In this document: positions 1-64,000 of the stretch, piece by piece
Position numbering within the stretch: position 1 is the first letter of the stretch
How the letters are laid out: each line of letters opens with the position of its first letter
Source: Lachnospiraceae bacterium
GTDB lineage: Bacteria > Bacillota > Clostridia > Lachnospirales > Lachnospiraceae
Length of the DNA: 64,000 bases
Reading direction: 5' to 3'
Assembly: GCA_017552715.1 (NCBI GenBank)
Contig: JAFZOW010000035.1
Location: forward strand, 62,001 to 126,000
The notes under the pieces: generated by a model
Told to the model about the DNA's origin: nothing
Database searches by the model: none
The model's input: only the letters and a program-made list of their open reading frames with translations
Program-made: the position numbers and the translations under genes

Positions 1-13
1 CCAGTTCGCTCAT
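1..13 (-). CDS. Start of the next operon gene, running off the left edge
   Basis: An ATG at 13 (reading left) is preceded at ideal spacing by the strong ribosome binding site AAAGGAG and overlaps the TGA of the preceding gene as ATGA. Only the codons for MSEL are visible, so no function can be given. Its position makes it the next gene of the injection-system-like operon and shows that the operon continues outside the window. Confidence 0.6.
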
Positions 14-828
14 ACGCTCTCCTTTGTTTCCTCTTTTTCTTCAGCTGCTTCGATGACAGGCTTTTTCTTTTTCTGCAGGTGTGCGTTCAGAACACATTCC
101 TCAGGCACCTTCAGATCGATGCGCTGGAAGTACTCCTCTCCTTTGCGGACATAGCGTACCAGCAGTTTGCTGCTACCGCCTTTGTCGCGAATACGGAGCA
201 GGTAATTCCCCTTCGCATCAACGCTGCCGAAGATGATCCTGCAGACCGCAGCATTAACGGTGTACGGCAATTGCAGATCTTTTTTTAAAATGGCTGTTGA
301 ATCTGCATCGGTTGAAGACACGATGATCTTCTCGTAACTGTTGCCGTCCGCCTGTAGAATTCCGTAGTATCCGTAATCCATATCCAGCGCGCGTCCGGCC
401 TGCTTGATCACGGTCATCTTGTGACCCTTCACATTAAAGCTTCCGAGACGACACAGCGGATAGTCCGGTGTTATGGCTTCTAAGGCTTCCAAAAAAGGAA
501 GGTTTCCGAAAATGCCGATGACTGTCCCCCTTTGTGCATTCCTCTCTGACGGTATCAGGAAGATATCGCAGGTTGGGATCCTGTCGTCCAGTTCCTCATA
601 ACGTACATCAGCGCCTGCTTTTTCAAAGCCGAAGGCCTCCACGTCGAGACGGATATCCTCTCTTTCTGTGTTGATGAACACGAAACAGCCGCCTCCACGG
701 GGTGCCGGTCGTGCGCTCTGTCCGTTCACGAAGAACCGTACATTGCTTTCTTCGACCGCAGCCCCTGTTGTTGTGTCGATCAACCGGATCAGCAGACCCA
801 GTTTCGCACGGATCACAGAAGCTTCCAC
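10..828 (-). CDS. Unknown CIS-operon protein with an N-terminal beta-sandwich-like domain
   Basis: This 272-residue protein has no signal peptide or membrane segment. Residues 1-95 (LLIRLIDTTTGAAV, then FVFINTERED and VEAFGFEKA) look like a carboxypeptidase-regulatory or Ig-like beta-sandwich of the kind that decorates phage-tail-like particles; this is inference from pattern only. The middle, residues 100-235, is beta-rich, and the last 25 residues are charged and low complexity (KKKK, EEKEETKE). The start is GTG at 828, with GAGG five bases upstream and lying over the stop codon of the DUF4255 gene, so translation is probably coupled. Its place right after the tail-cap gene suggests a structural or accessory part of the particle. 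I do not recognise a named family. Confidence 0.6.
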   Translation of the reverse strand: MEASVIRAKLGLLIRLIDTTTGAAVEESNVRFFVNGQSARPAPRGGGCFVFINTEREDIRLDVEAFGFEKAGADVRYEELDDRIPTCDIFLIPSERNAQRGTVIGIFGNLPFLEALEAITPDYPLCRLGSFNVKGHKMTVIKQAGRALDMDYGYYGILQADGNSYEKIIVSSTDADSTAILKKDLQLPYTVNAAVCRIIFGSVDAKGNYLLRIRDKGGSSKLLVRYVRKGEEYFQRIDLKVPEECVLNAHLQKKKKPVIEAAEEKEETKESV

Positions 829-1425
829 TTATTCCTCATCCCTCCTTTCATCGTTTAATTGCAGCGAAAAGCTCGCATCCACCACGCGAGGCGTATCGAT
901 GATGTCCGCACTCGACAGGAAGACCGGGGCCGCTCTGTAAAAGAGACTGACCTGGTAAGGCTTGTTGATGGCCTGCCATACCCGCACCTTCTCCTCCAGG
1001 CTTATCTTCGCCTGAGACAGCACGATAGGAGGTTCTTCGGTGGTGAGCCATTTCTGCAGTTTACCGGGTGAGACGGCACTGTTGTCATTAACGATCTGTG
1101 CCACCTTTCCGATAATTTTCTGTACATCGGGGTCTTTTAAGCCCATCTGACCCCCGCCGTTTATGAAAACCATATAATAAAGTGCATATGGTCTGGGCGC
1201 TCTCTGAAGCTGAACCCTGCCCCTGCGGATATATTCGGGCTGGGTCACCTGTGCATCCTCTTTGATATCGTAGAGATACAGGCCTACGATATAGTCCACG
1301 TCCTGAGAGGCCGGGGAGGATATCTCGATATTGTTGGGCGACGGTATCGGTTCCGGACACATCTTCTCACGGAGTGTCGATACGATAAACTGGCTTACAT
1401 CTGATATTATGGAATAATCCGCCAT
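829..1425 (-). CDS. DUF4255 / Pvc16-type tail-cap protein of a contractile injection system
   Basis: The 198-residue protein opens with a helical segment (ISDVSQFIVSTLREKM) and goes on with VGLYLYDIKED, LYYMVFINGGG and PYQVSLFYRAAPVFL. This is the pattern of the DUF4255 (Pvc16_N) family, about 180-200 residues long. Members such as Afp16 and Pvc16 cap the inner tube and sheath of extracellular contractile injection systems and help set particle length. It is cytoplasmic, with no signal peptide. It sits in the minus-strand operon between the 921-residue anchored protein and the unknown 272-residue protein. It is the most specific marker in the window that the operon encodes a phage-tail-like machine; sheath, tube and baseplate genes are not visible here. 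Confidence 0.78.
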   Translation of the reverse strand: MADYSIISDVSQFIVSTLREKMCPEPIPSPNNIEISSPASQDVDYIVGLYLYDIKEDAQVTQPEYIRRGRVQLQRAPRPYALYYMVFINGGGQMGLKDPDVQKIIGKVAQIVNDNSAVSPGKLQKWLTTEEPPIVLSQAKISLEEKVRVWQAINKPYQVSLFYRAAPVFLSSADIIDTPRVVDASFSLQLNDERRDEE

Positions 1426-1449
1426 ATGTGTTCTCCTTACCCTTCTGCC

Positions 1450-4215
1450 TTATTCTCCGAACATGGCCAGCAGCTCTGAGGCCATATCTTCGATATCCTC
1501 GCTTATGCATACCGCGTAATCCGTACCGTTCAGATACTGGGCCCAGCATTTGAAGTTATCCTTCACATCATCCTCACCCAGATAGAAGCCGCCGGACAGT
1601 ACAGGTTTCGTCTTAAGGTTGATCGTTCCGCCTCCGTGTCCGCCCTCAGGATTACCGGCGGTAAACTCGTAGACATCTGCTCCCCTGGTCAGCTTGGCCT
1701 GCTGCTTCGCATCGTCATATACGTAACGGTAGCCCGAAACATAAGCCAGTGAGGTCACCAGTACATATTCCACGGATACGTTGCCGCTATACTGGGCGTA
1801 GATGAATCCGTTCCCCTCCCCCAGGGCCATGGCCAGGAAATCTTTGAGCAATCGTTTTGCTGCAGCGCAACCCTTGTCGGAAAGCTGCGAGAGCGCATCG
1901 ACCACCGCTGCCAGCTTATCCCCGCTCAGGGAAGCAGCATCCCCGAAGAGCGCCTCGATGGCATCCAGCAGATCATCCTCGGTAAGGTTCGCAATACTCT
2001 TTCCGTCGCTGTTTCCGTCACCGCCCATACCGCCGTTTGCATTGGCCGCCGCATCCGCGATGGCATCATCCAGGGCGTTCTTTACGCTGGCCGGTGCTCC
2101 CGCCCCGTCCAGATCATCCTTCAGATCCTTCAGGGCATCTTCCGCCCCGATGGCCGCCAGGGCGTCGATGGAATTCATCAGTCCGTCAAAGTCCCCGTCA
2201 TCGATACGGGATTTGGCTCTGTCCTTCAGCCGGTCTTCCAGGGCTGCCATGGAGTCTCCCATGTCTACCAGAGCCGCTGCCGCATCACCGGCATTGTCGG
2301 CATTATCCATCTCGTTCTTGAGGCGTTCTTCTTCATCCGCGATATCCTGATCCACTGCCGCGATCATCGCATCCAGATCCGCCGCCCCCGACAGATCGTT
2401 ATCATCCAGAGCTGCCGCCTTCTGGTTCTGCAGATCTTCCTTCTTTGCTTTCAGTTTATCCAGATCCGAAGCCAGGCTGTCGTTTTCGTTCTGTATGCTC
2501 TGTGCCTCATCCTTCAGCCATATGATATGATCCTCCAGGGACTGCTTGGCACGGGCGGAAAAGGCATCACCGGGTACGGCATCTTCCATATTGGTGGTAT
2601 CGGTGATACGCTGATAGATATCCGCAAGCATCACTTCGGCTTCGGTACGTTTACGTTTCTCACCGATCAGGAACTGCAGCTCACTGCGTTTGGCTTCCAG
2701 CCTATCCTTCTGATCATTGAGTGCATTCTCTTTGGAGGCTTCGCCCTTGCCGTTGGCAATAGCCTTGGCATAGTCTTCCCCGGTCCCCTCTTGGGCGGCG
2801 CCGCTGTATTTGGCCAGCGCCTTGGGAAGGAGTGTATTATTGAGCATGTCAAGCTCGCCCGTGCTGTCGGAGATGATACCCTCCTTGATGTTGCGCACAT
2901 TCTTCAGATTGGTGGTATCGCCGCTTAAGCCCGCCGCCGAAGCGCTTGCTATGACCGCCATACTGTACTCATACTCCGCATGGCCCAGCACGTTATCCAC
3001 ATCGATCAGCCGGTTATTGCTGTGAGTATTATAGCTTTCTTCGCACTTCTCCAGTGAATCGGATACGGAGCTCAACAGGTCGGAATCCACTGCCATCGCA
3101 TCTTCCGGATCAGCCTTCTCCTCATCCTCATCATCGTCTTCATGGGAATCCGGCACGATGGGGATCCACCAGTCGGTATAATTCCCGTTATCCCTCTGCT
3201 TACGCTCATAATTGTCCGTGGAGCCGAAATCATGCTGTACGGCCAGGCGCAGCTGCAGCAGGTACTCGGGAATACCCCCGGATTCGCCCTCGGAATAAGC
3301 GGTCTTGAAATCTCCCTTGGCGGTATAGTATTTACCGTTGATCAGCTCATATAGCTCACCGATGGCATTGTCGTCCCCCTGGGTCAGCTTTTCAAAGACT
3401 ATGGCACGACGTCTGGCATCCACCTTGGCCATCAGGGAATAAACCAGTTCCGCCTCTTCGTCATTCTCATTCGCTTTCAGCGTTTTGTAGCAGGCATAAA
3501 GTCTGGCAAGATCCTCGTCACAGCGGTTGGTCTCTGCATCCCGCAGGTCCATATCGAAGAAGATAGTGATGATACGATAATAATATACGTCCGCACGTAC
3601 TGCCTTCTTATCCCAGGAATTCCGGTTGGTCAGGAATTCTTTTTCTTTGATGGAGGTCTTTTCCTCGCTGTAGGTATACTGCAGGCGCAGGGGCTCCAGC
3701 TCCGGAAGCTTTGTCAGATCGTAAGGATCCACCAGGTCGAAGGGATTCTTTTCTTCCCCGTTCATCACATCGATGAGCTTTCCGTCCTGTCCCATGTAAT
3801 ACTGAACATAGAGATTTGCCAGCTCCTCTTCCTCTACCGGCTCGCCCCGGTCGGTAATGGACTCCAGGGAACCTCCCTCGCTGATATTGAACCAGCTGCC
3901 GCCGCCCAGCTCGGACTTGTAGTAGATATCCTGCTGTCCCCAGTCGCTGGCCGACTGCTGTGCCTGTTCGTAAAGCTCGTCCGTGATGGCATCCTTATGG
4001 ATCAGATAGGTACCGATAAAGAGTATACCGTCTTCGATATTGTGCCCCGCCTTATATACCGCATAGCGCATAGCCAGTGATTCATTGGCAACAGCCTTTA
4101 CGCTGTCCCCCTGCAGGAAGATCCCCAGCACCATGGCCAGTGCCGCCAGTTCCACCAGGAGCCGGCCGGTAAACCCTACTAAACCCTTCTTCTTTTTTCT
4201 TTTCTTATCCGCCAT
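1450..4215 (-). CDS. Large membrane-anchored coiled-coil protein of the CIS operon
   Basis: A 921-residue protein with a very basic N-terminus (KKRKKKK) and one hydrophobic segment at about residues 13-36. It therefore looks like a single-pass protein or one with an uncleaved signal, with most of its mass outside the membrane. Residues 100-380 are mixed and acidic, with a DDDEDEE stretch near 370. Residues 510-740 are heptad-rich coiled coil (LEAKRSELQFLIGEKRKR; ENDSLASDLDKLKAKKEDL), followed by repetitive Ala/Asp/Leu helices. The last 100 residues (VLVTSLAYVSGYRYVYDD, then GGFYLGEDDVKD) faintly recall a copper-amine-oxidase-like stalk domain; that is a weak call. The next gene upstream ends 3 bp before this ATG. 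An envelope-spanning anchor or scaffold for the injection system is plausible, but no family is recognised. Confidence 0.6.
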   Translation of the reverse strand: MADKKRKKKKGLVGFTGRLLVELAALAMVLGIFLQGDSVKAVANESLAMRYAVYKAGHNIEDGILFIGTYLIHKDAITDELYEQAQQSASDWGQQDIYYKSELGGGSWFNISEGGSLESITDRGEPVEEEELANLYVQYYMGQDGKLIDVMNGEEKNPFDLVDPYDLTKLPELEPLRLQYTYSEEKTSIKEKEFLTNRNSWDKKAVRADVYYYRIITIFFDMDLRDAETNRCDEDLARLYACYKTLKANENDEEAELVYSLMAKVDARRRAIVFEKLTQGDDNAIGELYELINGKYYTAKGDFKTAYSEGESGGIPEYLLQLRLAVQHDFGSTDNYERKQRDNGNYTDWWIPIVPDSHEDDDEDEEKADPEDAMAVDSDLLSSVSDSLEKCEESYNTHSNNRLIDVDNVLGHAEYEYSMAVIASASAAGLSGDTTNLKNVRNIKEGIISDSTGELDMLNNTLLPKALAKYSGAAQEGTGEDYAKAIANGKGEASKENALNDQKDRLEAKRSELQFLIGEKRKRTEAEVMLADIYQRITDTTNMEDAVPGDAFSARAKQSLEDHIIWLKDEAQSIQNENDSLASDLDKLKAKKEDLQNQKAAALDDNDLSGAADLDAMIAAVDQDIADEEERLKNEMDNADNAGDAAAALVDMGDSMAALEDRLKDRAKSRIDDGDFDGLMNSIDALAAIGAEDALKDLKDDLDGAGAPASVKNALDDAIADAAANANGGMGGDGNSDGKSIANLTEDDLLDAIEALFGDAASLSGDKLAAVVDALSQLSDKGCAAAKRLLKDFLAMALGEGNGFIYAQYSGNVSVEYVLVTSLAYVSGYRYVYDDAKQQAKLTRGADVYEFTAGNPEGGHGGGTINLKTKPVLSGGFYLGEDDVKDNFKCWAQYLNGTDYAVCISEDIEDMASELLAMFGE

Positions 4216-4218
4216 AAT

Positions 4219-6276
4219 CTACTCCGTCACCTTCTTGATCTTACGGTTCTTCATGTCAAAGCGCGCATTGTACAGCAGATTGTCATCCTTGCCGTACAGT
4301 TCGATCTCGCAGTCCCCGAGACCGTCCTCCACAAGAGCCAGATGCTTGAAGCTCTTGCCGTTCTTGATGGGCTTCTCGCCGCTGATATACTTACCGTCTG
4401 ATGTCTTCACCTTATAGGATGCCACAGCGGGATCTTCCGTGATCTCCAGCTTGATGGTGAGCAACCCCGTTACACTGCTGGTGCTCAGATCCACCAGTCC
4501 GATCTCTCCGTCTTCTTTCTTAACGATGCGCCTGTCCTTGACAATGGGCAGTGGTCCGCTGCTCTCCTGCGGATCGATGACCACGTCATCCACAAATTCC
4601 TCTCCGTTGTAAAGACGGATCTTCACTTTGCTTACACCGCTCTTAGTCAGGGCCAGATGCCGGAGCCTCTTGTCTATCGGCGTTTTCTCTCCGATCCTGG
4701 TATTGTCGCACCAGAGTTCGAAGTCGGTGATATCTACCTCAAAATCCTCCGGAATGTAGACCGACAGCTCAAAAGCTTCGTTCTGGATGATCTGCTTCAG
4801 GAAGTAGGAAGCCCCGTCCGCCATATCCTTTTCCACATAACTGGTGCCGGTCTCGCCCGTCTCCAGGGAAGCATCCGTACCGGAGATGAAAGCCGTCACG
4901 CCGCCGCAGGTCAAACGGTCAAAAGCATAGAGCGTTTCGGAATAGGTCTTCATCTGTTCGAAGAAATCATTCTGCAGCTGCTCGTAGTCGCTCATCGCGG
5001 AATCATATTCCTCGAAGGAAAGCTCACCCAACTGGTTACGCAGAAGATCCGCTTCCAGGTTTGCTTCGCTCGTCTCCAGATCCTCAGCCATCTTTGCATA
5101 GGCATTTCGGGTAGAGATATAGTTTTCAAAGCTGTCGATGACCTGTTCCTCCAGATCCCCTTCTGCCGCCTCCTTATCGGTCACTGCAGATACGTAATCC
5201 AGCGTGGCCTGGTAGCACACATAAGGATCGTCATCGATATAGCGGGTACCGTCCAGGCTGCCCTTGAACCAGAGCCTCGGGATCTTGATGAAAAGGATCC
5301 TCTTTTTACCTTCCCAGTGACTGTCGATCTGCTTGATGAAGGCGTCGTAATCCTTTTTGAAGCCCTTTGCCAGGCTGCCCTTGATCTTCTCACCGTTCAG
5401 AGCCATGGTCACATAACTGGAGATCATCCCGTATTCACTGCCGTAATGATTCCTGAAAAGGCTGTCGTTCATCTTCAGCTCGGCTCTGGCCGTGGTCTCG
5501 TCCAGGCAGGCCTTGTAATAGGTCTGGTCTCTGTCCAGGGTATACTGGATCAGCGCCGGCAGAGCGGTTCTCGGGATCGAAGCCTCCAGGAAAGGCGTTT
5601 CAAAACGGTAATTGGTAGTCACATCGGTGCCGATCTTGTCGGAAAGCTTCCGAAGATCCGCTTCCAGCGTACGCTGATCGGTAGCAAGCTTTGACTCCGC
5701 CGCATCCAGCTTTTTCTCCAGCCCGTCCACATCCGCCTGTGTCGCCTCGCCGATCAGAAGCCTTGCACGGTTCTTCTCAAGTCCCAGCTTGTACGCATCG
5801 ATACGCTTCTTGCTGAAGTCGATGGTGCGCTGCAGTACAACGATATCCACGTAAAGCTTGTTGATCTCTTCATAGATCCCCAGCTTCGTATCCGTAAGCT
5901 TGTGCTTTGCTTCGTCGATCTCGGCCTGGATGGACACGGGCTTGAACTGGAACTCCAGTGCCTCTGCCTCGGTGGGCTTGGTTGGGAACTTGAAGGAAAG
6001 CAGGGGCGACCAGCGGAAGGTGGACATGCTCTTCTGCTTCAGCTTGATGGCTTTCTGGGCGCTCTTTAATGCCGCCTCTTTGGAAGCGATCTGCTGCTCC
6101 ACCTGGAAGTAAGCCGTGCTCTCTTCTACCGCAAGCGCTCTGGCAGCTGCCATGGTCAGTACGCCGCCGACCCGTAAGGGTCCGATCGGAGGCGCCGCAG
6201 CCGTCTTCAGCGAGAAGCCGAAAAACACCGCTCCGAGAAAAAGGATGATCAGTTTTTTCAGACCGCCTTGCTTCAT
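4219..6276 (-). CDS. Secreted TolC-like coiled-coil protein with C-terminal beta domains
   Basis: A 685-residue protein with a clear signal peptide (KKLIILFLGAVFFGF, probable cleavage near AAA-PP at 27-29). Residues 40-260 read like a TolC-family helical hairpin: paired long helices with the typical phrases ARALAVEESTAY, EINKLYVDIVVLQRTIDF and RLLIGEATQADVDGLEKKLDAAE. A second helical set lies at 340-450 (SFENYISTRNAYAKM; LLRNQLGELSFEEYDSAMSDYEQLQNDF). Residues 490-685 are beta-rich and appear to hold two related domains, each with an RLRHLALTKSG or SFKHLALVEDG phrase. TolC proteins normally sit in an outer membrane, so this fold with added wall-side domains in a Gram-positive operon is unusual. 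It overlaps the MORN gene by 4 bp (ATGA), which implies coupled expression. Confidence 0.62.
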   Translation of the reverse strand: MKQGGLKKLIILFLGAVFFGFSLKTAAAPPIGPLRVGGVLTMAAARALAVEESTAYFQVEQQIASKEAALKSAQKAIKLKQKSMSTFRWSPLLSFKFPTKPTEAEALEFQFKPVSIQAEIDEAKHKLTDTKLGIYEEINKLYVDIVVLQRTIDFSKKRIDAYKLGLEKNRARLLIGEATQADVDGLEKKLDAAESKLATDQRTLEADLRKLSDKIGTDVTTNYRFETPFLEASIPRTALPALIQYTLDRDQTYYKACLDETTARAELKMNDSLFRNHYGSEYGMISSYVTMALNGEKIKGSLAKGFKKDYDAFIKQIDSHWEGKKRILFIKIPRLWFKGSLDGTRYIDDDPYVCYQATLDYVSAVTDKEAAEGDLEEQVIDSFENYISTRNAYAKMAEDLETSEANLEADLLRNQLGELSFEEYDSAMSDYEQLQNDFFEQMKTYSETLYAFDRLTCGGVTAFISGTDASLETGETGTSYVEKDMADGASYFLKQIIQNEAFELSVYIPEDFEVDITDFELWCDNTRIGEKTPIDKRLRHLALTKSGVSKVKIRLYNGEEFVDDVVIDPQESSGPLPIVKDRRIVKKEDGEIGLVDLSTSSVTGLLTIKLEITEDPAVASYKVKTSDGKYISGEKPIKNGKSFKHLALVEDGLGDCEIELYGKDDNLLYNARFDMKNRKIKKVTE

Positions 6277-7511
6277 TCAGCTCCGTCCTCTGCCGATACG
6301 ATAAAGTAAAATCCGAACTTTCCGTCTCTGTCTTTTGATACAAAGGTGTAGACCAGGCCGTTATTTAAGTAGCTGGTCAGATACACACCATAGGTTCCGT
6401 CAAAACGATCCACCATGGTCACGTCGCTGAAGGGATGGCTCTCCTTCATCTCCACCGGACCGTAGAAGGACGGTGCACGCTCATTCAGGATATTGATCAC
6501 CACAGCTTCCGGCAGTGTGGCTGTGGAATTACCTTCGTAGTAAGGCTCTCCCATACTGGCCGTGATCTCGGAAAGCTCCTGTGTCCATCCGCTCCCCAGC
6601 GGGAAGCTGTCGGAAATGACATAGATCTCGTTGATCATCACATCGTCGCTCAAGGCCCCGCCGTCTACCTGACCGCTGTAAAGAGCTCCTATATCACTCA
6701 TGTACACGCAGAACCTTTCTTCGCCGCTCCATACGCGCCGTGCTCCGCTATAGATCTCTCCCACATCACCGGTACTCTTACCCAGGAAGGTGGAAAATAC
6801 GATCTCATCCGCTGCGAAAGGTCCCGTAAAGACCTGGCTGCTGTTCTCCCCGAACAGGGTTCCCTGGCCGCTCTTCTTTCCGAGCAGGAAATTACCGTCG
6901 TATAAAAGGCTGCCGTTTTCCCTGTAAAGCTTTCCCAAACCGTCGAAAAGATTGTTATGGAAGCTCCCTTCGTACTCCTGGGTACCGTTGGGATAATAAA
7001 GCTTGCCCTGCCCCTCGAAATTATTCTTCTCGAAGCTGCCCTGATAACACATGGTCCCGTCGGGCCGGTACAGGGTGCCCTGACCGCTTACATAGCCCTT
7101 TTCCACCGAACCTTCGTAAGCAAGGTAACCGCTCTTCCCCAGGATACGTACCTGATCCTTGGCCAGGCGCAGCTGCACGGAGTCGTATTTATAGCTTCGG
7201 ATGCCGTTGCTGCTCCCGATGCCGGCAAAGACCTGCTTCACCGAAACGATATACCAGATGCTTATGACCCCGCAGATAATGATGATGGAGGTAGCAAGTT
7301 TTTTGCTGACCATCCAGCCGAAGATATGGAAATAGTCATTCTTGTTCTTCGGCTTAACATCAAACAGCTTTGTAAAGAACTCACGGATCCTGGTGATGAC
7401 CCGGGACTGTATGAAGTTCCAGCTGGTCCAAAGCCGTATCCTCGACGTAAAGTACGCGAAACGAGAGCGTATGGTCGAGAGCAGTATTGAAAACAGATTA
7501 CCGCCGTTCAA
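6273..7511 (-). CDS. Membrane protein with MORN repeats
   Basis: A 412-residue protein with a basic cytoplasmic N-terminus of about 70 residues, one transmembrane helix at about 72-95 (ATSIIIICGVISIWYIVSV), then at least four MORN repeats at about 130-232. These repeats have the form Y-x-G-x-F/V-x(6)-G-x-G-x-L-Y-x-x-x-G (YEGSVEKGYVSGQGTLY; YQGSFEKNNFEGQGKLY; YEGSFHNNLFDGLGKLY; YDGNFLLGKKSGQGTLF). The C-terminal 180 residues are unassigned. The start is TTG, with AGGAGG ten bases upstream. MORN repeats often mediate protein-protein or lipid contacts. Its neighbours suggest a membrane platform component of the injection-system operon. Confidence 0.7.
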   Translation of the reverse strand: MNGGNLFSILLSTIRSRFAYFTSRIRLWTSWNFIQSRVITRIREFFTKLFDVKPKNKNDYFHIFGWMVSKKLATSIIIICGVISIWYIVSVKQVFAGIGSSNGIRSYKYDSVQLRLAKDQVRILGKSGYLAYEGSVEKGYVSGQGTLYRPDGTMCYQGSFEKNNFEGQGKLYYPNGTQEYEGSFHNNLFDGLGKLYRENGSLLYDGNFLLGKKSGQGTLFGENSSQVFTGPFAADEIVFSTFLGKSTGDVGEIYSGARRVWSGEERFCVYMSDIGALYSGQVDGGALSDDVMINEIYVISDSFPLGSGWTQELSEITASMGEPYYEGNSTATLPEAVVINILNERAPSFYGPVEMKESHPFSDVTMVDRFDGTYGVYLTSYLNNGLVYTFVSKDRDGKFGFYFIVSAEDGAE

Positions 7512-7525
7512 CTTAAGCTAACCTC

Positions 7526-10006
7526 CTATTTCACTTCCGGACGGAGCGCACCGACCTTCTCCTCAGGTCCGGGCGCGCTGTCAAGCAGACGTTCACATTC
7601 AAAGACATACCAGCGCGCGATCTCGTCTCCCGGATTGCGCTTCAGTATATCGGAAAAAGCATTTCTCGCGATGTAGAAGTCCCTGCGGTACAGAAGGTTC
7701 AGGGCTTCGTTGAAGCGTTCGCGGTCGGCAAGTCTCGCCTGACGTTCCCGCTTCGGGCAGGCATCCAGCATCTCGTAGAAATGCAGCTCCCTGCCGGTAC
7801 TGTTGATCACTGTATAGCCGATATAACGCAGGTCATAATCCCCGCCTTCACGCTCGTGCACTTCCTTGGTGATCACGGCGTAGAGACGCTGTTCGCGGAA
7901 CCACTCGGCCAGCAGGGACAGTTCCCTGGTCTCGGGAGCCAGCAGGAAAGGAAGGCTCTGCTCGCTGTTACCTGCGATGCCGTAGGTAAAGCTCCCGAAA
8001 TAGAGCAGCATGCACATATCGCCGATCTTCTTACGCAGGTCCTGCACTCTGGCCAGGAAATCCACTGCAAATTCCTGGGTATTGTATGCATCATCCAGGA
8101 AGAGCAGCTCCGTTACCGCCTGGCCTTCGCTCTGGCCTACGATGATACCTTCTTTATCCTTGTTTTCGGCCATGAAGTTCAGCAGCTGATCCAGCTGGCC
8201 GACTCTCTGCTCCGCATCCTCGCCACGGGTACCGGCCGCAAATGCCAGGGTACCGGCCAGTACGGAGGCATCTCCGCTCTTCACCTCAAAGATAGAGGCT
8301 CTGTGCAGGATCTTCTCGATATTTCGCGGAGCAAAGCGGTAATAGGCTTCGTACACACGGAAACGGTGATAATCGATCTGCTCGATACGCTTGTCGATCT
8401 CGCCTAAGCTGTTCCACATGCTGTCCAGGTCATGCCCGGCCACATGGGTCTTTTTCTTTTTGCTCTTATCGTAATTGAGGGTTCCCCGAAGTGCCACTTC
8501 ACGCAGGGCTGCCTCAAATCGCCGCAGGTCTCTTGCCTGCAGCCAGATCACCAGGAAGAGCAGGGCACTGCCTACCACAAAGATCAGGAGCAGGTTCCGG
8601 AGGAGCTGCATGGTATCGGTACGTCCGCTGCCCGAGAAGGTCTCGTTGATGATGGCTACCAGGGCATAGCGGCTGCGGGAACCGTTCTGTAAAAGCCCTT
8701 TGGCCGAAAAGCCGTGTCCTACGATACCCAGTTCGTATTTCCGCCCGGCGGAACCTTCACGCAGGTCCTTCCAGATATCGCTGGTGCCGTAAAGCTCGGA
8801 AGCTCTCTCCGCACTCTTTCCGCTGGCACTTAATACGATCTCGCTGTCGGCGGTACGGATCAGGAGTACGTCATAAAATACATCCCTGTTCCCGTCCTGC
8901 TTCACGAAGCTGCTGAGTCTTCCCTGCGCCCCGCGGTAAGCGGTGCTGTCGTACCATTTATCACTCTCGCTTCCGGAAGCCCAGCGGTCGATCTCGCCAA
9001 GCTCCTGGGAAAGATAACTCAGACCGTTATCGGCATAATCCTCTCTCGCGCGCTGCTGCAGCTCTTTGGTCTGCTGCGCATAGGCAACAAAGAATACGAA
9101 GAGCATTGCCGCGAAGATCACCTCCACCAGAAGGCCGGTATAGACCAGACGTCTGCGGTTGGCAAAAGCCATGAAGCAGAGGATCAGGAATACCAGGATC
9201 AGCGCCGTACCCGCTACCCAGTAGATGGCAAGCGTTGTGGAAAGCCGCAGGTTCTGCCCAAAGCTTAAATGTATATCCTGGATGGCCGACTTCATCTTTG
9301 CCGAATGTACGAAATAGCCGTTGGGCATATCGCTGTCATTACGGGTATAAAAGATCCCTTCATGATAGGCCGCATCCACAAAGAAACGTCCCTTTACACT
9401 GTTCTTGAACATGATGCTGTCGGCCAGCAGGGGATCGGGCTCTTCATAGAACTCACCGTTGGCTTCGGTCTCTTTCTTCTCTTCCTGCTGTTCATCCCCG
9501 GCCGTCATACGTTCTTCAAGATTCACTTCATATACTTCAGCCGTTTTTCCGTCTTCACTGATAGCGGAAATATACAGATTTCCGTTCTCAACGGAAAGGC
9601 TTTTGGCCTGTGCTCCGGCATGAAGCTCGAAAGCTGCGGAAGTGCCTGTGGGAAGCAGTTCATCCGTAAACTGGCGGATACGGTAGCTGCGGTGAGTCCC
9701 CTCCGGATCCATGCGGAGTTCGTTCTCCATCAGCACATAGATATCATCGCCGTCATTGGCAAGATCTACACCCCGCATCTCGGAAGACACATAGACGTGG
9801 TTCACTTTCCCGTCTTCCTCAAGGGAGAAGAAACGGAACTCTTCCCTGCCTCCGTCGATGTAATAGAAGGTTCCCTCATGCTCTATCCCGCTTCCGAAAG
9901 CGTCGCAGGAGGGCTGCTGTCCCATACGGCTCAAGGTCAGCGTAAAAGCGCAGCCGGAAAGGATCAAAAACAGTATGCAGATTAATACAGCTGATTTTTT
10001 ATACAT
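7526..10006 (-). CDS. Membrane sensor with degenerate class III nucleotide-cyclase domain
   Basis: An 826-residue protein. The N-terminus has a perfect lipobox (LSGC, Cys19). A beta-propeller-like extracellular part spans about 30-250. Two transmembrane helices lie at about 258-282 and 288-310, an extracytoplasmic sensor region at 311-468, a third helix at 471-490 and a HAMP-like linker at 490-545. From 550 the sequence follows bacterial class III adenylate cyclases: YYRFAPRNIEKIL, then SIFEVKSGD, then LAFAAGT where active enzymes have LFSDIRGFT. The metal-binding Asp is absent, so it is probably catalytically dead. The tail (NPGDEIARWYVFECERLL) matches the TPR-like end found after such cyclases. 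It may act as a receptor or scaffold for the surrounding operon. The ATG at 10006 is taken as the start. Confidence 0.7.
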   Translation of the reverse strand: MYKKSAVLICILFLILSGCAFTLTLSRMGQQPSCDAFGSGIEHEGTFYYIDGGREEFRFFSLEEDGKVNHVYVSSEMRGVDLANDGDDIYVLMENELRMDPEGTHRSYRIRQFTDELLPTGTSAAFELHAGAQAKSLSVENGNLYISAISEDGKTAEVYEVNLEERMTAGDEQQEEKKETEANGEFYEEPDPLLADSIMFKNSVKGRFFVDAAYHEGIFYTRNDSDMPNGYFVHSAKMKSAIQDIHLSFGQNLRLSTTLAIYWVAGTALILVFLILCFMAFANRRRLVYTGLLVEVIFAAMLFVFFVAYAQQTKELQQRAREDYADNGLSYLSQELGEIDRWASGSESDKWYDSTAYRGAQGRLSSFVKQDGNRDVFYDVLLIRTADSEIVLSASGKSAERASELYGTSDIWKDLREGSAGRKYELGIVGHGFSAKGLLQNGSRSRYALVAIINETFSGSGRTDTMQLLRNLLLIFVVGSALLFLVIWLQARDLRRFEAALREVALRGTLNYDKSKKKKTHVAGHDLDSMWNSLGEIDKRIEQIDYHRFRVYEAYYRFAPRNIEKILHRASIFEVKSGDASVLAGTLAFAAGTRGEDAEQRVGQLDQLLNFMAENKDKEGIIVGQSEGQAVTELLFLDDAYNTQEFAVDFLARVQDLRKKIGDMCMLLYFGSFTYGIAGNSEQSLPFLLAPETRELSLLAEWFREQRLYAVITKEVHEREGGDYDLRYIGYTVINSTGRELHFYEMLDACPKRERQARLADRERFNEALNLLYRRDFYIARNAFSDILKRNPGDEIARWYVFECERLLDSAPGPEEKVGALRPEVK

Positions 10007-10023
10007 CGCAGTTCATCCTTATC

Positions 10024-10860
10024 TTATTGCAGAAGGGATTCCGTTCCGATCCGCTTGAAGTTGTTTACAAAGAGCCTGAGCCAGGGGATATCTCCCATTA
10101 CCAGGTTGGAAAGCAAAAGCGCCAGTGCAATGATCACCAGGAACAGGCTCAGCCAGAAGAGTATCCCCAGGAAGGTGTCCGAGCGGGCGGCCAGCCAGCG
10201 GCGTATCCTTCCGAAAAGTCCCGTCTTCGACTTGGGCACTGCGGCGATACGCACATCCCGGTACAGCTCGGTGAACTTGTTATAGCTCTGGTTCGCGATC
10301 TTTTTCTCCAGAAGGATGTAGCTGTCCGCCTTCTGGGTAGCCTTACTCTCCAGCAGGGAGGCCAGGATACGGGCACAGGCGGTAACACATTCCTTTTCCC
10401 GAAGCTTCGGATCCAGTTCCCGGATGTCTACATCATAACTTAAGTAGATGGAGTCATCCCGGCTCAAGTTCAGTCTCTTCTGTTTCAGTACCAGATAGAG
10501 GAAGGGCCAGGGCAGACCGCTGGTCATGCAGGCCAGGATCACATTGATGCAGATATCCTCACAGCGTTCCAGAGGCATCACATCGCCCATATAAAATTCT
10601 GAAAGTGCGCGCTCCTTACGATAGGGAAGCACAAAAAGGTATGCCCCCTCCGCAGAAAAACTGTCTATCAGCACCGTTTCCTTTTCCTTTTCGAAAACAG
10701 TGATCAGCCGCCGTACACTCTCGTGATCCGTTATCTTCAGTACCGTATAAAGTGTGGCACCGTCCACATTCAGATCACGGCAGATCAGACAGTCGCAGGC
10801 AGGCGAACGGTAGATACAGCCTACCTCCTCAAGCTTAAGCTTTGCCGACTCAAAGATCAT
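10024..10860 (-). CDS. Tail-anchored protein of the CIS operon, possible pseudokinase-like fold
   Basis: A 278-residue protein: a soluble part of about 225 residues followed by one strong hydrophobic segment at about 233-255 (LGILFWLSLFLVIIALALLLS) and a short tail. The soluble part has features faintly like a protein kinase (TLYTVLKI as a possible strand with Lys; PWPFLYLVLKQKRLNLSRDDSIYL where the catalytic loop would be) but lacks HRD and DFG motifs. It could therefore be a pseudokinase-like fold of the EssB kind; this is weak inference. It overlaps the preceding gene by 4 bp (ATGA) and lies 17 bp before the cyclase-like sensor gene, so it is firmly part of the operon. Function unknown. 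Confidence 0.5.
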   Translation of the reverse strand: MIFESAKLKLEEVGCIYRSPACDCLICRDLNVDGATLYTVLKITDHESVRRLITVFEKEKETVLIDSFSAEGAYLFVLPYRKERALSEFYMGDVMPLERCEDICINVILACMTSGLPWPFLYLVLKQKRLNLSRDDSIYLSYDVDIRELDPKLREKECVTACARILASLLESKATQKADSYILLEKKIANQSYNKFTELYRDVRIAAVPKSKTGLFGRIRRWLAARSDTFLGILFWLSLFLVIIALALLLSNLVMGDIPWLRLFVNNFKRIGTESLLQ

Positions 10861-12695
10861 TTCAACCTGCTCTCTTTATCCAGCGCCGCCGAATCCGCAG
10901 CGGCTTCCTCCAGATGCTCTTTCCGTTTAACGATGGCATATGCATAGGTGCAGATCACCGGCATATCCGTGCAATAGATGTGGATCTCGTATACACCCTC
11001 CTTGCCCGGAGCCGTATAGATACCGTCCGCACTGATCTCGCCGCTGCCCGGAGCCGTCAGCTCGTAGGTGATGCTGCAGGCCTTCATATTGTTGAACTGC
11101 ACACCGAAGAAGTGGCTCTCCTTGGTGCCCATGGTCACGGTAGGGGTCTCGGCAGAAATGCTGCGATCGTAGAAATCCTCCAGCATCTCCAGATCGTTTC
11201 CGGTAGGGAAGCGCATGGCCACCCAGCGGAAGCTCAGTACCAGATGATCCACCGGGCCGAGGATACGGGCTGCTACTACGAAGCTGCCCTTGTCGTTCAG
11301 CACACGTACAGCCGTCTCCAGCTGCAGCATATCATCGCTGTGTCCCGCAAAGAGTTCGGGATTGCCGTAGATCGTGCTCTTGGCGCTTCCTCCCAGGGTA
11401 CGGTCTTCCGAGATATATTCATATCCTACATCCACATGTACGTTGCCCTTGCCCAGACCGTGGGCGATCTCACCGGAATAACGGATATCCCCGGGCTTCA
11501 CATTTCTTCCCAGAGGGATCTCCAGCACACCGGTAGCGATCTCGGGAATCTCGCCTTCAGCCGCACGCTGTGCATAATCTCCCACAGGCGCTGCGCCGGA
11601 TGCAGGTGTTCCGTTCAGATCCACGCTCTTATTGAAATACTCCAGATAATGACTGCGCAGAAGCTCCTGAGCCGGGGCTGCGATATGCTTACGGCGTCCG
11701 CTTTCCTGCACCTCTTCGATCAGGTAGCTGGAGTCGGTACGGGCGATCTTGATATCCGCCAGACGGATCAGGTTCTTTTCGCCGCCCATGCCGCGCATTT
11801 CCAGGTTCATACGGCCGATCTCGTCATTCACCAGCTCCAGGGGAGAATCCTTGGTGAGGCGGATCTTCTGGGTAAAGCTCTGGCTGGTGCTGACGGCGGC
11901 ATCATTTTCAAATGCCTGAAGGGAGCCGCTCTTTAAGATGATGTTGGTCTCGTTAGCAGGCACATCCTGTACGCGGATCCAGTAATCTCTTCTCCATACC
12001 TCGCCCTGGCTAAGATGCAGATCCTCGGCCGAGACCTCCAGTTCCTGTTTCCCGTCGGGTGTAGCGAACACGGGAAGCTCCAGGATACCGCGGGTGGAAA
12101 GCCGCACATCTTCGTCCGAGATCTTCTTGACGGAAAGCACGATACGTACATTCCGGTCCTTACTCATGATGGCGGGAATGATCAGCTCTGCCAGGTAATT
12201 TGTGGTCTTGAAAAGGGTCTCACGGAGCAGGAATTCGGTCTGCAGTTCGTAATCCTTTACCTTGGCTTTCTTCTCGGTCAGGAAAAGCTCGTAGCCCTCG
12301 CTGATACGGTTGAATTCGTATTCCTTGTCTGTATCCTTATGGCTTACGGAGTAAACCGTGTGCACCGGCTCCTCCTTGAAGCGCACACAAAGGGTGGCCA
12401 TATCTCCTTTAATACTGTCGAAGCCCTCCACGGCAGACAGCTTTCGTACCACTGAGGAATCCACCACGATCTCGCGGCCCGTTCCGTCGATGGCCACACC
12501 GCTCTCTACCAGTATGGATAAGTCATCCAGGGAAAAGACACCCAGACCGCAGACAATGCCGGCACCATACATCAGGCTGTTCATGAAACGGCTTTTGTTG
12601 ATGTAGTAGTCCTGCTCTGCCTGGAAATCGGCTGTGGTAAGCATCTTCCCGGGGTAGTAGCGGTTCCTCTCAAAAGGATACAGTTGATTGTTCAT
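10857..12695 (-). CDS. CIS-associated protein with YPGK/DF/EQ N-terminal signature
   Basis: A 612-residue cytoplasmic-type protein. It opens with RNRYYPGKMLTTADFQAEQ and then GAGIVCGLGV. That combination (R-x-Y-x-G-K-x-L-T-x-x-D-F-x-x-E-Q, then G-x-G-x-V-C-G-L) is a signature I know from uncharacterised proteins encoded beside extracellular contractile injection system genes in many phyla. Residues 60-190 are beta-rich. The end (APGSGEISADGIYTAPGKEG, then IYCTDMPVICTYAYAIV) reads as a bacterial Ig-like domain with the typical G-x-Y-T-A-P phrase. It is the first gene after the LytTR regulator, 46 bp downstream of it, and overlaps the next gene by 4 bp. A baseplate or cargo-related role is possible but unproven. 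Confidence 0.65.
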   Translation of the reverse strand: MNNQLYPFERNRYYPGKMLTTADFQAEQDYYINKSRFMNSLMYGAGIVCGLGVFSLDDLSILVESGVAIDGTGREIVVDSSVVRKLSAVEGFDSIKGDMATLCVRFKEEPVHTVYSVSHKDTDKEYEFNRISEGYELFLTEKKAKVKDYELQTEFLLRETLFKTTNYLAELIIPAIMSKDRNVRIVLSVKKISDEDVRLSTRGILELPVFATPDGKQELEVSAEDLHLSQGEVWRRDYWIRVQDVPANETNIILKSGSLQAFENDAAVSTSQSFTQKIRLTKDSPLELVNDEIGRMNLEMRGMGGEKNLIRLADIKIARTDSSYLIEEVQESGRRKHIAAPAQELLRSHYLEYFNKSVDLNGTPASGAAPVGDYAQRAAEGEIPEIATGVLEIPLGRNVKPGDIRYSGEIAHGLGKGNVHVDVGYEYISEDRTLGGSAKSTIYGNPELFAGHSDDMLQLETAVRVLNDKGSFVVAARILGPVDHLVLSFRWVAMRFPTGNDLEMLEDFYDRSISAETPTVTMGTKESHFFGVQFNNMKACSITYELTAPGSGEISADGIYTAPGKEGVYEIHIYCTDMPVICTYAYAIVKRKEHLEEAAADSAALDKESRLK

Positions 12696-12741
12696 GCTCT
12701 TGCTCCTTCCTTATATGGGTTCAGGTTTGATCCTTATAATT

Positions 12742-13443
12742 TTACACTTTTAAAGACATATATTTTGTATATTCGGCCACCAGTTCATCCTTTTTCGCCC
12801 GGCTCATGGTCACATGACTGCCGTCCGAAATGTAGATCGTATCCCCCTTGATCCGGATGATATGATCCATGCGGACGCTCAGGCCTCTTTTCACGTTCAG
12901 AAAACCCTCGTTGAACTTTTCCGCAACTTCCGTAAAGCTCATATGGATACGCTGGACCGAGCCGTCCCGGCTGACGATACGGGTATAATGACGCTCGCTT
13001 TCGATCTTCACCACATTTTCGGGCGAGAAAACAAGAAATTCATTTCCGCATTTCAGCAGCACCTGACTGCCGCGGCCCTCTCTTTCTTCCACATGGGCCC
13101 GGGCAAAGGCCCGCACGATATCCAGTTCTGTATAGGGTTTGAGAAGATAGTCTACTGCACGTATACGAAAGGCATCTACAGCAAAATCCCGACTGCTGGT
13201 GCAGAATACCAGCTCTGTCCGGGGGGAACATTCCCGCAGCTTCCGGGCGATCTCCATGCCGTTTTCTTCCTTCAGATAGATATCCAGAAAGGCCAGATCG
13301 ATCATGGGTTCCTCTTCCGCCGCCGAAAGCAGGTCATAGCCGTTCTCAAAATACTCAATGACCAGATTCGGGCTCACATCCATGAGCGCGAAACCGATCT
13401 TGTTTGCATCTGTCCGGCTGTCATCGCATACCGCAATACGCAT
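12742..13443 (-). CDS. LytTR-family (AgrA-like) response regulator
   Basis: A 233-residue two-domain regulator. Residues 1-115 form a receiver domain with the acidic pair CDD, phospho-acceptor Asp54 (AFLDIYL), the Thr/Ser switch (FCTSS) and Lys in LLKPY. Residues 125-232 form a LytTR DNA-binding domain (IESERHYTRIV; LNVKRGLSVRMDHIIRI; VTMSRAKKDEL). The frame stays open further upstream, but MRIAVCDD is the standard start of the family, so I use the ATG at 13443, behind a modest GGGAAG site. No histidine kinase is encoded nearby. It lies just upstream of, and in line with, the injection-system-like operon, so it is the natural candidate to control it. Confidence 0.85.
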   Translation of the reverse strand: MRIAVCDDSRTDANKIGFALMDVSPNLVIEYFENGYDLLSAAEEEPMIDLAFLDIYLKEENGMEIARKLRECSPRTELVFCTSSRDFAVDAFRIRAVDYLLKPYTELDIVRAFARAHVEEREGRGSQVLLKCGNEFLVFSPENVVKIESERHYTRIVSRDGSVQRIHMSFTEVAEKFNEGFLNVKRGLSVRMDHIIRIKGDTIYISDGSHVTMSRAKKDELVAEYTKYMSLKV

Positions 13444-13500
13444 TTCTTCCCGCAAACCCTTTCTGTCCCGTTTCCGGAGCATCCTCTTTTGACGAGTCAC

Positions 13501-13535
13501 AGTTTAACATAAATCCATCTTATCTGTGTTAAACT
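13501..13535. promoter_or_regulatory. Perfect 9-bp inverted repeat upstream of the LytTR gene
   Basis: AGTTTAACA at 13501-13509 is matched exactly by TGTTAAACT at 13527-13535 across a 17-bp spacer, 58 bp upstream of the regulator start. The left arm with its flank reads ACAGTTTAA, close to a LytTR half-site (core GTT). An autoregulatory operator is a reasonable guess. No consensus promoter is certain in this stretch. Confidence 0.45.
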
Positions 13536-13578
13536 ATGCACGAAATACAGAAAAAAGTTCACGAAAAGCCCAAAACCC

Positions 13579-13800
13579 TCAGAGGTCCACACTTCCGCTG
13601 TATTTTTCGTTATTTGCCGTATAATAGGCCTTTCCGTCCTCGGGTTTTACGTAAAGTTTGATATTCTCAATACGCTTCTTGGACTTGGCCCGGCAGTCCT
13701 TTTTTGCCCTTTCCATAACCTGGGCCAGGTCATACTGGGTGCCGTCCACTTCCAGGAAGACGGCGGTCTCGCCGGTGTAGGCTGCGTTGGATTTTTCCAT
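13579..13800 (-). CDS. Small DUF6465-like protein
   Basis: A 73-residue protein (FLEVDGTQYDLAQVMERAKKD, then IENIKLYVKPEDGKAYYT) resembling the DUF6465 family of short, uncharacterised Lachnospiraceae proteins. The start is set at the ATG at 13800 because AGGAGG lies eight bases upstream. A longer frame runs up to 13887 but would pass through the structured repeat and has no better site. It sits between argS and the LytTR gene on the same strand. The family shows a Lys-rich helix between beta strands. Function unknown. Confidence 0.65.
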   Translation of the reverse strand: MEKSNAAYTGETAVFLEVDGTQYDLAQVMERAKKDCRAKSKKRIENIKLYVKPEDGKAYYTANNEKYSGSVDL

Positions 13801-13811
13801 AAGATAGTCCT

Positions 13812-14000
13812 CCTTCCTCATGTTTGTACTTTCTTTCAGATACAACGGAACGCTACGTGCTCCGCACTCCCGCGTTCCTGCAAACATTCGGAATACGCTG
13901 CGTTGCCCTTTCCGGGCAACTTGCTACTTCCTCATGTTTGGCGGCCTCCGGATTCATAAAGCCCTCCATGCAAGCATGTCGGCTTTATGAGCCCTGAGGC
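13812..14000. repeat. Structured intergenic repeat element
   Basis: This gene-free stretch holds nested inverted repeats and a flanking direct repeat. CTTCCTCATGTTTG occurs twice, at about 13813-13826 and 13928-13941. GGAACGC (13847-13853) pairs with GCGTTCC (13872-13878). GTTGCCC and GGGCAAC form a tight hairpin at 13902-13920. TCATAAAGCC (13954-13963) pairs exactly with GGCTTTATGA (13981-13990), extended outward by GCCTC (13944-13948) and GAGGC (13996-14000). It lies directly after argS and before the DUF6465-like gene. It looks like a small mobile or dispersed element, or a strongly folded RNA spacer. No U-tract follows the hairpins, so it is not a classic terminator. Confidence 0.55.
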
Positions 14001-14008
14001 CTGTTGTA

Positions 14009-15820
14009 TCACATTTTTTCCGGTGCTTCAAAGCCCAAAAGCCCTATGCATTCGCTCATCATCGCATGTACTGCTGCTATCAGGGCCAGATATCCCGCCT
14101 GCTTCTGCTTATCTTCCTCTGCCAGTATTCTTGTCTCATGGTAGAAGGAATTCATATCGTTGGCCATCTGGTACAGGAAGGCGCAGACTTTATGCGGTGC
14201 CCGCTCGCTGCAGGCTTCGGCGATCATACGCACAAATGCGGTCATATCCATGTAAAGTGCCTTCTGCGCAGCGTTCCCGGGAAGGGGCAGCTCCGCCGCC
14301 GGGGCGATGCCGGCTTCCTTCGCCTTGCGCAATATGGAAGAGATCCTTGCCATCGTGTAAAGGAGATAAGGCCCCGTATCCCCTTCGGAAGCCGTAAAGC
14401 GTTCCACATCGAAGATATAATCCTTGGAAGCCTGATTGGAAAGGTCTCCGTATTTCAGCGCGGCCAAAGCCGTCATCCTGGCAGTCTCCTTTGCCTCCTC
14501 CTCCGGAAGCGGCGTCTCCCCCTTGGCCTGTTCATTCTCCCGTATCCTATTATACATACGGTCTTCTATGTCACGGATCAGATACTGCAGCCTGGGGACC
14601 CCGCCGTCACGGGTCTTGAAGGGATGCCCATCCGCCCCGTTGATGGTACCGTTGCCGATGAACTCCAGCCCCGTGCTCTCCTTAGCGATGCCGCATTTCC
14701 TGGCGGCACGGAAGACCTGGGTAAAGTGCAGCTCCTGACGCTTGTCCGTGATATAGATGATATGATCCGGGGAAAGCTCCCGCTCCCGCCACAGGATCGT
14801 GGCGATATCGGTAGTCTGATAATTGGCCGAACCATCGCTCTTTAATATGATACAGGGAGGCAGCTCCTTTTTATCGCCTTCCTCCCGGATATCCACAACC
14901 AGGGCACCTTCGGAAATGACCGCATGCCCCTTTGCCTTCATGTCTTCCACCATGGCCGGGATCAGATCGTTCACATCGCTTTCGCCCATCCACAGATCAA
15001 AATCCACATTAAGCTTCCGGTAGTTCTCCTTCAGATCCGGTATGGAGATATCCACGATCTGTTTTAAGAGCGCGCGGTAGCCCCGGAGACCTTCCTGCAT
15101 CAGCCTGGTGTTTTCCAGCGCACGGGCATGGTAATCCTTCGCCTGCTCTGTCAGCTCACCGGCCTCATTCTTCTCCTTGCTCTTCGAGCTGGCCGTGGGG
15201 TAGATCTCTTCCAGCTCCGCCAGGGTAAAGGGCGGCTCCTTGGGATACTCCCCGTCAAAGTTTTCGTCAAAATAAGGCAGCTCCGGCTTTCTTTCTTTGA
15301 TCTCGGTGATGATGAGTCCCATGGGCATGCCCCAGTCGCCGAGATGCACATCGCCGATGACCTTGTGCCCCGCATAACGGGCTATGCGCTTGATGCTCTC
15401 GCCGATGATCGCGGGACGCAGATGCCCAACATGCAGCGGCTTGGCGATATTGGGCCCGCCGTAATCTATCACTATGGTCCGGGGATTTTCGGGAGCATCC
15501 ACACCGAAACGCTCTGCAGCCATCTGGGCGCGTACAAACTCCGCAAGATATTTCTCACTCACATTCAGATTCAGGAAACCGGGCATGACAGCTTCCACCG
15601 AGGAAAAAGTATCCGAAGCCTTCAGCTCCTCCGCCACCGCATTTGCGATGTCGATGGGCTTTTTTCCATATTTCTTCGCCCCTGCCATAGCTCCGTTACA
15701 CTGATATTCGCAAAGATCCGGGCGGTTGCTCACACCGACCTTACCCAACGCAGCATCAAAGCCCGCCTTTTCAAAGGCGGCTCCCGTCACTTCACTCAGC
15801 TGATCCAGAAATTGTTTCAT
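14009..15820 (-). CDS. argS: Arginyl-tRNA synthetase
   Basis: A 603-residue class I aminoacyl-tRNA synthetase that charges tRNA-Arg with arginine. Residues 1-85 are the ArgRS additive N-terminal domain. GGPNIAKPLHVGH at 121-133 is the HIGH-type ATP site in the form used by ArgRS. The Rossmann core carries SDGSANYQTTDIA and DKRQELHFTQVFRAARKCG, and the C-terminal anticodon-binding helical domain ends with MANDMNSFYHETRIL. The canonical KMSKS is absent, as in many ArgRS. The start is the ATG at 15820 with AGGAG eight bases upstream; a longer frame from 15847 lacks such a site. It overlaps the end of queH by 29 bp, so the two are probably co-transcribed. Confidence 0.96.
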   Translation of the reverse strand: MKQFLDQLSEVTGAAFEKAGFDAALGKVGVSNRPDLCEYQCNGAMAGAKKYGKKPIDIANAVAEELKASDTFSSVEAVMPGFLNLNVSEKYLAEFVRAQMAAERFGVDAPENPRTIVIDYGGPNIAKPLHVGHLRPAIIGESIKRIARYAGHKVIGDVHLGDWGMPMGLIITEIKERKPELPYFDENFDGEYPKEPPFTLAELEEIYPTASSKSKEKNEAGELTEQAKDYHARALENTRLMQEGLRGYRALLKQIVDISIPDLKENYRKLNVDFDLWMGESDVNDLIPAMVEDMKAKGHAVISEGALVVDIREEGDKKELPPCIILKSDGSANYQTTDIATILWRERELSPDHIIYITDKRQELHFTQVFRAARKCGIAKESTGLEFIGNGTINGADGHPFKTRDGGVPRLQYLIRDIEDRMYNRIRENEQAKGETPLPEEEAKETARMTALAALKYGDLSNQASKDYIFDVERFTASEGDTGPYLLYTMARISSILRKAKEAGIAPAAELPLPGNAAQKALYMDMTAFVRMIAEACSERAPHKVCAFLYQMANDMNSFYHETRILAEEDKQKQAGYLALIAAVHAMMSECIGLLGFEAPEKM

Positions 15821-16460
15821 GATCTTTCTCCTTTTTTTGTTTCTCACGTTCCGCCTTACTGAAAGCGCAGCCGCAGTAATCCTGGCGGTAAAGTCCGTAT
15901 TTTTTTGAAAGCTCTATGGAGCGCTTTGCCCCTTCTTTCTTCTTAAAATCCGATGTCAGATATTTTACCCCATAACGCTCTCCTGCGGCAAGCCCCAGTT
16001 CATTCAGAAGCTGCGCATCCTTTAAAGGCGATATCGTAAGTGTGGTGGTAAAATACTCAAAATTCCGGGAGGCAGCAAATCCCGCGGCCACATCCAGCCG
16101 CAGTTCAAAGCATTTCCGGCAGCGTTCTCCGCCTTCGGGGCAGCTTTCCAGACCGCGGCTCAGCTCAATAAAGCTTTCCGGTTCATACGCTCCCTCCGCA
16201 AAAGAAAAGCTCATCCCCAGATCCGCTCCCAGTTCCTTAAGGAGCCTCCGTTCCTCCGAGACCCGGTGTTCATATTCCGCCCTTTCCGTGATATTCGGAT
16301 TATAATAGAAGACACAGATATCAAAATAGGGTGCCAGCACCTCCAGACAATGGCTGGAACAGGGTGCACAACACGCATGCAGACATAAGCCCGGCCGCCT
16401 TCCGCCCAGCTCCTCTATGGTCTTCTCCATCTCTTTCCGGTAATCAGTTTTCGCTGCCAT
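15792..16460 (-). CDS. queH: Epoxyqueuosine reductase QueH
   Basis: A 222-residue protein of the DUF208/QueH family, which reduces epoxyqueuosine to queuosine in tRNA, the last step of queuosine synthesis, without B12. The diagnostic cysteines are present: ACCAPCSSHC near residues 29-38 (metal or cluster ligands), CRKC near 117, and DYCGCAF near 200. The N-terminus TDYRKEMEK fits the family, so I keep the ATG at 16460 although its ribosome binding site is weak; it overlaps the end of the EAL gene by 17 bp, so coupling is likely. The 3' end overlaps argS. Confidence 0.93.
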   Translation of the reverse strand: MAAKTDYRKEMEKTIEELGGRRPGLCLHACCAPCSSHCLEVLAPYFDICVFYYNPNITERAEYEHRVSEERRLLKELGADLGMSFSFAEGAYEPESFIELSRGLESCPEGGERCRKCFELRLDVAAGFAASRNFEYFTTTLTISPLKDAQLLNELGLAAGERYGVKYLTSDFKKKEGAKRSIELSKKYGLYRQDYCGCAFSKAEREKQKKEKDHETISGSAE

Positions 16461-18711
16461 TTTTATAGTAGCGCCGTATGAAATCAGGCTCCGAGACCGG
16501 TCTGGAGAAATAATATCCCTGGACCTTACGGCAACCGATACGCTGCAGGAAATTCACCTGTTCCTCCGATTCCACGCCTTCGCAGACTACCTCCATGCCA
16601 AGACTGTCCACCATTTCCACGATCTTTGTAAGGATCAGGCGTTCCTTATCATTCCTGGCACTCTCCGCAAAAAACTGCCCGTCGATCTTGATCACATCGA
16701 AAGGAACCTCGGTAAGCATCTTCAGTGAGGAATAACCCGCACCGAAATCATCCATGGAAAGCCGTACTCCCAAAAGCTTGAGTCTTCGTATGATCCCGAT
16801 CATCTCATCGCGCTCGTTATCAAATACGCTCTCCGTGATCTCCAGCTCGATGGCCCCCGCCGGAACGGAATACTGCTTGATCAGTTTTTCCACGTTTTCA
16901 ACGTAATCGGGACTGTGGAGCAGAAGACGGGACTGGTTCACCGAAACGGGAAGCGGCGCCACCCCTTCCTCGATCAGTTCGTGCATGCGCCTGCAAACGG
17001 CTTCCAGTGTATAAAAATCCAGCTGCTCGATAAAACCGTTATTTTCAAACACGGGAATGAACTGCCCGGGCTGGACCACCGTTCCGTCCGCGCGTTCCCA
17101 GCGGACCAAAGCTTCCGCCCCCGTGATGCGGTTGGCATATATATCCCACTTTGGCTGCAGCCAGACCTTAAACTCGTTTTCCGCAAGAGCCTTCTGCTGT
17201 CTGGATTCGATATGATCCACCTTGCGCATGTCATCCACGATATGCTCGGAATAAACCGCCCGCAGATTCCTGGAATCACTGCCCACGGTCTTTCTTGCCA
17301 CATTGGCATGATCGATCATCACATCGATATCATGGTCCTGCTTTTTCACCGGATAGATACCGCATTTAAAGCGGACGGGATACTTGATGTTATTTCCCCG
17401 GGCATCCGCGTTCACATCGTTGTTATATTCATCAAAACGCTTATCCAGCAGGGAATCGTTGATCATGAGCGCCAGGAACTGGTCCGCATCCATACGCACG
17501 CACAGCTCCTTCTCGGAAAAGCGCTTTGAAAAGTTCTCGATACAGCTGACGAGCACCTTATCCGCCCGCTGATGTCCGTAGGACTCATTGATATAACGGA
17601 AATTCGCGATATCAAAACGATAGATGACAAAGGGAGTCTCCCTCGACTGCAGCATGACATTAAAAGCAAACTCCCGGAAATAATTCAGGTTCTTTCCGCC
17701 GGTCACCGTATCCTCATAGGCCAGACGTTCCACGGTAAGATTCGTATTCTTGGCTGTAGCCCACACATAGCCCAGGGCCACGATCATGAACACGATGATG
17801 ATGCTGCAGGCGAGCACACTGCCGAAAAGCAGGGGCTGCAGCCTTTTCTCCAGAAGATTGTCCTTGTAGCAGCTGATAAAATAGAGCTTCTGCGCTGAAC
17901 GCAGCGGGCAGTAACTGATCTGCATGCGGTAACCGTCCCGGGTAAGTATGGTCACATAACCGGAGGCTCCGCGGGTCACATCATAGGTATAATTATGCCA
18001 GGCCTGCTTGCTCGTCCTGCCGCCGTCGGAATAATCCAGCACGGCCTGCTGCAGGCTTTCCGCCCCCATATCCACGATAAAGGAATCTTCCGACCAGGCG
18101 ATGATCTCTCCCACTTTTGTGACCACCAGACATTCTCCCAGGGAAACCTGATACGAAAAGACATCCGTTGCAAAAAGCGCTTCCAGATCCAGAGGGATAA
18201 ATACAAAAGCCCCATCCCCCACGGGAACGGCGGTCATGGCATTCTGTCCCAGAGGCCAGCGCAGCGCAGAAGGTGTGATACCGATATAAACACCGCTTTC
18301 GTTATACTCCAGCTTCATAAGAAGGGTCAGAAACAGCTCCACGGGCAGATCTTCCTGAGGCTCCCCGTTCTTCAGAACCCCCAGTTCTGCATCCACATAC
18401 CACAGCTCATCAAAAGAGGAAAACTCTCTTCCTTTTTCCAGTTCGCTTGGGATATCAGCCCTCTCGGATCGGAGCAGCTGGACAGCCAGACGGCTCAGTT
18501 CTTCCCCGTCGGCGTTCAGAATGCGGTTCAGGCTGTTGCCTGCAGCCACATGCTGCGATTGAAACTCGGACGAAACCTGTTTTCTGTAGGTATCCTGAAG
18601 GATAAGGACCAGCACAAGGCTTACCACAAGACAGGTAAGCAGAGCGACAGTCCCCATAATGAGGATCCCCCGCACAGCCCTGCTTTTTCTACTGCTTGCA
18701 CCGCTCTTCAT
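16444..18711 (-). CDS. Membrane GGDEF-EAL protein, probable c-di-GMP phosphodiesterase
   Basis: A 755-residue protein: transmembrane helix at about 12-38, an extracytoplasmic sensor region at about 40-290, a second helix at about 295-320, a GGDEF-type domain at about 330-490 and an EAL domain at about 505-750. The GGDEF signature is replaced by MDADQF (407-412), so cyclase activity is very unlikely; it may still bind GTP. The EAL domain keeps EALVRW (533-538), LEITES, DDFGAGYSSL (654-663), IKIDGQF and CEGVES (710-715), consistent with active c-di-GMP hydrolysis. The start is ATG 18711 behind a G-rich site; the longer frame to 18903 would run over the divergent moxR gene. It heads the unit EAL gene-queH-argS. 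Confidence 0.88.
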   Translation of the reverse strand: MKSGASSRKSRAVRGILIMGTVALLTCLVVSLVLVLILQDTYRKQVSSEFQSQHVAAGNSLNRILNADGEELSRLAVQLLRSERADIPSELEKGREFSSFDELWYVDAELGVLKNGEPQEDLPVELFLTLLMKLEYNESGVYIGITPSALRWPLGQNAMTAVPVGDGAFVFIPLDLEALFATDVFSYQVSLGECLVVTKVGEIIAWSEDSFIVDMGAESLQQAVLDYSDGGRTSKQAWHNYTYDVTRGASGYVTILTRDGYRMQISYCPLRSAQKLYFISCYKDNLLEKRLQPLLFGSVLACSIIIVFMIVALGYVWATAKNTNLTVERLAYEDTVTGGKNLNYFREFAFNVMLQSRETPFVIYRFDIANFRYINESYGHQRADKVLVSCIENFSKRFSEKELCVRMDADQFLALMINDSLLDKRFDEYNNDVNADARGNNIKYPVRFKCGIYPVKKQDHDIDVMIDHANVARKTVGSDSRNLRAVYSEHIVDDMRKVDHIESRQQKALAENEFKVWLQPKWDIYANRITGAEALVRWERADGTVVQPGQFIPVFENNGFIEQLDFYTLEAVCRRMHELIEEGVAPLPVSVNQSRLLLHSPDYVENVEKLIKQYSVPAGAIELEITESVFDNERDEMIGIIRRLKLLGVRLSMDDFGAGYSSLKMLTEVPFDVIKIDGQFFAESARNDKERLILTKIVEMVDSLGMEVVCEGVESEEQVNFLQRIGCRKVQGYYFSRPVSEPDFIRRYYKNGSEN

Positions 18712-18737
18712 CCGTCCCCCCCAGGCATCAAAAAAGG

Positions 18738-18786
18738 TTGCAATCACATGCCTCTTTATTATAAAATACTTTTTATAATATAACAA
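18738..18786. promoter_or_regulatory. Overlapping divergent promoters on a 22-bp palindrome
   Basis: ATTATAAAA (18758-18766), TACT, TTTTATAAT (18771-18779) is a perfect palindrome between the EAL gene and moxR. On the minus strand TTGTTA (18781-18786), 17 bp and TATAAT (18758-18763) fit a sigma-A promoter for the EAL gene. On the plus strand TTGCAA (18738-18743), 16 bp and TATAAA (18760-18765) fit one for moxR. The -10 boxes lie inside the palindrome, so one bound protein could block both. Confidence 0.5.
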
Positions 18787-18798
18787 GGAGAAAAAAAC

Positions 18799-19731
18799 AT
18801 GAACGATAAAGCCGTCAGCATCATCGGCGAGATCCGCAAGGTGATCCACGGAAAGGACGAAGTGATACGTCAGACACTCTGTGCCATCCTGGCCGGAGGC
18901 CATGTACTTCTGGAGGATATCCCCGGCGTAGGAAAGACCACTCTGGCCGTAGCCATATCACGGGCCCTGTCCCTGAAATACCGCCGTGTCCAGTTTACTC
19001 CCGATGTACTGCCTTCCGATCTGCTGGGCTTTAATCTCTTTGACCGCGAGAGCAACAGCTTCCGCTTTCAGGAGGGTTCCATCTACACAAATCTCTTTCT
19101 GGCAGACGAGATCAACCGAACCTCACCGAAGACCCAGTCGGCTTTGCTGGAGGTAATGGAAGAACGCCAGGCCACTGTGGAAGGCGAGACAAGAAAGCTT
19201 CCCGATCCCTTTTTCGTTCTGGCAACCCAGAATCCTTTCGGTTCCTCCGGTACCCAGCGTCTCCCCGAATCCCAGCTGGACCGTTTCATGATCTGTCTTT
19301 CCATGGGCTATCCCGAGTTTTCGGACGCCGTAGCCGTGTTGAAGGGTGATTCCTCCCTGGATCTTAAGCAGGTCATTCCCGTGGTCAGTGCCGAAGAGCT
19401 CCTGGCCATGCAGCAGACCGTTCATGACCTCTATGCTGACGATTCCATCCTGGAATACATCGTCCGCCTTACGGAGACCACCCGCACACCGGATTACTTT
19501 TCACTTGGCTTAAGCCCCCGCGGCTCCATCGCGCTGCTTAAGATGGCACGGGCCAATGCCTTTATCGCCGGCCGTAACTATGTGATCCCCGAGGACATCC
19601 ACGATATCTTCCGGCCGGTCTGCATCCACCGTGTTCACTTAAACGCCAGAGCCCGAGCCGAAGGGGAAGACCTCCCTTCGCTGCTGGACAAGGTACTGCG
19701 TCAGGTGGCCATACCAAAGGTCAATCCGTGA
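18799..19731 (+). CDS. MoxR-family AAA+ ATPase
   Basis: A 310-residue MoxR-type AAA+ ATPase. Walker A is GVGKTT (43-48) in the typical LEDIPGVGKTTLA setting, Walker B is LADEINR near 104, sensor 1 is in VLATQNP, and the arginine-finger region follows SQLDRFM. The C-terminal lid has GLSPRGSIALLKMARANAF. These ATPases act as chaperones that assemble or activate partner complexes, usually with the neighbouring DUF58 and transglutaminase-like membrane proteins. AAGGAG lies nine bases before the ATG. Its stop overlaps the GTG start of the DUF58 gene by 4 bp. Confidence 0.93.
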   Translation: MNDKAVSIIGEIRKVIHGKDEVIRQTLCAILAGGHVLLEDIPGVGKTTLAVAISRALSLKYRRVQFTPDVLPSDLLGFNLFDRESNSFRFQEGSIYTNLFLADEINRTSPKTQSALLEVMEERQATVEGETRKLPDPFFVLATQNPFGSSGTQRLPESQLDRFMICLSMGYPEFSDAVAVLKGDSSLDLKQVIPVVSAEELLAMQQTVHDLYADDSILEYIVRLTETTRTPDYFSLGLSPRGSIALLKMARANAFIAGRNYVIPEDIHDIFRPVCIHRVHLNARARAEGEDLPSLLDKVLRQVAIPKVNP

Positions 19732-20750
19732 GACGCCGTAACCTTCCTTACATCCTGAGCCTGATCCTGGCAGTTTTTTTCACTTTTCTGCTCTGTTTGT
19801 TTTTTCGCCAGAGCCTGCTCATTGTGTTTCTTCTGCTGCTGCTCCTTCTTCCCATCGTATCCGTGGCAGCCACCCGTCATGCTGCCGGAAGGCTTAAAGT
19901 ATCGCTCCGGCTGCCTGCGGAAGAGCTATCGGTCCCGGCGGATGTCCGCATCACCCTCCGTCTGGAAAATCCCACGCTTTTTCCTCTCCTGAACTGCGAA
20001 TTCAAGCTTCTTGCCCAAAACCGCTTTTACCCGCCCATGCCACCGCAGGAGATCGTGGTGGCCGCCGAAGCCAGAAGTGTGAGCGAGACGGCCTTTCCCA
20101 TACATTTCACCGCTGCGGGGATGTTCTGCCTGGATCTGGAAGAACTATATGTCACGGATTATCTTCATCTCTGGTCCTTTAAGCTTACCCCCGGTATACG
20201 CCGCGAACTTCCCCTCCTGCCTTCCAAGAGGGAGCTGGCACCGGTCAGGCTCACCAAAGCCTCCGTAGAAAGCGAAGACAGTGTAGTCTCCCCCGACGGG
20301 GAACGCAGCAGCGAGATCAGCGAACTCAGGGAATACCGTCCCGGTGACCGGCTGCGGGATGTACACTGGAAGATGACAGCCCGGACGGATCAGATGATGA
20401 TCAAGGAATACGAACACTCCCGGGATCTTTATTTTCTGCTGCTTCCGGAACTGGAAAAACGCAGTCTGCAGGAGAGCCTTATCTCTCTCTACAGCCTGGG
20501 GCACAAACTGATACGCGACAAAGAAAGCTACCGCGTGGCCCTGTACCATTGTGCGGACCACAGCTTTGAATTCCTGCCCGTCAGCTCCGGGGAAGAACTC
20601 CGGGATGTGATGTACAGGCTGTATCTGGAGCCTGTGGAAAACTCTTCCTCCGCTTATGTCCAGCTCATGCGGCAGAAACCGGAACTTAACGGTGTGATAC
20701 GCATCCACGGCGGGAATATCCTGCCGCCCGAAACTCCCGAGGTATACTGA
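19728..20750 (+). CDS. DUF58 membrane protein, MoxR partner
   Basis: A 340-residue protein with two N-terminal hydrophobic helices at about 7-45 (RNLPYILSLILAVFFTFLLCLFF; LIVFLLLLLLLPIVSVAA), a beta-sandwich region at about 55-160, and the DUF58 core at about 200-270 with the hallmark YRPGDRLRDVHWKMTAR. DUF58 proteins resemble von Willebrand A domains and are encoded with MoxR ATPases. The start is GTG, overlapping the moxR stop as GTGA; the end overlaps the transglutaminase start as TGATG. The three genes form one coupled operon. Confidence 0.9.
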   Translation: MRRRNLPYILSLILAVFFTFLLCLFFRQSLLIVFLLLLLLLPIVSVAATRHAAGRLKVSLRLPAEELSVPADVRITLRLENPTLFPLLNCEFKLLAQNRFYPPMPPQEIVVAAEARSVSETAFPIHFTAAGMFCLDLEELYVTDYLHLWSFKLTPGIRRELPLLPSKRELAPVRLTKASVESEDSVVSPDGERSSEISELREYRPGDRLRDVHWKMTARTDQMMIKEYEHSRDLYFLLLPELEKRSLQESLISLYSLGHKLIRDKESYRVALYHCADHSFEFLPVSSGEELRDVMYRLYLEPVENSSSAYVQLMRQKPELNGVIRIHGGNILPPETPEVY

Positions 20751-23407
20751 TGCCCACGATAGTGAACACAGTAAAAACCGAAAAACACATGCGGCTTTCC
20801 GCCACCGCTAAAAGGGAACTGTCCTTCCGAAGCGGAGATGAGGAAAGCTACGGCTTCTCTCTGGGAGATGTGAAGAGCCTGCGCTCTTCCAATCGCTTCT
20901 TCCTGTGCTTTATCCGGGCTATCCTGATCTTCCTGGCCTGTTTCGGCACCCTGGGAGGCCTGGTCAGTTCCTTCGGTCTGCCTTTTTCCCTGCCGGTGGT
21001 TGCCCTGGGGATCTTTTTCCTGTCCCTGATCACAGCCTTCCTCTACTATAACCGCCTCACTTTTTACCTGGGCTATTTTCTCGTCTTCGGCGGCTTCATC
21101 TTCCTTTCCTTAAGCTTTTACTGGTATGTCAATTCCGGTTACCAGGCTTTCATGAATGAGGTCTTTAACAAGTATTCCGATTACTTCCGCCTGCTGGCCA
21201 CCCGCGAAGCCACGGAGTTCATCGAGAACCGTTACCTGAGTGTTACCACGGCCATGCTCTTTATGGGCTGGTTCTTCTGCATACTCTTCAACATCACCAT
21301 ATCGGGTTATATGAACCTGCCCGCCACTTTCCTCTTAAGCTTTCTCCCTTTGCAGGTTGCCTTCTATATCGATATCGTCCCTCCCATTCCCTATCTGTGC
21401 ATGCTGATAGCAGTTTACATCTCTGTGGCGGTTCTGGGCCGGAGCGGTCATTTCACCCTGCCCTACAGAAGGGAACCCGGCCAGGATTTTTCCCGGAAAC
21501 GCAAAAAGAAAAAAACAGAGCATGTCTACTTTGCCAGTTCCCGCGGGATGCTGCAGATCGCCGGGATAAGCATCTCCCTTTCCGCCGCCTTTCTGGTCCT
21601 GAGCGGAAGTCTTTTTGCAACCGAGATGAACGGGCGCTATATCTCCAACACAGTAAAGGACCGTACGGACGAGCTGGTCAAATCCGTAGTCCAGGGTGGT
21701 ATCTATTCCCTGTTCAACCGCTATTATGCCGTAGGCGGGCTGGCTCACGGCAAACTTGGGGGCATAGGCAATGTGAACCCCGATTTTGAGACAGACCTGA
21801 TCATACGTCTGGTCCCGTCCAATTCCACAAGCCTTTATCTCAAATCTTATACGGGCTTTTACTACAAGGACAATTCCTTCTTTGCTTCCGCCGGAGAAGG
21901 CGAAGAGATCCTGGGCGAGGACGAGCTGCTGGAAGCCGAGGATTATCTCCCCCGGCTGCCGGCCGGCCGCGATGTGGATATGGACAGCCTGTATGAGGAT
22001 CATGATTATGTCAGCAAACTGTGGATCTCCATCGTAGGCGCCGATACCAGCTATGACTACCGTCCCTATTTCACCATACTTGGCAGCAGGGACAGCGCCC
22101 TTCCCGGCAGCGGCATCTCCGAAGAAAGGAAGAGAAAAGCGGAAGAGAGATTCGCTGCTGATCTTGATCTGCTCGACAGCCAGGAGGTCATCGACAGTTA
22201 TAACGAATACGATGCCATTGAAAGCTATGAACAGCTCTACCTGCCCTTTGACGAACGCATCGCCTACGATCCCAATCCGGATATAAGCCCGGAATACCAG
22301 CAGCTGGTCTATGACACCTGCCTTCAGGTCCCCGAAGAGCTGTATGGCTCCCTGGAGTATATCTGCCGTGATGCGGGCCTTTACGATACTGCCGGCGCTT
22401 ATGATCCGGATTCTCCCCATCCCCTGGCTCCCGAAAGCGAGGCGGAACTGCAGCAGTACAAACAGCTGCAGACACAGCGTCTGCTGATCGCAAATGCCCT
22501 GCGCCGTTACTTTGTAAAAAACTATGAATACACCATGTCACCGGGCACTACTCCTCGCCGTTCGGATGTGGTGGATTATTTCCTGCACAATCAGAAGCGC
22601 GGCTATTGCGCTCACTTCGCTTCCTCATCCACCCTTCTGCTTCGTCATATGGGTATACCGACCCGTTATGTGGAAGGTTATGTATGTACCATCAGCGACA
22701 TCATGGACGGCAATCCCGTAAGCCGCGATGTTTCCGGCTGGCAGAGCAATGCCGACAGCTTAAGCGACAGCGGTGTGGTGGAAGTTGAGCTTACGGACGG
22801 TTCCGCCCATGCCTGGATCGAGATCTGGCTGGACGGCTATGGCTGGATCCCTTACGAGATGACCCCGCCCTCTTCCGAGCAGCAAAACACAGCGCTGGAC
22901 CTCTTCGGCCTCTTCGGCGGCTTACTGAACACCACCATGCGCGGAGCCGGAGACAATAGCACAGACGCCCAAAACGCCAACAACAATATTACCCGCGGGA
23001 ATTTCCCTCTCTTTAACGGCAGTCTGAATTTCCTGCTCAAGCCGCTGTCGATCCTGCTGGCAGCCCTTGTTCTGTTTTTGCTTTCGATCCCGCTGCTTAA
23101 ACGTTTCCGTGAGGATCTCCGCCTAAGCCGGCATAAAAGGCGCGGTGAATACGGCGAGGCCCTGCTCCTGCTCTATCGCCGTTTTCTTCGCCGCCTGAAA
23201 AAGCAGGGCAGGCTTCCCTCTTCCCATCCGGCTCTGCGGGAAGTGTTTGATATGCTGCGTCGTAATGATGCCGGGAAAAAGTTACCTCCGGAAGAAGAGC
23301 TTACTTCGCTTCAGTACTGTCTGGAGCAGGCCGCCTATGACCGGAGCGGACCGGATGCGGCTGCCTGCAGAAGCGCCGCCGTATCGCTTAAGAAGCTGAT
23401 GCGGTAA
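20750..23407 (+). CDS. Membrane transglutaminase-like protein
   Basis: An 885-residue protein with a block of N-terminal transmembrane helices (about 50-225, then one near 265-285), a long extracytoplasmic region, a transglutaminase-core domain at about 560-705, a further helix near 760-785, and a cytoplasmic C-terminal helical domain. The core keeps the thiol-protease-like triad: Cys620 (RGYCAHFASS), His687 (HAWIEIW) and Asp695 (LDGYGW). It follows the moxR-DUF58 pair, the usual order for this conserved but poorly understood three-gene set, thought to act on envelope proteins. The gene is followed by a tRNA terminator reading towards it. Confidence 0.9.
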   Translation: MPTIVNTVKTEKHMRLSATAKRELSFRSGDEESYGFSLGDVKSLRSSNRFFLCFIRAILIFLACFGTLGGLVSSFGLPFSLPVVALGIFFLSLITAFLYYNRLTFYLGYFLVFGGFIFLSLSFYWYVNSGYQAFMNEVFNKYSDYFRLLATREATEFIENRYLSVTTAMLFMGWFFCILFNITISGYMNLPATFLLSFLPLQVAFYIDIVPPIPYLCMLIAVYISVAVLGRSGHFTLPYRREPGQDFSRKRKKKKTEHVYFASSRGMLQIAGISISLSAAFLVLSGSLFATEMNGRYISNTVKDRTDELVKSVVQGGIYSLFNRYYAVGGLAHGKLGGIGNVNPDFETDLIIRLVPSNSTSLYLKSYTGFYYKDNSFFASAGEGEEILGEDELLEAEDYLPRLPAGRDVDMDSLYEDHDYVSKLWISIVGADTSYDYRPYFTILGSRDSALPGSGISEERKRKAEERFAADLDLLDSQEVIDSYNEYDAIESYEQLYLPFDERIAYDPNPDISPEYQQLVYDTCLQVPEELYGSLEYICRDAGLYDTAGAYDPDSPHPLAPESEAELQQYKQLQTQRLLIANALRRYFVKNYEYTMSPGTTPRRSDVVDYFLHNQKRGYCAHFASSSTLLLRHMGIPTRYVEGYVCTISDIMDGNPVSRDVSGWQSNADSLSDSGVVEVELTDGSAHAWIEIWLDGYGWIPYEMTPPSSEQQNTALDLFGLFGGLLNTTMRGAGDNSTDAQNANNNITRGNFPLFNGSLNFLLKPLSILLAALVLFLLSIPLLKRFREDLRLSRHKRRGEYGEALLLLYRRFLRRLKKQGRLPSSHPALREVFDMLRRNDAGKKLPPEEELTSLQYCLEQAAYDRSGPDAAACRSAAVSLKKLMR

Positions 23408-23455
23408 AGAACTTCTCTATCACATTTTGTATCACACTACAGGGGCTTATGACAC

Positions 23456-23483
23456 TAAAAAACCGTCCACAAACGTGGACGGT
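23456..23483 (-). terminator. Intrinsic terminator of tRNA-Leu(AAG)
   Basis: A perfect 9-bp stem, ACCGTCCAC (23462-23470) with GTGGACGGT (23475-23483), has a 4-base loop. On the minus strand it is followed by a run of six T residues. It lies six bases past the tRNA 3' end. Confidence 0.88.
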
Positions 23484-23489
23484 CATTTA

Positions 23490-23573
23490 TGCGGGAAAAG
23501 GGACTTGAACCCTCACGGAAATACTTCCACTAGATCCTTAGTCTAGCCTGTCTGCCAATTCCAGCATTCCCGC
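23490..23573 (-). tRNA. tRNA-Leu, anticodon AAG
   Basis: Read on the minus strand this gives a class II tRNA: acceptor GCGGGAA paired with TTCCCGC, D-loop GGAATTGGCAGAC, anticodon stem CTAGA/TCTAG around the loop CTAAGGA, a long variable arm with GGAA/TTCC, and a T arm with GGGTTCAAGTCCC. The anticodon AAG at 23537-23539 reads CUU, probably after A34 to inosine editing. CCA is not encoded. It has its own promoter and terminator. Confidence 0.95.
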
Positions 23574-23584
23574 AAACAAATGAT

Positions 23585-23613
23585 ATATTACCAAATAAAA
23601 TCGCTCTTGTCAA
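23585..23613 (-). promoter_or_regulatory. Sigma-A promoter of tRNA-Leu(AAG)
   Basis: On the minus strand TTGACA (23608-23613), a 17-bp spacer and TAATAT (23585-23590) lie about 12 bp upstream of the mature tRNA 5' end. The same two hexamers and spacing occur in the divergent tRNA promoter. Confidence 0.8.
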
Positions 23614-23644
23614 ATAAATCTGAAATATTTTTTCAAAAAAAAGA

Positions 23645-23673
23645 TTGACAAGCCAGGCGAAAAATAGTAATAT
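23645..23673 (+). promoter_or_regulatory. Sigma-A promoter of tRNA-Leu(CAG)
   Basis: TTGACA (23645-23650), a 17-bp spacer and TAATAT (23668-23673) end 11 bp before the mature tRNA. It faces away from the identical promoter of tRNA-Leu(AAG); the 31 bp between the two -35 boxes are very A/T-rich. Confidence 0.82.
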
Positions 23674-23684
23674 ACATATGTTGC

Positions 23685-23768
23685 GCAGGAATGGCGGAAT
23701 TGGCAGACGCGCACGGTTCAGGTCCGTGTGAAAGCAATTTCATGAGGGTTCAAGTCCCTCTTCCTGCA
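23685..23768 (+). tRNA. tRNA-Leu, anticodon CAG
   Basis: A class II tRNA: acceptor GCAGGAA with TTCCTGC, D-loop GGAATTGGCAGAC, anticodon stem CACGG/CCGTG around the loop TTCAGGT, a long variable arm and a T arm with GGGTTCAAGTCCC. The anticodon CAG at 23719-23721 reads CUG. CCA is not encoded. Confidence 0.96.
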
Positions 23769-23771
23769 TGA

Positions 23772-23800
23772 ACCGGGACGAAGGTCCCGGTATTTTTTTT
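23772..23800 (+). terminator. Intrinsic terminator of tRNA-Leu(CAG)
   Basis: A perfect 8-bp stem, ACCGGGAC (23772-23779) with GTCCCGGT (23784-23791), has a GAAG tetraloop and is followed by ATTTTTTTT. It starts three bases past the tRNA. Confidence 0.92.
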
Positions 23801-23840
23801 CAGCAGGGATCTTAAAGCCCCGCATTCCCGGAGGAAGTCT

Positions 23841-25307
23841 ATGAAAACTATCATCGAATATATCGCTGAATATGCATCGTCCGACGGACACAAAACACGG
23901 CCTGCCCTGATAGATGCCAGAGAAAGCTTAAGCTACGAAGAGCTCTGGGAACGCATCCGCCGTTATTCTGCCCTGTTGAGAAAAAATGGCGTAAAAGCCG
24001 GCGATCATGTCCTGATCCGATGCACACAGGATGTTTCCTATCTTACTGCCATCTTTTCCGTGCAGCTTCTTGGTGCAGTCTCCGTTCCCCTTGAAAAAGA
24101 CGCCTCCGAACCACGCATCCGCGAGATCGCAGCGGACACCGGTGCCGGCCTTTTGCTGGACAGAAAAGCCGGCTTCCCGGGTCTTTCCTTTGTTGAGCTT
24201 CCCTCCGCCGCCACGGATCCGGAAGAGCCTCTTAATGTCACTGCCTTTCCCGATGCAGATGCTGTGGCCGAGATCCTCTTTTCCACCGGTACCACCGGCA
24301 AATCAAAGGGTATAGTCATCACCCACCGGAACAATATCGCCCTGGCGGAAAACATCACGGAAGGTGTACAGATGAGCCGCGAAAATGTGGAGCTCATCCC
24401 CATGCCCCTCTCCCACAGCCACGGCTATCGCAGAAGCCTGGCCAATCTTTATTTTGGTAATACGGTCATCATCATAGGCGGTGTGATGGCTGTGAACCTG
24501 ATGTTTGATATGATGGAGAAATACCGGGTTAGCGCCATAGATCTGGCCCCCACACTGCTTTCCATCATCTTCAGGCTCTCGGGAGACCGTATAGGAAAAT
24601 ATGCGGACCGGCTCGACTATATCCAGCTGGGCAGCGCCCCTCTTGTGGAGGAAGACAAACAGCGTCTGCGGAAGCTCCTTCCCAACACCCGTCTTTATAA
24701 TTTCTACGGCAGCACGGAAGCCGGCTGCAGCTGCATACTGAATTTCCAGGACGGTATCGAGCGCCCCCACTGCATCGGAAAAGCCACCCGTAACGCTTCC
24801 TTCATCTTCGTGGATAAAGAACGGAAGGAAGTTTGTTCCGATAAGGATCATCCCGCTTTTCTTGCCACGGCAGGCGGGCAGAACATGAAGGAATACTTTC
24901 ATGCTCCCGAACTTACCGCTTCCGTTATGAAGGACGGCTATATCTATACCAATGATCTGGGATACATGGACGAAGAAGGATATATCTACTGCCTGGGCCG
25001 CGAGGATGACGTGATCAACTATGCCGGCATCAAGATCAGCCCCGACGAGATCGAAAAGGAAGCAATGAAATTCCCGGGTGTGAAAGACGCAGCCTGCGTC
25101 CCCATGAAAGATAAGACCTACGGTCAGGTCCCGAAGCTCTTTTTAAGCCTGAAAGAAGATTGCGCTGATTTTTCCGAAAAAGCCTGCCTGGACTTTTTAA
25201 AAGGCGTTCTGGACGGCAACAAGATCCCCAAAAAGATCGCCGTGATCGAGCTTATCCCCCGCACCGCCAACGGAAAGCTCCAGAGAAAAAAGCTCCTAGA
25301 GCTCTGA
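23841..25307 (+). CDS. Acyl-adenylating enzyme (AMP-binding family)
   Basis: A 488-residue ANL-superfamily ligase. It has the P-loop FSTGTTGKSKG (about 150-160), the A5 motif YGSTEAG (about 290), GREDDVINYAGIKISPDEIE in the hinge and C-terminal domain (about 393-412), and the catalytic Lys in NGKLQRKKL near the end. It activates a carboxylic acid as an acyl-adenylate. The substrate is unknown, and no carrier protein or thiolation domain is attached. GGAGG precedes the ATG. It converges with, and overlaps by 12 bp, the ABC transporter operon. It is a distant relative of the two ligases in the glycan locus and has its own sequence style. Confidence 0.85.
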   Translation: MKTIIEYIAEYASSDGHKTRPALIDARESLSYEELWERIRRYSALLRKNGVKAGDHVLIRCTQDVSYLTAIFSVQLLGAVSVPLEKDASEPRIREIAADTGAGLLLDRKAGFPGLSFVELPSAATDPEEPLNVTAFPDADAVAEILFSTGTTGKSKGIVITHRNNIALAENITEGVQMSRENVELIPMPLSHSHGYRRSLANLYFGNTVIIIGGVMAVNLMFDMMEKYRVSAIDLAPTLLSIIFRLSGDRIGKYADRLDYIQLGSAPLVEEDKQRLRKLLPNTRLYNFYGSTEAGCSCILNFQDGIERPHCIGKATRNASFIFVDKERKEVCSDKDHPAFLATAGGQNMKEYFHAPELTASVMKDGYIYTNDLGYMDEEGYIYCLGREDDVINYAGIKISPDEIEKEAMKFPGVKDAACVPMKDKTYGQVPKLFLSLKEDCADFSEKACLDFLKGVLDGNKIPKKIAVIELIPRTANGKLQRKKLLEL

Positions 25308-26069
25308 GGAGAGCCTCCCTTCATACAGCGCCTGATGAAGCTGTTCCCACAGCTCACCGTAACCCGGGGAGGCGGGTGTCACAGGTCGTTCCATCTCGTT
25401 TTTCCTGTCAAAGAGTATCTGCCCATGCTGCCCCAGCACCAGGATGCGTGTCCCCAGGATCACAGCCTCCTGGATATTATGGGTGATAAAGATGATGGTA
25501 CTCTTTTCGCTCTCGCTGATACGCAGCACTTCTTTCTGAAGCCCGCTCCGGGTCATGGCATCCAGCGCCGCAAAGGGTTCATCCATAAGGATGATGGGCG
25601 AGCCAAGGGCCAGAGCCTTGGCAATGGCCACACGCTGTTTCATCCCTCCGGAAAGCTGATGGGGATACTGGTTCGCAAAATTCCCCAGCCCCACTTTTTC
25701 CAACGCCTCCAGGGCAAGCCTGCGTATCTCATCCTTGTCCCCTTTCCGGTTGATGGAAAGAGGATAGGTCACGTTCTTAAGGACCGTCTTCCAGGGAAAA
25801 AGCTGGTTAAAATCCTGAAAGACCATAAAGCGGTCCGTCCCCGGCTCCCGTTCTTCCCTGCCGTTCACCTTAACGGAACCCTCATATTCCTCAAAGCCCG
25901 CGATGCAGCGAAGCAGCGTGGATTTTCCGCAGCCCGAAGGCCCCAGGATACACAGAAATTCGTTGGCTTCCACACTGAGCTCCAGGTCCCGGAGCACTTC
26001 TATGCCCGAACTGCTGTCACGGTAACTCTTGGTAAGATGTTCGATCTTAAGTAAAGGAGTATCGCTCAT
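25296..26069 (-). CDS. ABC transporter ATP-binding protein, NitT/TauT type
   Basis: A 257-residue ATPase with Walker A GPSGCGKST (about 38-46), the Q-loop VFQDFNQLF, the signature LSGGMKQR (about 142-149), Walker B IILMDEPFAALD and the switch His in FITHNIQEA. The closest families are those importing nitrate, sulfonates, taurine or pyrimidine precursors; the substrate is not predictable here. It overlaps the permease gene by 4 bp, and its 3' end overlaps the convergent ligase gene. Confidence 0.9.
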   Translation of the reverse strand: MSDTPLLKIEHLTKSYRDSSSGIEVLRDLELSVEANEFLCILGPSGCGKSTLLRCIAGFEEYEGSVKVNGREEREPGTDRFMVFQDFNQLFPWKTVLKNVTYPLSINRKGDKDEIRRLALEALEKVGLGNFANQYPHQLSGGMKQRVAIAKALALGSPIILMDEPFAALDAMTRSGLQKEVLRISESEKSTIIFITHNIQEAVILGTRILVLGQHGQILFDRKNEMERPVTPASPGYGELWEQLHQALYEGRLSSEL

Positions 26070-26872
26070 TTAGACATTCCCCATTTACGGACGGTGCAGA
26101 TCTCTATGGGACGAAGTATCCCGTATTGAACGATCACACCTATGATGATGATCACCAGCAGAGTCGCATACATCTCCGCGTTGTTCATATTGGTTCGCAT
26201 CTGGTTGATAAAAAGACCTATCCCCGGGCTGGACGCGATGCCGAAGATCATCTCGGCGCTGATCAGGCCGCGCCAGGCACGGGCCCAGCCGCTCTTCAGA
26301 CCGGAAACGATATAGGAAGCCGCCGCCGGGATATAGACTCCCAGGATCAGGCGCATCCCCCTCAGCCCCATATTTCTTCCGGCTTCCACATAAATACGGG
26401 GTGTGGAACTGAAGCCGTCCAGCATATTCCTGGACATGGGCCATAGTACGGCATGTACCACCAGAAATACGATCACCTCCCTGCGGACCCCGAAGATGAT
26501 GATGACAACGGGAAGCAGGGCAATGCCGGGAAGCAGATCACAGATGGAAACGGTAAAATCAAAGATCTTCCGGAAAGTATAGCTGACCATGGATATCCCG
26601 GAAAAGATAAAGGCCAGGATGATTCCTATGGCCAGCCCCGTCAGCAGAAGCTTCATGGAATTGATGATATAGATCCATAACGATGTTCCCGCATAACCCC
26701 GAACAAAATTCTTTACAAAGGCTGCGGCGATCTGCTCCAGGGAAGGAAAGATCAGAGCGGAACGAGGCCCGAGCATCCCGGACCTCGCAACATATTCCCA
26801 TATTGCCATTAAACACAGCACATATACGACCCTGATCAGGATCGAACGAAGATGGGACTCCTTCTTCTTCAT
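26066..26872 (-). CDS. ABC transporter permease, NitT/TauT type
   Basis: A 268-residue membrane protein with about six hydrophobic helices in the order typical of BPD_transp_1 permeases. The coupling (EAA) loop is EAGRNMGLRGMRLILGVYIPAAA near residues 160-180. It lies directly between the binding protein and the ATPase genes, with no gap to the former and a 4-bp overlap with the latter, so the three are one import system. Confidence 0.9.
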   Translation of the reverse strand: MKKKESHLRSILIRVVYVLCLMAIWEYVARSGMLGPRSALIFPSLEQIAAAFVKNFVRGYAGTSLWIYIINSMKLLLTGLAIGIILAFIFSGISMVSYTFRKIFDFTVSICDLLPGIALLPVVIIIFGVRREVIVFLVVHAVLWPMSRNMLDGFSSTPRIYVEAGRNMGLRGMRLILGVYIPAAASYIVSGLKSGWARAWRGLISAEMIFGIASSPGIGLFINQMRTNMNNAEMYATLLVIIIIGVIVQYGILRPIEICTVRKWGMSK

Positions 26873-27871
26873 TTAGTCCCCCTTGACATTCTCAAATACC
26901 AGATCGGAATAAGCGGAGAAAGCGTTCTCGATAAAGCCGTTCTCATACATGAAGCCGGACAGCTCATATACTCCCTTCGTATCCGGCGTATATACGCCCT
27001 TTTCAAGATACTTAAGCTCGTCTTCAGCGCTATTCCCGTCGTATTCGCAGGTCATGGAAGCAACTTCTTCCTTATTGCTGTTCAGATAATCGATGGCTTC
27101 ACTGATGGCACTGCAGAGAGCTGCATAAAGCTCCGGATCCTGGTCGTGCAGTTCTGTGGAAGCCACACCTACGATAAAGGAATTCCGGACCGGCCATGCG
27201 GCATTGATCTCGGGGATCTCATGCAGTTCCGCATTCTCATGTTCCCGGAAGATGTACGGACTGGAAGTCAGGTGACAGGCTACGCTGCCGGATTCCAGTG
27301 CTGCCATACCGTCGGGATGCTTCATGGCCACGATGTTCGCATCCAGAAGATGGGCATCATAACCGTTATCGGAAAGGGCCTTACCCAGGATGATATGCTG
27401 AATGGAACCGATGTTCACCAGAGCGATCTGAGCCTCACTGCCCGCAAGATCCGCAAGGCTGTTTATACTTCCGTCATTGCTCATCATTCCGTGCTCCTGG
27501 CCGGAAAGGTTTGTAAAGATCTTGTATCCCACACTCTTGGATACCCCGGAGATCGCAGGGGCCACTCCCATGAAACCTACGCTGAGCTCACCCGCGGCGA
27601 TACCCGTATTGATATCTGCTCCGGAGCTCATCTGCGTCCAGGTAACGGTCACTTCTTTTCCCGTAGCCTTACGATAGGCCTCTTCGATCATCTTCTTTTC
27701 CTGGCATACCACCAGGGGCGCATAGGCCAGGCCGTACTGGTATGCGATCTTGATCTCCTTCGCTCCTTCGGAAGCAGTGCCCGAAGTTGTTTCTCCCCCG
27801 GTCTTCCCGCAGGCACAAAGGCTTAGGATACAGCAGATCATGATGATAGCTTTAAACAGTGACTTTTTCAT
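26873..27871 (-). CDS. ABC transporter substrate-binding lipoprotein (NMT1/SsuA-like)
   Basis: A 332-residue lipoprotein: signal peptide with lipobox LCAC (Cys21), then a periplasmic-binding-protein type II fold of the NMT1/SsuA family (KIAYQYGLAYAPLVVCQEKKM at the start, GVSKSVGYKIFTNLSGQEHGM, NSFIVGVASTELHDQDPELYAAL). It would present a small solute at the outer face of the membrane. GGAGGAG lies nine bases before the ATG. It is the first gene of the importer operon. The neighbouring ligase might use the imported acid, but that is only a guess from position. Confidence 0.88.
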   Translation of the reverse strand: MKKSLFKAIIMICCILSLCACGKTGGETTSGTASEGAKEIKIAYQYGLAYAPLVVCQEKKMIEEAYRKATGKEVTVTWTQMSSGADINTGIAAGELSVGFMGVAPAISGVSKSVGYKIFTNLSGQEHGMMSNDGSINSLADLAGSEAQIALVNIGSIQHIILGKALSDNGYDAHLLDANIVAMKHPDGMAALESGSVACHLTSSPYIFREHENAELHEIPEINAAWPVRNSFIVGVASTELHDQDPELYAALCSAISEAIDYLNSNKEEVASMTCEYDGNSAEDELKYLEKGVYTPDTKGVYELSGFMYENGFIENAFSAYSDLVFENVKGD

Positions 27872-27991
27872 TATAATTCTCCTCCGAAATCCTTATCAAT
27901 ATTTGGCGCAGTCAATCCTTTTCAAATCAACATCTTGTATTATTACATAAATATCGCTCAAAATCAACCGCTTCCCCTTTTCTCCGGAAAA

Positions 27992-28022
27992 TAAAAAAAC
28001 CGGAGATTCCTTTCTCCGGTTT
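27992..28022 (-). terminator. Intrinsic terminator after RNase Y
   Basis: A 10-bp stem, AAACCGGAGA (27997-28006) with TCTCCGGTTT (28013-28022), has a 6-base loop. On the minus strand the stem runs into seven T residues. It lies 17 bp after the rny stop codon and may also stop plus-strand transcripts. Confidence 0.85.
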
Positions 28023-28039
28023 TATTCTTCTATTCAGTT

Positions 28040-29596
28040 TTATTTTGCGTAGTCCACAACTCTGGATTCACGGATCACGTTGACCTTGATCATGCCGGGA
28101 TACTGCATCTCGTCTTCCACTTTCTTCGAGATATCTCTTGCCAGTATCACCATATCATCATCGGATACCTGCTCCGGTACCACCATGACCCGCACCTCTC
28201 TGCCGGCCTGGATCGCAAAGGATCTGTCCACTCCCTTGAAGGAATTGGTGATCTCCTCCAGCTGGCTTAAGCGGTTGGTATAGGTACCCAGGGTCTCGCG
28301 CCTTGCTCCGGGACGGGCTGCCGAAATGGCATCCGCCGCCTGAACCAGACAGGCGATCAGCGACTGAGGCTCCACATCTCCGTGATGGGCTTCCACTGCA
28401 TTGACCACAACGGGCGATTCCTTGTACTTCCGGCAAAGCTCCGTGCCGAGCTGCACATGGGATCCTTCCATATCATGGTCCACCGCTTTACCGATATCGT
28501 GCAGGATACCTGCCCTTCTTGCCATACGTGCATCCAGTCCCAGCTCCGACGCCAGATGGCCGGCCAGCTGTGATACTTCGATGGAATGGGTCAGTGCGTT
28601 CTGCCCGAAGCTGGTACGGAATTTCAGACGTCCGATCAGTCTCGTCAGTTCGGAATGAAGACCGTGTACACCACACTCCAGCAGGGCAGCTTCGCCCTCT
28701 TCCTTCATGATGCTGTCCACTTCCTTGCGTGCCTTTTCCACCGTCTCTTCGATGCGTGCCGGATGGATACGTCCGTCCACGATCAGTCTCTCCAGAGCGA
28801 TCCTTGCCACCTCGCGGCGTACCGGATCAAAAGCGGAAAGTACAACAGCTTCCGGTGTATCATCAACGATGAGTTCCACACCGGTCATGGTCTCCAGCGT
28901 ACGGATGTTACGGCCCTCGCGGCCGATGATGCGCCCCTTCATGTCATCACCCGGCAGATTTACCACCGAGATGGTGCTTTCCGATACATGATCGGCTGCG
29001 CAGCGCTGAATGGCCGTGATCACATACTCCTTGGCCTTCTTGTCCGCTTCCTCCTTTGCACGGGCCTCCGCCTCTTTGATCTTGATGGCGGTTTCGTGCT
29101 TCACATCCTCTTCCACGGACTGGAGCAGGAATTCCTTAGCCTGTTCCGTGGTGAGGCCGGAGATACGCTCCAGCTCCTGCTGCCTCTGAACGCTCAGCTT
29201 ATCAACCTCTTCCTTCTTTTTGTTGAGGCTGGCTTCCCGTTGGGCCAGACTCTGTTCCTTCTTTTCGATCGCTTCCGCTTTCTTGTCGATGTTCTCTTCC
29301 TTCTGCTGGATCCTGTGCTCGGAACGACTCTGTTCGCTGCGTCTTTCCTTCAGCTCACGGTCCAGTTCGTTCCTGGCCTTGATCGTCTCTTCCTTGACCT
29401 CGATCATGCTTTCGCGCTTTTTCTCTTCAGCTGTTTTAAGAGCATCATCAATGATGGTCCTTGCCTTCTCTTCCGCATTCCCAATCTTGGCTTCCTCTTC
29501 CTTTTTATACTTATCTACGGAAACTTTGGCCGTAAGGGGAACCGCAATGATCAGTGTGACCACAAAAGCGATCGCTGCGCCTATTACATACTCCAT
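28040..29596 (-). CDS. rny: Ribonuclease Y
   Basis: A 518-residue membrane-anchored endoribonuclease that starts mRNA decay in Gram-positive bacteria. It has an N-terminal transmembrane helix (about 2-22), a long charged coiled coil (about 30-175), a KH domain with [15 protein letters not shown] (about 222-236), and an HD domain with the metal-binding pair in [12 protein letters not shown] (about 360) and a further motif at [10 protein letters not shown]. The length matches the family (about 520). AAGGAGG lies close upstream of the ATG, and a strong sigma-A promoter follows further upstream. Confidence 0.97.
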
Positions 29597-29632
29597 AGGT
29601 GCACCTCCTTATTAAATTTTCATGGTGCAAAC

Positions 29633-29657
29633 AAAAAAACTGTTGACATCACAACAG
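29633..29657 (-). promoter_or_regulatory. Hairpin plus U-tract at the 5' end of the rny transcript
   Basis: On the minus strand CTGTTG (29652-29657), TGATGT, CAACAG (29640-29645) is followed at once by seven T residues (29633-29639). The predicted transcription start falls at the base of this short stem. It could be an attenuator or a 5'-stabilising hairpin; a 6-bp stem is weak. Confidence 0.4.
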
Positions 29658-29661
29658 CAAC

Positions 29662-29691
29662 ATTATAAACTAATCGCTTATTTTATGTCAA
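29662..29691 (-). promoter_or_regulatory. Sigma-A promoter of rny
   Basis: On the minus strand TTGACA (29686-29691), an 18-bp spacer and TATAAT (29662-29667) lie about 65 bp upstream of the rny start. Both hexamers match the consensus exactly. Confidence 0.8.
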
Positions 29692-29697
29692 GTGCGA

Positions 29698-29721
29698 AAA
29701 CGGCCGCAAAGCCCTGCGGCC
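29698..29721 (-). terminator. Probable terminator at the end of the glycan locus
   Basis: GGCCGCA (29702-29708) pairs with TGCGGCC (29715-29721) across a 6-base loop, just past the stop codon of the last gene. On the minus strand it is followed by GTTTTC, a short T-run, so termination may be partial. Confidence 0.6.
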
Positions 29722-29722
29722 C

Positions 29723-31135
29723 TCAGATCTCAAGAGCCGAATATCTGATCTTTCCGGCTTCGGAACGAGGCAGTTCTTCTATGGTCCTAACCTCGATGCC
29801 ATGGGCATAAAGCCCGGTCCTGTCAGCCAGAACCTTCTTTATGTCATCCCTGTATTCTTTTTCGGGAACATATACCACCAGCCTGCTGTCGTTTCCCACA
29901 CAGGCATTATCGATCTTCAGCTCGTCACGGATGATCTTTTCACATTCATCCAGGCCGACTCTGTGGCCGAAAAGCTTAAGGAAGCGCTTCAGCCTCCCGG
30001 TGATATAAAACATGCCGTCTTCATCAAAATAGGCAAGATCCCCTGTAGGAAGAACACCGTTACGCTCATCCCCCCTGGCAAGATCCTCGCCGCACTCCGC
30101 ATAGCCCAGAGTCACATTGGGCCCTTCGTAAACCATCTCTCCCTCTGTGTTCGGAGTCGTAATGACCGTGCCTTTCTCATCCTTCAGATAAAGCTTCCCT
30201 TCCGGGATCGCCCGACCGATGCTCCCGATCTTATCCAGGGCATATTCCGGCGGCAGGTATGCCATTCTTGCCGAGCCTTCCGTCTGGCCGTAGGTGGCGA
30301 TATAGCGTCCGCCCCTTTCCCTTATATAAGAGGCAAATTCCTTCTGCAGCTCCGCCCTTAGCTTTCCTCCCCCCTGGGACAGCAGGTTCAGTGCGGGAAG
30401 GTTCAGTCGTTCCAGGCGTACCCGCTTTAACAGCTCATAGGTATAGGGTACTCCCGTAATGCTGGTGATCCCTTCACTGCGGATGAAAGTGGCAAAGGGT
30501 TTTGAAAGTATGCTCTCATCGGTGAGCAGTATGCTGCATCCCTTAAGCAGATGGCTGTTGGCGATGGAGAGTCCCATGGTATACATGAGCGGCAGGTTCA
30601 GTAAAGGCCGGTCCTCCTCTGTCAGTTCAAAGAGCTTCGCCACGTTCCCTGCCTGCCTCTCCAGATTGGAGTAGCTGTGCCTTACCAGTTTGGGGCTTCC
30701 CGTGGAACCGGAGGTCGTCAGCAGCAGCGCCAGGGAATCATTAAGCGGCCAGGGCTCATAATCCGTACGGACAAGACAGTACTCCCCCGAGGACTCGGGA
30801 AAAGCTATCTTAACACGCTCCCCCTCCGCCTTTATATCCTCAGGCCTGCCGAAGAGATAAGCGGGATGGTAGATATCCGCAAGCTGCAAAAACAGCTGCT
30901 CATCGATATCCGCGGAAAGCATGAGCGGAACGATACGCTTCGCCATACAGGCCACATAGACCGCCAGGGTCTCGATATTGTTCCTGCAAAATACAAAAGC
31001 GATCCCTCTTTCCAGGGAATAAGCAGAAGGGAAAGTATCACAGAAGTCCGTCAGCCGACCATAGCTTAACGAGCATCCGTGAGAATCCTTCGCAGCGATC
31101 CGTTCACTGTCGATTTTATCCAGATTCAGAAACAT
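29723..31135 (-). CDS. DltA-like AMP ligase, last gene of the glycan locus
   Basis: A 470-residue ANL-family ligase: P-loop [10 protein letters not shown] (about 135-144), the A5-like YGQTEGSARM (about 275), the hinge TGRLKRFLKLFGHRV, and the catalytic Lys in SEAGKIRYSAL near the C-terminus. It is a clear paralog of the ligase at 41485-42909, with shared phrases such as [19 protein letters not shown] and LGYAE. It is paired with the acyl carrier protein just upstream (31181-31420), so it most likely loads a carboxylic acid onto that carrier, as DltA does with D-alanine. The substrate is unknown. Confidence 0.85.
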   Translation of the reverse strand: MFLNLDKIDSERIAAKDSHGCSLSYGRLTDFCDTFPSAYSLERGIAFVFCRNNIETLAVYVACMAKRIVPLMLSADIDEQLFLQLADIYHPAYLFGRPEDIKAEGERVKIAFPESSGEYCLVRTDYEPWPLNDSLALLLTTSGSTGSPKLVRHSYSNLERQAGNVAKLFELTEEDRPLLNLPLMYTMGLSIANSHLLKGCSILLTDESILSKPFATFIRSEGITSITGVPYTYELLKRVRLERLNLPALNLLSQGGGKLRAELQKEFASYIRERGGRYIATYGQTEGSARMAYLPPEYALDKIGSIGRAIPEGKLYLKDEKGTVITTPNTEGEMVYEGPNVTLGYAECGEDLARGDERNGVLPTGDLAYFDEDGMFYITGRLKRFLKLFGHRVGLDECEKIIRDELKIDNACVGNDSRLVVYVPEKEYRDDIKKVLADRTGLYAHGIEVRTIEELPRSEAGKIRYSALEI

Positions 31136-31180
31136 GCAGCACTCATCTCCGGTCCGGCACAGGTCTGTCCCTGTACCTTC

Positions 31181-31420
31181 TCAGATCTCCACCTCATATT
31201 TTTTAAGGATCTCGATCCCCGCATTAAAAGAATTCAGCTCATAGATATCATCAATATCGATCATTATATCGAAAGCATTTTCCAGCTCCGTGACCAGGGC
31301 CATCTGGCTTACAGAATCCCACTTTTCGCAGGCATCACTTGTAAAGGCATCCCCCAGATCTTCTTCGGAAACCTCAAATACATTTACGAAAGCCTTTTTG
31401 TACAGCTCCAGATTACTCAT
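31181..31420 (-). CDS. Acyl carrier protein
   Basis: A 79-residue acidic protein with the phosphopantetheine site at Ser36 in WDSVSQM, followed by a typical helix II (ALVTELENAFDIMIDIDDI). The start is the ATG at 31420 because GGGGAGGAG lies eight bases upstream; the frame extends to 31444 without a better site. It lies between an SDR and a DltA-like ligase, so it probably carries an acid that is activated by the ligase and possibly reduced by the SDR. Confidence 0.85.
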   Translation of the reverse strand: MSNLELYKKAFVNVFEVSEEDLGDAFTSDACEKWDSVSQMALVTELENAFDIMIDIDDIYELNSFNAGIEILKKYEVEI

Positions 31421-31449
31421 ATCAGAAACTCCTCCCCAAAACACTTTGC

Positions 31450-32235
31450 TTATTTGAAATCTATATCGTAAAATACCCGGCTCAGGGTATCGTTACCGCC
31501 CGAAACACTCATGATCTGCCCGGTGGTATAAAGAGACATATCCGAAGCAAAGTACAGGCAGGCTTTTGCCACATCTTCCGGCGCCCCCCATCTCTCCATG
31601 CCGGTCTTGGGCATTATCCCCTGATACTGCTCCTTGACCTTAACCTCCAGGCGCTCGGTTGCGATCATCCCCGGAGCCACCGCATTCACCCGTATATTCT
31701 CGGCCGCAAGTTCTTTTGCCATGGAGCGGGTGATGGATATCACAGCCCCCTTGCTGGCAGAATAGGCCGTCTGCCCTTTGCTGCCCTCCACACCCACGAT
31801 GGATGCGATATTGACGATACTTCCGCTTTTATGCGGCAGCATCAGCTTTACCGCTGCCAGCTGGGAAAGCTCCATGAGCCCGAAAACATTTACATCAAAC
31901 ATCTGCTTCATCCGCTCTATGGAGATCATGCCAAGCCGTTCATTGCAGATCATGCCGGCATTATTGACCAGCACGTCCAGTCGGCCCCGTTCCTTTTTAA
32001 GACGGATCACGGCACCTTTTATCCCGGCACTGTCCGTCATATCGAAATACAGAGGTATAAGCTCTCCGGGAACCTGGCCGTTCTTTTCCTTTGCCCACGC
32101 ATCCAGGGAGCCTTCGCTCCTGGCCGTTGCATACACGATCCCGCCCTCGGAGGCAAAGAGCTCCGCGATCCGCTGCCCTATCCCCCTTGCTGTCCCGGTC
32201 ACCATACAGACCTTATCTTTTAAAAGCTCACTCAT
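31450..32235 (-). CDS. Short-chain dehydrogenase/reductase (FabG-like)
   Basis: A 261-residue SDR with the cofactor motif TGTARGIG (about 14-21), NNAG (about 91-94), the catalytic Ser (NIASIVG), and the YSASKGA pair Tyr/Lys (about 158-163). The form is that of FabG, the NADP-dependent 3-oxoacyl-ACP reductase. The neighbouring carrier protein supports action on a carrier-bound acyl group, but a sugar or free-acid substrate cannot be excluded. Confidence 0.88.
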   Translation of the reverse strand: MSELLKDKVCMVTGTARGIGQRIAELFASEGGIVYATARSEGSLDAWAKEKNGQVPGELIPLYFDMTDSAGIKGAVIRLKKERGRLDVLVNNAGMICNERLGMISIERMKQMFDVNVFGLMELSQLAAVKLMLPHKSGSIVNIASIVGVEGSKGQTAYSASKGAVISITRSMAKELAAENIRVNAVAPGMIATERLEVKVKEQYQGIMPKTGMERWGAPEDVAKACLYFASDMSLYTTGQIMSVSGGNDTLSRVFYDIDFK

Positions 32236-32273
32236 GTCTCACATCTCCCCTATCTATGACCGTACTTGATCAT

Positions 32274-33287
32274 TCAGTTGGGCCGGTCCTGGTCTCCGTC
32301 TGCCTTGCAGCAAAAATATCCCGGTTCCTGCGCGTGATAATAGATCTCTATATTACTCTGTTCAAAGGGAGCGAAGTAATTCGGGATGATATTCTCATCC
32401 CCCTCCCTTCTCTCCACAAAGCCGGCGCTTTTCACATCCTCTTCAGCAAAACCGTTTTCGTAAAAATCCACATATTCGCAGCCTTCTTTTGAAATGATGC
32501 TGCGAAGGAACCTTCCCGCCTCTCCGATACGGCTCCTGTTTCCAAGAAAGTCCATGATACGCAGGACCCTGGATCCGTCATACTCCACTGTCCGGGTGAC
32601 CAGCAGGGCATCGGCCTTATCTCCTCCCACCAGGAAAACCCGATAGCGATGGATCGGATACTCAAAATATCTTCGCCCGATATACCACCTGTCCTTATAT
32701 GGCTCTGTTCCCTTTAATGCCTCGTAATCAAAGCAGCGGTCCAGATCGGCGATGCTGAAGGCCTCTGAAAACTCCGTATCTGTATCTTTAAAGCCGGCCT
32801 TCTTTTTCTCACATATACGGGCGATCCTGTATTCCGCATCCTCGTTCAGGATATACCAGTGCTTAAGCCTCCCCACCATATCCCCAAGGGTTCTTTTTAC
32901 CAGCTGTCCGGTGGTGGATCTGTCCATGCCGATGCCGGTAAAATTCCGGTGGGGGACTATAGCCAGCAGTCTCTGCATCAATTCATTTCCCAGAAACATC
33001 CGGCTCCCGCTTCTTACCTTCCACATGCTCCCCCACAGATCGGGACGGCTTTCCTTCGAAGCCGGGAGAAAACCCAGCATCCCGTCGATCTGAGCGTTGT
33101 CCTTACGGAGGGCTATGATGACATTGAGCATTCCTTCATCCGAGGTAAGGAATTCGTGCAGAAAAAGCTCCTTATTCACCGACATGATATGTCCGGCTCT
33201 CCAGTCTTCGGCGACATAGTGCATCAGCTTTTCCGTCTCATCCGCCCGGGCCAGCCGGATATCGTATATCTCGTCAAATACGTTCAT
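32274..33287 (-). CDS. GNAT-like protein of the glycan locus
   Basis: A 337-residue soluble protein. The N-terminus (YDIRLARADETEKLMHYV, then GHIMSVNKELFLHEFL) and the central GMLGFLPASKE have the look of a GNAT N-acyltransferase, and the second half may hold another degenerate GNAT domain (ADALLVTRTVEYDG, then RSIISKEGCEYVDFYENGF). Similar proteins are found in polysaccharide loci and are thought to acylate amino sugars. GGTGG precedes the ATG. The acceptor is unknown. Confidence 0.55.
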   Translation of the reverse strand: MNVFDEIYDIRLARADETEKLMHYVAEDWRAGHIMSVNKELFLHEFLTSDEGMLNVIIALRKDNAQIDGMLGFLPASKESRPDLWGSMWKVRSGSRMFLGNELMQRLLAIVPHRNFTGIGMDRSTTGQLVKRTLGDMVGRLKHWYILNEDAEYRIARICEKKKAGFKDTDTEFSEAFSIADLDRCFDYEALKGTEPYKDRWYIGRRYFEYPIHRYRVFLVGGDKADALLVTRTVEYDGSRVLRIMDFLGNRSRIGEAGRFLRSIISKEGCEYVDFYENGFAEEDVKSAGFVERREGDENIIPNYFAPFEQSNIEIYYHAQEPGYFCCKADGDQDRPN

Positions 33288-33299
33288 ATTCCACCCGTT

Positions 33300-34262
33300 C
33301 TATAGCATCCCAAGATAATCATCGCTCTTGGGAGGAAAATCATTACAATCCAGCCGGGGGAGCAAAAGCAGATCATCCTTTCCCGGATGGGCGATGCCGG
33401 TCTCAACCGTAAGTCCCAGGCAGGCCCCTCTCTCCCGCGCATATCTCACCACATCATCATTATAGCTTCCGTAAGGATAGTTCATCACCCATTCCTTCGG
33501 ATCAATAAATTCCTCCATGGTCTCAAGGGCTTTGGAAATATCTTCCCTCATCTGTTCCGGAGAAAGATTACCCAGCCAGTAATGGTCATATCCGTGTATG
33601 CCGATGAACATCCCGTGCCGCTTCATGGTACGGATCTGATCCTCCGTCATATACAGCTCATAAGCAAGTTCCTCTTCCGTCATCCCCACATACTTCTGAA
33701 ACAGGTCGCTGGCTATCCTGGAGCGCAGCTTTTCCGGAAGCACCTTCTGCAGCATATGCTTTACAAAGATGGTATCCCCGCCGTCGAAGCGGTCGGCCAC
33801 CGCATATTTCTCCCACAGCTCTTCCGTGGAAGGAAAGTCATACTCGCTGCCGCGATAATGATCCATCTTCTCCTTCACATCCGTGACCAGCTTTGTGATA
33901 TCCGCACTGGCAAGGATATAGTGGATCTTGTTCACATCCAGTAACTGATGTGTCCGGAAGGATTTACCCGGTATGAAGAAGGATCCCTGGAAGGCAAACT
34001 CCTCCAGTAGCGGCAGTACATAGGTGTAATGATCCAGGTAGCCGTCATCAAAGGTTAAGAGCAGGGCCCTGTCCGGCAGGGGCGTTCCGCCCTTTACCGC
34101 CTCAATGACCTGCTCCATCCGTACCACATTGAAGTTTTCCTTAAAAAACGCTAGCTGCTGCCTGAACAGAGCTGCGTCCAGGCCCTTTATCGCCGGGAAA
34201 CGGCTGTGTCCCAGATCCCTCACATAATGATATACGGAGATATACAGTTTCCCTTCCGACAT
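33300..34262 (-). CDS. Polysaccharide deacetylase family protein
   Basis: A 320-residue NodB-type carbohydrate esterase (CE4). The catalytic and metal motif is LTFDDGYLDHY near residues 67-77, the zinc pair is in IHGYDHY near 217-223, and NYPYGSYNDD follows. It has no signal peptide, so it may act on a cytoplasmic lipid-linked glycan or be retained at the membrane; many locus-encoded CE4 proteins are like this. The start is ATG 34262 after GGAGG; the frame continues upstream to 34364 but the extra part lacks family character. It would remove N- or O-acetyl groups from the surface glycan or its precursor. Confidence 0.85.
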   Translation of the reverse strand: MSEGKLYISVYHYVRDLGHSRFPAIKGLDAALFRQQLAFFKENFNVVRMEQVIEAVKGGTPLPDRALLLTFDDGYLDHYTYVLPLLEEFAFQGSFFIPGKSFRTHQLLDVNKIHYILASADITKLVTDVKEKMDHYRGSEYDFPSTEELWEKYAVADRFDGGDTIFVKHMLQKVLPEKLRSRIASDLFQKYVGMTEEELAYELYMTEDQIRTMKRHGMFIGIHGYDHYWLGNLSPEQMREDISKALETMEEFIDPKEWVMNYPYGSYNDDVVRYARERGACLGLTVETGIAHPGKDDLLLLPRLDCNDFPPKSDDYLGML

Positions 34263-34405
34263 CCCGGAAATCCTCCAAATCCTCTTCGTATCAGAGCTTC
34301 CTGCCCAGGAGCTGCCATACAGGCGCTTGTCCGGCCCTGCAAACAGCCAACAAGATTCTATCAAAAAGCGGCCGGAGCGTCAAACGCCTCTCCCCCGTCA
34401 CGGCA

Positions 34406-36148
34406 TCATTTTTCCGTCCATTTCAGGGTATAGAGGAGGCTTCCGTCCGACAGTTCGAAGCTGTCACAGATCTGATAATCCTCATCGATCAGATCCTTGC
34501 TCCTGAAATATGTATTGACCTTATCCGCTCTGGAAAGATCCTTCGTCAGCAGATATACATCGGGATAGAGCAGATAATGTTTGTCGCGCTCAAGTCCCAG
34601 TCTCAAAAGCCGCTGCTCCTGCCAGGGAGAATATACGGACCAGCCGGTGGTACCAATCGTATTCAGGTTCGCATCCTTCTCCCGGAAGGTAAACTTTTTC
34701 AGTGTGCTCACCGTTCCAGGCGTAAGTACAAAAAGCTTTTCCGCTTCGCTCCCGATATAGGATGCCGCTTCCTGATATTCATTCATGTTCACATGATAAA
34801 CATCCAGTTCCGTCTTAAACTGCGAAAGGGCCGTGAAAAGCAGAAAGCAGCCCACTGCCGCCTCCAGGCAATAACGAAGCCGTGGAAATCTGCTTTTCTT
34901 TTTCTCTTCCCCCATCAGTATTCCCGCTCCCCAAAGGACAAGCTGGTAATCATAGATCATCTGTATACGGGCCGGCATGCGTTCCTTATAAAGCAGGTAA
35001 AGAAGGATGGCCGCCTGTATCATCACGCCCCCGAGGATCAGCCATCTTTTGTACGTCTTCTCCGTAACGATCCTGTACAAAAGCATCAGAAGCATCAGAA
35101 AAAGAAGGATGTGCTGTACCCTGCATTCTCCGCTCAGGGCCGAGCGCAATAAAAGCTCCCCCATGGAAGAAAGCTTTTCTCCGGGCTTCCGTTGATCCGT
35201 GCTTTGCTGCCCGGCATACTCTGCGATCCGTACGATCTTTTCTCCATCGAGCTCCGGGAGCATGCCGTACATGCTTATGCATTCATGGGCTTCCTTCGAG
35301 ACTCCCAGGGAGGACCAGAAGGCTTCATTCCCTTCGTATTCCGGCCAGTGATAATAATCCGTGATCAGTGAGCGGGCATGTTTGTATTCCGAATAGCTTT
35401 TCCACGGCTCGGCACTGTACGCCTTACGCTCCATAAACCGCATTCCTGCAAAGAGCAGGATCCCAACTGCACTGACTGCCAGGATCCCTTTCAGTGTACG
35501 GCCATGCTTCTCCCAACGCTCCTTCCAGGCCGTTCTTTCAAAGAAAGGCCGTTCATCTTTAAGCAGCTCCATCAGTTTCCATATCAATGTAAAAACAAAC
35601 AGGGGGAGGGTCATAAAAAAGACTTTTGCCCGCAAAGCTCCGGCAAGGAATAGGAGCAGCCAGGCAAGGCCGATATCCCTGATGCCCTTGTCGGCACGGG
35701 AACTCATCAGCCTAAACAGAGCCGTCGATGCCAGGATACCGGCAACCACCGTAAACTGAAAGAGCATCAGCGAATCCGTATACAGGAGAAAAAGCAGAAA
35801 AGCTGCTTCTATCCCTCCGGGAAGTAAAGACTTTTTTGCCTTCAGTACTTCGACACTGCGACTCAGGATCAGACAGAAACATAAAAAGATCGAAGCGATG
35901 AAAAGCAGTCCGTACCAGTCTATCCCGGGTACCAGACGAAAGAGCGCGGATGTCATCAAACCGAAAAGATAAGAGCAAAAGACCAGATGCGCGTCCGGCT
36001 CTCCGGTGATCGTCCCGGCTGCCAGTTTATGCATCGTGATATCATCATTAGCCACATAATAAAAGCCCGTGATCTTCCATAGGAGGAGAAAAAAGATCAT
36101 AACGGCCGGAACGATCCATAGCTTAAGAAAGTATCTCCGCTCTTTCAC
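34406..36148 (-). CDS. GT-C-like multi-pass membrane protein
   Basis: A 580-residue integral membrane protein with about ten or more hydrophobic helices and a C-terminal soluble region of about 120 residues. After the first helix comes an acidic loop, YYVANDDITMHKLAAG, the position of the catalytic Asp pair in GT-C glycosyltransferases that use polyprenyl-phosphate sugars at the outer membrane face. I set the start at GTG 36148: GGTGG lies seven bases upstream and the GTGA overlaps the preceding stop. No exact family is recognised; glycan modification on the outside is likely from context. Confidence 0.6.
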   Translation of the reverse strand: MKERRYFLKLWIVPAVMIFFLLLWKITGFYYVANDDITMHKLAAGTITGEPDAHLVFCSYLFGLMTSALFRLVPGIDWYGLLFIASIFLCFCLILSRSVEVLKAKKSLLPGGIEAAFLLFLLYTDSLMLFQFTVVAGILASTALFRLMSSRADKGIRDIGLAWLLLFLAGALRAKVFFMTLPLFVFTLIWKLMELLKDERPFFERTAWKERWEKHGRTLKGILAVSAVGILLFAGMRFMERKAYSAEPWKSYSEYKHARSLITDYYHWPEYEGNEAFWSSLGVSKEAHECISMYGMLPELDGEKIVRIAEYAGQQSTDQRKPGEKLSSMGELLLRSALSGECRVQHILLFLMLLMLLYRIVTEKTYKRWLILGGVMIQAAILLYLLYKERMPARIQMIYDYQLVLWGAGILMGEEKKKSRFPRLRYCLEAAVGCFLLFTALSQFKTELDVYHVNMNEYQEAASYIGSEAEKLFVLTPGTVSTLKKFTFREKDANLNTIGTTGWSVYSPWQEQRLLRLGLERDKHYLLYPDVYLLTKDLSRADKVNTYFRSKDLIDEDYQICDSFELSDGSLLYTLKWTEK

Positions 36149-37962
36149 CGGCAATCCACCACTTCATAACTATCGTAACCAAAACGGATCACTTTTTCTT
36201 TTCCAAGTTCAGCTGCATAGTCCAACGCCTCTTCAAAGGATAAAGGCCCATGCTGTGTACGCCGCAGTCCCCAGCCCGAGACCGGTTCCCCCGCGAAGCT
36301 GTAGACTTCTCCGTTCTCCTTATAGGTGGCATTAATCACTCCGACCCCACTCAGCGCCGGGCAGACGTAGGCCGCCGTCTGTCCCTCCGTCATGATCCGC
36401 ATGGGCAAAGAATCCGTTTCCAGATAGATCGTGTATTTCTCCCTCTCTCCCTTTGTAAGCTCCCGGATCGAAAGTAGCTGCTCACTAAGGTCACTCTTAT
36501 GCCACCAGCTGATCATGGAAAGCGGATCCGCTCCGGAATTGATCAGAAGCAGGATACAACAATAAAGGAGCATCGGCAGCGCCAGGTGTTTTCGGGATTT
36601 CTTCGCTTCTTTAGCATCAAAGAACCCCTGTCCGCAAAGCAGCACTAAGGCAATGACCTCCACACTGTGCGGAAAATAACCGGCACTGCCTCCGGCAATG
36701 TTCATGATCAGCCCGGGCAGAAGGGCCAGCATACAGGCCGCAAGCATCAGCTCGGGAAATAGGGTTTCCCCGGAAAGAAATGCCTTCCGGTCAAAACATT
36801 TTCTGCGGCATTCCAGGATCACAAACAACAAAGGCAGAAACATGAGTACGAGGTAATATATGAAAGCCTGCAAAGGCCCTCCGCAGTATTCTTTTGCATA
36901 AGCAAACAAGTGATACTTGGAAGTGATCGTTCCGCCGATATTCTCTCCGTGTCCGCTGAAGAGACGAAGAGAAACAAAATACATCAACAGATAAAAAACA
37001 TTTGCAAGCCAGGCCCTGATCTTAAAGAGGCGTGAGCGAAAGACGTAATACATAACGGAAAATGTATAGATCATCCCGGTGGATACTTTCCCCCAGCTGA
37101 TCAGAACAATGGAGGCAGGGATAAAAAGCAGTACAAATGAAAGTCGTATCCCCTTTCCTTCCGCCTCTCTTTGAAGCGCCCGGAAGATAAAAACATAAGC
37201 CAAAAGCATCAGGATGTTCGAAAAAAGAAAAGACTCGCTGTTAACAAAGCTCGTATTCCCATATCCGCATTTTGATAAAAGTGAGCTTATGAAGTAGCCG
37301 GCAAGAAAGAACAGAAATAACGCCAGCTCCGCTGTCTCCATACGATCCGAGCCTGCAAAATGGCTTTTCGCTTTCACGATAGCCAGCAGAAGCAAAAATA
37401 CATACAACGGTACCAGCAAAGAGGGATACAGAAAATTATAGGTAAAAAAGCTTGGGATCCCAAGTCCCATGGAAAAAACTCCCAAAAGCAGATGACTGAA
37501 GCTGTGATAAGTATAAGACCCCTCCTCATTCAACAGGGTAGAGAGCCTGAAAGAACGGCTGTAGCTCTCAGCCAGCGATGAATTGAACAGCGTATCGATC
37601 TGTTGAAAACCGTCATCTACCAGTTCCAGAGGATGCAGTGAATGATTATAAGCGCTCCAGATCGTCCCCGCATAATAACGTCCCAGCAGAAGTGCAAGGA
37701 TCAAAAGGAGCAGGAAATGCCCTTTTACGGCTCCGATGCTTTTCCCCCCGCGTTGAAGCCGATACTGATCAAAAAAAGCAAGTCCTCCCCAAAGACAGGA
37801 CAGTAAAAGCAGCGCCACAAGCATACGTGTTCCGAAAGGCACGTGTGTACGAAGGATCGCCATGATCGCATAAATGCCCAGCACCAGGCTGATCCCAAAG
37901 GGAAAAAGAAATATACTGGTGTATCCCTTTCCTTTCAGAACATTCAAGAGTTTTTCCTTCAT
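36145..37962 (-). CDS. Large multi-pass membrane protein, GT-C-like or polymerase-like
   Basis: A 605-residue protein with about 12-14 hydrophobic helices and a C-terminal soluble region of about 110 residues (TIYLETDSLPMRIM; VINATYKENGEVYSFAG). Near residue 120 an extracellular loop contains LELVDDGFQQIDTLF, an acidic pair that would suit a GT-C fold. The start is ATG 37962 after GGAG, one base past the stop of the hydratase gene. It overlaps the next gene by 4 bp. Together the two may act as outer-face glycosyltransferases or as polymerase parts of the locus; family unknown. Confidence 0.55.
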   Translation of the reverse strand: MKEKLLNVLKGKGYTSIFLFPFGISLVLGIYAIMAILRTHVPFGTRMLVALLLLSCLWGGLAFFDQYRLQRGGKSIGAVKGHFLLLLILALLLGRYYAGTIWSAYNHSLHPLELVDDGFQQIDTLFNSSLAESYSRSFRLSTLLNEEGSYTYHSFSHLLLGVFSMGLGIPSFFTYNFLYPSLLVPLYVFLLLLAIVKAKSHFAGSDRMETAELALFLFFLAGYFISSLLSKCGYGNTSFVNSESFLFSNILMLLAYVFIFRALQREAEGKGIRLSFVLLFIPASIVLISWGKVSTGMIYTFSVMYYVFRSRLFKIRAWLANVFYLLMYFVSLRLFSGHGENIGGTITSKYHLFAYAKEYCGGPLQAFIYYLVLMFLPLLFVILECRRKCFDRKAFLSGETLFPELMLAACMLALLPGLIMNIAGGSAGYFPHSVEVIALVLLCGQGFFDAKEAKKSRKHLALPMLLYCCILLLINSGADPLSMISWWHKSDLSEQLLSIRELTKGEREKYTIYLETDSLPMRIMTEGQTAAYVCPALSGVGVINATYKENGEVYSFAGEPVSGWGLRRTQHGPLSFEEALDYAAELGKEKVIRFGYDSYEVVDCR

Positions 37963-37963
37963 A

Positions 37964-38827
37964 TCAAAACTCCACAGTGGCCTTCCGGGGCTCAAAACAG
38001 CAGCAGGGCCGGAGGCATACGATACGCACGCCGCTGGCTCTCTGGGACCCGATCTTCATAAAAGTCCCCAGCACCGAGCAGTTCCCGCCCAATCCTATGG
38101 CCCCTACATTACATTTGTTCAGTTCCTCGGTGATGCGCTTTTCATAAAGCGACTGACGATCATAAGTACCTTCCGCCATGGCCTGCAGCATCAGGGAGGA
38201 TGCTTCATAATGACTCCGCCCTATTCCCACAGCCATGGTGCAGGGTGTGCAGCCCAGCTGACCGATCACTTCCTTCCCCCAGGAAATGATCTCATCCACC
38301 ACCGTATCCATACTGTGCTTATGGAACACACGGTAGGTTTTTGCGCGTATCTCCGGTCCTCCGCCCTGCATGAGCACTGTCAGGCGCAGCCGGTCTTCAT
38401 CCTCCGAATACTTAAGCTGTATGGGCGGCGGGCACAGGGCTTCGGAACGTTCATCCAGCCCAATGGACTGCTCGATCCGCTCCTTATCATCTCCCAGTAC
38501 CGCCATAGGCCTGCCCGGGAGAGTCTTTAAGCCTCTTCTTACCCCTTCGTGAACTGCTTCAAGGAAGTCCCCGTCTACCGTCCGCTTCCTTCCCACTTCC
38601 AGGATAAGATGCGGGATCCCCGTATCATCGCAGAGCGGAGAATGCTTTCTGGCAGCGCTTTCCGCATTCCGCACGATCTCCTTCATGGCCCAGCAGGACA
38701 GTTCCTCCGTTTCCCCGGCGATCCCCCGTTCATATGCGCCGTAGCGATCCTCGGGAAATACCGATCCTGCCTTTACCAGGGTCTGTGATACCTTTTCCGC
38801 GATTTCCTCAAACACTTTTTCTTCCAT
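37964..38827 (-). CDS. Class I fumarase/tartrate dehydratase-type hydratase, alpha subunit
   Basis: A 287-residue protein of the iron-sulfur fumarase alpha family (two-subunit FumA/TtdA type). Cluster-ligand cysteines are seen in PLCDDTG (about 65), GCTPC (about 192-196) and the C-terminal PCCCFEPRKATVEF; GQLGCTPCTMAVGIG and GLGGN are further family marks. The enzyme adds or removes water across a C4-dicarboxylate or similar acid. The start is ATG 38827 with GAGG upstream. The matching beta subunit lies 5.5 kb upstream in the same operon (44299-44811), an uncommon split. It departs from typical fumarases (GGGPEIRAKTYRVF where GGGSEN-like sequence is usual), which hints at another substrate. 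Confidence 0.85.
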   Translation of the reverse strand: MEEKVFEEIAEKVSQTLVKAGSVFPEDRYGAYERGIAGETEELSCWAMKEIVRNAESAARKHSPLCDDTGIPHLILEVGRKRTVDGDFLEAVHEGVRRGLKTLPGRPMAVLGDDKERIEQSIGLDERSEALCPPPIQLKYSEDEDRLRLTVLMQGGGPEIRAKTYRVFHKHSMDTVVDEIISWGKEVIGQLGCTPCTMAVGIGRSHYEASSLMLQAMAEGTYDRQSLYEKRITEELNKCNVGAIGLGGNCSVLGTFMKIGSQRASGVRIVCLRPCCCFEPRKATVEF

Positions 38828-38907
38828 AACGATCCTCAAAACAAGTACGATTATAGCATCTTTTCAACAGGCCAACAATAAACGTCCCGGTACGTCACAG
38901 CCCCGCA

Positions 38908-40497
38908 TTAAAAGTTTGCATAGATAAAGCTGGCGGATACATCTTTTCCGGGAGCACAGATGATCAGGATCAGAAGCATGGCCGCATAAAGCATCGCCCG
39001 TACGATGGGCGGACACTTCTTCTTTACATCCTCCCATTTCTGTTTCTCACAGAGTATATCCACAATGATCAGCGCAGCTATGCCCACATCCGTGAGAAGT
39101 ACGTTCTTCTCTCCGATATTGGTAAAGAAATTCAGCACCAGACTGCTCTCCCACAGCCGGGGATGGGTCAGGGCGTGAACGATGGTATCCAGTGCGGTAC
39201 GGATATCCGGTGAAAGGGAGAAGAAGCGGAAGATACTGATCAGGGCAAAAGTCCGCAAAACACAGAAAGCCTTCCAGCCAAAACTCTCCCCACGGATATG
39301 AAGCTTATCCCGCATCCGGGCGTATACCTCTTCCAGCTGTGTTGTGGAAAGGATCACTATAAAATTCAGATAACCCCAGAACAGATAGGTCCAGTTGGCA
39401 CCGTGCCAGAGGCCTGTACAGGTCCATACGAAAAACAGTGCAAGATGACCGGCGATCAGCTTTCCCGTACGGGCTCCCCACTTCTTCCTGGCCCACTTTG
39501 AAAGCTTAGTTCCCGTCTTACTCATGGAAACGGGATAAAACACATAGTCCCTGAACCATTTTCCCAGGGTGATATGCCATCTCCGCCAGTATTCATCCAC
39601 GGTCTTTGCAAGAAAAGGCTGTCGGAAGTTTTCCGAAAGACGTATACCCAGGATGTGGCAGAAACCGCACATCATATCCATATAACCGGAAAAATCCGCA
39701 TATATGCGAAAGCTGTACAGGATCACGGCAAAACTGATGAGCACAAAACCGTGGTCCGAATAAGCAGCCAGCGTACTGTTGACGGATTCTGTCAGCAGAT
39801 CGGCAATGGCCACCTTTTTATAGGCCCCCCAGAGGATACGGGCACAGCCTGCACAGAGCCTCTCATAAGAAAAGCTATGCTCTTCTTCAAAGATCTCCTG
39901 CTTCAGCTCGTTGTAACGGCTGAAAGGCCCTTCCGTGATATGCGGGAAGAAGGACAGAAAAGTAAAGTACTTAAGAAAATTCTTCTCTGCCGGATACTTG
40001 CTGCGATATACATCCACCACATATCCCACGGCATGAAAAACATAAAAGGACATACCCAGGGGCAGAACGAGAACGAGCCCGAGCCCCGGAAGTTTTGCAT
40101 CGATACGGAAAACGGAAAGAAGCTTTCCTGTATTTTCCAGGATAAAGTTTCCGTATTTTATCACGATCCAGGGGGCCAGCAGCAGGATCACCGCCAGGGC
40201 ACAGATCCTCTTTTTCTGCTTCAGACCCTTCCGGCGCAGCTCATCCTTTTCCTCTTTACTTTCCGCTTCCTTAAGCCTTTGCGCTCCGGCAGCGATCCTT
40301 TTTTCCAGCCACAGTGCCGCCAGGTAGCTGACCAGGCCGCAGATCACGATAAAAACGATATACTTCGCTCCGTAGCTTAAGTAAAAGTATACATTGGCAG
40401 CCAGCAGTACCAGCCATCGATGCTTCTTCGGGAACAGAAAAAACAAAAGCACCGTGATCGCTGCAAAACATAAGCTGTGAAGCGAGACCAGACTCAT
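38908..40497 (-). CDS. MBOAT O-acyltransferase (DltB/AlgI-like)
   Basis: A 529-residue membrane-bound O-acyltransferase with about 11 hydrophobic helices. Family marks include YFTFLSFFPHITEGPFSRY (about 188-206), YRIYADFSGYMDMMCG-type sequence near 265-280, DEYWRRWHITLGKWFRDYVF (about 305-324) and the active-site His in GLWHGANWTY (about 360). These proteins move acyl groups from the cytoplasm to glycans outside, as in D-alanylation of teichoic acid (DltB) or alginate acetylation (AlgI). The carrier protein, AMP ligase and SGNH gene upstream complete a Dlt-like set. Confidence 0.93.
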   Translation of the reverse strand: MSLVSLHSLCFAAITVLLFFLFPKKHRWLVLLAANVYFYLSYGAKYIVFIVICGLVSYLAALWLEKRIAAGAQRLKEAESKEEKDELRRKGLKQKKRICALAVILLLAPWIVIKYGNFILENTGKLLSVFRIDAKLPGLGLVLVLPLGMSFYVFHAVGYVVDVYRSKYPAEKNFLKYFTFLSFFPHITEGPFSRYNELKQEIFEEEHSFSYERLCAGCARILWGAYKKVAIADLLTESVNSTLAAYSDHGFVLISFAVILYSFRIYADFSGYMDMMCGFCHILGIRLSENFRQPFLAKTVDEYWRRWHITLGKWFRDYVFYPVSMSKTGTKLSKWARKKWGARTGKLIAGHLALFFVWTCTGLWHGANWTYLFWGYLNFIVILSTTQLEEVYARMRDKLHIRGESFGWKAFCVLRTFALISIFRFFSLSPDIRTALDTIVHALTHPRLWESSLVLNFFTNIGEKNVLLTDVGIAALIIVDILCEKQKWEDVKKKCPPIVRAMLYAAMLLILIICAPGKDVSASFIYANF

Positions 40498-40503
40498 TTA
40501 CTC

Positions 40504-40728
40504 TCAGCCCTGCATCTTCAGGATAAGCTGATAAAGCGCTTCGGCGCTGTTAAAGTTTTCCGGCAGCAGATCATCCACATTGATCTCGATACCGAAATGC
40601 TCATTCACTTCGCTGACTATGGAGATGATATCAAAGGAGTCCAGCAGCTCATCATCGATAAGCTTTGTCTCCTTTGTAAAATCGATATCCTCGCGTATCC
40701 CCGACATGATCTTCAACAGTTCTTCCAT
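40504..40728 (-). CDS. Acyl carrier protein (DltC-like)
   Basis: A 74-residue carrier with the phosphopantetheine Ser in LLDSFDIIS (about Ser31), after KLIDDELLDS, the form used by DltC-type carriers rather than fatty-acid ACPs. It lies 6 bp upstream of the MBOAT gene and below the AMP ligase gene, matching a Dlt-like function of passing an activated acid to the membrane acyltransferase. Confidence 0.88.
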   Translation of the reverse strand: MEELLKIMSGIREDIDFTKETKLIDDELLDSFDIISIVSEVNEHFGIEINVDDLLPENFNSAEALYQLILKMQG

Positions 40729-40790
40729 TTTCCTATCCTCCTTATTTTCCTACCTTACGTTTGCGCTTCTTATTTCCCGGAAAGCTCAAT

Positions 40791-41435
40791 TTATATCAGC
40801 TTTTCCAGTTTTTCGATATCCGGTTCCTTAAGTAAAAGTTCCAGATTCTCCTTCACCTTCTCAAAACTCCAGTCCCACCATTTAAGCCGCAGCATGAATC
40901 CTATAGTCTCTTCCGGAAAATGGTAAGAGATCACCCGTGCCGGAACTCCAGCTGCGATGGCATAGGGAGGGATACTCTTCGTGATCACGGCTCCCGCGGC
41001 GATCACGGCTCCATCTCCTACGGTAAGATCCTTTTTCCTTAGGATGATGGCTCCGGCACCGATCCACACATCGTTTCCGATGCTGATCTTTTCTTCCTGC
41101 GGATGCTTACGGAGCTTTCCCATAAGCTTATTCTCAAAGCGGTATTCGGGCATCATGGAAGCGGAACGGTAATCGTGCTCATTTCCGCCTATATCCACCA
41201 TCCTGGATATACTGCAGTACTTCCCGATGCATGCCCAGAGTATGCTGGTATCGGCTCCGGTATAACTCATATCCCCTATCTCGGCATTGCGGATCAGGTT
41301 TCTTTTTTCTATATCCACATAGCAGCCCAGCCGGCTTTCCAGCACCACACTGTCTTTGTCGATGGAGGAATGCTCTCCGATCTTACTCTGTTTGACCAGT
41401 GCATCCGCATGCTGCCTGTATTTCCTATCTTCCAC
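40791..41435 (-). CDS. Hexapeptide-repeat acetyltransferase (CatB/Vat-like)
   Basis: A 214-residue left-handed beta-helix transferase. Hexapeptide repeats run over about 20-165 ([49 protein letters not shown]), with [12 protein letters not shown] carrying the likely catalytic His near 95, and [14 protein letters not shown] then [10 protein letters not shown] at the C-terminus as in the xenobiotic (CatB/VatD) branch. It would transfer acetyl from acetyl-CoA to a sugar or other small precursor. The start is GTG 41435, seven bases after GGAGGG. Confidence 0.85.
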
Positions 41436-41484
41436 TCTTCGTCCCTCCGGCAAAGCATAAAGCCATGCCCTTATGTCTGTGCTT

Positions 41485-42909
41485 CTAAAAAATCCAGCTT
41501 ATCTCCGCACAGTTCTTAAGCGCTTCGTACTGCACCTTGCCCGACGGATTCTTGGGTATTTCAGCTATCACATGTACATGAAACTGGTGCCGGTTGATCT
41601 TCAGCTGTTCATGAACAAAGTCCGCAATTGCTTCTTTAAGAGCCCCTTCCGTGGTATAGATATCCAGCGAATCATCCGCTCCCCCGCAGGCCAGATCCAC
41701 TATGGAAAAACGCTCCTTGATCAGGATCTCCACCTCCGAAAGGTTGGTGCGTTTCCCTGTGATCTTAATAAATCTCTTCTTTCTTCCCACAATATAGTAA
41801 TATCCGTCACTATCCCTGTATGCCACATCCCCGGTCTGCAGGCGTCCGTGATTCTCATCTCCCAGCTTAAGATCTTCCCTGCCTTCAGCATATCCCAGGC
41901 TCACATTATCGCCGTAGTAGATCAGCTCACCCTTCTCCTGCGGATCATCAAGCACTTTTCCGTCATCATCCGTTATCTCAAAACGTCCTCCGGGTATGGC
42001 TATACCCATACTGCCTTTTTTCTCAAGCGCTTTCTCCGGCGGCAGATAGCCCATACGCGCCGTGGCTTCGGAAGCCCCGTACATCACCACGAAACGTATC
42101 CCGGCCTGCGCAGCATAACGCGCAAACTTCTCATGCAGCACGGGAGAAAGCTTTCCCCCGGCCTGGATCATGGTCTTTAAACCGGGTACCGTCTTCTTCG
42201 TAAAGGAAAGCTTATCCATCATCTCGTACATGAAAGGGATACCCGCAAAAGAAGTGGCAGCATTCTGCTCAAAAATATCCCAGAATCTTCTGGAGTAACA
42301 GTTCTCTTTTGTAAGCACCAGGGAAGCCCCCGCATACAGATGAGTGTTCAGTACCGAAAGACCATAAACATAATTGAGCGGAAGCGAGCTGATCGCCCTT
42401 TCCTTATCATCGATGGAAAGATAATCGATGATGGCTTCCGTATTGGATATCAGATTCCCGTAACTCTGACGGATCAGCTTCGGACTGCCGGTAGAACCGG
42501 AGGTGGAGATCAATAGCGCCAGCTCCGGAAACAGTTCTGTCTGCGTCACAGCATCCGCTTTCAGCAGGGAATAGGAACGCAGGGATGCGATCCGGCTGTA
42601 GCCTGTAAGCTCCACCTCCCTTTCCCCGGGCAGCCAGATATACTCCGGCCTGTATTCCTCCGCTATAGATGCGATCATATGGGCCTGCAGGCCGCCATCC
42701 AGCATCAGGGGCACTACTGAATGGTTAAGAAAGGACAAATAGCCCGTTATGCATTCCGAAGTATTGGTACAGAGGATAAATGCTAAAGACCGGGGAGTCA
42801 GCTTTTCGACCAGCTGCTCCGTTTCTTCATACAGCTTAAGATAGGAGATCTGCTGCTCCCCTTCGATCAGCGCCGTTTTATCCCCGTATTTTTTCAGATC
42901 CCAGATCAA
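41485..42909 (-). CDS. DltA-like AMP ligase
   Basis: A 474-residue ANL ligase with P-loop [10 protein letters not shown] (about 135-144), [10 protein letters not shown] (about 270), the hinge [15 protein letters not shown], and the catalytic Lys in [11 protein letters not shown] near the end. It is the paralog of the ligase at 29723-31135. In a Dlt-like arrangement it would adenylate an organic acid and load the carrier at 40504. The start is TTG with GGAGG six bases upstream, overlapping the previous stop by 4 bp. The acid is unknown; the adjacent hydratase and dehydrogenase genes suggest a hydroxy or unsaturated carboxylate rather than D-alanine. Confidence 0.87.
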
Positions 42910-44306
42910 AGCTCCTCTCCTCCCGTTTTTTCATCAAAGAGATGGGCAATCTCATAATCCTGCCAGGCAAAATCTTCATCTTCCGGACTCAAAGCTGCAC
43001 GGAGACGAATCCGGCTGTCATCTTCGTCAGGGAGTTCCATGTGAAAGACCGTCTCCTCCGTCCAGTCAGATAAGGGTTCATAGTTCTGTCCGCCGTCCAA
43101 TGAAAGCTCCAGGGAATACAGCACCTGCACATCATCATTATGAAGGCTGCAGGCCCGTATCGTAAGCTCATTCCCATCCTGTTCAAAATCCGCCCCTACG
43201 GCCACCACCCTGTGCACCGTCTCCTTCAGTTCATCCAGATCTTTATAAAAGGATCCGCTTATATCTTCCCCGTCAAGAGCCCTTTTTAAGAGCTTTCCGT
43301 AGGCTGCACTGAGCTCATAAGCCCCTTCACCTGAGAAATGCCAGCCGTCATACATCAGATGATCGGGGAACAGCTCCACCCTGTTCCTCATATAGTTCAG
43401 ATTATGGTACTCTATCCCCTTCTCTCGGGCATAAGCCGTATAAAAATCCGCAGCTCCTTGAAAATTATCGATACTGTATACCCCCATCAGGGAACCCGGA
43501 GGTGATACCAGAATCAGCCGTATCCCTTTCTTCGCACACAGTCCACAGATGCGGTCAAGGTATTTCAGCCTTAGGGGATCCGCTTCCCCCGGATCAAAAC
43601 GGTTGGTCCATATCTTTTCTATGGCAATGTTCCCGTCCTCTATGCTGCGGTTCGCATAGATGAAGCCTTTTCCGAAATAGGTGTTCAGTTTGTTCATATC
43701 CCGAACGTAGCCGGATTCTTTCAGGCTGATGCGGTCCGAAAGATTCTTTGAAAGCTGTTCTGCACTGAAATCAAAACGGCGGCGATATAGATCAAAGAGC
43801 TGCGGAAACATATCCGTCCCCAGATTTCTCCAGAGGTAACCCGCCCTTCCGGCGATACTGAGTCTTTCATTTACCTTCAGCGTATGCTCCATCCCATCCT
43901 CGTCGGTAGGCTGAAAAGTGTTCCACTGAACGCCCAGAACAACTACAGCGGGCTGCGTCCGCCTGCACAAGTCTTCCAGCATATAATAGCTGTCTTCTAT
44001 CCTCTGGCCGGAAGTGCCGCCCACAAAGCAGTTATCCACCCCCAGCTCTTTCTCGTATACTTCGGGCACGAAAGCCCTGAAAATTCTTGAGGATCCAAGG
44101 AAGAATACATCTATATCTTCCCCCTTTTCTTCCATACGTTCCAGATCGTATTCATAATACAAAGCACTGCCCACCGGCATCGAAAGCCAGCCCAAGAAGA
44201 ATAATCCCGTAAAGAAGAAAAGCGCCGTAGCAAAAGGGACCAGTGCTTTCCTCAGGAAAGAGCGCACGCCGGTACTTCTGTCTTTTGATGAAGCCGGATC
44301 AGTCAT
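42906..44306 (-). CDS. SGNH-type protein, DltD/AlgJ-like partner of the MBOAT
   Basis: A 466-residue protein with one N-terminal transmembrane helix (about 22-44, ALVPFATALFFFTGLFFLGWL) and an extracytoplasmic SGNH hydrolase-like domain: GSSRI with the nucleophile Ser near residue 70, LGVQWN near 130, and the DxxH motif in YDGWHFSGEG near 325. The last 90 residues (LYSLELSLDGGQNY) form a beta domain. DltD, AlgJ and PatB are such proteins and complete acyl transfer outside the cell together with an MBOAT. The start is ATG 44306 (GGGAG upstream), overlapping the hydratase beta gene by 8 bp. Confidence 0.75.
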   Translation of the reverse strand: MTDPASSKDRSTGVRSFLRKALVPFATALFFFTGLFFLGWLSMPVGSALYYEYDLERMEEKGEDIDVFFLGSSRIFRAFVPEVYEKELGVDNCFVGGTSGQRIEDSYYMLEDLCRRTQPAVVVLGVQWNTFQPTDEDGMEHTLKVNERLSIAGRAGYLWRNLGTDMFPQLFDLYRRRFDFSAEQLSKNLSDRISLKESGYVRDMNKLNTYFGKGFIYANRSIEDGNIAIEKIWTNRFDPGEADPLRLKYLDRICGLCAKKGIRLILVSPPGSLMGVYSIDNFQGAADFYTAYAREKGIEYHNLNYMRNRVELFPDHLMYDGWHFSGEGAYELSAAYGKLLKRALDGEDISGSFYKDLDELKETVHRVVAVGADFEQDGNELTIRACSLHNDDVQVLYSLELSLDGGQNYEPLSDWTEETVFHMELPDEDDSRIRLRAALSPEDEDFAWQDYEIAHLFDEKTGGEEL

Positions 44307-44811
44307 AGATCGTCTCTCCCTGAGCAATAGCGATCACGGCGGGATAATCCTCAACCGTAAGCTCGTACAACGCTTCCATCCCCAATTCGGGAAAAGCGAC
44401 AACCCTGCTCGATCTTGTACGCTCATTCAGAAGGGCAGTAACGGGAGGGATCACCGCATAAACCGCATTCTTCTCCTTAAGGATCTCCACCGTTTCCGGC
44501 TTCAGCTTTCCCTTCCCCAGATGCATGCGTATGCCCGCTTCCGAAAGTATCCCCATAGTGCTCTCGATCTCCAGCTTATTACTGGAAGTGGGCCCCACCC
44601 CGGCCCGGCTCACCGCCGTATGGAAGATCAGTCCCCCTTCCAGATCAAAGGGAGCGGATGCGATCGAACCTTCCCGTATCATTTCAGCAATACGCGGCAG
44701 CACCGCATCTCTCCCGCAGAAAATCCTGCCGGAGATCAGCAGCTGATCCCGTATATGCAGTTTCATGATCTCGGATTCCGCTACAGGAAATGTAAGCTTT
44801 ATCACATCCAT
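44299..44811 (-). CDS. Class I fumarase/tartrate dehydratase-type hydratase, beta subunit
   Basis: A 170-residue protein matching the C-terminal/beta family of iron-sulfur fumarases: LLISGRIFCGRDAVLPRI (about 24-41), IFHTAVSRAGVGPTSSNKLE and MHLGKGKL. It should pair with the alpha subunit encoded at 37964-38827; alone it lacks the cluster cysteines. The start is ATG 44811, because the frame further upstream is only the shadow of the acyltransferase gene. It sits 5 bp past that gene and overlaps the SGNH gene. The two subunits bracket the Dlt-like genes, which ties the hydratase to the acylation pathway. Confidence 0.85.
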   Translation of the reverse strand: MDVIKLTFPVAESEIMKLHIRDQLLISGRIFCGRDAVLPRIAEMIREGSIASAPFDLEGGLIFHTAVSRAGVGPTSSNKLEIESTMGILSEAGIRMHLGKGKLKPETVEILKEKNAVYAVIPPVTALLNERTRSSRVVAFPELGMEALYELTVEDYPAVIAIAQGETIYD

Positions 44812-44816
44812 GTACC

Positions 44817-45857
44817 TTACCCCGCTTTCTTCTTCCGCCAAAGCGAAAAGATCTTCGGTATGAACCGGTATATAAGCATAAAACTCAGTACGGAATAAAG
44901 CGTGATAAAAACAAACCACAGGATATAAGCACTTATCCCCCCCTCCGGCAGGAAGAGCTTGAAAGCATTCCGGAAGATCTTGTGGTTTAAATAGATCGCA
45001 AGGGTGATCATCGCCCAGCGGTCCAGCCATACATTATCAAAGATCCTGTTCAATGAAGGATCACAGGAAGCAGCACAGACTATTCCTGCAAAAAGAAGGA
45101 ATGCAAAGAGGAAATCATAAGACGTCCGGTACACAAAACAGGGCAGCACAAGGCCTCCGGCGATCAGGCACAGATCCGAAAGAAACGCAATACTCCGTTT
45201 TTTACAGCTTCCTATCTTCTGTGAAAGAAGATAGGCGATCATTCCCAGATTAATATCCGCCAGTCCCCGGAGCAGGGCAGTGTTCAGGAAAAATCCGATC
45301 GTTTCCCTATGCTCCCCCAGCTGTCCGTATGTACGGAACAGATATGGATAGATAAAGAGTACGGAAAGGGGGCATAGCAGTTCAATATAAGTCTTTCCCA
45401 GCTTACGAAGGGCAAGCCAGATAAAATATCCCAGGATCAGCAGCGCCGAGAGGTACCAGCTCACGCTGTTATACAAAAAGGAGGCATCGTAATCAAGCCC
45501 CGCCGCATGTACCAGAAGTACTTCGGGTATATGGGAAACAAAACCCTTCAGATAATCCGCAGCCGCAAAGCCCCTGTAAATGCCGTTTATCGCGAAAGCT
45601 ACAAGGAACGAAAAGAAACAGTGGGGAAAGAATCTTACATAACGCTGCCGGGTATAAGCTGCCGCTGAGATACCGTTTTCCCCGGAATCTTCTTTAAGAG
45701 AAAAATACTTTTTTGCAAGCAGGAAACCGGAAAGCATGAAGAAGAATTCGACAGCGATATATCCGGATGTATAGCGGTCATAAACATTATTCAGATGATA
45801 ATAGGCGATCACATAGGTAAATACGATACGCCAGAACTGTAAACGTGAATTTTTCAT
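44817..45857 (-). CDS. Acyltransferase-3 family membrane protein
   Basis: A 346-residue protein with about ten hydrophobic helices of the OatA/NodX acyltransferase-3 type. The N-terminus has QFWRIVFTYVIAYYHLN with the key His near residue 21, and AVEFFFMLSGFLLAKKYF near 35-52. Such enzymes O-acylate polysaccharides or peptidoglycan, taking acyl groups across the membrane. Together with the MBOAT it means that the locus has two independent O-acylation activities. It is followed at 5 bp by the hydratase beta gene. Confidence 0.88.
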   Translation of the reverse strand: MKNSRLQFWRIVFTYVIAYYHLNNVYDRYTSGYIAVEFFFMLSGFLLAKKYFSLKEDSGENGISAAAYTRQRYVRFFPHCFFSFLVAFAINGIYRGFAAADYLKGFVSHIPEVLLVHAAGLDYDASFLYNSVSWYLSALLILGYFIWLALRKLGKTYIELLCPLSVLFIYPYLFRTYGQLGEHRETIGFFLNTALLRGLADINLGMIAYLLSQKIGSCKKRSIAFLSDLCLIAGGLVLPCFVYRTSYDFLFAFLLFAGIVCAASCDPSLNRIFDNVWLDRWAMITLAIYLNHKIFRNAFKLFLPEGGISAYILWFVFITLYSVLSFMLIYRFIPKIFSLWRKKKAG

Positions 45858-45887
45858 AAATCTTCCGACACAGCTGCTTCATACGGA

Positions 45888-46856
45888 TCAACTGTACAGG
45901 CAATCCGCGATCACATCCGTTTTTCCTTCATCAAATAAAGCGATATTACGGAATGCTCCGAAAAGCATACGTTCATAGGATTCATAACTGAGGCCTGCAA
46001 TGTGCGGAGATAACAGAAGCCGGTCCACGGAACGCAATACGCTGTCTTTCGGAAGAGGTTCCTCCGCAAAGGTATCCATACCGCAGGCCGAAAGCTTACC
46101 GTTTTCGAGCGCCCGGATCAGAGCTGCCTCATCCACCAGCCTGCCCCGTGCCGTATTGACCAGCACCGCTCCGTCCTTCATGAGCGCAAGCTCTCTTTCC
46201 CCTATCATACAGCCCTTATCCTTATCATAAGGACAATGCAGGGAAACGATATCGCTTTGGGCAAGTAGCGTATCAAGATCCGTATAACGGATGCTGAACC
46301 GTTCTTCCTCTTCCGCGCTTTTCCTGTGCGGGCATGTGTATATAACATCTGTATCAAACCCACTCAGCATACGGGCTACGGCTGATCCGATCTTTCCCAT
46401 ACCGATGAGTCCTACGGTCCGGCCGGCCAGTTCCCTGGTCTTCACACCTTCTGCCGTTTTATCCCAGGCTCCCGCACGCATATGTGCATCCACCAGTCGA
46501 TGCCTCTTCAGAGCCGCCAGGATCAGCATCAATGTATATTCGGCCACACTTACCGCATTGACCCCGCGGTTTACATACAGGGGGATCCCGTAACGTTTCA
46601 TGGCGTCCAGATCGATACGATCCACTCCCACTCCGGTACGCTGTATCATCTTCAGCTTCGGAGCATTTTTCAGCAACTCCTCATCTATCCCCAGCTTCCC
46701 GCTGGATATGATATAATCCGCATCGTGAGCCAGCTCATGAAAAGCTTCCCTGCTCACTTCCGGAAGCATCTCAAGATCAAAACGCCCGTCATTGGCCTGC
46801 ATCAGAATGGCCCGGAGTTCTCCCTCATATCGGTTGGAAAGCAGAACCTTCTTCAT
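45888..46856 (-). CDS. D-2-hydroxyacid dehydrogenase
   Basis: A 322-residue NAD-dependent dehydrogenase of the phosphoglycerate dehydrogenase type. It has the nucleotide-binding GLIGMGKIGSAVARM (about 148-162) and the catalytic triad Arg in VNTARGRLVD (about 236), Glu in DTFAEEPLP (about 265) and His in LSPHIAGLS (about 283). It interconverts a 2-oxo and a D-2-hydroxy acid. It stands between a C-C lyase-like gene and an acyltransferase in a run of organic-acid enzymes, so it may shape the acid used for glycan acylation. The substrate cannot be told from the sequence. Confidence 0.9.
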   Translation of the reverse strand: MKKVLLSNRYEGELRAILMQANDGRFDLEMLPEVSREAFHELAHDADYIISSGKLGIDEELLKNAPKLKMIQRTGVGVDRIDLDAMKRYGIPLYVNRGVNAVSVAEYTLMLILAALKRHRLVDAHMRAGAWDKTAEGVKTRELAGRTVGLIGMGKIGSAVARMLSGFDTDVIYTCPHRKSAEEEERFSIRYTDLDTLLAQSDIVSLHCPYDKDKGCMIGERELALMKDGAVLVNTARGRLVDEAALIRALENGKLSACGMDTFAEEPLPKDSVLRSVDRLLLSPHIAGLSYESYERMLFGAFRNIALFDEGKTDVIADCLYS

Positions 46857-46862
46857 GACAGT

Positions 46863-48002
46863 CTATTCCGTAACAAAAAGATCCTTATAGCAGGACTCAT
46901 CCCGTATCACACCGTATACCCGGGCCCTCATATAAAGCTTCTCCGCCCAGTTCCTGTGAGGCCCAACTTCATTCATCTTGTTGGACTGCTCGCTTTTGAT
47001 CACGCCTCCGTCCGCATTCAGGATCTGACACGCATCGTTATATACTTCCTCCGTCACCGCAAGCATACCGTTCACATAAGGGATATGGGTGGGATGGATG
47101 ATGGTCTTACCTATAAAACCGTTGGCCCTATCCAGCAGAAGCTCCCGCAGCAGTCCGTCCACCGCATCATTGATCATGGGTTCCCTGCGGAAGATCGATG
47201 CATTTACGCTCTCCGGGATCTCGGAGAACTTCATGCTCTTCTCTACACGGAAATACTCCCATACGGGTCCGGATACGCTGTAGTCATTATCCCTGGCAAA
47301 CACATTCAGTACATCCTTGAGGCAGTCTGCCACCGGAAGGATATCATATATGGTATAGTTGATGCCCCGGCGCACCCCGAAAACGGAGGACCAGTCAGTG
47401 CCTCCCACACGTACGTTCAGCACCAGATCGTGATAGCGGTCCAGTATGTCCTTCACTCCCATGAGTTCATCGATACGTGTCTCGATATAAGCCATCTCCC
47501 GGCTCTCCAGGATCGGCATGCCGTAGACCACCTCATCAAAACGTTCATTCAATTCCTTCAGGAAAGCGTAATAGGCCTCCCCGTTCTCCTTGTTGAACTT
47601 GGGGAAATTAAAGGCCGTGATAAGTTTAAGCCGCCCGGCATTTAGCCTTTCCGCGAAATGCTTAAACTGTCCGATATTCCGTACACGAATGATAAGAAGC
47701 GGGATGTCCTCCCTGCGAACGATCCCTTTTTCTATATCTTCATTCAGAGTATCCAGCAGCCGGATCACATTGTCTTCCGCTGCAGGAACATCCGCCTCCC
47801 GGCAGGCATCTTCAAAACAGAGTACAAAAGAAGTCAGCCCCGGATACTTTTTTGTTACGATAGCCTCATGAAAATCCCTGGTCCCGGGCATATACATGGT
47901 GGCCCCAAGACAATATCTTAATGTTCTGATATCGGTATATTTATCAAATTCTTCCGATTCTTTAAGAAACTTTGATGAAGGCTGAAAACTGTGATGACGC
48001 AT
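46863..48002 (-). CDS. Citrate-lyase-like TIM-barrel C-C bond lyase (PF15617-type)
   Basis: A 379-residue protein. It opens with RHHSFQPSSKF and then RYCLGATMYMPGTRDF. The barrel has FVLCFEDACREADV (acidic residues for metal), LIIRVRN, VYGMPILES and GKTIIHPTHIPYVN. This is the form of the HpcH/HpaI and citrate lyase beta superfamily, and it is closest in my memory to the C-C bond lyase family (PF15617) first described beside tellurite-resistance-type biosynthetic genes and ATP-grasp enzymes. It would split or join a C-C bond of an acyl-CoA or oxo acid. The start is the ATG at 48002, overlapping the ATP-grasp stop as TGATG. Confidence 0.78.
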   Translation of the reverse strand: MRHHSFQPSSKFLKESEEFDKYTDIRTLRYCLGATMYMPGTRDFHEAIVTKKYPGLTSFVLCFEDACREADVPAAEDNVIRLLDTLNEDIEKGIVRREDIPLLIIRVRNIGQFKHFAERLNAGRLKLITAFNFPKFNKENGEAYYAFLKELNERFDEVVYGMPILESREMAYIETRIDELMGVKDILDRYHDLVLNVRVGGTDWSSVFGVRRGINYTIYDILPVADCLKDVLNVFARDNDYSVSGPVWEYFRVEKSMKFSEIPESVNASIFRREPMINDAVDGLLRELLLDRANGFIGKTIIHPTHIPYVNGMLAVTEEVYNDACQILNADGGVIKSEQSNKMNEVGPHRNWAEKLYMRARVYGVIRDESCYKDLFVTE

Positions 48003-49231
48003 CAGCATCCCCCCTTATAGCATATATCACCACGCTGCATTACTTTCCCTTCCGAATCTATAACCGAAATATTCTCATATGCCCTTTCGGCTTTCTTCCG
48101 GATCACATCCATAGAACGCCCGATGATCAGATAAGCTCCGACACGGTTCCGGCTATCCATATCCTCTCCCATGAGCTTTCCCTTTTCGATCATCAGATCA
48201 AAGCTTTCGATCACTCCCTCTTCGATCATGCGATCTATACCTTCCATATGATCAAACACCGCCCCTGAAGCATATACGATATTTGTTAGCATGCACTGAT
48301 CTTTGGGCTGTATCTTTATCGAATCGATATTGCCAAAATAAGAATCGATGATCGTATTTACAACATCAAACTCCATCTGCTGTTTCAGCATCTTGTAGCT
48401 TAAGCCACCGCCGATCCTGGGCGATACTTCAAGGACACGGATCTGACCATCCTTCATTTTGGCCTGGAAGAAAAAGGGTGTGTGTTCAAAGCCAAAGACA
48501 GATACCATACGTTCCGCTATGGATCCGATCTCCTGTATATTCTCGGAACTGAGCGGTGCCGGAATGACCGAACCCACCGATTGAAGGGCTATGCCTTCCC
48601 TGCGCGGCATCTCCAGCTTCTGTCGGGTCATGATCACATGGGATCTGGCATGATTCGCAAAACAATCCACCTGTATCTCCATCCCGTCACTAAAGCCTTC
48701 TACGATCACCTGTCCTTTCCTGGAAAAAGCAAAGGCAGCTTCAACATATCTTGCCAGTTCATCCCTGTCATTCGCCCGCTTTACTCCTTTAGAGCCGTTA
48801 TTATCCACCGGCTTTACCACAAGCGGAAATGAAAGATCCTCCGGGATGGGATCTCCCGGGCTCAAAATGCAGAAAGGCGTAGTCGGTATCCCTCCCTCCA
48901 TCATGCTTTTTTTCATAAGCCCTTTATCGGTGGTCTTTATCGCAGTATCCAGGCTGTACGGAAGGGGTAATCCCAGCTTTTCCGCAACATAACACATCGT
49001 AACATTGGCATGATCCACACAGATGGTTATGATCAGATCCGCTTTCCGATCCTGCGCGATCTTAAGGACCTTATCCCTTTCCAAGGTACTGACCTGAAAG
49101 AACTCGTCAGCATAAGGCCTTGCCGGAGGATGCTCAAGATAATCCAGGAGTATCGTATGATACCCTCTTTTCTTCAGATCCTCTATCAGTTCTACATGGG
49201 GAACCACCCCACCCAGTATAATGGCGTTCAT
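48002..49231 (-). CDS. ATP-grasp ligase
   Basis: A 409-residue ATP-grasp enzyme: pre-ATP-grasp domain (about 1-95, IILGGVVPHVELIEDL), ATP-binding loop VVKPVDNNGSKGVKR (about 140-155), VIVEGFSDGMEIQVDCF (about 180-196), and metal ligands in VLEVSPRIGGGLSY (about 267-280). These enzymes join a carboxylate to an amine or thiol through an acyl phosphate. The start is ATG 49231, overlapping the previous TAA as TAATG. The stop overlaps the lyase start. It probably amidates or condenses the organic acid made by the neighbouring enzymes; the substrate is unknown. Confidence 0.88.
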   Translation of the reverse strand: MNAIILGGVVPHVELIEDLKKRGYHTILLDYLEHPPARPYADEFFQVSTLERDKVLKIAQDRKADLIITICVDHANVTMCYVAEKLGLPLPYSLDTAIKTTDKGLMKKSMMEGGIPTTPFCILSPGDPIPEDLSFPLVVKPVDNNGSKGVKRANDRDELARYVEAAFAFSRKGQVIVEGFSDGMEIQVDCFANHARSHVIMTRQKLEMPRREGIALQSVGSVIPAPLSSENIQEIGSIAERMVSVFGFEHTPFFFQAKMKDGQIRVLEVSPRIGGGLSYKMLKQQMEFDVVNTIIDSYFGNIDSIKIQPKDQCMLTNIVYASGAVFDHMEGIDRMIEEGVIESFDLMIEKGKLMGEDMDSRNRVGAYLIIGRSMDVIRKKAERAYENISVIDSEGKVMQRGDICYKGGC

Positions 49232-50127
49232 TATTTCTTCTTCCATTCCGTGGGCGAAACCACCGCCTCGGGATAATATTCATCGATCACACGCTTTACC
49301 AGCGCGATCTGTTTGGCACGCTTCTTCGCATCATCCACACTGCTGTCCCAGCTGTGAGTCTTCGCTACGGATCCTCCGGTCTTTAAGTAGATCGGTGCGG
49401 CAACGCGTATCATTTCCGGCACTTCATAGTGACGGATAAAGCCCCCCGAAGATTCCGGATTCTCCGTATGGATATCGATGGGGATATCGATGGCCTGCCG
49501 CATGGCAGCCAGCATCTGCAGCTGTATATCCCGCACGGGATTCAGGGAATTGGCACCGATGGATTCCAGAAGACGGGCCGAGCAGGGATTCCCGTGCCCT
49601 GTATGTGCCGAGACCTTGAAATGGCAATCGGCCGGAAGTTCTCCCGCTTTACGCATCTCATTGAGCAGCCACAGGCAGCCCTCGTCGTAAAGAAGGAAGC
49701 CCCTGCAGCCCAGAGACGCAGCTCTTTTTACATCCTCCACGGCACGAACGATCTGCTCCTGCCCCCGCAGACGGTAGCCCATGCGCTGGCCTTCCGCCGT
49801 ATGTACGGAAGCACTTGTATCCGTAGTGGCCCTGGGACCGATGGCCAGGATCAGCTGCAGATGATACTCCGAAGCAAGACGTACCATCTCTGCGATCTCA
49901 CTGTCCAGAAGTGTCCATATCCCCTTGGTCTGGGTCACCCTGTGGATGGGGATCCCATAGCCGTCCAGTGCTTCCAGCAATGCCTGCATGACCTTGGGCC
50001 CCTGGATGCCGGGCACCTCAAAACGATACTGTCCCCCATCGGCAAAACGTTTTTCGGAGCTTTTCAGCCCGTAATCGTCCCCTTCCGGAAGACCAAGCTT
50101 TTTTAAGAATTCTCTCGTTTCCTTCAT
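49231..50127 (-). CDS. TIM-barrel-like protein, possibly U32-related
   Basis: A 298-residue soluble protein with an alternating alpha/beta pattern (YRFEVPGIQGPKVMQALLEA; LQLILAIGPRA; GCRGFLLYDEGCLWLL; HFKVSAHTGHGNPCSARLL; IPIDIHTENPESSGGF; IYLKTGGSVAKT). The pattern of one conserved-looking His, Asp or Glu at strand ends suits a TIM barrel, and the general style recalls U32-type barrels, but the U32 cysteine motif is not seen. GGTGG precedes the ATG. It is translationally coupled to the ATP-grasp gene. Function unknown; the operon position suggests a step in the same acid pathway. Confidence 0.5.
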   Translation of the reverse strand: MKETREFLKKLGLPEGDDYGLKSSEKRFADGGQYRFEVPGIQGPKVMQALLEALDGYGIPIHRVTQTKGIWTLLDSEIAEMVRLASEYHLQLILAIGPRATTDTSASVHTAEGQRMGYRLRGQEQIVRAVEDVKRAASLGCRGFLLYDEGCLWLLNEMRKAGELPADCHFKVSAHTGHGNPCSARLLESIGANSLNPVRDIQLQMLAAMRQAIDIPIDIHTENPESSGGFIRHYEVPEMIRVAAPIYLKTGGSVAKTHSWDSSVDDAKKRAKQIALVKRVIDEYYPEAVVSPTEWKKK

Positions 50128-50137
50128 AGATCCACCT

Positions 50138-51484
50138 CTATAACAGACTAAACAGTGTGTCCGTACCCTCTTCCAGTTTCATCACAGCATCATATATACT
50201 GCTGCGTCTTTTCTCATCTATCCCTGCCGCTTCCGTCAGGGAGAAAAACTTATCCTTCAGCTCTTCGGCACTTACCGGGTTTTCCGGTTCCCCTTTCGGG
50301 TAATCCACCCTGCAGGAAAAGCTCTCTGTGCCACTTTCGATCGTTACCACCGCCGCTCTCTTTTCCGGCACCAGCGCCGAAAGCTCCGGATCCTCCGCGA
50401 TCTCCACTCGCTCCATAAGCCGCTTTAGCTCGTCATCCGCAAGGCATTCGGGGGAATACTGCTGAAAGTTCACTCTTCCGTATTTCAATGCAGCGGCAGC
50501 GGAATAAGGCATGCTCATCTTTGCGGAAGCTTCCCCGCGTATCTCCGTGTGTTCGTGACCGCGTATGGCCAGGCCATAAGTCCGGATACGTATACGTTCC
50601 GCATCTTCAGCTTTAAGGCCGTGTTCTTCCCTCAGCCGCAGTACGGCCTCCACTACCGCATGGGTATGACGGCAGGCTGCATAGGGCTTGCGGTATATGG
50701 TACGGATCGCATATTGGGGCATAAAGCCATTCAGCAGGCGCTCTTCATTAAGCTCGCCTGCGGTTACCGCAAAAAAGCCCCGCTTTCCACCCAGCACATC
50801 CTCCGGTCCGGGCACTCCGGTACTGCCGTAAAATGCCGCATTAATGGCACAGGCCGCAGCTCTGCCGGCGTTGTAAGGCTTAAGCTCGGAGCTGTCATCG
50901 ATCAGCTGCAGCAGACCGGAAGCATCCGTAGCCGCACAGGAAAGTACCGTATTCCATTTTTCCCTTCCGATGGAAAGGGCTGAAGCCAGGCCCAAAGCAG
51001 CCCCCATGGTGCCGCAGGTAGCCGTGGCATGAAAGCCTTTCAGTTTATGCCCGGGCTGTATGGCCATGGCCAGGCGTATGGTAGCCTCATAGCCTACGAT
51101 CAGCCCCCGAAGGAATGCCTCCGAAGACAGCCCGCGTTCCGCTGCTACGGAAAGCAGAGCACTGATCACCGGTACCCCGGGATGCAGCATCCCGAAACGA
51201 TGTCCGTCATCCAGCTCGATATAATGAGCGTGGATACCGTTCAGCAGGGCGGCACTCAGCATATCACTTTTTTTATCCAGACCGATCAGCGGACAGTTTC
51301 CCGGGCTCAGCGCAAGTTCGAGATAAGCTCCGTCGCTTTCTTTCATCTGGGCCGCACCTATCATTGCACAGGATATATAATCCGCCACACAGCACTTTGC
51401 TTCCTCTTTTATTTCGGAAGGGAAATCCTGTGCGGCAAATTCCCAAAGGGAATCAAGAAAGCTTTTGCTTATCGTCGATGCCAT
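50138..51484 (-). CDS. MmgE/PrpD family dehydratase-like protein
   Basis: A 448-residue protein of the MmgE/PrpD family (2-methylcitrate dehydratase, cis-aconitate decarboxylase, iminodisuccinate epimerase). Family marks: the N-terminal helical domain with DYISCAMIGA (about 34-43) and IELDDGHRFGMLHPGVPVISALL (about 88-110), KGFHATATCGTMGAALG (about 147-163), and KPYAACRHTHAVVEAVL (about 260-276). The length is normal. The start is ATG 51484 with GAGGTGG upstream, overlapping the GT2 gene by 32 bp. It would dehydrate, decarboxylate or epimerise a tricarboxylic or related acid. Confidence 0.88.
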   Translation of the reverse strand: MASTISKSFLDSLWEFAAQDFPSEIKEEAKCCVADYISCAMIGAAQMKESDGAYLELALSPGNCPLIGLDKKSDMLSAALLNGIHAHYIELDDGHRFGMLHPGVPVISALLSVAAERGLSSEAFLRGLIVGYEATIRLAMAIQPGHKLKGFHATATCGTMGAALGLASALSIGREKWNTVLSCAATDASGLLQLIDDSSELKPYNAGRAAACAINAAFYGSTGVPGPEDVLGGKRGFFAVTAGELNEERLLNGFMPQYAIRTIYRKPYAACRHTHAVVEAVLRLREEHGLKAEDAERIRIRTYGLAIRGHEHTEIRGEASAKMSMPYSAAAALKYGRVNFQQYSPECLADDELKRLMERVEIAEDPELSALVPEKRAAVVTIESGTESFSCRVDYPKGEPENPVSAEELKDKFFSLTEAAGIDEKRRSSIYDAVMKLEEGTDTLFSLL

Positions 51485-52397
51485 TGACCACCTCGCGCAC
51501 ATTATACTGCGGCATGCCGCTCACCGTCATATAGATCCTTCCCAGATATTCTCCCATTATCCCCAGGATCACCATCAGCACGCCGCCCACAAAGAGCACC
51601 GTAAGCATGGTACTGGTATAACCGGAAACCCGGATCCGATGTGTAAGCTTACGGATCAGCAGATAGATGATGCCGATAAAGCTGCAGCCCGAAAACAGAA
51701 AACCCAGCCAGGTCGCCACCCGCAGCGGCACCATGGAAAAGCTGATAAAGATGTTGAGCCACATGCGGAAAAGCTTTTTCAGGGTATATCCGGAAGACCC
51801 GGAGATACGCTTCTGATGCTCGATCTCCACATTCCCGTATTTACTGGTGACCGACATCAGGAAAGAACCTATGGAGATAAAGGGACTCTTGTATTCCAGA
51901 ATGGCATCCACCACCGTACGGCTCCAGGCAGTGAAAGAGGAACGCTTGACTCCTTTGGGTTTGTTCCCCATCCCTTCGGCGATGCGGTTATGCAGGAAGC
52001 TGGTAAAACGCTTGAAGATATTATGCTGCTTATGCTTGAAATCCGCATAGACCACATCATAACCTTCCTTAAGCTTATCAACCAGTTTGAAGATCCCGTC
52101 CGCGGGATGCTGTCCGTCATCGTCCATAAAGACGATCACATCCCCCTTCGCCTGACGCAGTGCCGCCAGCTTGGCCGAAGGCTGCCCGTAATTCTTGGAC
52201 AGGTTCACCCCCGTGATCCGGCTGTCATTTTTACAAAGCTCCAGGATCGTGCCGAAGGTATCATCGGGAGAACCATCGTTCACCAGCACGATCTGGTACT
52301 CCTCTTCCCTGTTTTCAAACACTTTTTTTATGCCCTCTACGACCACCGGCAGGGTTTTGACGGAACGGTAGCAGGGGATACAGATCGAGATCAGCAT
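51453..52397 (-). CDS. GT2 family polyprenyl-phosphate glycosyltransferase
   Basis: A 314-residue protein: an N-terminal GT-A domain (SICIPCYRSVKTLPVVVEG; LVNDGSPDDTF; the DxD-type VFMDDDGQHPADG near residues 88-100) and two C-terminal transmembrane helices (about 233-255 and 268-292). This is the ArnC/GtrB/DPM1 type that loads a sugar on undecaprenyl phosphate at the inner face. The sugar would then be used by GT-C transferases such as those at 34406-37962. Confidence 0.9.
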   Translation of the reverse strand: MLISICIPCYRSVKTLPVVVEGIKKVFENREEEYQIVLVNDGSPDDTFGTILELCKNDSRITGVNLSKNYGQPSAKLAALRQAKGDVIVFMDDDGQHPADGIFKLVDKLKEGYDVVYADFKHKQHNIFKRFTSFLHNRIAEGMGNKPKGVKRSSFTAWSRTVVDAILEYKSPFISIGSFLMSVTSKYGNVEIEHQKRISGSSGYTLKKLFRMWLNIFISFSMVPLRVATWLGFLFSGCSFIGIIYLLIRKLTHRIRVSGYTSTMLTVLFVGGVLMVILGIMGEYLGRIYMTVSGMPQYNVREVVNGIDDKQKLS

Positions 52398-52411
52398 TTC
52401 CTCTTTCCTTA

Positions 52412-53860
52412 CTATTTCTTTAACTGTTTTCTTATCGTATTCAATCCGGGCCAGAGCTTCCAGAATGCCAGTATGCTTACCAGAAGCATTATACCCCAGC
52501 GAAGGAGCGTCGGTCCGGTATATGTCAGTACCGTAAGTTCATTGACTGCCCAGAAGACCAGGGAACGCAGCAGTACTCTCCAAAGGGTCACACAACGCAT
52601 GCCGCAGACCTTCTTCTCCAGGATCCCCTGAACTAAAAGCAGTACAAAATAGCTGAAAGCCGTGGTATAGGCAGCTGCCTGATAGCCGAAAAAGTGAATG
52701 CATACGGCATTCAGCACGATGTTAACCAGCATGGCGGCCACTGTTCCCATACCGCAGTAGAAGGTCTTCTTGCGGTAGTTCTGCATGGCCGTGAAGCTGA
52801 AGCTGAAAAAGCGGAAGAGCGTCCCCGTAACCATGGGGGCCACCAGATAGATCGCCTCTTCATATCTGCTCCCTCCCAGTACCTTAACGATCTCGGGAGA
52901 AAGGATCACCAGCGCCCAGGAGAAATAAGCAAAGCCATAGCTTATGTAAGTCCAGGGCCGTTCGATATCCGCCGCTTCCTTACGGTCCAGCTTTTCAAAG
53001 AGCCAGGGCAGCCAGGCCGCCCACACCGCATCCTCTATGACCCAGATGATGAAGGAGACCGTGGTAGCCAGGGAAAAGACCCCGGTGGGATCGCCCCCCA
53101 CCATTTTACGGACCATGATCTTGTCAGACTGGTTCATGATCTGGATGGACAGGGTCTCGGGTATCAGGGGCAGACTGAAGCCCAGCGCATATTTCCAGTA
53201 TTTCTTCCGTATCCTGAAGCCTCCCTGCTTAAACATGAGCAGGGCCACACAGAGTCCTCCAGCCACCTGCGGAAGGTAAAATCCGATTATACGCAGATCC
53301 ACCAGCCATTCCGGCTTCTGCCAGCGATTCCCCAGCCACAGAAGGATCACCGAAAGCAGGGAGGCCGGGAACATCATGAGAGCCGTAAGTATCACGCTCT
53401 GTTTATAGCGCAGCAGCTGACGCTCTCTTGCCTGATAGTAGTTGGTGGAGCTGTAGGCAAAGCAGTAGAGGATCATAAAGATATACATGATCCAGTCCAG
53501 CCCCATAAAGTCCATGAACTGCTTCCGGAAGAAAAGCGTTATAACAAGGAAGACCGCCGCCACAGACAGATGGGAAAGCCCCTGGACAGAAGCTACGTAT
53601 TCTTCATAATCGTCCGGGTGGTCATACTTGGCACGGGCTACGCTCTTGTACATGGCCAGCGACAGAAGCGGCACCAGGATCAGCAGCCAGGATTCATAAA
53701 CACGTATCTCACCGTACTGTGCCTTGGATACCAGTCGCGTATAAACCGGGGTGAGGAGAAAGGAAAGACCTCTCACCAGGATCTGCACAGCCACAAAAAA
53801 GATCCCGGCTTTAGCCGCTTTCCGATTCAGCGTCTTAGCGCTCAACGCCTCCTGACTCAA
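52412..53860 (-). CDS. Wzx-type polysaccharide flippase
   Basis: A protein of about 482 residues with 12-14 hydrophobic helices of the MOP/Wzx (RfbX) family, starting with the usual AAKAGIFFVAVQILVRGLSF and PVYTRLVSKAQYGEIRVYESW. It would move lipid-linked oligosaccharide across the membrane. I choose the TTG at 53860, four bases after GGAGGAG; the frame continues to another TTG at 53887. It is followed at 14 bp by the GT2 gene. A second flippase lies at 55266-56699. Confidence 0.88.
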   Translation of the reverse strand: MSQEALSAKTLNRKAAKAGIFFVAVQILVRGLSFLLTPVYTRLVSKAQYGEIRVYESWLLILVPLLSLAMYKSVARAKYDHPDDYEEYVASVQGLSHLSVAAVFLVITLFFRKQFMDFMGLDWIMYIFMILYCFAYSSTNYYQARERQLLRYKQSVILTALMMFPASLLSVILLWLGNRWQKPEWLVDLRIIGFYLPQVAGGLCVALLMFKQGGFRIRKKYWKYALGFSLPLIPETLSIQIMNQSDKIMVRKMVGGDPTGVFSLATTVSFIIWVIEDAVWAAWLPWLFEKLDRKEAADIERPWTYISYGFAYFSWALVILSPEIVKVLGGSRYEEAIYLVAPMVTGTLFRFFSFSFTAMQNYRKKTFYCGMGTVAAMLVNIVLNAVCIHFFGYQAAAYTTAFSYFVLLLVQGILEKKVCGMRCVTLWRVLLRSLVFWAVNELTVLTYTGPTLLRWGIMLLVSILAFWKLWPGLNTIRKQLKK

Positions 53861-53902
53861 GGAACTCCTCCAGCCTTCCCGAAACAAATAATCCGCATTC
53901 GC

Positions 53903-53967
53903 GATCCCACTACTACAACATATGGTATTTTAACTCAAATGGGATCATTTTACAAGTCAATTGTAGT
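53903..53967. promoter_or_regulatory. Interleaved inverted repeats in an intergenic gap
   Basis: GATCCCA (53903-53909) pairs with TGGGATC (53940-53946), and ACTACAA (53912-53918) pairs with TTGTAGT (53961-53967). The two pairs are interleaved, as in a pseudoknot. They occupy one of the few AT-rich gaps in the locus, just upstream of the flippase gene. No consensus promoter of normal spacing is seen. Confidence 0.35.
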
Positions 53968-53983
53968 ACTTTTATGTCAACCT

Positions 53984-55276
53984 TTACAGCTCCGAACTCA
54001 TGATGCGGATCTTACCGTTCTTATCCGGAGGCAGTACATCCTTCCATTCGATCACGATGCGGGTATCCGTATCGAACTGGTCACGGAATTGTTCCAGAAG
54101 ATACTGCTCCAGTTCTTCTTCGCTCTTTTCCGATTTCGGATCCTTCACGGCCTGGATCAGCACCTGCTCATAAGACTTCTGGATAAAGCGGATCTGAAAG
54201 ATGTCCTCCAGCTTTTCCGAGATCTCGTATAAGCGCATGAAAATGGTCTGCTTCCCGCTCTTCCAGTTGAAGATGTCGTTGCAGCGTCCCTTGATCCTGA
54301 AGATGCAGTCATTTCCCTTCCGCTCTCCCAGTTCCACATAATCCCCTAACTCATAATTGATCAGGGGATAACGTTCGCGGAAAAGGGGCGTCACCAGGAT
54401 GGAGCCCTTCCCGTGCATCTTAAGCTCTCCGGTATCCTCGCGTACACATACGGCCACCAGGCTTTCGATGATACGGTACACTTTGCTCCCCGGGCGCTTC
54501 ACCGCAAAGTCAGCCATTTCGGTACCGCCGTAGATATTGATGAGCCCTTTTCCGTACACGCTCGTCAGCAGCTTCTCCGTCCGGCCGTCGATATTCTCTC
54601 CCGTAGGGCAGAAAAAACGGGGTTTATGCATCTCAAGCCCCTTATCCAGCACATACTGTGCTATATAGAGCAGTTCCGAACTGTTGGCCAGGATGAAATC
54701 CGGCTTCACCTCATTGATGCGCTCCACGATACGCTGCCGATCCCAGTGGGTATCAAAGCATTCCCGGCGCAGTATCCCCAGCTTCTGGATCAGGGAGCGC
54801 TGACCCACCGCTGCATCCCCGGGCTGCCGGGTAAGACTCAGGCCCGTAAAGGGATTGTAGCCCCCCATCCACCAGCCGAAAAAATCCGCCATATAATGAT
54901 GCGCATACTCTTTGGGCGGATAGATGTTCACCGTGGGTATACCGGTGGATCCGCTGGTCCGGGTGGTCTTGTATAGCTTTGCCTCTTCGGTCTTTAGCTC
55001 CTCCTGCATCCAGCTGCGGTACTCTTCCTTCGTGAGCACCGGGAACTTCGTCAGATCGGAAAGCTCCCGGAAATCCTCCGGGCTGACACCGGCATCGGCA
55101 AATTTCTTCTGATAGATGGGAAGGCGGGCGGCTTTTTCCAGCAGGGCTCTGATCTTCCGAAACTGATACTGCCGCTTACTCTCCGCGCTTCTCTTCTCAA
55201 AGGCCTGCATGGAAAAAAAGTACATGCCGGCATACGCATTAAAGAGCTTATCTTCAAGGACCGTTTTATTTATCAC
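53984..55276 (-). CDS. PaaK/CapK-family adenylating enzyme
   Basis: A 430-residue protein of the phenylacetate-CoA ligase-like CapK family: TRTSGSTGIPTVNIYP as the P-loop (about 107-122), FFCPTGENIDGRTEKLL, NIYGGTEMADFA (about 248-259), INYELGDYVELG and GRCNDIF in the C-terminal part. CapK proteins are common in capsule loci and probably activate a carboxylic acid for transfer to a sugar. The start is GTG with GGAGG upstream, overlapping the flippase gene by 11 bp. Confidence 0.85.
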   Translation of the reverse strand: MINKTVLEDKLFNAYAGMYFFSMQAFEKRSAESKRQYQFRKIRALLEKAARLPIYQKKFADAGVSPEDFRELSDLTKFPVLTKEEYRSWMQEELKTEEAKLYKTTRTSGSTGIPTVNIYPPKEYAHHYMADFFGWWMGGYNPFTGLSLTRQPGDAAVGQRSLIQKLGILRRECFDTHWDRQRIVERINEVKPDFILANSSELLYIAQYVLDKGLEMHKPRFFCPTGENIDGRTEKLLTSVYGKGLINIYGGTEMADFAVKRPGSKVYRIIESLVAVCVREDTGELKMHGKGSILVTPLFRERYPLINYELGDYVELGERKGNDCIFRIKGRCNDIFNWKSGKQTIFMRLYEISEKLEDIFQIRFIQKSYEQVLIQAVKDPKSEKSEEELEQYLLEQFRDQFDTDTRIVIEWKDVLPPDKNGKIRIMSSEL

Positions 55277-56699
55277 GCTTCAAAAACCTCCCTCCGAAAA
55301 GAGCGAAAAGCTCGTCCTTTTTCACCAATACATATAAAGCTTCTCCCGCAAGCAGGATAAGGTAAACCACATAGCGCATGAGGATCATATCCTTCAGCGC
55401 ATTAAAGAGCAGGCCCAGTGCGATCACCATAAAAAAGCAGACCAGGAAATAGCGCATGCGGAAATAATACCATTTCCGCCGGAGCAGATAGACCGTGCCC
55501 GCAAGGAAGATGAAGAGATAACTGACCACGGAAGTATAGGCCGCTCCCACCCCGCCGTAACGGGGGATCAGCAGATAATTCAGCACCACATTGATCAGGG
55601 CCGCCGCTGCCACGATAGCCGCACTGATGGCAGTCTTTTTCTCGTAACGTACAACGGAAAGACTTACCACATACATCAGCATGAGATAAGACCCCGCTAC
55701 AAAGGGAAGTACATAATCAAACTGCCAGTAATCCGGAGGCGAAAGGACTTTTACGATCTCGGGAGCGATCATATAAAGCCCCGTGGCCAGTACCAGCATG
55801 ATATACATATACCACTTCTGCACCACGGGAATAGTCCCGTATTCCTTACGGTCCATGGCATTGTAGAGCCACACGTCCCAGACCCCGCCGGTGGCCTGCT
55901 CCACCGCGTAAAGGATATAACCCACATTAAAGACCAGGGCGTAGACCGCTGTCTCCTCCTCATTGAGGAGGCCGGTGATCATCACCTTGTCGCACTGCTG
56001 CATGATCATGGCTGCCACGGAACCGATGATGGCCGGCAGGGAGATACGCAGCACATACTTCCAGTAGTCCGGCCGGAAGGAGGGTTTCTCCGCCTTCAGG
56101 ATCAGGAATGCCGCTACCAGGCCGCAGACAAAAATCCCGGCCGTGGCTCCGATGGCCCTGAAGAGCAGACTGTTGCATATGAGCAGTGCCAGTACCGCCA
56201 GCAGGGCCTGCAGGATGTTGGGTATGGCCAGCATCAGGCCTTTGGCCATAAAGCGGTTCTCCATATTCATGGATGTAATGTGATAATTCACCAGAAAGAA
56301 ACCGTAGGCATGGATCAGAGAAAGGAATACACAGCTCCAGGGAAGCTTGAGTCCGATGAGCCCCTTCCATCCGATCCAGAAAAGAGACGTGACCAGCAAC
56401 CCCAGAAGGGAGAGCATCATAACGGAAGAGCGCAGCTTATGGATATCTTTTTTATAATCGATATAGGCGTTGGTAAGCCCCACATACAGATTCAGTCCCA
56501 CGAAGGGCACCAGCAGTGCCACATAGGAATAGTATGTGCTGTACATACCGTAATCCGCTTTGCTCATGTAGCGGGAAAAGAAACTGTTGGTAAGAAGCGT
56601 TGTCCCCTGCCCCAGGCCGTTGGCCAGGATATAGACAAAGGAAGCGCTCAGATATGCATTTGCTTTTTTCGGCTTATCTGCCGCATTTTTCCGCTGCAT
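55266..56699 (-). CDS. Wzx-type polysaccharide flippase (second copy)
   Basis: A 477-residue protein with 12-14 hydrophobic helices of the MOP/Wzx family, opening with ASFVYILANGLGQGTTLLTNSF and YMSKADYGMYSTYYSYV. It shares general form with the flippase at 52412 (both have RYxSKAxYG-type starts and similar central phrases such as MITGLLNEEETAVYAL against KIMVRKMVGGDPTGVFSL) but they are not close copies. Two flippases in one locus suggest two lipid-linked products or a replaced unit. Confidence 0.88.
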   Translation of the reverse strand: MQRKNAADKPKKANAYLSASFVYILANGLGQGTTLLTNSFFSRYMSKADYGMYSTYYSYVALLVPFVGLNLYVGLTNAYIDYKKDIHKLRSSVMMLSLLGLLVTSLFWIGWKGLIGLKLPWSCVFLSLIHAYGFFLVNYHITSMNMENRFMAKGLMLAIPNILQALLAVLALLICNSLLFRAIGATAGIFVCGLVAAFLILKAEKPSFRPDYWKYVLRISLPAIIGSVAAMIMQQCDKVMITGLLNEEETAVYALVFNVGYILYAVEQATGGVWDVWLYNAMDRKEYGTIPVVQKWYMYIMLVLATGLYMIAPEIVKVLSPPDYWQFDYVLPFVAGSYLMLMYVVSLSVVRYEKKTAISAAIVAAAALINVVLNYLLIPRYGGVGAAYTSVVSYLFIFLAGTVYLLRRKWYYFRMRYFLVCFFMVIALGLLFNALKDMILMRYVVYLILLAGEALYVLVKKDELFALFGGRFLKRDK

Positions 56700-56702
56700 A
56701 GC

Positions 56703-57830
56703 TCAGATCTCTATGATTTCGTATTTGCCGGGAGAGAAACGTTCGCATTTGGCCTTCATCTCCTCCGATGAGGAATAATGGACCGCTGACTTATCCGGCC
56801 GTATACTCTCCTGATGCAGCTCGTTCATATGAAGCAGCTCGTACTCGTATCCGTAGGAAAGCATGAAAAGGATGATGGAGCTGAAACATACAAAAACGAT
56901 CTTCTTGCCCTGAAGATGGCTCAGGATGATCTCCGCAGGTATCTCACTGTCCAGTTCCGTCACACTTATGCTCTCATCAAAAGTATAATCGCAGCGGTCC
57001 TTGGGATGCTTTTTCAGCAGAACGCTCTTCCCCGGATACTTCCTTGAGATATAATCGGCGCAGAGTGCACCGTATTTTTTATAATTCTCGGAAGAGTATG
57101 TGTCCAGATCCTCCGTAAAAAAGACCACATCGATATTGTCCCAGTCATACTCTGAAAGCCCGGGATAGGCTTTTTCGATCAGGGAATCATAAAGCCCCAT
57201 ATCGGTCTTCGAAAAATCGATGTCCCGCATCAGCTTATAATTCCTGTAGATCATCTTATCCGAAAAAACACTGTATTTGCAGCAGTATTTCGTGGGCTCG
57301 AAGTATATGCGTCCCTTGCAGGAATAGCCCATGCGGGCCAGGAGCACGCTCTGCAGCTTTAAGCTGAAGGATTTCAGATAGCGGCTGCTCCATTTGGGAC
57401 GGGGAAAATACTCCCCAAGACCGTCATCAAAATAAGATACTGTCTTATGCTTCCCAAGAAGCGCCAGAAGGCCGCTGACAAAGCCCGTATCGCAGATACA
57501 GGCCAGTTCATCGTACACGTCCACGTCCCCCACATATTCGTTAAGGACCTTTTTGCAGTACTTTTCGCGCCGGAAGGTGATAAAATGCCAGAACATATCC
57601 AGGAAGAGCTTAAACTTCCCGGACAGGGGCATACTCATATATTCCTTATCTCCCGTGAAGATATTCGAAAAGATCCCGACCTTTTTGCAATAGGCATCCA
57701 TATAGGTTCCCTTATAGCCGTTGGGAAGGCATAAGGCATCCCATTGCACATCTTTTGCATAGGTAGCATAATACCACAGAAACTGCTGCAGATTGTGCGG
57801 GTCGTATACGATGACAAGACCTCTGCTCAT
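56703..57830 (-). CDS. Sialyltransferase-like glycosyltransferase (GT52/polysialyltransferase type)
   Basis: A 375-residue soluble protein. The C-terminal half shows the pattern of bacterial GT-B sialyltransferases: VVFFTEDLD, a long KHPKDRCDY element near residue 290 (the HP motif), then TELDSEIPAEIILSHL and the Ser-rich VFVCFSSIILFMLSYGY near 325-341. These match the CMP-binding HP and S-S/E-P regions of GT52 and polysialyltransferases. It would attach the CMP-activated nonulosonate-like sugar made by the neighbouring genes. The family call rests on motifs only. Confidence 0.68.
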   Translation of the reverse strand: MSRGLVIVYDPHNLQQFLWYYATYAKDVQWDALCLPNGYKGTYMDAYCKKVGIFSNIFTGDKEYMSMPLSGKFKLFLDMFWHFITFRREKYCKKVLNEYVGDVDVYDELACICDTGFVSGLLALLGKHKTVSYFDDGLGEYFPRPKWSSRYLKSFSLKLQSVLLARMGYSCKGRIYFEPTKYCCKYSVFSDKMIYRNYKLMRDIDFSKTDMGLYDSLIEKAYPGLSEYDWDNIDVVFFTEDLDTYSSENYKKYGALCADYISRKYPGKSVLLKKHPKDRCDYTFDESISVTELDSEIPAEIILSHLQGKKIVFVCFSSIILFMLSYGYEYELLHMNELHQESIRPDKSAVHYSSSEEMKAKCERFSPGKYEIIEI

Positions 57831-57873
57831 CTTACTTCCTCTGAAATGATATCCGCCTCCGTAAACGGAGCGC

Positions 57874-58494
57874 TCAGTCTATACAGGCGTAACAGCTTCG
57901 CAAAGCCAGATGCCTGTGAATGCTGAAGCCGTTTTTATTCATAGCGTCCACATCCCGGTATTTCCCCACATAGATACGGTCGCCGTTGTGATCCGTATCG
58001 GAACACCATACAAAATCCGTCTCCCACAGGCGTATGCCCAAAGCAAACCAGGCCGTAAAGAAAGCATATACGCAGGATACCGCCGAAGGGAAGCGGTATT
58101 TTTCCCTTAATATATCTGGCTGCTGCGCCCGGCTGTCCTCGTAGACCTTTTTCCGTATCAGAAACCAGCCGTCTTCCGCTGCCTTATCGATAAAGTCCTC
58201 CTGATCATACCAGTCCTGATTGTAAAAACAGGGCTCTCCCGCATCCGGATCCTTCCCGAAGATCTCTCTTAAGTTCCGTATGGTGACAGCCCGTCCGTCG
58301 GAAAACTCCCGGACAGACAAAAGAAGGATATAATCCTCCTTTTTCGCCTTAAGCTCATCCGCACTGTAGGGTATATCCGCAAGTTCTTCCGGGATCCCGA
58401 AGGGAAGCGCCGCAATGGCTTTAAGCTCCTCGGGGCCGATGAAGTTTTCGCCCATGATCTCCCGGGCTTCTTTCATACTCAGCTTTTCACACAT
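57874..58494 (-). CDS. Unknown protein of the nonulosonate module
   Basis: A 206-residue soluble protein starting with SMKEAREIMGENFIGPEEL and then DYILLLSVREFSDG, WYDQEDFIDKAAEDGWFLI and LWETDFVWCSDTDHNGDRIYVGKY. No signal peptide or membrane helix is seen. I do not recognise a named family. The start is ATG 58494, which overlaps the YdcF gene stop by 8 bp; the upstream frame to 58584 is a shadow. The position between the sialyltransferase-like and NeuB-like genes suggests a sugar-related role. Confidence 0.6.
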   Translation of the reverse strand: MCEKLSMKEAREIMGENFIGPEELKAIAALPFGIPEELADIPYSADELKAKKEDYILLLSVREFSDGRAVTIRNLREIFGKDPDAGEPCFYNQDWYDQEDFIDKAAEDGWFLIRKKVYEDSRAQQPDILREKYRFPSAVSCVYAFFTAWFALGIRLWETDFVWCSDTDHNGDRIYVGKYRDVDAMNKNGFSIHRHLALRSCYACID

Positions 58495-59080
58495 CCAGCA
58501 GGGATTCCTTCCATTTCTGATATTCGACCACTTCCTGCGCATTGGCGAGATGCCCCTTGGCCGAATATGCTTCGATCCGGTCAAACTCGGCGATCAGGCG
58601 GTCGAAACGATAGCCCCAGCCGCTGTCCACAAACCAGTTCAGATTTCGCACCGGCGCATTATATAGTATCAGGCCGCTCTTCGTATCCAGCACCTCCCGA
58701 AGGAAGGTCAGATAAGCCCTGTACTGGTGTTCATGGGATGCGATCAGTGCCAGCTTCTTCCAGCCCGATTCCATGGCCATACGCACCACTTCCACAGCCT
58801 GCTCTCTCGTATTCGTGGATCCGTCCTCGTGGATGATATCCTTCTCCGGAACCCCGCCGTTCAAGAGATAGGGCTTTACCTCTTCAAAAGGAAAGCTGCC
58901 GTAATCCTTGTCGATCACGTTCCCGCTGAAGATGATCCTGGAGACGATCCCTTTATTATACAGCTCCACCGCTTTCTGGAAACGGAAAAAACCGTCCCCT
59001 TCAAGAAGGATCGCTGCATCCGACTGTGTAAGACAGTCGTTATCCACTATCGCCATTATGACTTCTCTGTCCGTGATCAA
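58487..59080 (-). CDS. YdcF/DUF218-like protein
   Basis: A 197-residue protein of the DUF218 (ElyC/SanA/YdcF) fold without the usual membrane helix: DAAILLEGDGFFRFQKAVEL (about 22-41), IIFSGN (about 49-54), the hallmark GSTNTREQA (about 87-95), and the His/Tyr pattern in SHEHQYRAYLTF. Members near glycan loci are poorly defined and may bind nucleotides or polyprenyl substrates. The start is TTG 59080; an ATG at 59056 is possible but has a weaker site. It overlaps the next gene by 8 bp. Confidence 0.78.
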   Translation of the reverse strand: MITDREVIMAIVDNDCLTQSDAAILLEGDGFFRFQKAVELYNKGIVSRIIFSGNVIDKDYGSFPFEEVKPYLLNGGVPEKDIIHEDGSTNTREQAVEVVRMAMESGWKKLALIASHEHQYRAYLTFLREVLDTKSGLILYNAPVRNLNWFVDSGWGYRFDRLIAEFDRIEAYSAKGHLANAQEVVEYQKWKESLLDV

Positions 59081-59110
59081 ATCCGCTTCCCTTTCCTTTC
59101 TTATCCGGCT

Positions 59111-60172
59111 TTACAGATCTTCCCAGAAGATGGGATCCCTGGCCGGGATATCCTTATTCACCGTCTTGCCGATGATCACATCCTTAAACTTCGGAGGGAT
59201 GCCCAGGGCAGGACGGAGCACATCCAGATCCTCCGCCGTGATGACCTGGCCCTTCTTCAGATCCCGCTTGGCATAGAGGCAGCGCCTCTGAACGAAGACG
59301 GTCTCACTTTCTTCTTCCACCACTTCTTTCCGGCTGCTGCCCATGGCTCTTTCCAGTTCCCTTATGGAATCCACCATGAACCTGAACTCATCCGGCTCCA
59401 TAGAATGGGGATGATCCGGCCCCTTATCCTTTTTGTTCAGGGTAAAGTGCTTCTCTATGACCCTTGCCCCAAGGACTACCGAAGCCAGTGCCACCACATG
59501 CCCGGGAGAATGATCCGAATAGCCCGTAAGGCAGTCATAAGCACTCTGATAGGTCTTAAGCACATTCACATTGGCACTGTCTATCTTGGAAGGATAATTG
59601 GTGATGCACTGCATCAGTACCAGATCCTTGTTTCCCGTCTTCTCGATGGTGCGAACCGCCTCATCGATCTCGGACATGGTGGCATCTCCTGTGGCCAGCA
59701 TGATGGGGATACCCTTGTTGGCGGTGTATTCCAGCATCTCCAGCCAGGTGATCTCGCCGGAGCCTATCTTGATGAAGGGCAGTTTCATATCCGCGCAGAG
59801 GTCCACCGCCTCTTTAAAATACGGTGAGGTTGAAAAATCGATCCCTACGCTCTTGCAGTAATCCGCCACTTTCCTATGCCATTCCATGGGGAATTCAACA
59901 TCCTTGAACACTTCGGATACGGTCCTGCCCCAGGAGCCGTGTACACCGTGAAGTTCCATCTTCGAAAAGCCTCCCTCCGAGACGATGGTCTCGGCCGTAA
60001 AGGTCTGGAACTTGGCGCAATCCGCGCCGGCTTCCTTAGCGGCATCGATCAGGCGCTTGGCCTTATCCAGGCTGCCGTCGAAATTCCCGCCGATCTCGGC
60101 AATGAAATAGGTGGGATGATCCGGCCCGATCATACGCTCCCCGATCCTGATATTCTTGTTGAAATCCAGCAT
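59111..60172 (-). CDS. NeuB-family nonulosonate synthase
   Basis: A 353-residue sialic acid synthase-family enzyme that condenses phosphoenolpyruvate with an amino-hexose to give a nine-carbon acid. It has FIAEIGGNFDGSL (about 22-34), AKFQTF (about 52-57), STSPYF, FIKIGSGEI (about 138), QCITNYPS (about 172), GYSDHSPG (about 200) and EKHFTLNKKDKGPDHPHSMEP (metal His near 221 and 236). The C-terminal SAF (antifreeze-like) domain covers about 290-353. Sub-family (Neu, Leg or Pse) cannot be fixed. The epimerase NeuC, and the LegG/PseG-type hydrolases, are not in the window. Confidence 0.92.
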   Translation of the reverse strand: MLDFNKNIRIGERMIGPDHPTYFIAEIGGNFDGSLDKAKRLIDAAKEAGADCAKFQTFTAETIVSEGGFSKMELHGVHGSWGRTVSEVFKDVEFPMEWHRKVADYCKSVGIDFSTSPYFKEAVDLCADMKLPFIKIGSGEITWLEMLEYTANKGIPIMLATGDATMSEIDEAVRTIEKTGNKDLVLMQCITNYPSKIDSANVNVLKTYQSAYDCLTGYSDHSPGHVVALASVVLGARVIEKHFTLNKKDKGPDHPHSMEPDEFRFMVDSIRELERAMGSSRKEVVEEESETVFVQRRCLYAKRDLKKGQVITAEDLDVLRPALGIPPKFKDVIIGKTVNKDIPARDPIFWEDL

Positions 60173-60257
60173 AGCTTATCCCTCCATGCAAATGTAGTGC
60201 TCTTTATTCCTTCTTATATCCCCGGTACCGTGCTTAAGCCAGGCCCGGGGCTTAGCT

Positions 60258-61589
60258 TCAGTTCAGACGTCCGAAGCCCGACTGGCATACCCCGCACTGC
60301 AGCAGCCCTTCCACCTTTTCTCCTTTGCGCATGCACTCCCCGATGGCAGCGAACACTTCTCCGATATTCTCAAGATACTCCCTGATGATGGCTTCGCTGT
60401 GGGCATAGGAGGTATAAAAGGCATTCGATGCCAGGTAACCTCTCTTGAGCATCTCCTGAGAGACAAAGGTCTTATAGACCAGGGGACTCTCCTCCCCGAT
60501 CACCGCAAAGTGGCTCATGGGAAGTATCCCGCCGATCTCCAGCTCGATACCGGCTTTCTCCGCCTTCTCCTTCCAGCCGTCCTGAATGAGCCGGCCGTAG
60601 GCGGACTGCTTCTCCCAGACCTTTTCCCTCTCGTATACTTCAATGCTCTTTAAGGTGGCCGCAAAGGCGATCCTTTCGGTATAGAAGGTACTGCTGATAA
60701 AGCTGCCCTGGGCCGCATCCATCACATCATGCCGCCCTATGATGGCGGTAAGCGGATATCCGTTGGTCATGCCCTTGGCAAAAACGGCGATATCCGGCTC
60801 CACTCCCAATACTCTGTGGCTTCCTCCCGCACAGAGCCGGAAGCCTGCCGACACCTCATCAAATACAAGCACTACGCCGGCTTCCTTCGTAGCCTTACGG
60901 ATCTTTTCCAGGAAAGCATCTTCCGGATAATCGTTTCTTATGGGTTCCATGACCACCGCGGCGATCTTTCCCTTATGCTTTTCCATCAGGGCATTAAACT
61001 CGTCGATACGGTTGTAATGGAAGGGCAGGTTGGTCCCCGCAAGCCCCGAAGGCACGCCCAGAGGCTCCAGTCCCGGGATATGCAGATCGTCCAGGGCATT
61101 CTTATTGGCCAGATTGGCGGACAGATACCAGTCGTGCCAGCCGTGATAACCGCAGAAGAGAACGATATCCTTCCGGGTGTAGGCTCTGGCGATACGTACG
61201 GCCAGGGACATAGCCTCACCGCCGGCCTTGGCATATCTCACACCACCGGCCCAGGGATGCAGTTCCAGAAGCTTCTTTGCAAGATAGACCTCTTCGGGAG
61301 CATTTAAGGTGCTCATCCCCCCGTTATCGATGGCCTCCTTCGCCGCCGCATCCACTTCATCATTGGCATAGCCCAGGACGTTGGCACCGATGCCCATAAA
61401 GCTGACATCAATGTACTCCTTCCCGTCCATATCCCAGATCCTGCAGCCCTTGGCCCTGGAATAATAGGCCGGCCACAGCTCCGGTAAAAACATCTCCGGT
61501 CTTTTGCTCAGCAGCTGCGTTCCGCCCGGGATGATCTTCTTGGCTTCGTTATACAGTTTCTGACCGCTGCCGGTCTGTATCTCTTCCAT
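60258..61589 (-). CDS. Class III aminotransferase (glutamate-1-semialdehyde aminomutase-like)
   Basis: A 443-residue PLP enzyme: AKAGGEAMSLAVRIAR (about 118-133), CGYHGWHDWYL (about 146-156), LVFDEVSAGFR (about 241-251) and the Schiff-base Lys in VFAKGMTNGYPL (about 270). The form is that of glutamate-1-semialdehyde 2,1-aminomutases, but no heme genes surround it, so it probably transaminates a sugar or chain-extended keto acid for the nonulosonate pathway. The C-terminus has a CGVC motif. Of interest, such genes recur with NeuB homologs in loci that lack NeuC. GGAGATGG precedes the ATG. Confidence 0.9.
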   Translation of the reverse strand: MEEIQTGSGQKLYNEAKKIIPGGTQLLSKRPEMFLPELWPAYYSRAKGCRIWDMDGKEYIDVSFMGIGANVLGYANDEVDAAAKEAIDNGGMSTLNAPEEVYLAKKLLELHPWAGGVRYAKAGGEAMSLAVRIARAYTRKDIVLFCGYHGWHDWYLSANLANKNALDDLHIPGLEPLGVPSGLAGTNLPFHYNRIDEFNALMEKHKGKIAAVVMEPIRNDYPEDAFLEKIRKATKEAGVVLVFDEVSAGFRLCAGGSHRVLGVEPDIAVFAKGMTNGYPLTAIIGRHDVMDAAQGSFISSTFYTERIAFAATLKSIEVYEREKVWEKQSAYGRLIQDGWKEKAEKAGIELEIGGILPMSHFAVIGEESPLVYKTFVSQEMLKRGYLASNAFYTSYAHSEAIIREYLENIGEVFAAIGECMRKGEKVEGLLQCGVCQSGFGRLN

Positions 61590-61606
61590 CTCCTTACCTC
61601 CGAAAA

Positions 61607-62380
61607 CTACTCTTCTATTTCGACGATCCGGTCTTCCCGGATGGATTTTGCCAGTCCCTCATCCCTGGTATACTTTGCATTGATCTCTTTCAGCTCGGGA
61701 TGCTCCTTCATGTATTCAAGTATATCACGGTAGCCGAAGTACTCATTTCCGCATTCCACTACGAAATGGTGAAAGATCTTTTCCACCAGTTCAAAATCCT
61801 CAGGCTCGTCCACGGTCCATCTCTGGTCACCGAAATATCCGATGGGGGACACAAAATCCTGAAGCTTGAACATCTCCGGACGGCGTATGACATACTGGGT
61901 CACATGCTCACGTTCGAAGGAATGCTTTGCCTCATGCCAGGAACGCTCCAGCGCACTGTACTTTATGATCTGGATATCCAGGCCGTCCGCAAAGGTCTGG
62001 GAGAGCATGCCCATGTAATCCGTATCACTGTCCATCTGGCTTAAGGCCTCATCCAGCAGGGCCGCGTCAAAGCAGGGGCAGTCACCTGTAAGACGTATCA
62101 CATATTCCGGTTTGAACAGCCTGGCTCCCTGGTAGTAGCGGTCCAGCACGTCGTCTTCCGAACCCACAAAGACTCTTGTGTCCGTTTCCGCGCAGAGCTT
62201 AAGCACCTGAAGGTTCGGCTTCTCGATGGAAGTGACCACCATCACCTCATCCGCCAGGCGGCTCTTTTTCACTCTTTCGATCATGCGCTGCAGGGAAGGC
62301 TTTCCTGCCAGGTCCTTTAAGATCTTGTTGGGCAGCCTTACAGATCCGCAGCGTGCCTGTATCATTACCAGATATTTCAA
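61607..62380 (-). CDS. Cytidylyltransferase (NeuA/SpsF-like)
   Basis: A 257-residue nucleotidyltransferase with the N-terminal signature MIQARCGSVRLPNKILKDLAG, then RMIERVKKSRLADEVMVVTS and VIRLTGDCPCFDAALLDEAL. It is the CMP-sugar (SpsF/NeuA/KdsB) type, and would activate the product of the NeuB-like enzyme as a CMP-sugar. The start is TTG 62380, six bases after GAGGTG; the ATG at 62365 (MIQAR) would be five residues shorter. The frame is open up to 62512 but overlaps the aldolase gene. Confidence 0.88.
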   Translation of the reverse strand: MKYLVMIQARCGSVRLPNKILKDLAGKPSLQRMIERVKKSRLADEVMVVTSIEKPNLQVLKLCAETDTRVFVGSEDDVLDRYYQGARLFKPEYVIRLTGDCPCFDAALLDEALSQMDSDTDYMGMLSQTFADGLDIQIIKYSALERSWHEAKHSFEREHVTQYVIRRPEMFKLQDFVSPIGYFGDQRWTVDEPEDFELVEKIFHHFVVECGNEYFGYRDILEYMKEHPELKEINAKYTRDEGLAKSIREDRIVEIEE

Positions 62381-62426
62381 TGCTCTCACCTCACATGCAA
62401 AATAACGATCGCTCTTCGTAAGCCGC

Positions 62427-63467
62427 TCATTCCCTGTACCTTTCGGAGAAGAACTCCGCAAAGCTGTAAGGATTGTCATCCTTATCGATGGGCAGGGAAT
62501 CCGCCACCTCACAGAGCCGGGCGTAATCCATGGTCATCTTGTTCTCGGCGCTGTAGGCCATGATCAGACGCAGGGGATCCACCTGTTTCTCGTTACAGCA
62601 ACGGTAGATATCCTTAAGGAAGCTGGAGTGGAAGCCCGCATAACCACACATATAATCCAGCGGGTTCACCAGCTTTTCATTCACGATGTTCCTAAGCCCG
62701 GAATAGCCGTATTCCAGTACCCGGGGGATGTCATAGCCCGTAGAGTATCCGCGCCGCTCCATCACCATCACCACCTGCTCCAGAGAGGCATTCCCAAGGC
62801 TGCGGCCCAGGCCCTGGAAGGAGCAGTCCACAAAGGCGATGCCTTTCTTCACGCAGTACAGGGTATTGTCAATGGCCAGGCCCAGATTGTTATGGCCGTG
62901 AAAACCGATATCGATGTCCGAAGCAGTCCTGGTGGCGTCGATGTATTCTCCGATATCTCCGGCACTCATGCTCCCGGCGGAATCCACGATATAGACGCAG
63001 CCGGCTCCCTCTTCTTTCATGTCGGCAGCTGCCGAGGCAAACTCCTCCGGTGTTGCGGAATAGGTCTTCATGAAATTGACAAAGACCTCCAGCCCTTCTT
63101 TCCGGCCCTCTGCTATATAGGGCTTTGCTTTCTCCGCATCCTTTACGGTCACCCCGATACGGATGAAGTTCATGTCATGAGCTTTGGCGATGCCTATATC
63201 CTCAAGTCTTGCGATACCCGGGATGCAGAAAAAACCAAGCTTCGCATCCCCCGCAACTTCTCTGGCGGCATCCATGTATTCCACATCCGTCTGCAGGGCA
63301 AAGCCGTGCTCCAGGGAGGAAGCATTCAGGCCCAGGCCGTGGCCGATCTCGATATACTCGATACCGATACGATGAGACTTGGCCACAAGATCCTGCACAT
63401 CTTTGCAGCTGAACTTGAAGTCCACCGCATAGCTTCCGTCACGTATGGTCGTATCCAGTATGGTCAT
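62427..63467 (-). CDS. HMGL-like aldolase (4-hydroxy-2-oxovalerate aldolase type)
   Basis: A 346-residue TIM-barrel aldolase with the divalent-metal signature LDTTIRDG (about 4-11), YIEIGHG, GFHGHNNLG (metal His pair near 198-200) and NASLEQVVMVM. This is the HMG-CoA lyase/DmpG/homocitrate synthase superfamily. DmpG has a dehydrogenase partner, which is absent here. In this setting it could make or split a keto-acid precursor of the sugar. Its coupling to an aminotransferase and cytidylyltransferase suggests a branch of nonulosonate synthesis that does not use UDP-GlcNAc epimerase. Confidence 0.88.
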   Translation of the reverse strand: MTILDTTIRDGSYAVDFKFSCKDVQDLVAKSHRIGIEYIEIGHGLGLNASSLEHGFALQTDVEYMDAAREVAGDAKLGFFCIPGIARLEDIGIAKAHDMNFIRIGVTVKDAEKAKPYIAEGRKEGLEVFVNFMKTYSATPEEFASAAADMKEEGAGCVYIVDSAGSMSAGDIGEYIDATRTASDIDIGFHGHNNLGLAIDNTLYCVKKGIAFVDCSFQGLGRSLGNASLEQVVMVMERRGYSTGYDIPRVLEYGYSGLRNIVNEKLVNPLDYMCGYAGFHSSFLKDIYRCCNEKQVDPLRLIMAYSAENKMTMDYARLCEVADSLPIDKDDNPYSFAEFFSERYRE

Positions 63468-63471
63468 AGCA

Positions 63472-64000
63472 TCAGTTCTCCATATGCTGCTTCACGCGGC
63501 TGATCAGGTATTCCATATCCGCCGCGTCATATCTCTGATCCAGGGGCAGAAAGACCGTATCATCCCGCATCCCCTGTTCAAAATCCGTTCCGCTTTCCGC
63601 CAGTTCCTTTCCGGCCCAGAGAGTGGAGATATAGATCTTCTCTTCGATCAGTGCCTTCTTTATCCTTCTTCCCTGTTCCGGCAGAAGAAGGGGGAAAAGA
63701 TATGCCGGGCAGCACTCGGGAAGCTGCAGCCGGTTTGTTTCACGGAAAGCTTCGTAAAGCTTTTTGTAATTCGCCTCCCGTATCTCCTTCATGGCCATAT
63801 GATCCGCATTTGCCAGAAGGCCACGGCTCAGTGCCGACATAGGCCCGTAATGGGAGGCAAGGAAAAGATCCGCCTCCTTCTTCATGGCGTATGCTGCATT
63901 GGTCCCTTCTTCATAGGCCTTCAGCAGATAGCCTGCATATTCGTTTGCCCTGCTGTCCGGAAGACGGCAGGGAGCTGCGCTCTCACTGATCAGGAATGCC
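63472..64000 (-). CDS. DegT/DnrJ-type aminotransferase, C-terminal part (cut by the window)
   Basis: The reading frame is open from the right edge to the stop at 63472, giving at least 176 residues. The end has the form of the DegT/DnrJ/EryC1 sugar aminotransferase family: YKKLYEAFRETN, then CCPAYLFPLLLP, a ...STLWAGK segment and the C-terminal FLPLDQRYDAADMEYLISRVK. The active-site Lys lies outside the window. There is no start inside, so the internal ATG at 63885 is not the true one. It would make the amino group of the surface sugar. Confidence 0.7.
   Translation of the reverse strand, partial: AFLISESAAPCRLPDSRANEYAGYLLKAYEEGTNAAYAMKKEADLFLASHYGPMSALSRGLLANADHMAMKEIREANYKKLYEAFRETNRLQLPECCPAYLFPLLLPEQGRRIKKALIEEKIYISTLWAGKELAESGTDFEQGMRDDTVFLPLDQRYDAADMEYLISRVKQHMEN

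Follow-up and report, generated by a model that had tools for sequence, protein, structure and literature searches.

A recurring five-gene organic-acid core and a Dlt-like acylation block in a likely surface-glycan operon of a Lachnospiraceae bacterium

Several described systems resemble parts of the locus analysed here, which lies in a 64,000-nucleotide stretch of a Lachnospiraceae genome (the window). The methylcitrate cycle proceeds through PrpC, PrpD, aconitase and PrpB, and pathways consisting of PEP mutase, phosphonopyruvate decarboxylase and an aminotransferase place aminoethylphosphonate on surface glycans. The combination of a PF15617 lyase with an ATP-grasp enzyme is presumably tied to Ter operons, an assumption taken from the Pfam name only. 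PMC4682846 describes mesaconase as converting mesaconate to citramalate by hydration, and PMC12148441 presents MBOAT-SGNH pairs as a common bacterial theme. The window shares with Dlt and other MBOAT-SGNH systems an AMP ligase expected to load a carboxylate on a carrier, and an MBOAT and a candidate SGNH protein for transfer outside; however, its ligase and carrier score far under the DltA and DltC cut-offs, an extra left-handed hexapeptide protein (LbH) is present and the block sits inside a putative acid-making operon. The likeness to the methylcitrate cycle is one of logic only, with a PrpD-type dehydratase, a hydratase and a C-C lyase ending in a 2-oxo acid, whereas here FumAB stands for aconitase, PF15617 for PrpB, and the core contains no recognised PrpC. 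With the methylaspartate pathway the locus shares the succession of hydratase and C-C lyase and a FumAB subfamily also found at a methylaspartase locus (L292), although the core lyase is of PF15617 rather than a citrate/citramalate lyase, PrpD and an uncharacterised protein termed TIM298 are added, and neither glutamate mutase nor methylaspartase turned up in the neighbour groups that recur around the core. PEP-mutase-dependent phosphonate pathways likewise form small-molecule branches in glycan islands, and a sister variant of the core carries a decarboxylase matching the phosphonopyruvate decarboxylase (Ppd) model, but the core is without PEP mutase, its decarboxylases form a separate group and the window variant would reduce instead. 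Ter-associated operons combine the same lyase family with an ATP-grasp enzyme, whereas the window lyase belongs to a group present in 8 of 299 genomes of the family and going with FumA. A literature search judged by title and the beginning of the abstract, most subscription journals lying outside it, gave no paper on this gene set.

Nineteen genes, from 56699 down to 34406, share a strand, are separated by -50 to +96 nt and therefore likely form an operon, the central part of which is given in Table 1. Five of these genes, encoding PrpD, TIM298, the PF15617 C-C lyase, FumB and FumA, constitute the acid core. A sequence-only reading of the window had listed the parts of a Dlt-like set interleaved with a fumarase-type hydratase and an acetyltransferase, and upstream of them a hydroxyacid dehydrogenase, a C-C lyase, an ATP-grasp enzyme and a PrpD protein. 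All of the former are present on the minus strand in the places described and all of the latter were found by Pfam matches, with the amendment that the hydratase is not a single gene but a pair of subunits, with FumB on one side of the Dlt-like block and FumA on the other. That list lacked TIM298, although no other member of the set is as well conserved.

Table 1. Genes of the acid core, the Dlt-like block and adjoining positions in the window.
Feature	Coordinates	Strand	Basis of assignment
FumA, alpha subunit, core hydratase	37964..38839	-	PF05681 158 bits, cut-off 25; CDDTG signature
MBOAT acyltransferase, Dlt-like block	38908..40497	-	PF03062 62.8 bits, cut-off 27; WHG motif
ACP, Dlt-like block	40504..40728	-	PF00550 27.5 bits, cut-off 20.8; DS motif
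LbH hexapeptide acyl/acetyltransferase, Dlt-like block	40791..41453	-	PF00132 38 bits
AMP-forming ligase, Dlt-like block	41485..42909	-	PF00501 145 bits
SGNH-like protein, Dlt-like block	42906..44327	-	GSS and DxxH motifs only; no Pfam match
FumB, beta subunit, core hydratase	44299..44811	-	PF05683 91 bits; GPTSSNK signature
Acyltransferase-3 membrane protein, optional	44817..45857	-	PF01757 61 bits
D-2-hydroxyacid dehydrogenase ('reduce' option)	45888..46856	-	PF02826 200 bits
PF15617 C-C lyase, acid core, CitE-like	46863..48008	-	376 bits, cut-off 28.4
ATP-grasp ligase	48002..49246	-	PF13535 47 bits
TIM298, uncharacterised 298-aa core protein	49231..50127	-	No Pfam/NCBIfam match
PrpD-family enzyme, acid core	50138..51502	-	PF03972 170 bits, PF19305 155 bits
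Family 2 glycosyltransferase adjoining core	51453..52397	-	PF00535 96 bits; 76% identity in L056-L058
Flippase, Wzx type	52412..53887	-	PF01943 61 bits; 57% in L056-L058

A search for TIM298 in a collection of 84,980 species gave 341 matching stretches, of which the best 80 were read. The locus set comprised 85 different loci; three of the seven family loci coincide with named loci (L048 with L128, L051 with L104, and L052 with L065), and each such pair was counted once given its identical TIM298 DNA. Flanks of at least 5 kb on both sides were available for 57 different loci (the full-flank loci), the remaining 28 having short flanks. PrpD, the lyase, FumB and FumA all lay on the strand of TIM298 within 8 kb in 50 of the 57, and all four partners were seen in 64 of the 85. 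Among the 299 family genomes, which include that of the window, a close C-C lyase was present in eight, and the same eight were among the nine with a close FumA. This co-occurrence is more than chance (hypergeometric p ~7e-16 for the 8-of-8 overlap, calculated without G046, the ninth genome with FumA). Weaker relatives of the lyase were found in 18 other family genomes (E 7e-5 to 2e-46), all without this FumA. At least one glycan-type gene accompanied the core in 47 full-flank loci, and in the window the core is closely packed, with flippases and a glycosyltransferase around it. Both the recurrence of the core and these neighbours agree with the earlier proposal that a special carboxylic acid is made beside surface-glycan genes. 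Record titles place the carriers largely among gut and rumen bacteria, and those titled as strains include Mediterraneibacter massiliensis, M. glycyrrhizinilyticus An427, Ruminococcus sp. zg-924 and Lachnospiraceae bacterium FE2018. Phylum labels were mixed on the lyase tree, where Lentisphaerota and Bacteroidota rows fell among Bacillota; as these rows are metagenome bins, we do not read the mixing as horizontal transfer. A five-gene core that includes a family without a Pfam match would represent a recurring unsolved pathway.

The enzyme at the end of the core alternates between loci. Within 5-6 kb, 35 full-flank loci held a decarboxylase only, 21 a dehydrogenase only, one (L129) neither and none both. 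An aldo-keto reductase accompanied the decarboxylase in 34 of 35 loci, and the dehydrogenase-type loci carried either a D-2-hydroxyacid dehydrogenase (16) or an unrelated Ldh_2 enzyme (5), replacing each other; the Ldh_2 loci L057 and L121 fell in well-supported sets with D-type neighbours on the lyase tree. The Fisher p of 4e-15 for the split between decarboxylase and dehydrogenase is overstated, because the split is a single change on that tree. Two exceptions were noted: L054 holds both HADH and Ldh_2, and L098 has an extra HADH-PrpD pair ~9 kb upstream of a decarboxylase-type core. Given that the end enzyme is either a decarboxylase or a 2-hydroxyacid dehydrogenase, the pattern points to a 2-oxo acid as the core product, which would then be decarboxylated or reduced. 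The three alternating kinds of end enzyme make this hidden intermediate directly testable.

At 404 bits the decarboxylase of L124, the one protein scanned, exceeded the cut-off of 312.5 for phosphonopyruvate decarboxylase, and the 47 compared decarboxylases formed a separate group, 36-44% identical to the Ppd of the window's genome. PEP mutase was considered as a core member and rejected, as it was seen beside the core in only 2 of the 85 loci (L076 and L114) and there ~7 kb from TIM298. The core could conceivably be a new, PEP-mutase-independent route to a phosphonopyruvate- or sulfopyruvate-like 2-oxo acid. Such a compound would be a 3-substituted pyruvate bearing a further strong acid group; TIM298 would then represent a new enzyme family, and the product would decorate surface glycans. 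We regard this as a long shot; if true, many gut and rumen bacteria would carry the compound on their surface glycans. Elsewhere in the window's genome are a PEPM-cytidylyltransferase-like gene, a transaminase-like gene and a Ppd.

FumA and FumB match the class I fumarase/tartrate dehydratase domains (PF05681 and PF05683, 158 and 91 bits) and TIGR00722 (113 bits, cut-off 100.65). The models for true fumarases and tartrate dehydratases were not reached, with scores against cut-offs of 105/276 bits for PRK06246, 62/365 for TtdA and 91/145 for TIGR00723. The signature reads CDDTG/GPTSSNK instead of CQDTG/GPTTSxR, and the window FumA is 24-26% identical to three ordinary FumA proteins. At L292 the same subfamily (FumA 47%, FumB 54% identical to those of the window) lies beside a methylaspartate ammonia-lyase (510 bits, cut-off 286), a citryl-CoA-lyase-type protein and SucCD-like proteins, and the L292 and window FumAB share one side of a 100/100 branch opposite three ordinary fumarases. 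At L055 its neighbours are an RraA-family aldolase-like protein and a tautomerase-like protein. The adjoining methylaspartase therefore suggests that FumAB hydrates a 2-substituted fumarate, the tie to mesaconase coming from one locus. The window lyase did not reach the citramalyl-CoA lyase RipC model (20 bits, cut-off 375). The closest solved structures to the window PrpD are B. subtilis IRG1 and IDS-epimerase.

An ATP-grasp enzyme, which in the window also matches PF15632 (37.8 bits, cut-off 29.1), was nearby in 20 of the 21 dehydrogenase-type full-flank loci, the window's kind, and lay between TIM298 and the lyase in 14 dehydrogenase-type loci; it was absent within 9 kb in 21 of 35 decarboxylase-type loci, two groups being pooled in this count. 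Taken together, we consider it somewhat probable that the locus is a surface-glycan operon of two separable modules, the acid core and an optional Dlt-like O-acylation block. The reactions that follow, their direction, the acid and its acceptor are inferred from the gene content, conservation, co-localisation and alternating end enzymes described above. In the first module, PrpD and TIM298 would supply or rearrange a precursor, FumAB probably turns a 2-substituted fumarate into a 2-substituted malate by adding water, and the C-C lyase would split this into a 2-oxo acid and a two-carbon unit. In the window the D-2-hydroxyacid dehydrogenase would reduce the 2-oxo acid to a 2-hydroxy acid, while in other lineages decarboxylation to an aldehyde and reduction to an alcohol may take its place. 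The ATP-grasp ligase then probably joins a carboxylate of the product to an amine, for example an amino sugar of a glycan precursor. The second module (ligase, ACP, LbH, MBOAT and SGNH) may put some non-amino carboxylic acid on an exported polymer. If the core product ends in surface glycans, it would be a new non-sugar group for hosts and phages to meet.

The core might instead be catabolic, taking up an organic acid from outside and yielding pyruvate and acetate from it, with its location in glycan islands incidental. A TRAP permease lies near 12 and a LysR regulator near 8 of the 35 decarboxylase-type cores, TIM298 relatives of 52-57% identity occur in operons of catabolic appearance that also encode ordinary fumarases, malic enzyme and transporters, and FumAB relatives lie beside methylaspartase and an RraA-family protein. 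However, neither permease nor LysR was near any of the 21 dehydrogenase-type loci, and the frequency of glycan-type genes around the core, its embedding in the window between flippases and a glycosyltransferase, and a reductase or decarboxylase end that seems better suited to synthesis all argue against degradation, which we judge unlikely overall, though conceivable for the TIM298 relatives and for the decarboxylase-type cores with a permease.

The Dlt-like block matches Dlt in its set of functions, namely a ligase, a carrier, an MBOAT protein and an SGNH-like protein recognised by motif. The WHG histidine of MBOAT proteins is catalytic, and the MBOAT partner here carries this motif (PF03062 62.8 bits). 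The ligase did not reach the DltA models (TIGR01734, 81.8 bits against a cut-off of 559.85; PRK04813, 84.5 against 476) and the ACP, a carrier protein by PF00550, did not reach that of DltC (25.4 bits, cut-off 68); on these cut-offs an ordinary Dlt system was rejected. When solved ligases were ranked, the oxalate, succinylbenzoate and malonyl ligases came ahead of the DltA chains (65.5 bits). Amino-acid ligases usually have an FDxS aspartate, which PLNYVYG appears to replace in the window ligase. D-alanine seems an unlikely substrate because the DltA scores are so far under the cut-offs and the best-matching solved ligases act on oxalate and succinylbenzoate. A divergent Dlt operon placing D-alanine or another amino-acid ester on a teichoic-type polymer, with metabolic neighbours unrelated to it, would account for the set of functions, but those same scores, and metabolic genes that form a conserved core rather than a chance neighbourhood, make it very improbable.

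The sequence-only reading had proposed that the block acts on the acid itself, the AMP ligase activating the core product, the ACP carrying it, and the MBOAT and SGNH proteins moving it to the glycan. In the window the block is indeed part of the core operon, enclosed by FumB and FumA at gaps of -29 to +68 nt, and the ligase scores higher against CoA ligases for oxalate and succinylbenzoate than against DltA, which makes a di-acid substrate plausible. Elsewhere the association holds in L056 and L057, close relatives of the window in which the block directly follows FumA, the SGNH neighbour order is kept, and the ACP is 92-93% and LbH (in both) 73% identical to that of the window. These are, however, the only two of the 85 other loci with the block beside the core (for the ligase, 2 of the 53 loci whose sequence extends 9 kb or more downstream of TIM298), and L058-L060 hold the same core without it, so that organic-acid and Dlt-like genes do not go together in most loci, though not in all; the sequence-only reading had named such a lack of co-occurrence as refuting it. 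Single, more distant MBOAT, LbH or ACP matches occurred in seven more loci (L058, L059, L066, L101, L103, L120 and L129). Carriers near the core are too few to support loading of the core acid: L053 has a weak match in the terminal part of a membrane protein, L054 one of 37% and L059 one of 64% on the opposite strand. Related ligases were found in 33 of the 299 family genomes, two of which hold the core, one of them on another contig; core frequencies of 2/33 with the ligase and 6/266 without (Fisher p 0.22) leave inheritance of the two as one unit unsupported. Of 29 loci with ligase relatives, at least 11 have a different carrier protein next to the ligase, as judged by eye from the openings of the records. 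The Dlt-like block therefore looks like an optional, separate add-on, and loading of the core acid by Dlt logic is doubtful, though conceivable in the window's own lineage.

The identity of TIM298 among core loci is 75-91% (alignments A1 and A2), and a profile scan gave no Pfam or NCBIfam match. Against the peptidase U32 Pfam the window protein scored 12 bits, below the cut-off of 22.4, while 20 of 27 TIM298 members matched at E values up to 10 (best 0.013). Comparison by hhalign gave a weak colinear match to U32 (P 0.0015) and nothing for a relationship to BKACE, PEP mutase or the C-C lyase; the U32 profile was an alignment of 5 of 12 loci and the BKACE profile of 7 of 19. A PDB profile search with TIM298 returned two weak matches (E 0.22 and 0.65). 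Scans for regulatory sites gave 12 promoter-like sites where shuffled sequence averaged 20.6, and 32 terminator-like sites against 17.0, many of them intragenic, and were given no weight. In L058 a relative of the acyltransferase-3 membrane protein sits between the dehydrogenase and FumB.

The window (G000:C58:62001-126000 of a 3.43 Mb genome) carries a probable operon whose intergenic gaps range from -50 to +96 nt. A sequence-only reading had proposed that a special carboxylic acid is made here and placed on an outer glycan by Dlt logic, and the parts it had named are borne out. Its gene set holds but had overlooked one member, a 298-aa protein that we call TIM298, and the fumarase-type hydratase it described is a two-subunit enzyme, its FumB and FumA genes parted by the Dlt-like block.

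Features of the window and of compared loci
Feature	Location	Strand	Content
Operon	window 56699 down to 34406	minus	19 genes
Operon start		minus	two flippases, protein presumed PaaK-like (no Pfam match), family 2 glycosyltransferase
Operon middle		minus	PrpD, TIM298, ATP-grasp, PF15617 C-C lyase, D-2-hydroxyacid dehydrogenase, acyltransferase-3 protein, FumB
After FumB		minus	SGNH, AMP ligase, LbH transferase, ACP, MBOAT, FumA
Operon end, after FumA		minus	two large proteins, membrane-bound by appearance
Second AMP ligase	window 29723-31135		same family, 39% identical to first; adjoins short-chain dehydrogenase
Dehydrogenase-PrpD pair	L098:1-10000		hydroxyacid dehydrogenase and PrpD, about 9 kb upstream of decarboxylase-type core
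Methylaspartate ammonia-lyase operon	L292:2864-10536 (G409:C88)		methylaspartate ammonia-lyase, citryl-CoA-lyase-type protein, SucCD-like proteins, core FumAB subfamily
Phosphonate-type locus	L140, 7408-12047 (G000:C33)		PEP mutase fused to cytidylyltransferase-like domain; phosphonopyruvate decarboxylase (Ppd; 455 bits, cut-off 312.5); transaminase-like and nucleotidyltransferase-like genes (both by eye)

A TIM298 scan of 84,980 species returned 341 stretches, and the best 80 of these, seven family loci and L224 from a phylum search gave 88 loci, 85 of them different as three occurred twice. At least 5 kb was available on either side in 57 of the 85 (full-flank loci). PrpD, lyase, FumB and FumA all lie within 8 kb of TIM298 on the same strand in 50 of these 57, and the four partners are found anywhere in the locus in 64/85. 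At least one glycan-type gene is present in 47 of the 57, and together these counts support the proposal of a special acid destined for a glycan. Most of the best 80 of the 341 carry Bacillota record titles, and rumen and gut samples are the source of many; a few bins are titled Victivallales, Kiritimatiellae, Bacteroidales or Spirochaetales. Among 299 family genomes, lyase matches (E up to 0.001) occur in 26, eight of them close (E below 1e-139, window's genome included), and FumA matches (E up to 1e-30) in nine, namely these eight and G046; neither was found in the one other same-genus genome searched. No description of the gene set was found in the literature searched, the coverage of which is incomplete.

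TIM298 matches nothing in Pfam or NCBIfam, and its coined name reflects no more than a faint resemblance to U32, which is also the sole hint of its fold. Within the best 80 of 341 stretches it is 78-91% identical to that of the window, and is more conserved than the lyase, Fum and PrpD (medians 56, 58 and 39%). The phylum search found relatives in 32/398 genomes, and of 16 places above 350 bits examined besides the window's, one (L224) holds a true core. The other 15 relatives (52-57% identical; two on contigs under 5 kb) have ordinary FumAB in seven of the fetched stretches, Ldh_2 in six, TRAP permease in four and PrpD in one, with malic enzyme recognised by eye in six of seven loci read gene by gene. 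Several of these loci (L225-L239) are operons that combine Ldh_2, ordinary FumAB and malic enzyme with proteins of TRAP or TctA type and others resembling aldehyde oxidoreductase, in part identified by eye, and represent a putative catabolic pathway. Twenty more distant places (L204-L223, 32-48%) lie in various catabolic-looking settings, several adjoining glutamate-dehydrogenase-like proteins, M24/M20 peptidase-like proteins and TRAP transporters (by eye).

Two alternative end enzymes accompany the core. Within 5-6 kb and on the same strand, a TPP decarboxylase is present in 35 of the 57 full-flank loci, with an aldo-keto reductase alongside in 34, and a 2-hydroxyacid dehydrogenase in 21 (16 of the D-2-hydroxyacid type and five of the unrelated Ldh_2 family). 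Within these limits no locus has both and one (L129) has neither. Across all 85 loci, 56 have only the decarboxylase, 19 only the D-type, five only Ldh_2 and three none; the exceptions are L054, with both dehydrogenases, and L098, with a decarboxylase and a dehydrogenase about 9 kb off. The L098 dehydrogenase-PrpD pair is perhaps the remainder of a second, reducing core version. Lyases of the two versions fall into two clades, separated by one change (100/100), in a 55-sequence tree, and because of this single split the Fisher p of 4e-15 is not readable as many independent events. Inside the dehydrogenase clade the unrelated dehydrogenases swap, L057 and L121 falling in well-supported sets with D-type neighbours.

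Decarboxylases and dehydrogenases of these kinds use 2-oxo acids, or the corresponding hydroxy acids, as substrates, from which we infer that the core would make a 2-oxo acid, probably bearing a second acid group. The one decarboxylase scanned passes the Ppd model (404 bits, cut-off 312.5), and the one Ldh_2 scanned has L-sulfolactate dehydrogenase as its best model, at 289 bits below the cut-off of 500. Since the 47 decarboxylases compared share 36-44% identity with the genome's own Ppd and differ in a conserved loop, phosphonopyruvate would be only one option for the product. A phosphonate locus of classical appearance (L140) lies outside the window in the same genome.

The core FumA and FumB sequences have signatures that the ordinary class I enzymes compared with them lack: CDDTG for CQDTG, GPTSSNK for GPTTSxR and GRSH for GGT. 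Searched at E up to 1e-35, 398 genomes of the phylum yielded the subfamily in three: G409, the window's genome and one further genome with the core. At L292 in G409 it lies beside a methylaspartate ammonia-lyase (510 bits, cut-off 286) and a protein of the citryl-CoA-lyase type (286 bits against a cut-off of 212), with SucCD-like proteins below their cut-offs. This is the neighbourhood in which one would expect mesaconase, the enzyme that converts methylfumarate to citramalate by hydration (PMC4682846). At L055 in G046 a relative accompanies an RraA-family protein, which scores below the cut-offs for the aldolase, and a protein resembling 4-oxalocrotonate tautomerase. In the tree, core, L292 and L055 sequences fall together, in no resolved order, and a 100/100 branch divides them from the ordinary fumarases; the latter are three in number, come from TIM298-relative operons and do not include the genome's own housekeeping enzyme. 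The mesaconase-like setting and the shared branch make a 2-substituted fumarate the most likely FumAB substrate; the 2-substituted malate formed would then pass to the C-C lyase. The L292 operon is perhaps a methylaspartate route with a synthetase and lyase replacing the CitDEF citramalate lyase.

Members of the Dlt-like block carry plausible active-site motifs, with roles that we assume. By model score the ligase is not DltA, and among solved relatives it scores best against ligases for oxalate and succinylbenzoate. L056 and L057 both have the block as a unit right after FumA, with ACP 92-93% identical; in the window it sits between FumB and FumA. The remaining 83 loci lack the block as a whole, 53 of the 85 reaching 9 kb downstream of TIM298; the ligase is present in two of these 53, and seven further loci have isolated distant matches to MBOAT, LbH or ACP. 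Related ligases occur in 33/299 family genomes. Just two of the 33 also have the core, in one case on a different contig. The proposal that Dlt logic loads the core acid is not supported. ATP-grasp proteins, two groups pooled, accompany 20 of 21 dehydrogenase-type cores, where 14 loci have the ATP-grasp placed between TIM298 and the lyase, and 14 of 35 decarboxylase-type cores. The 20/21 count and the rarity of the block favour the ATP-grasp as what we think is the usual route of the acid to its acceptor, with the block probably an added O-acylation. In the window's lineage the block may carry the core's own acid.

In other genomes (L145-L173), frequent neighbours of ligase relatives are a small carrier protein and proteins resembling LuxE/LuxC acyl reductases (by eye), an arrangement that suggests carrier-bound acids undergoing reduction. 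The window's genome has 10 matches to PF03062, about nine MBOAT genes, so surface-polymer O-acylation in this strain may be diversified.
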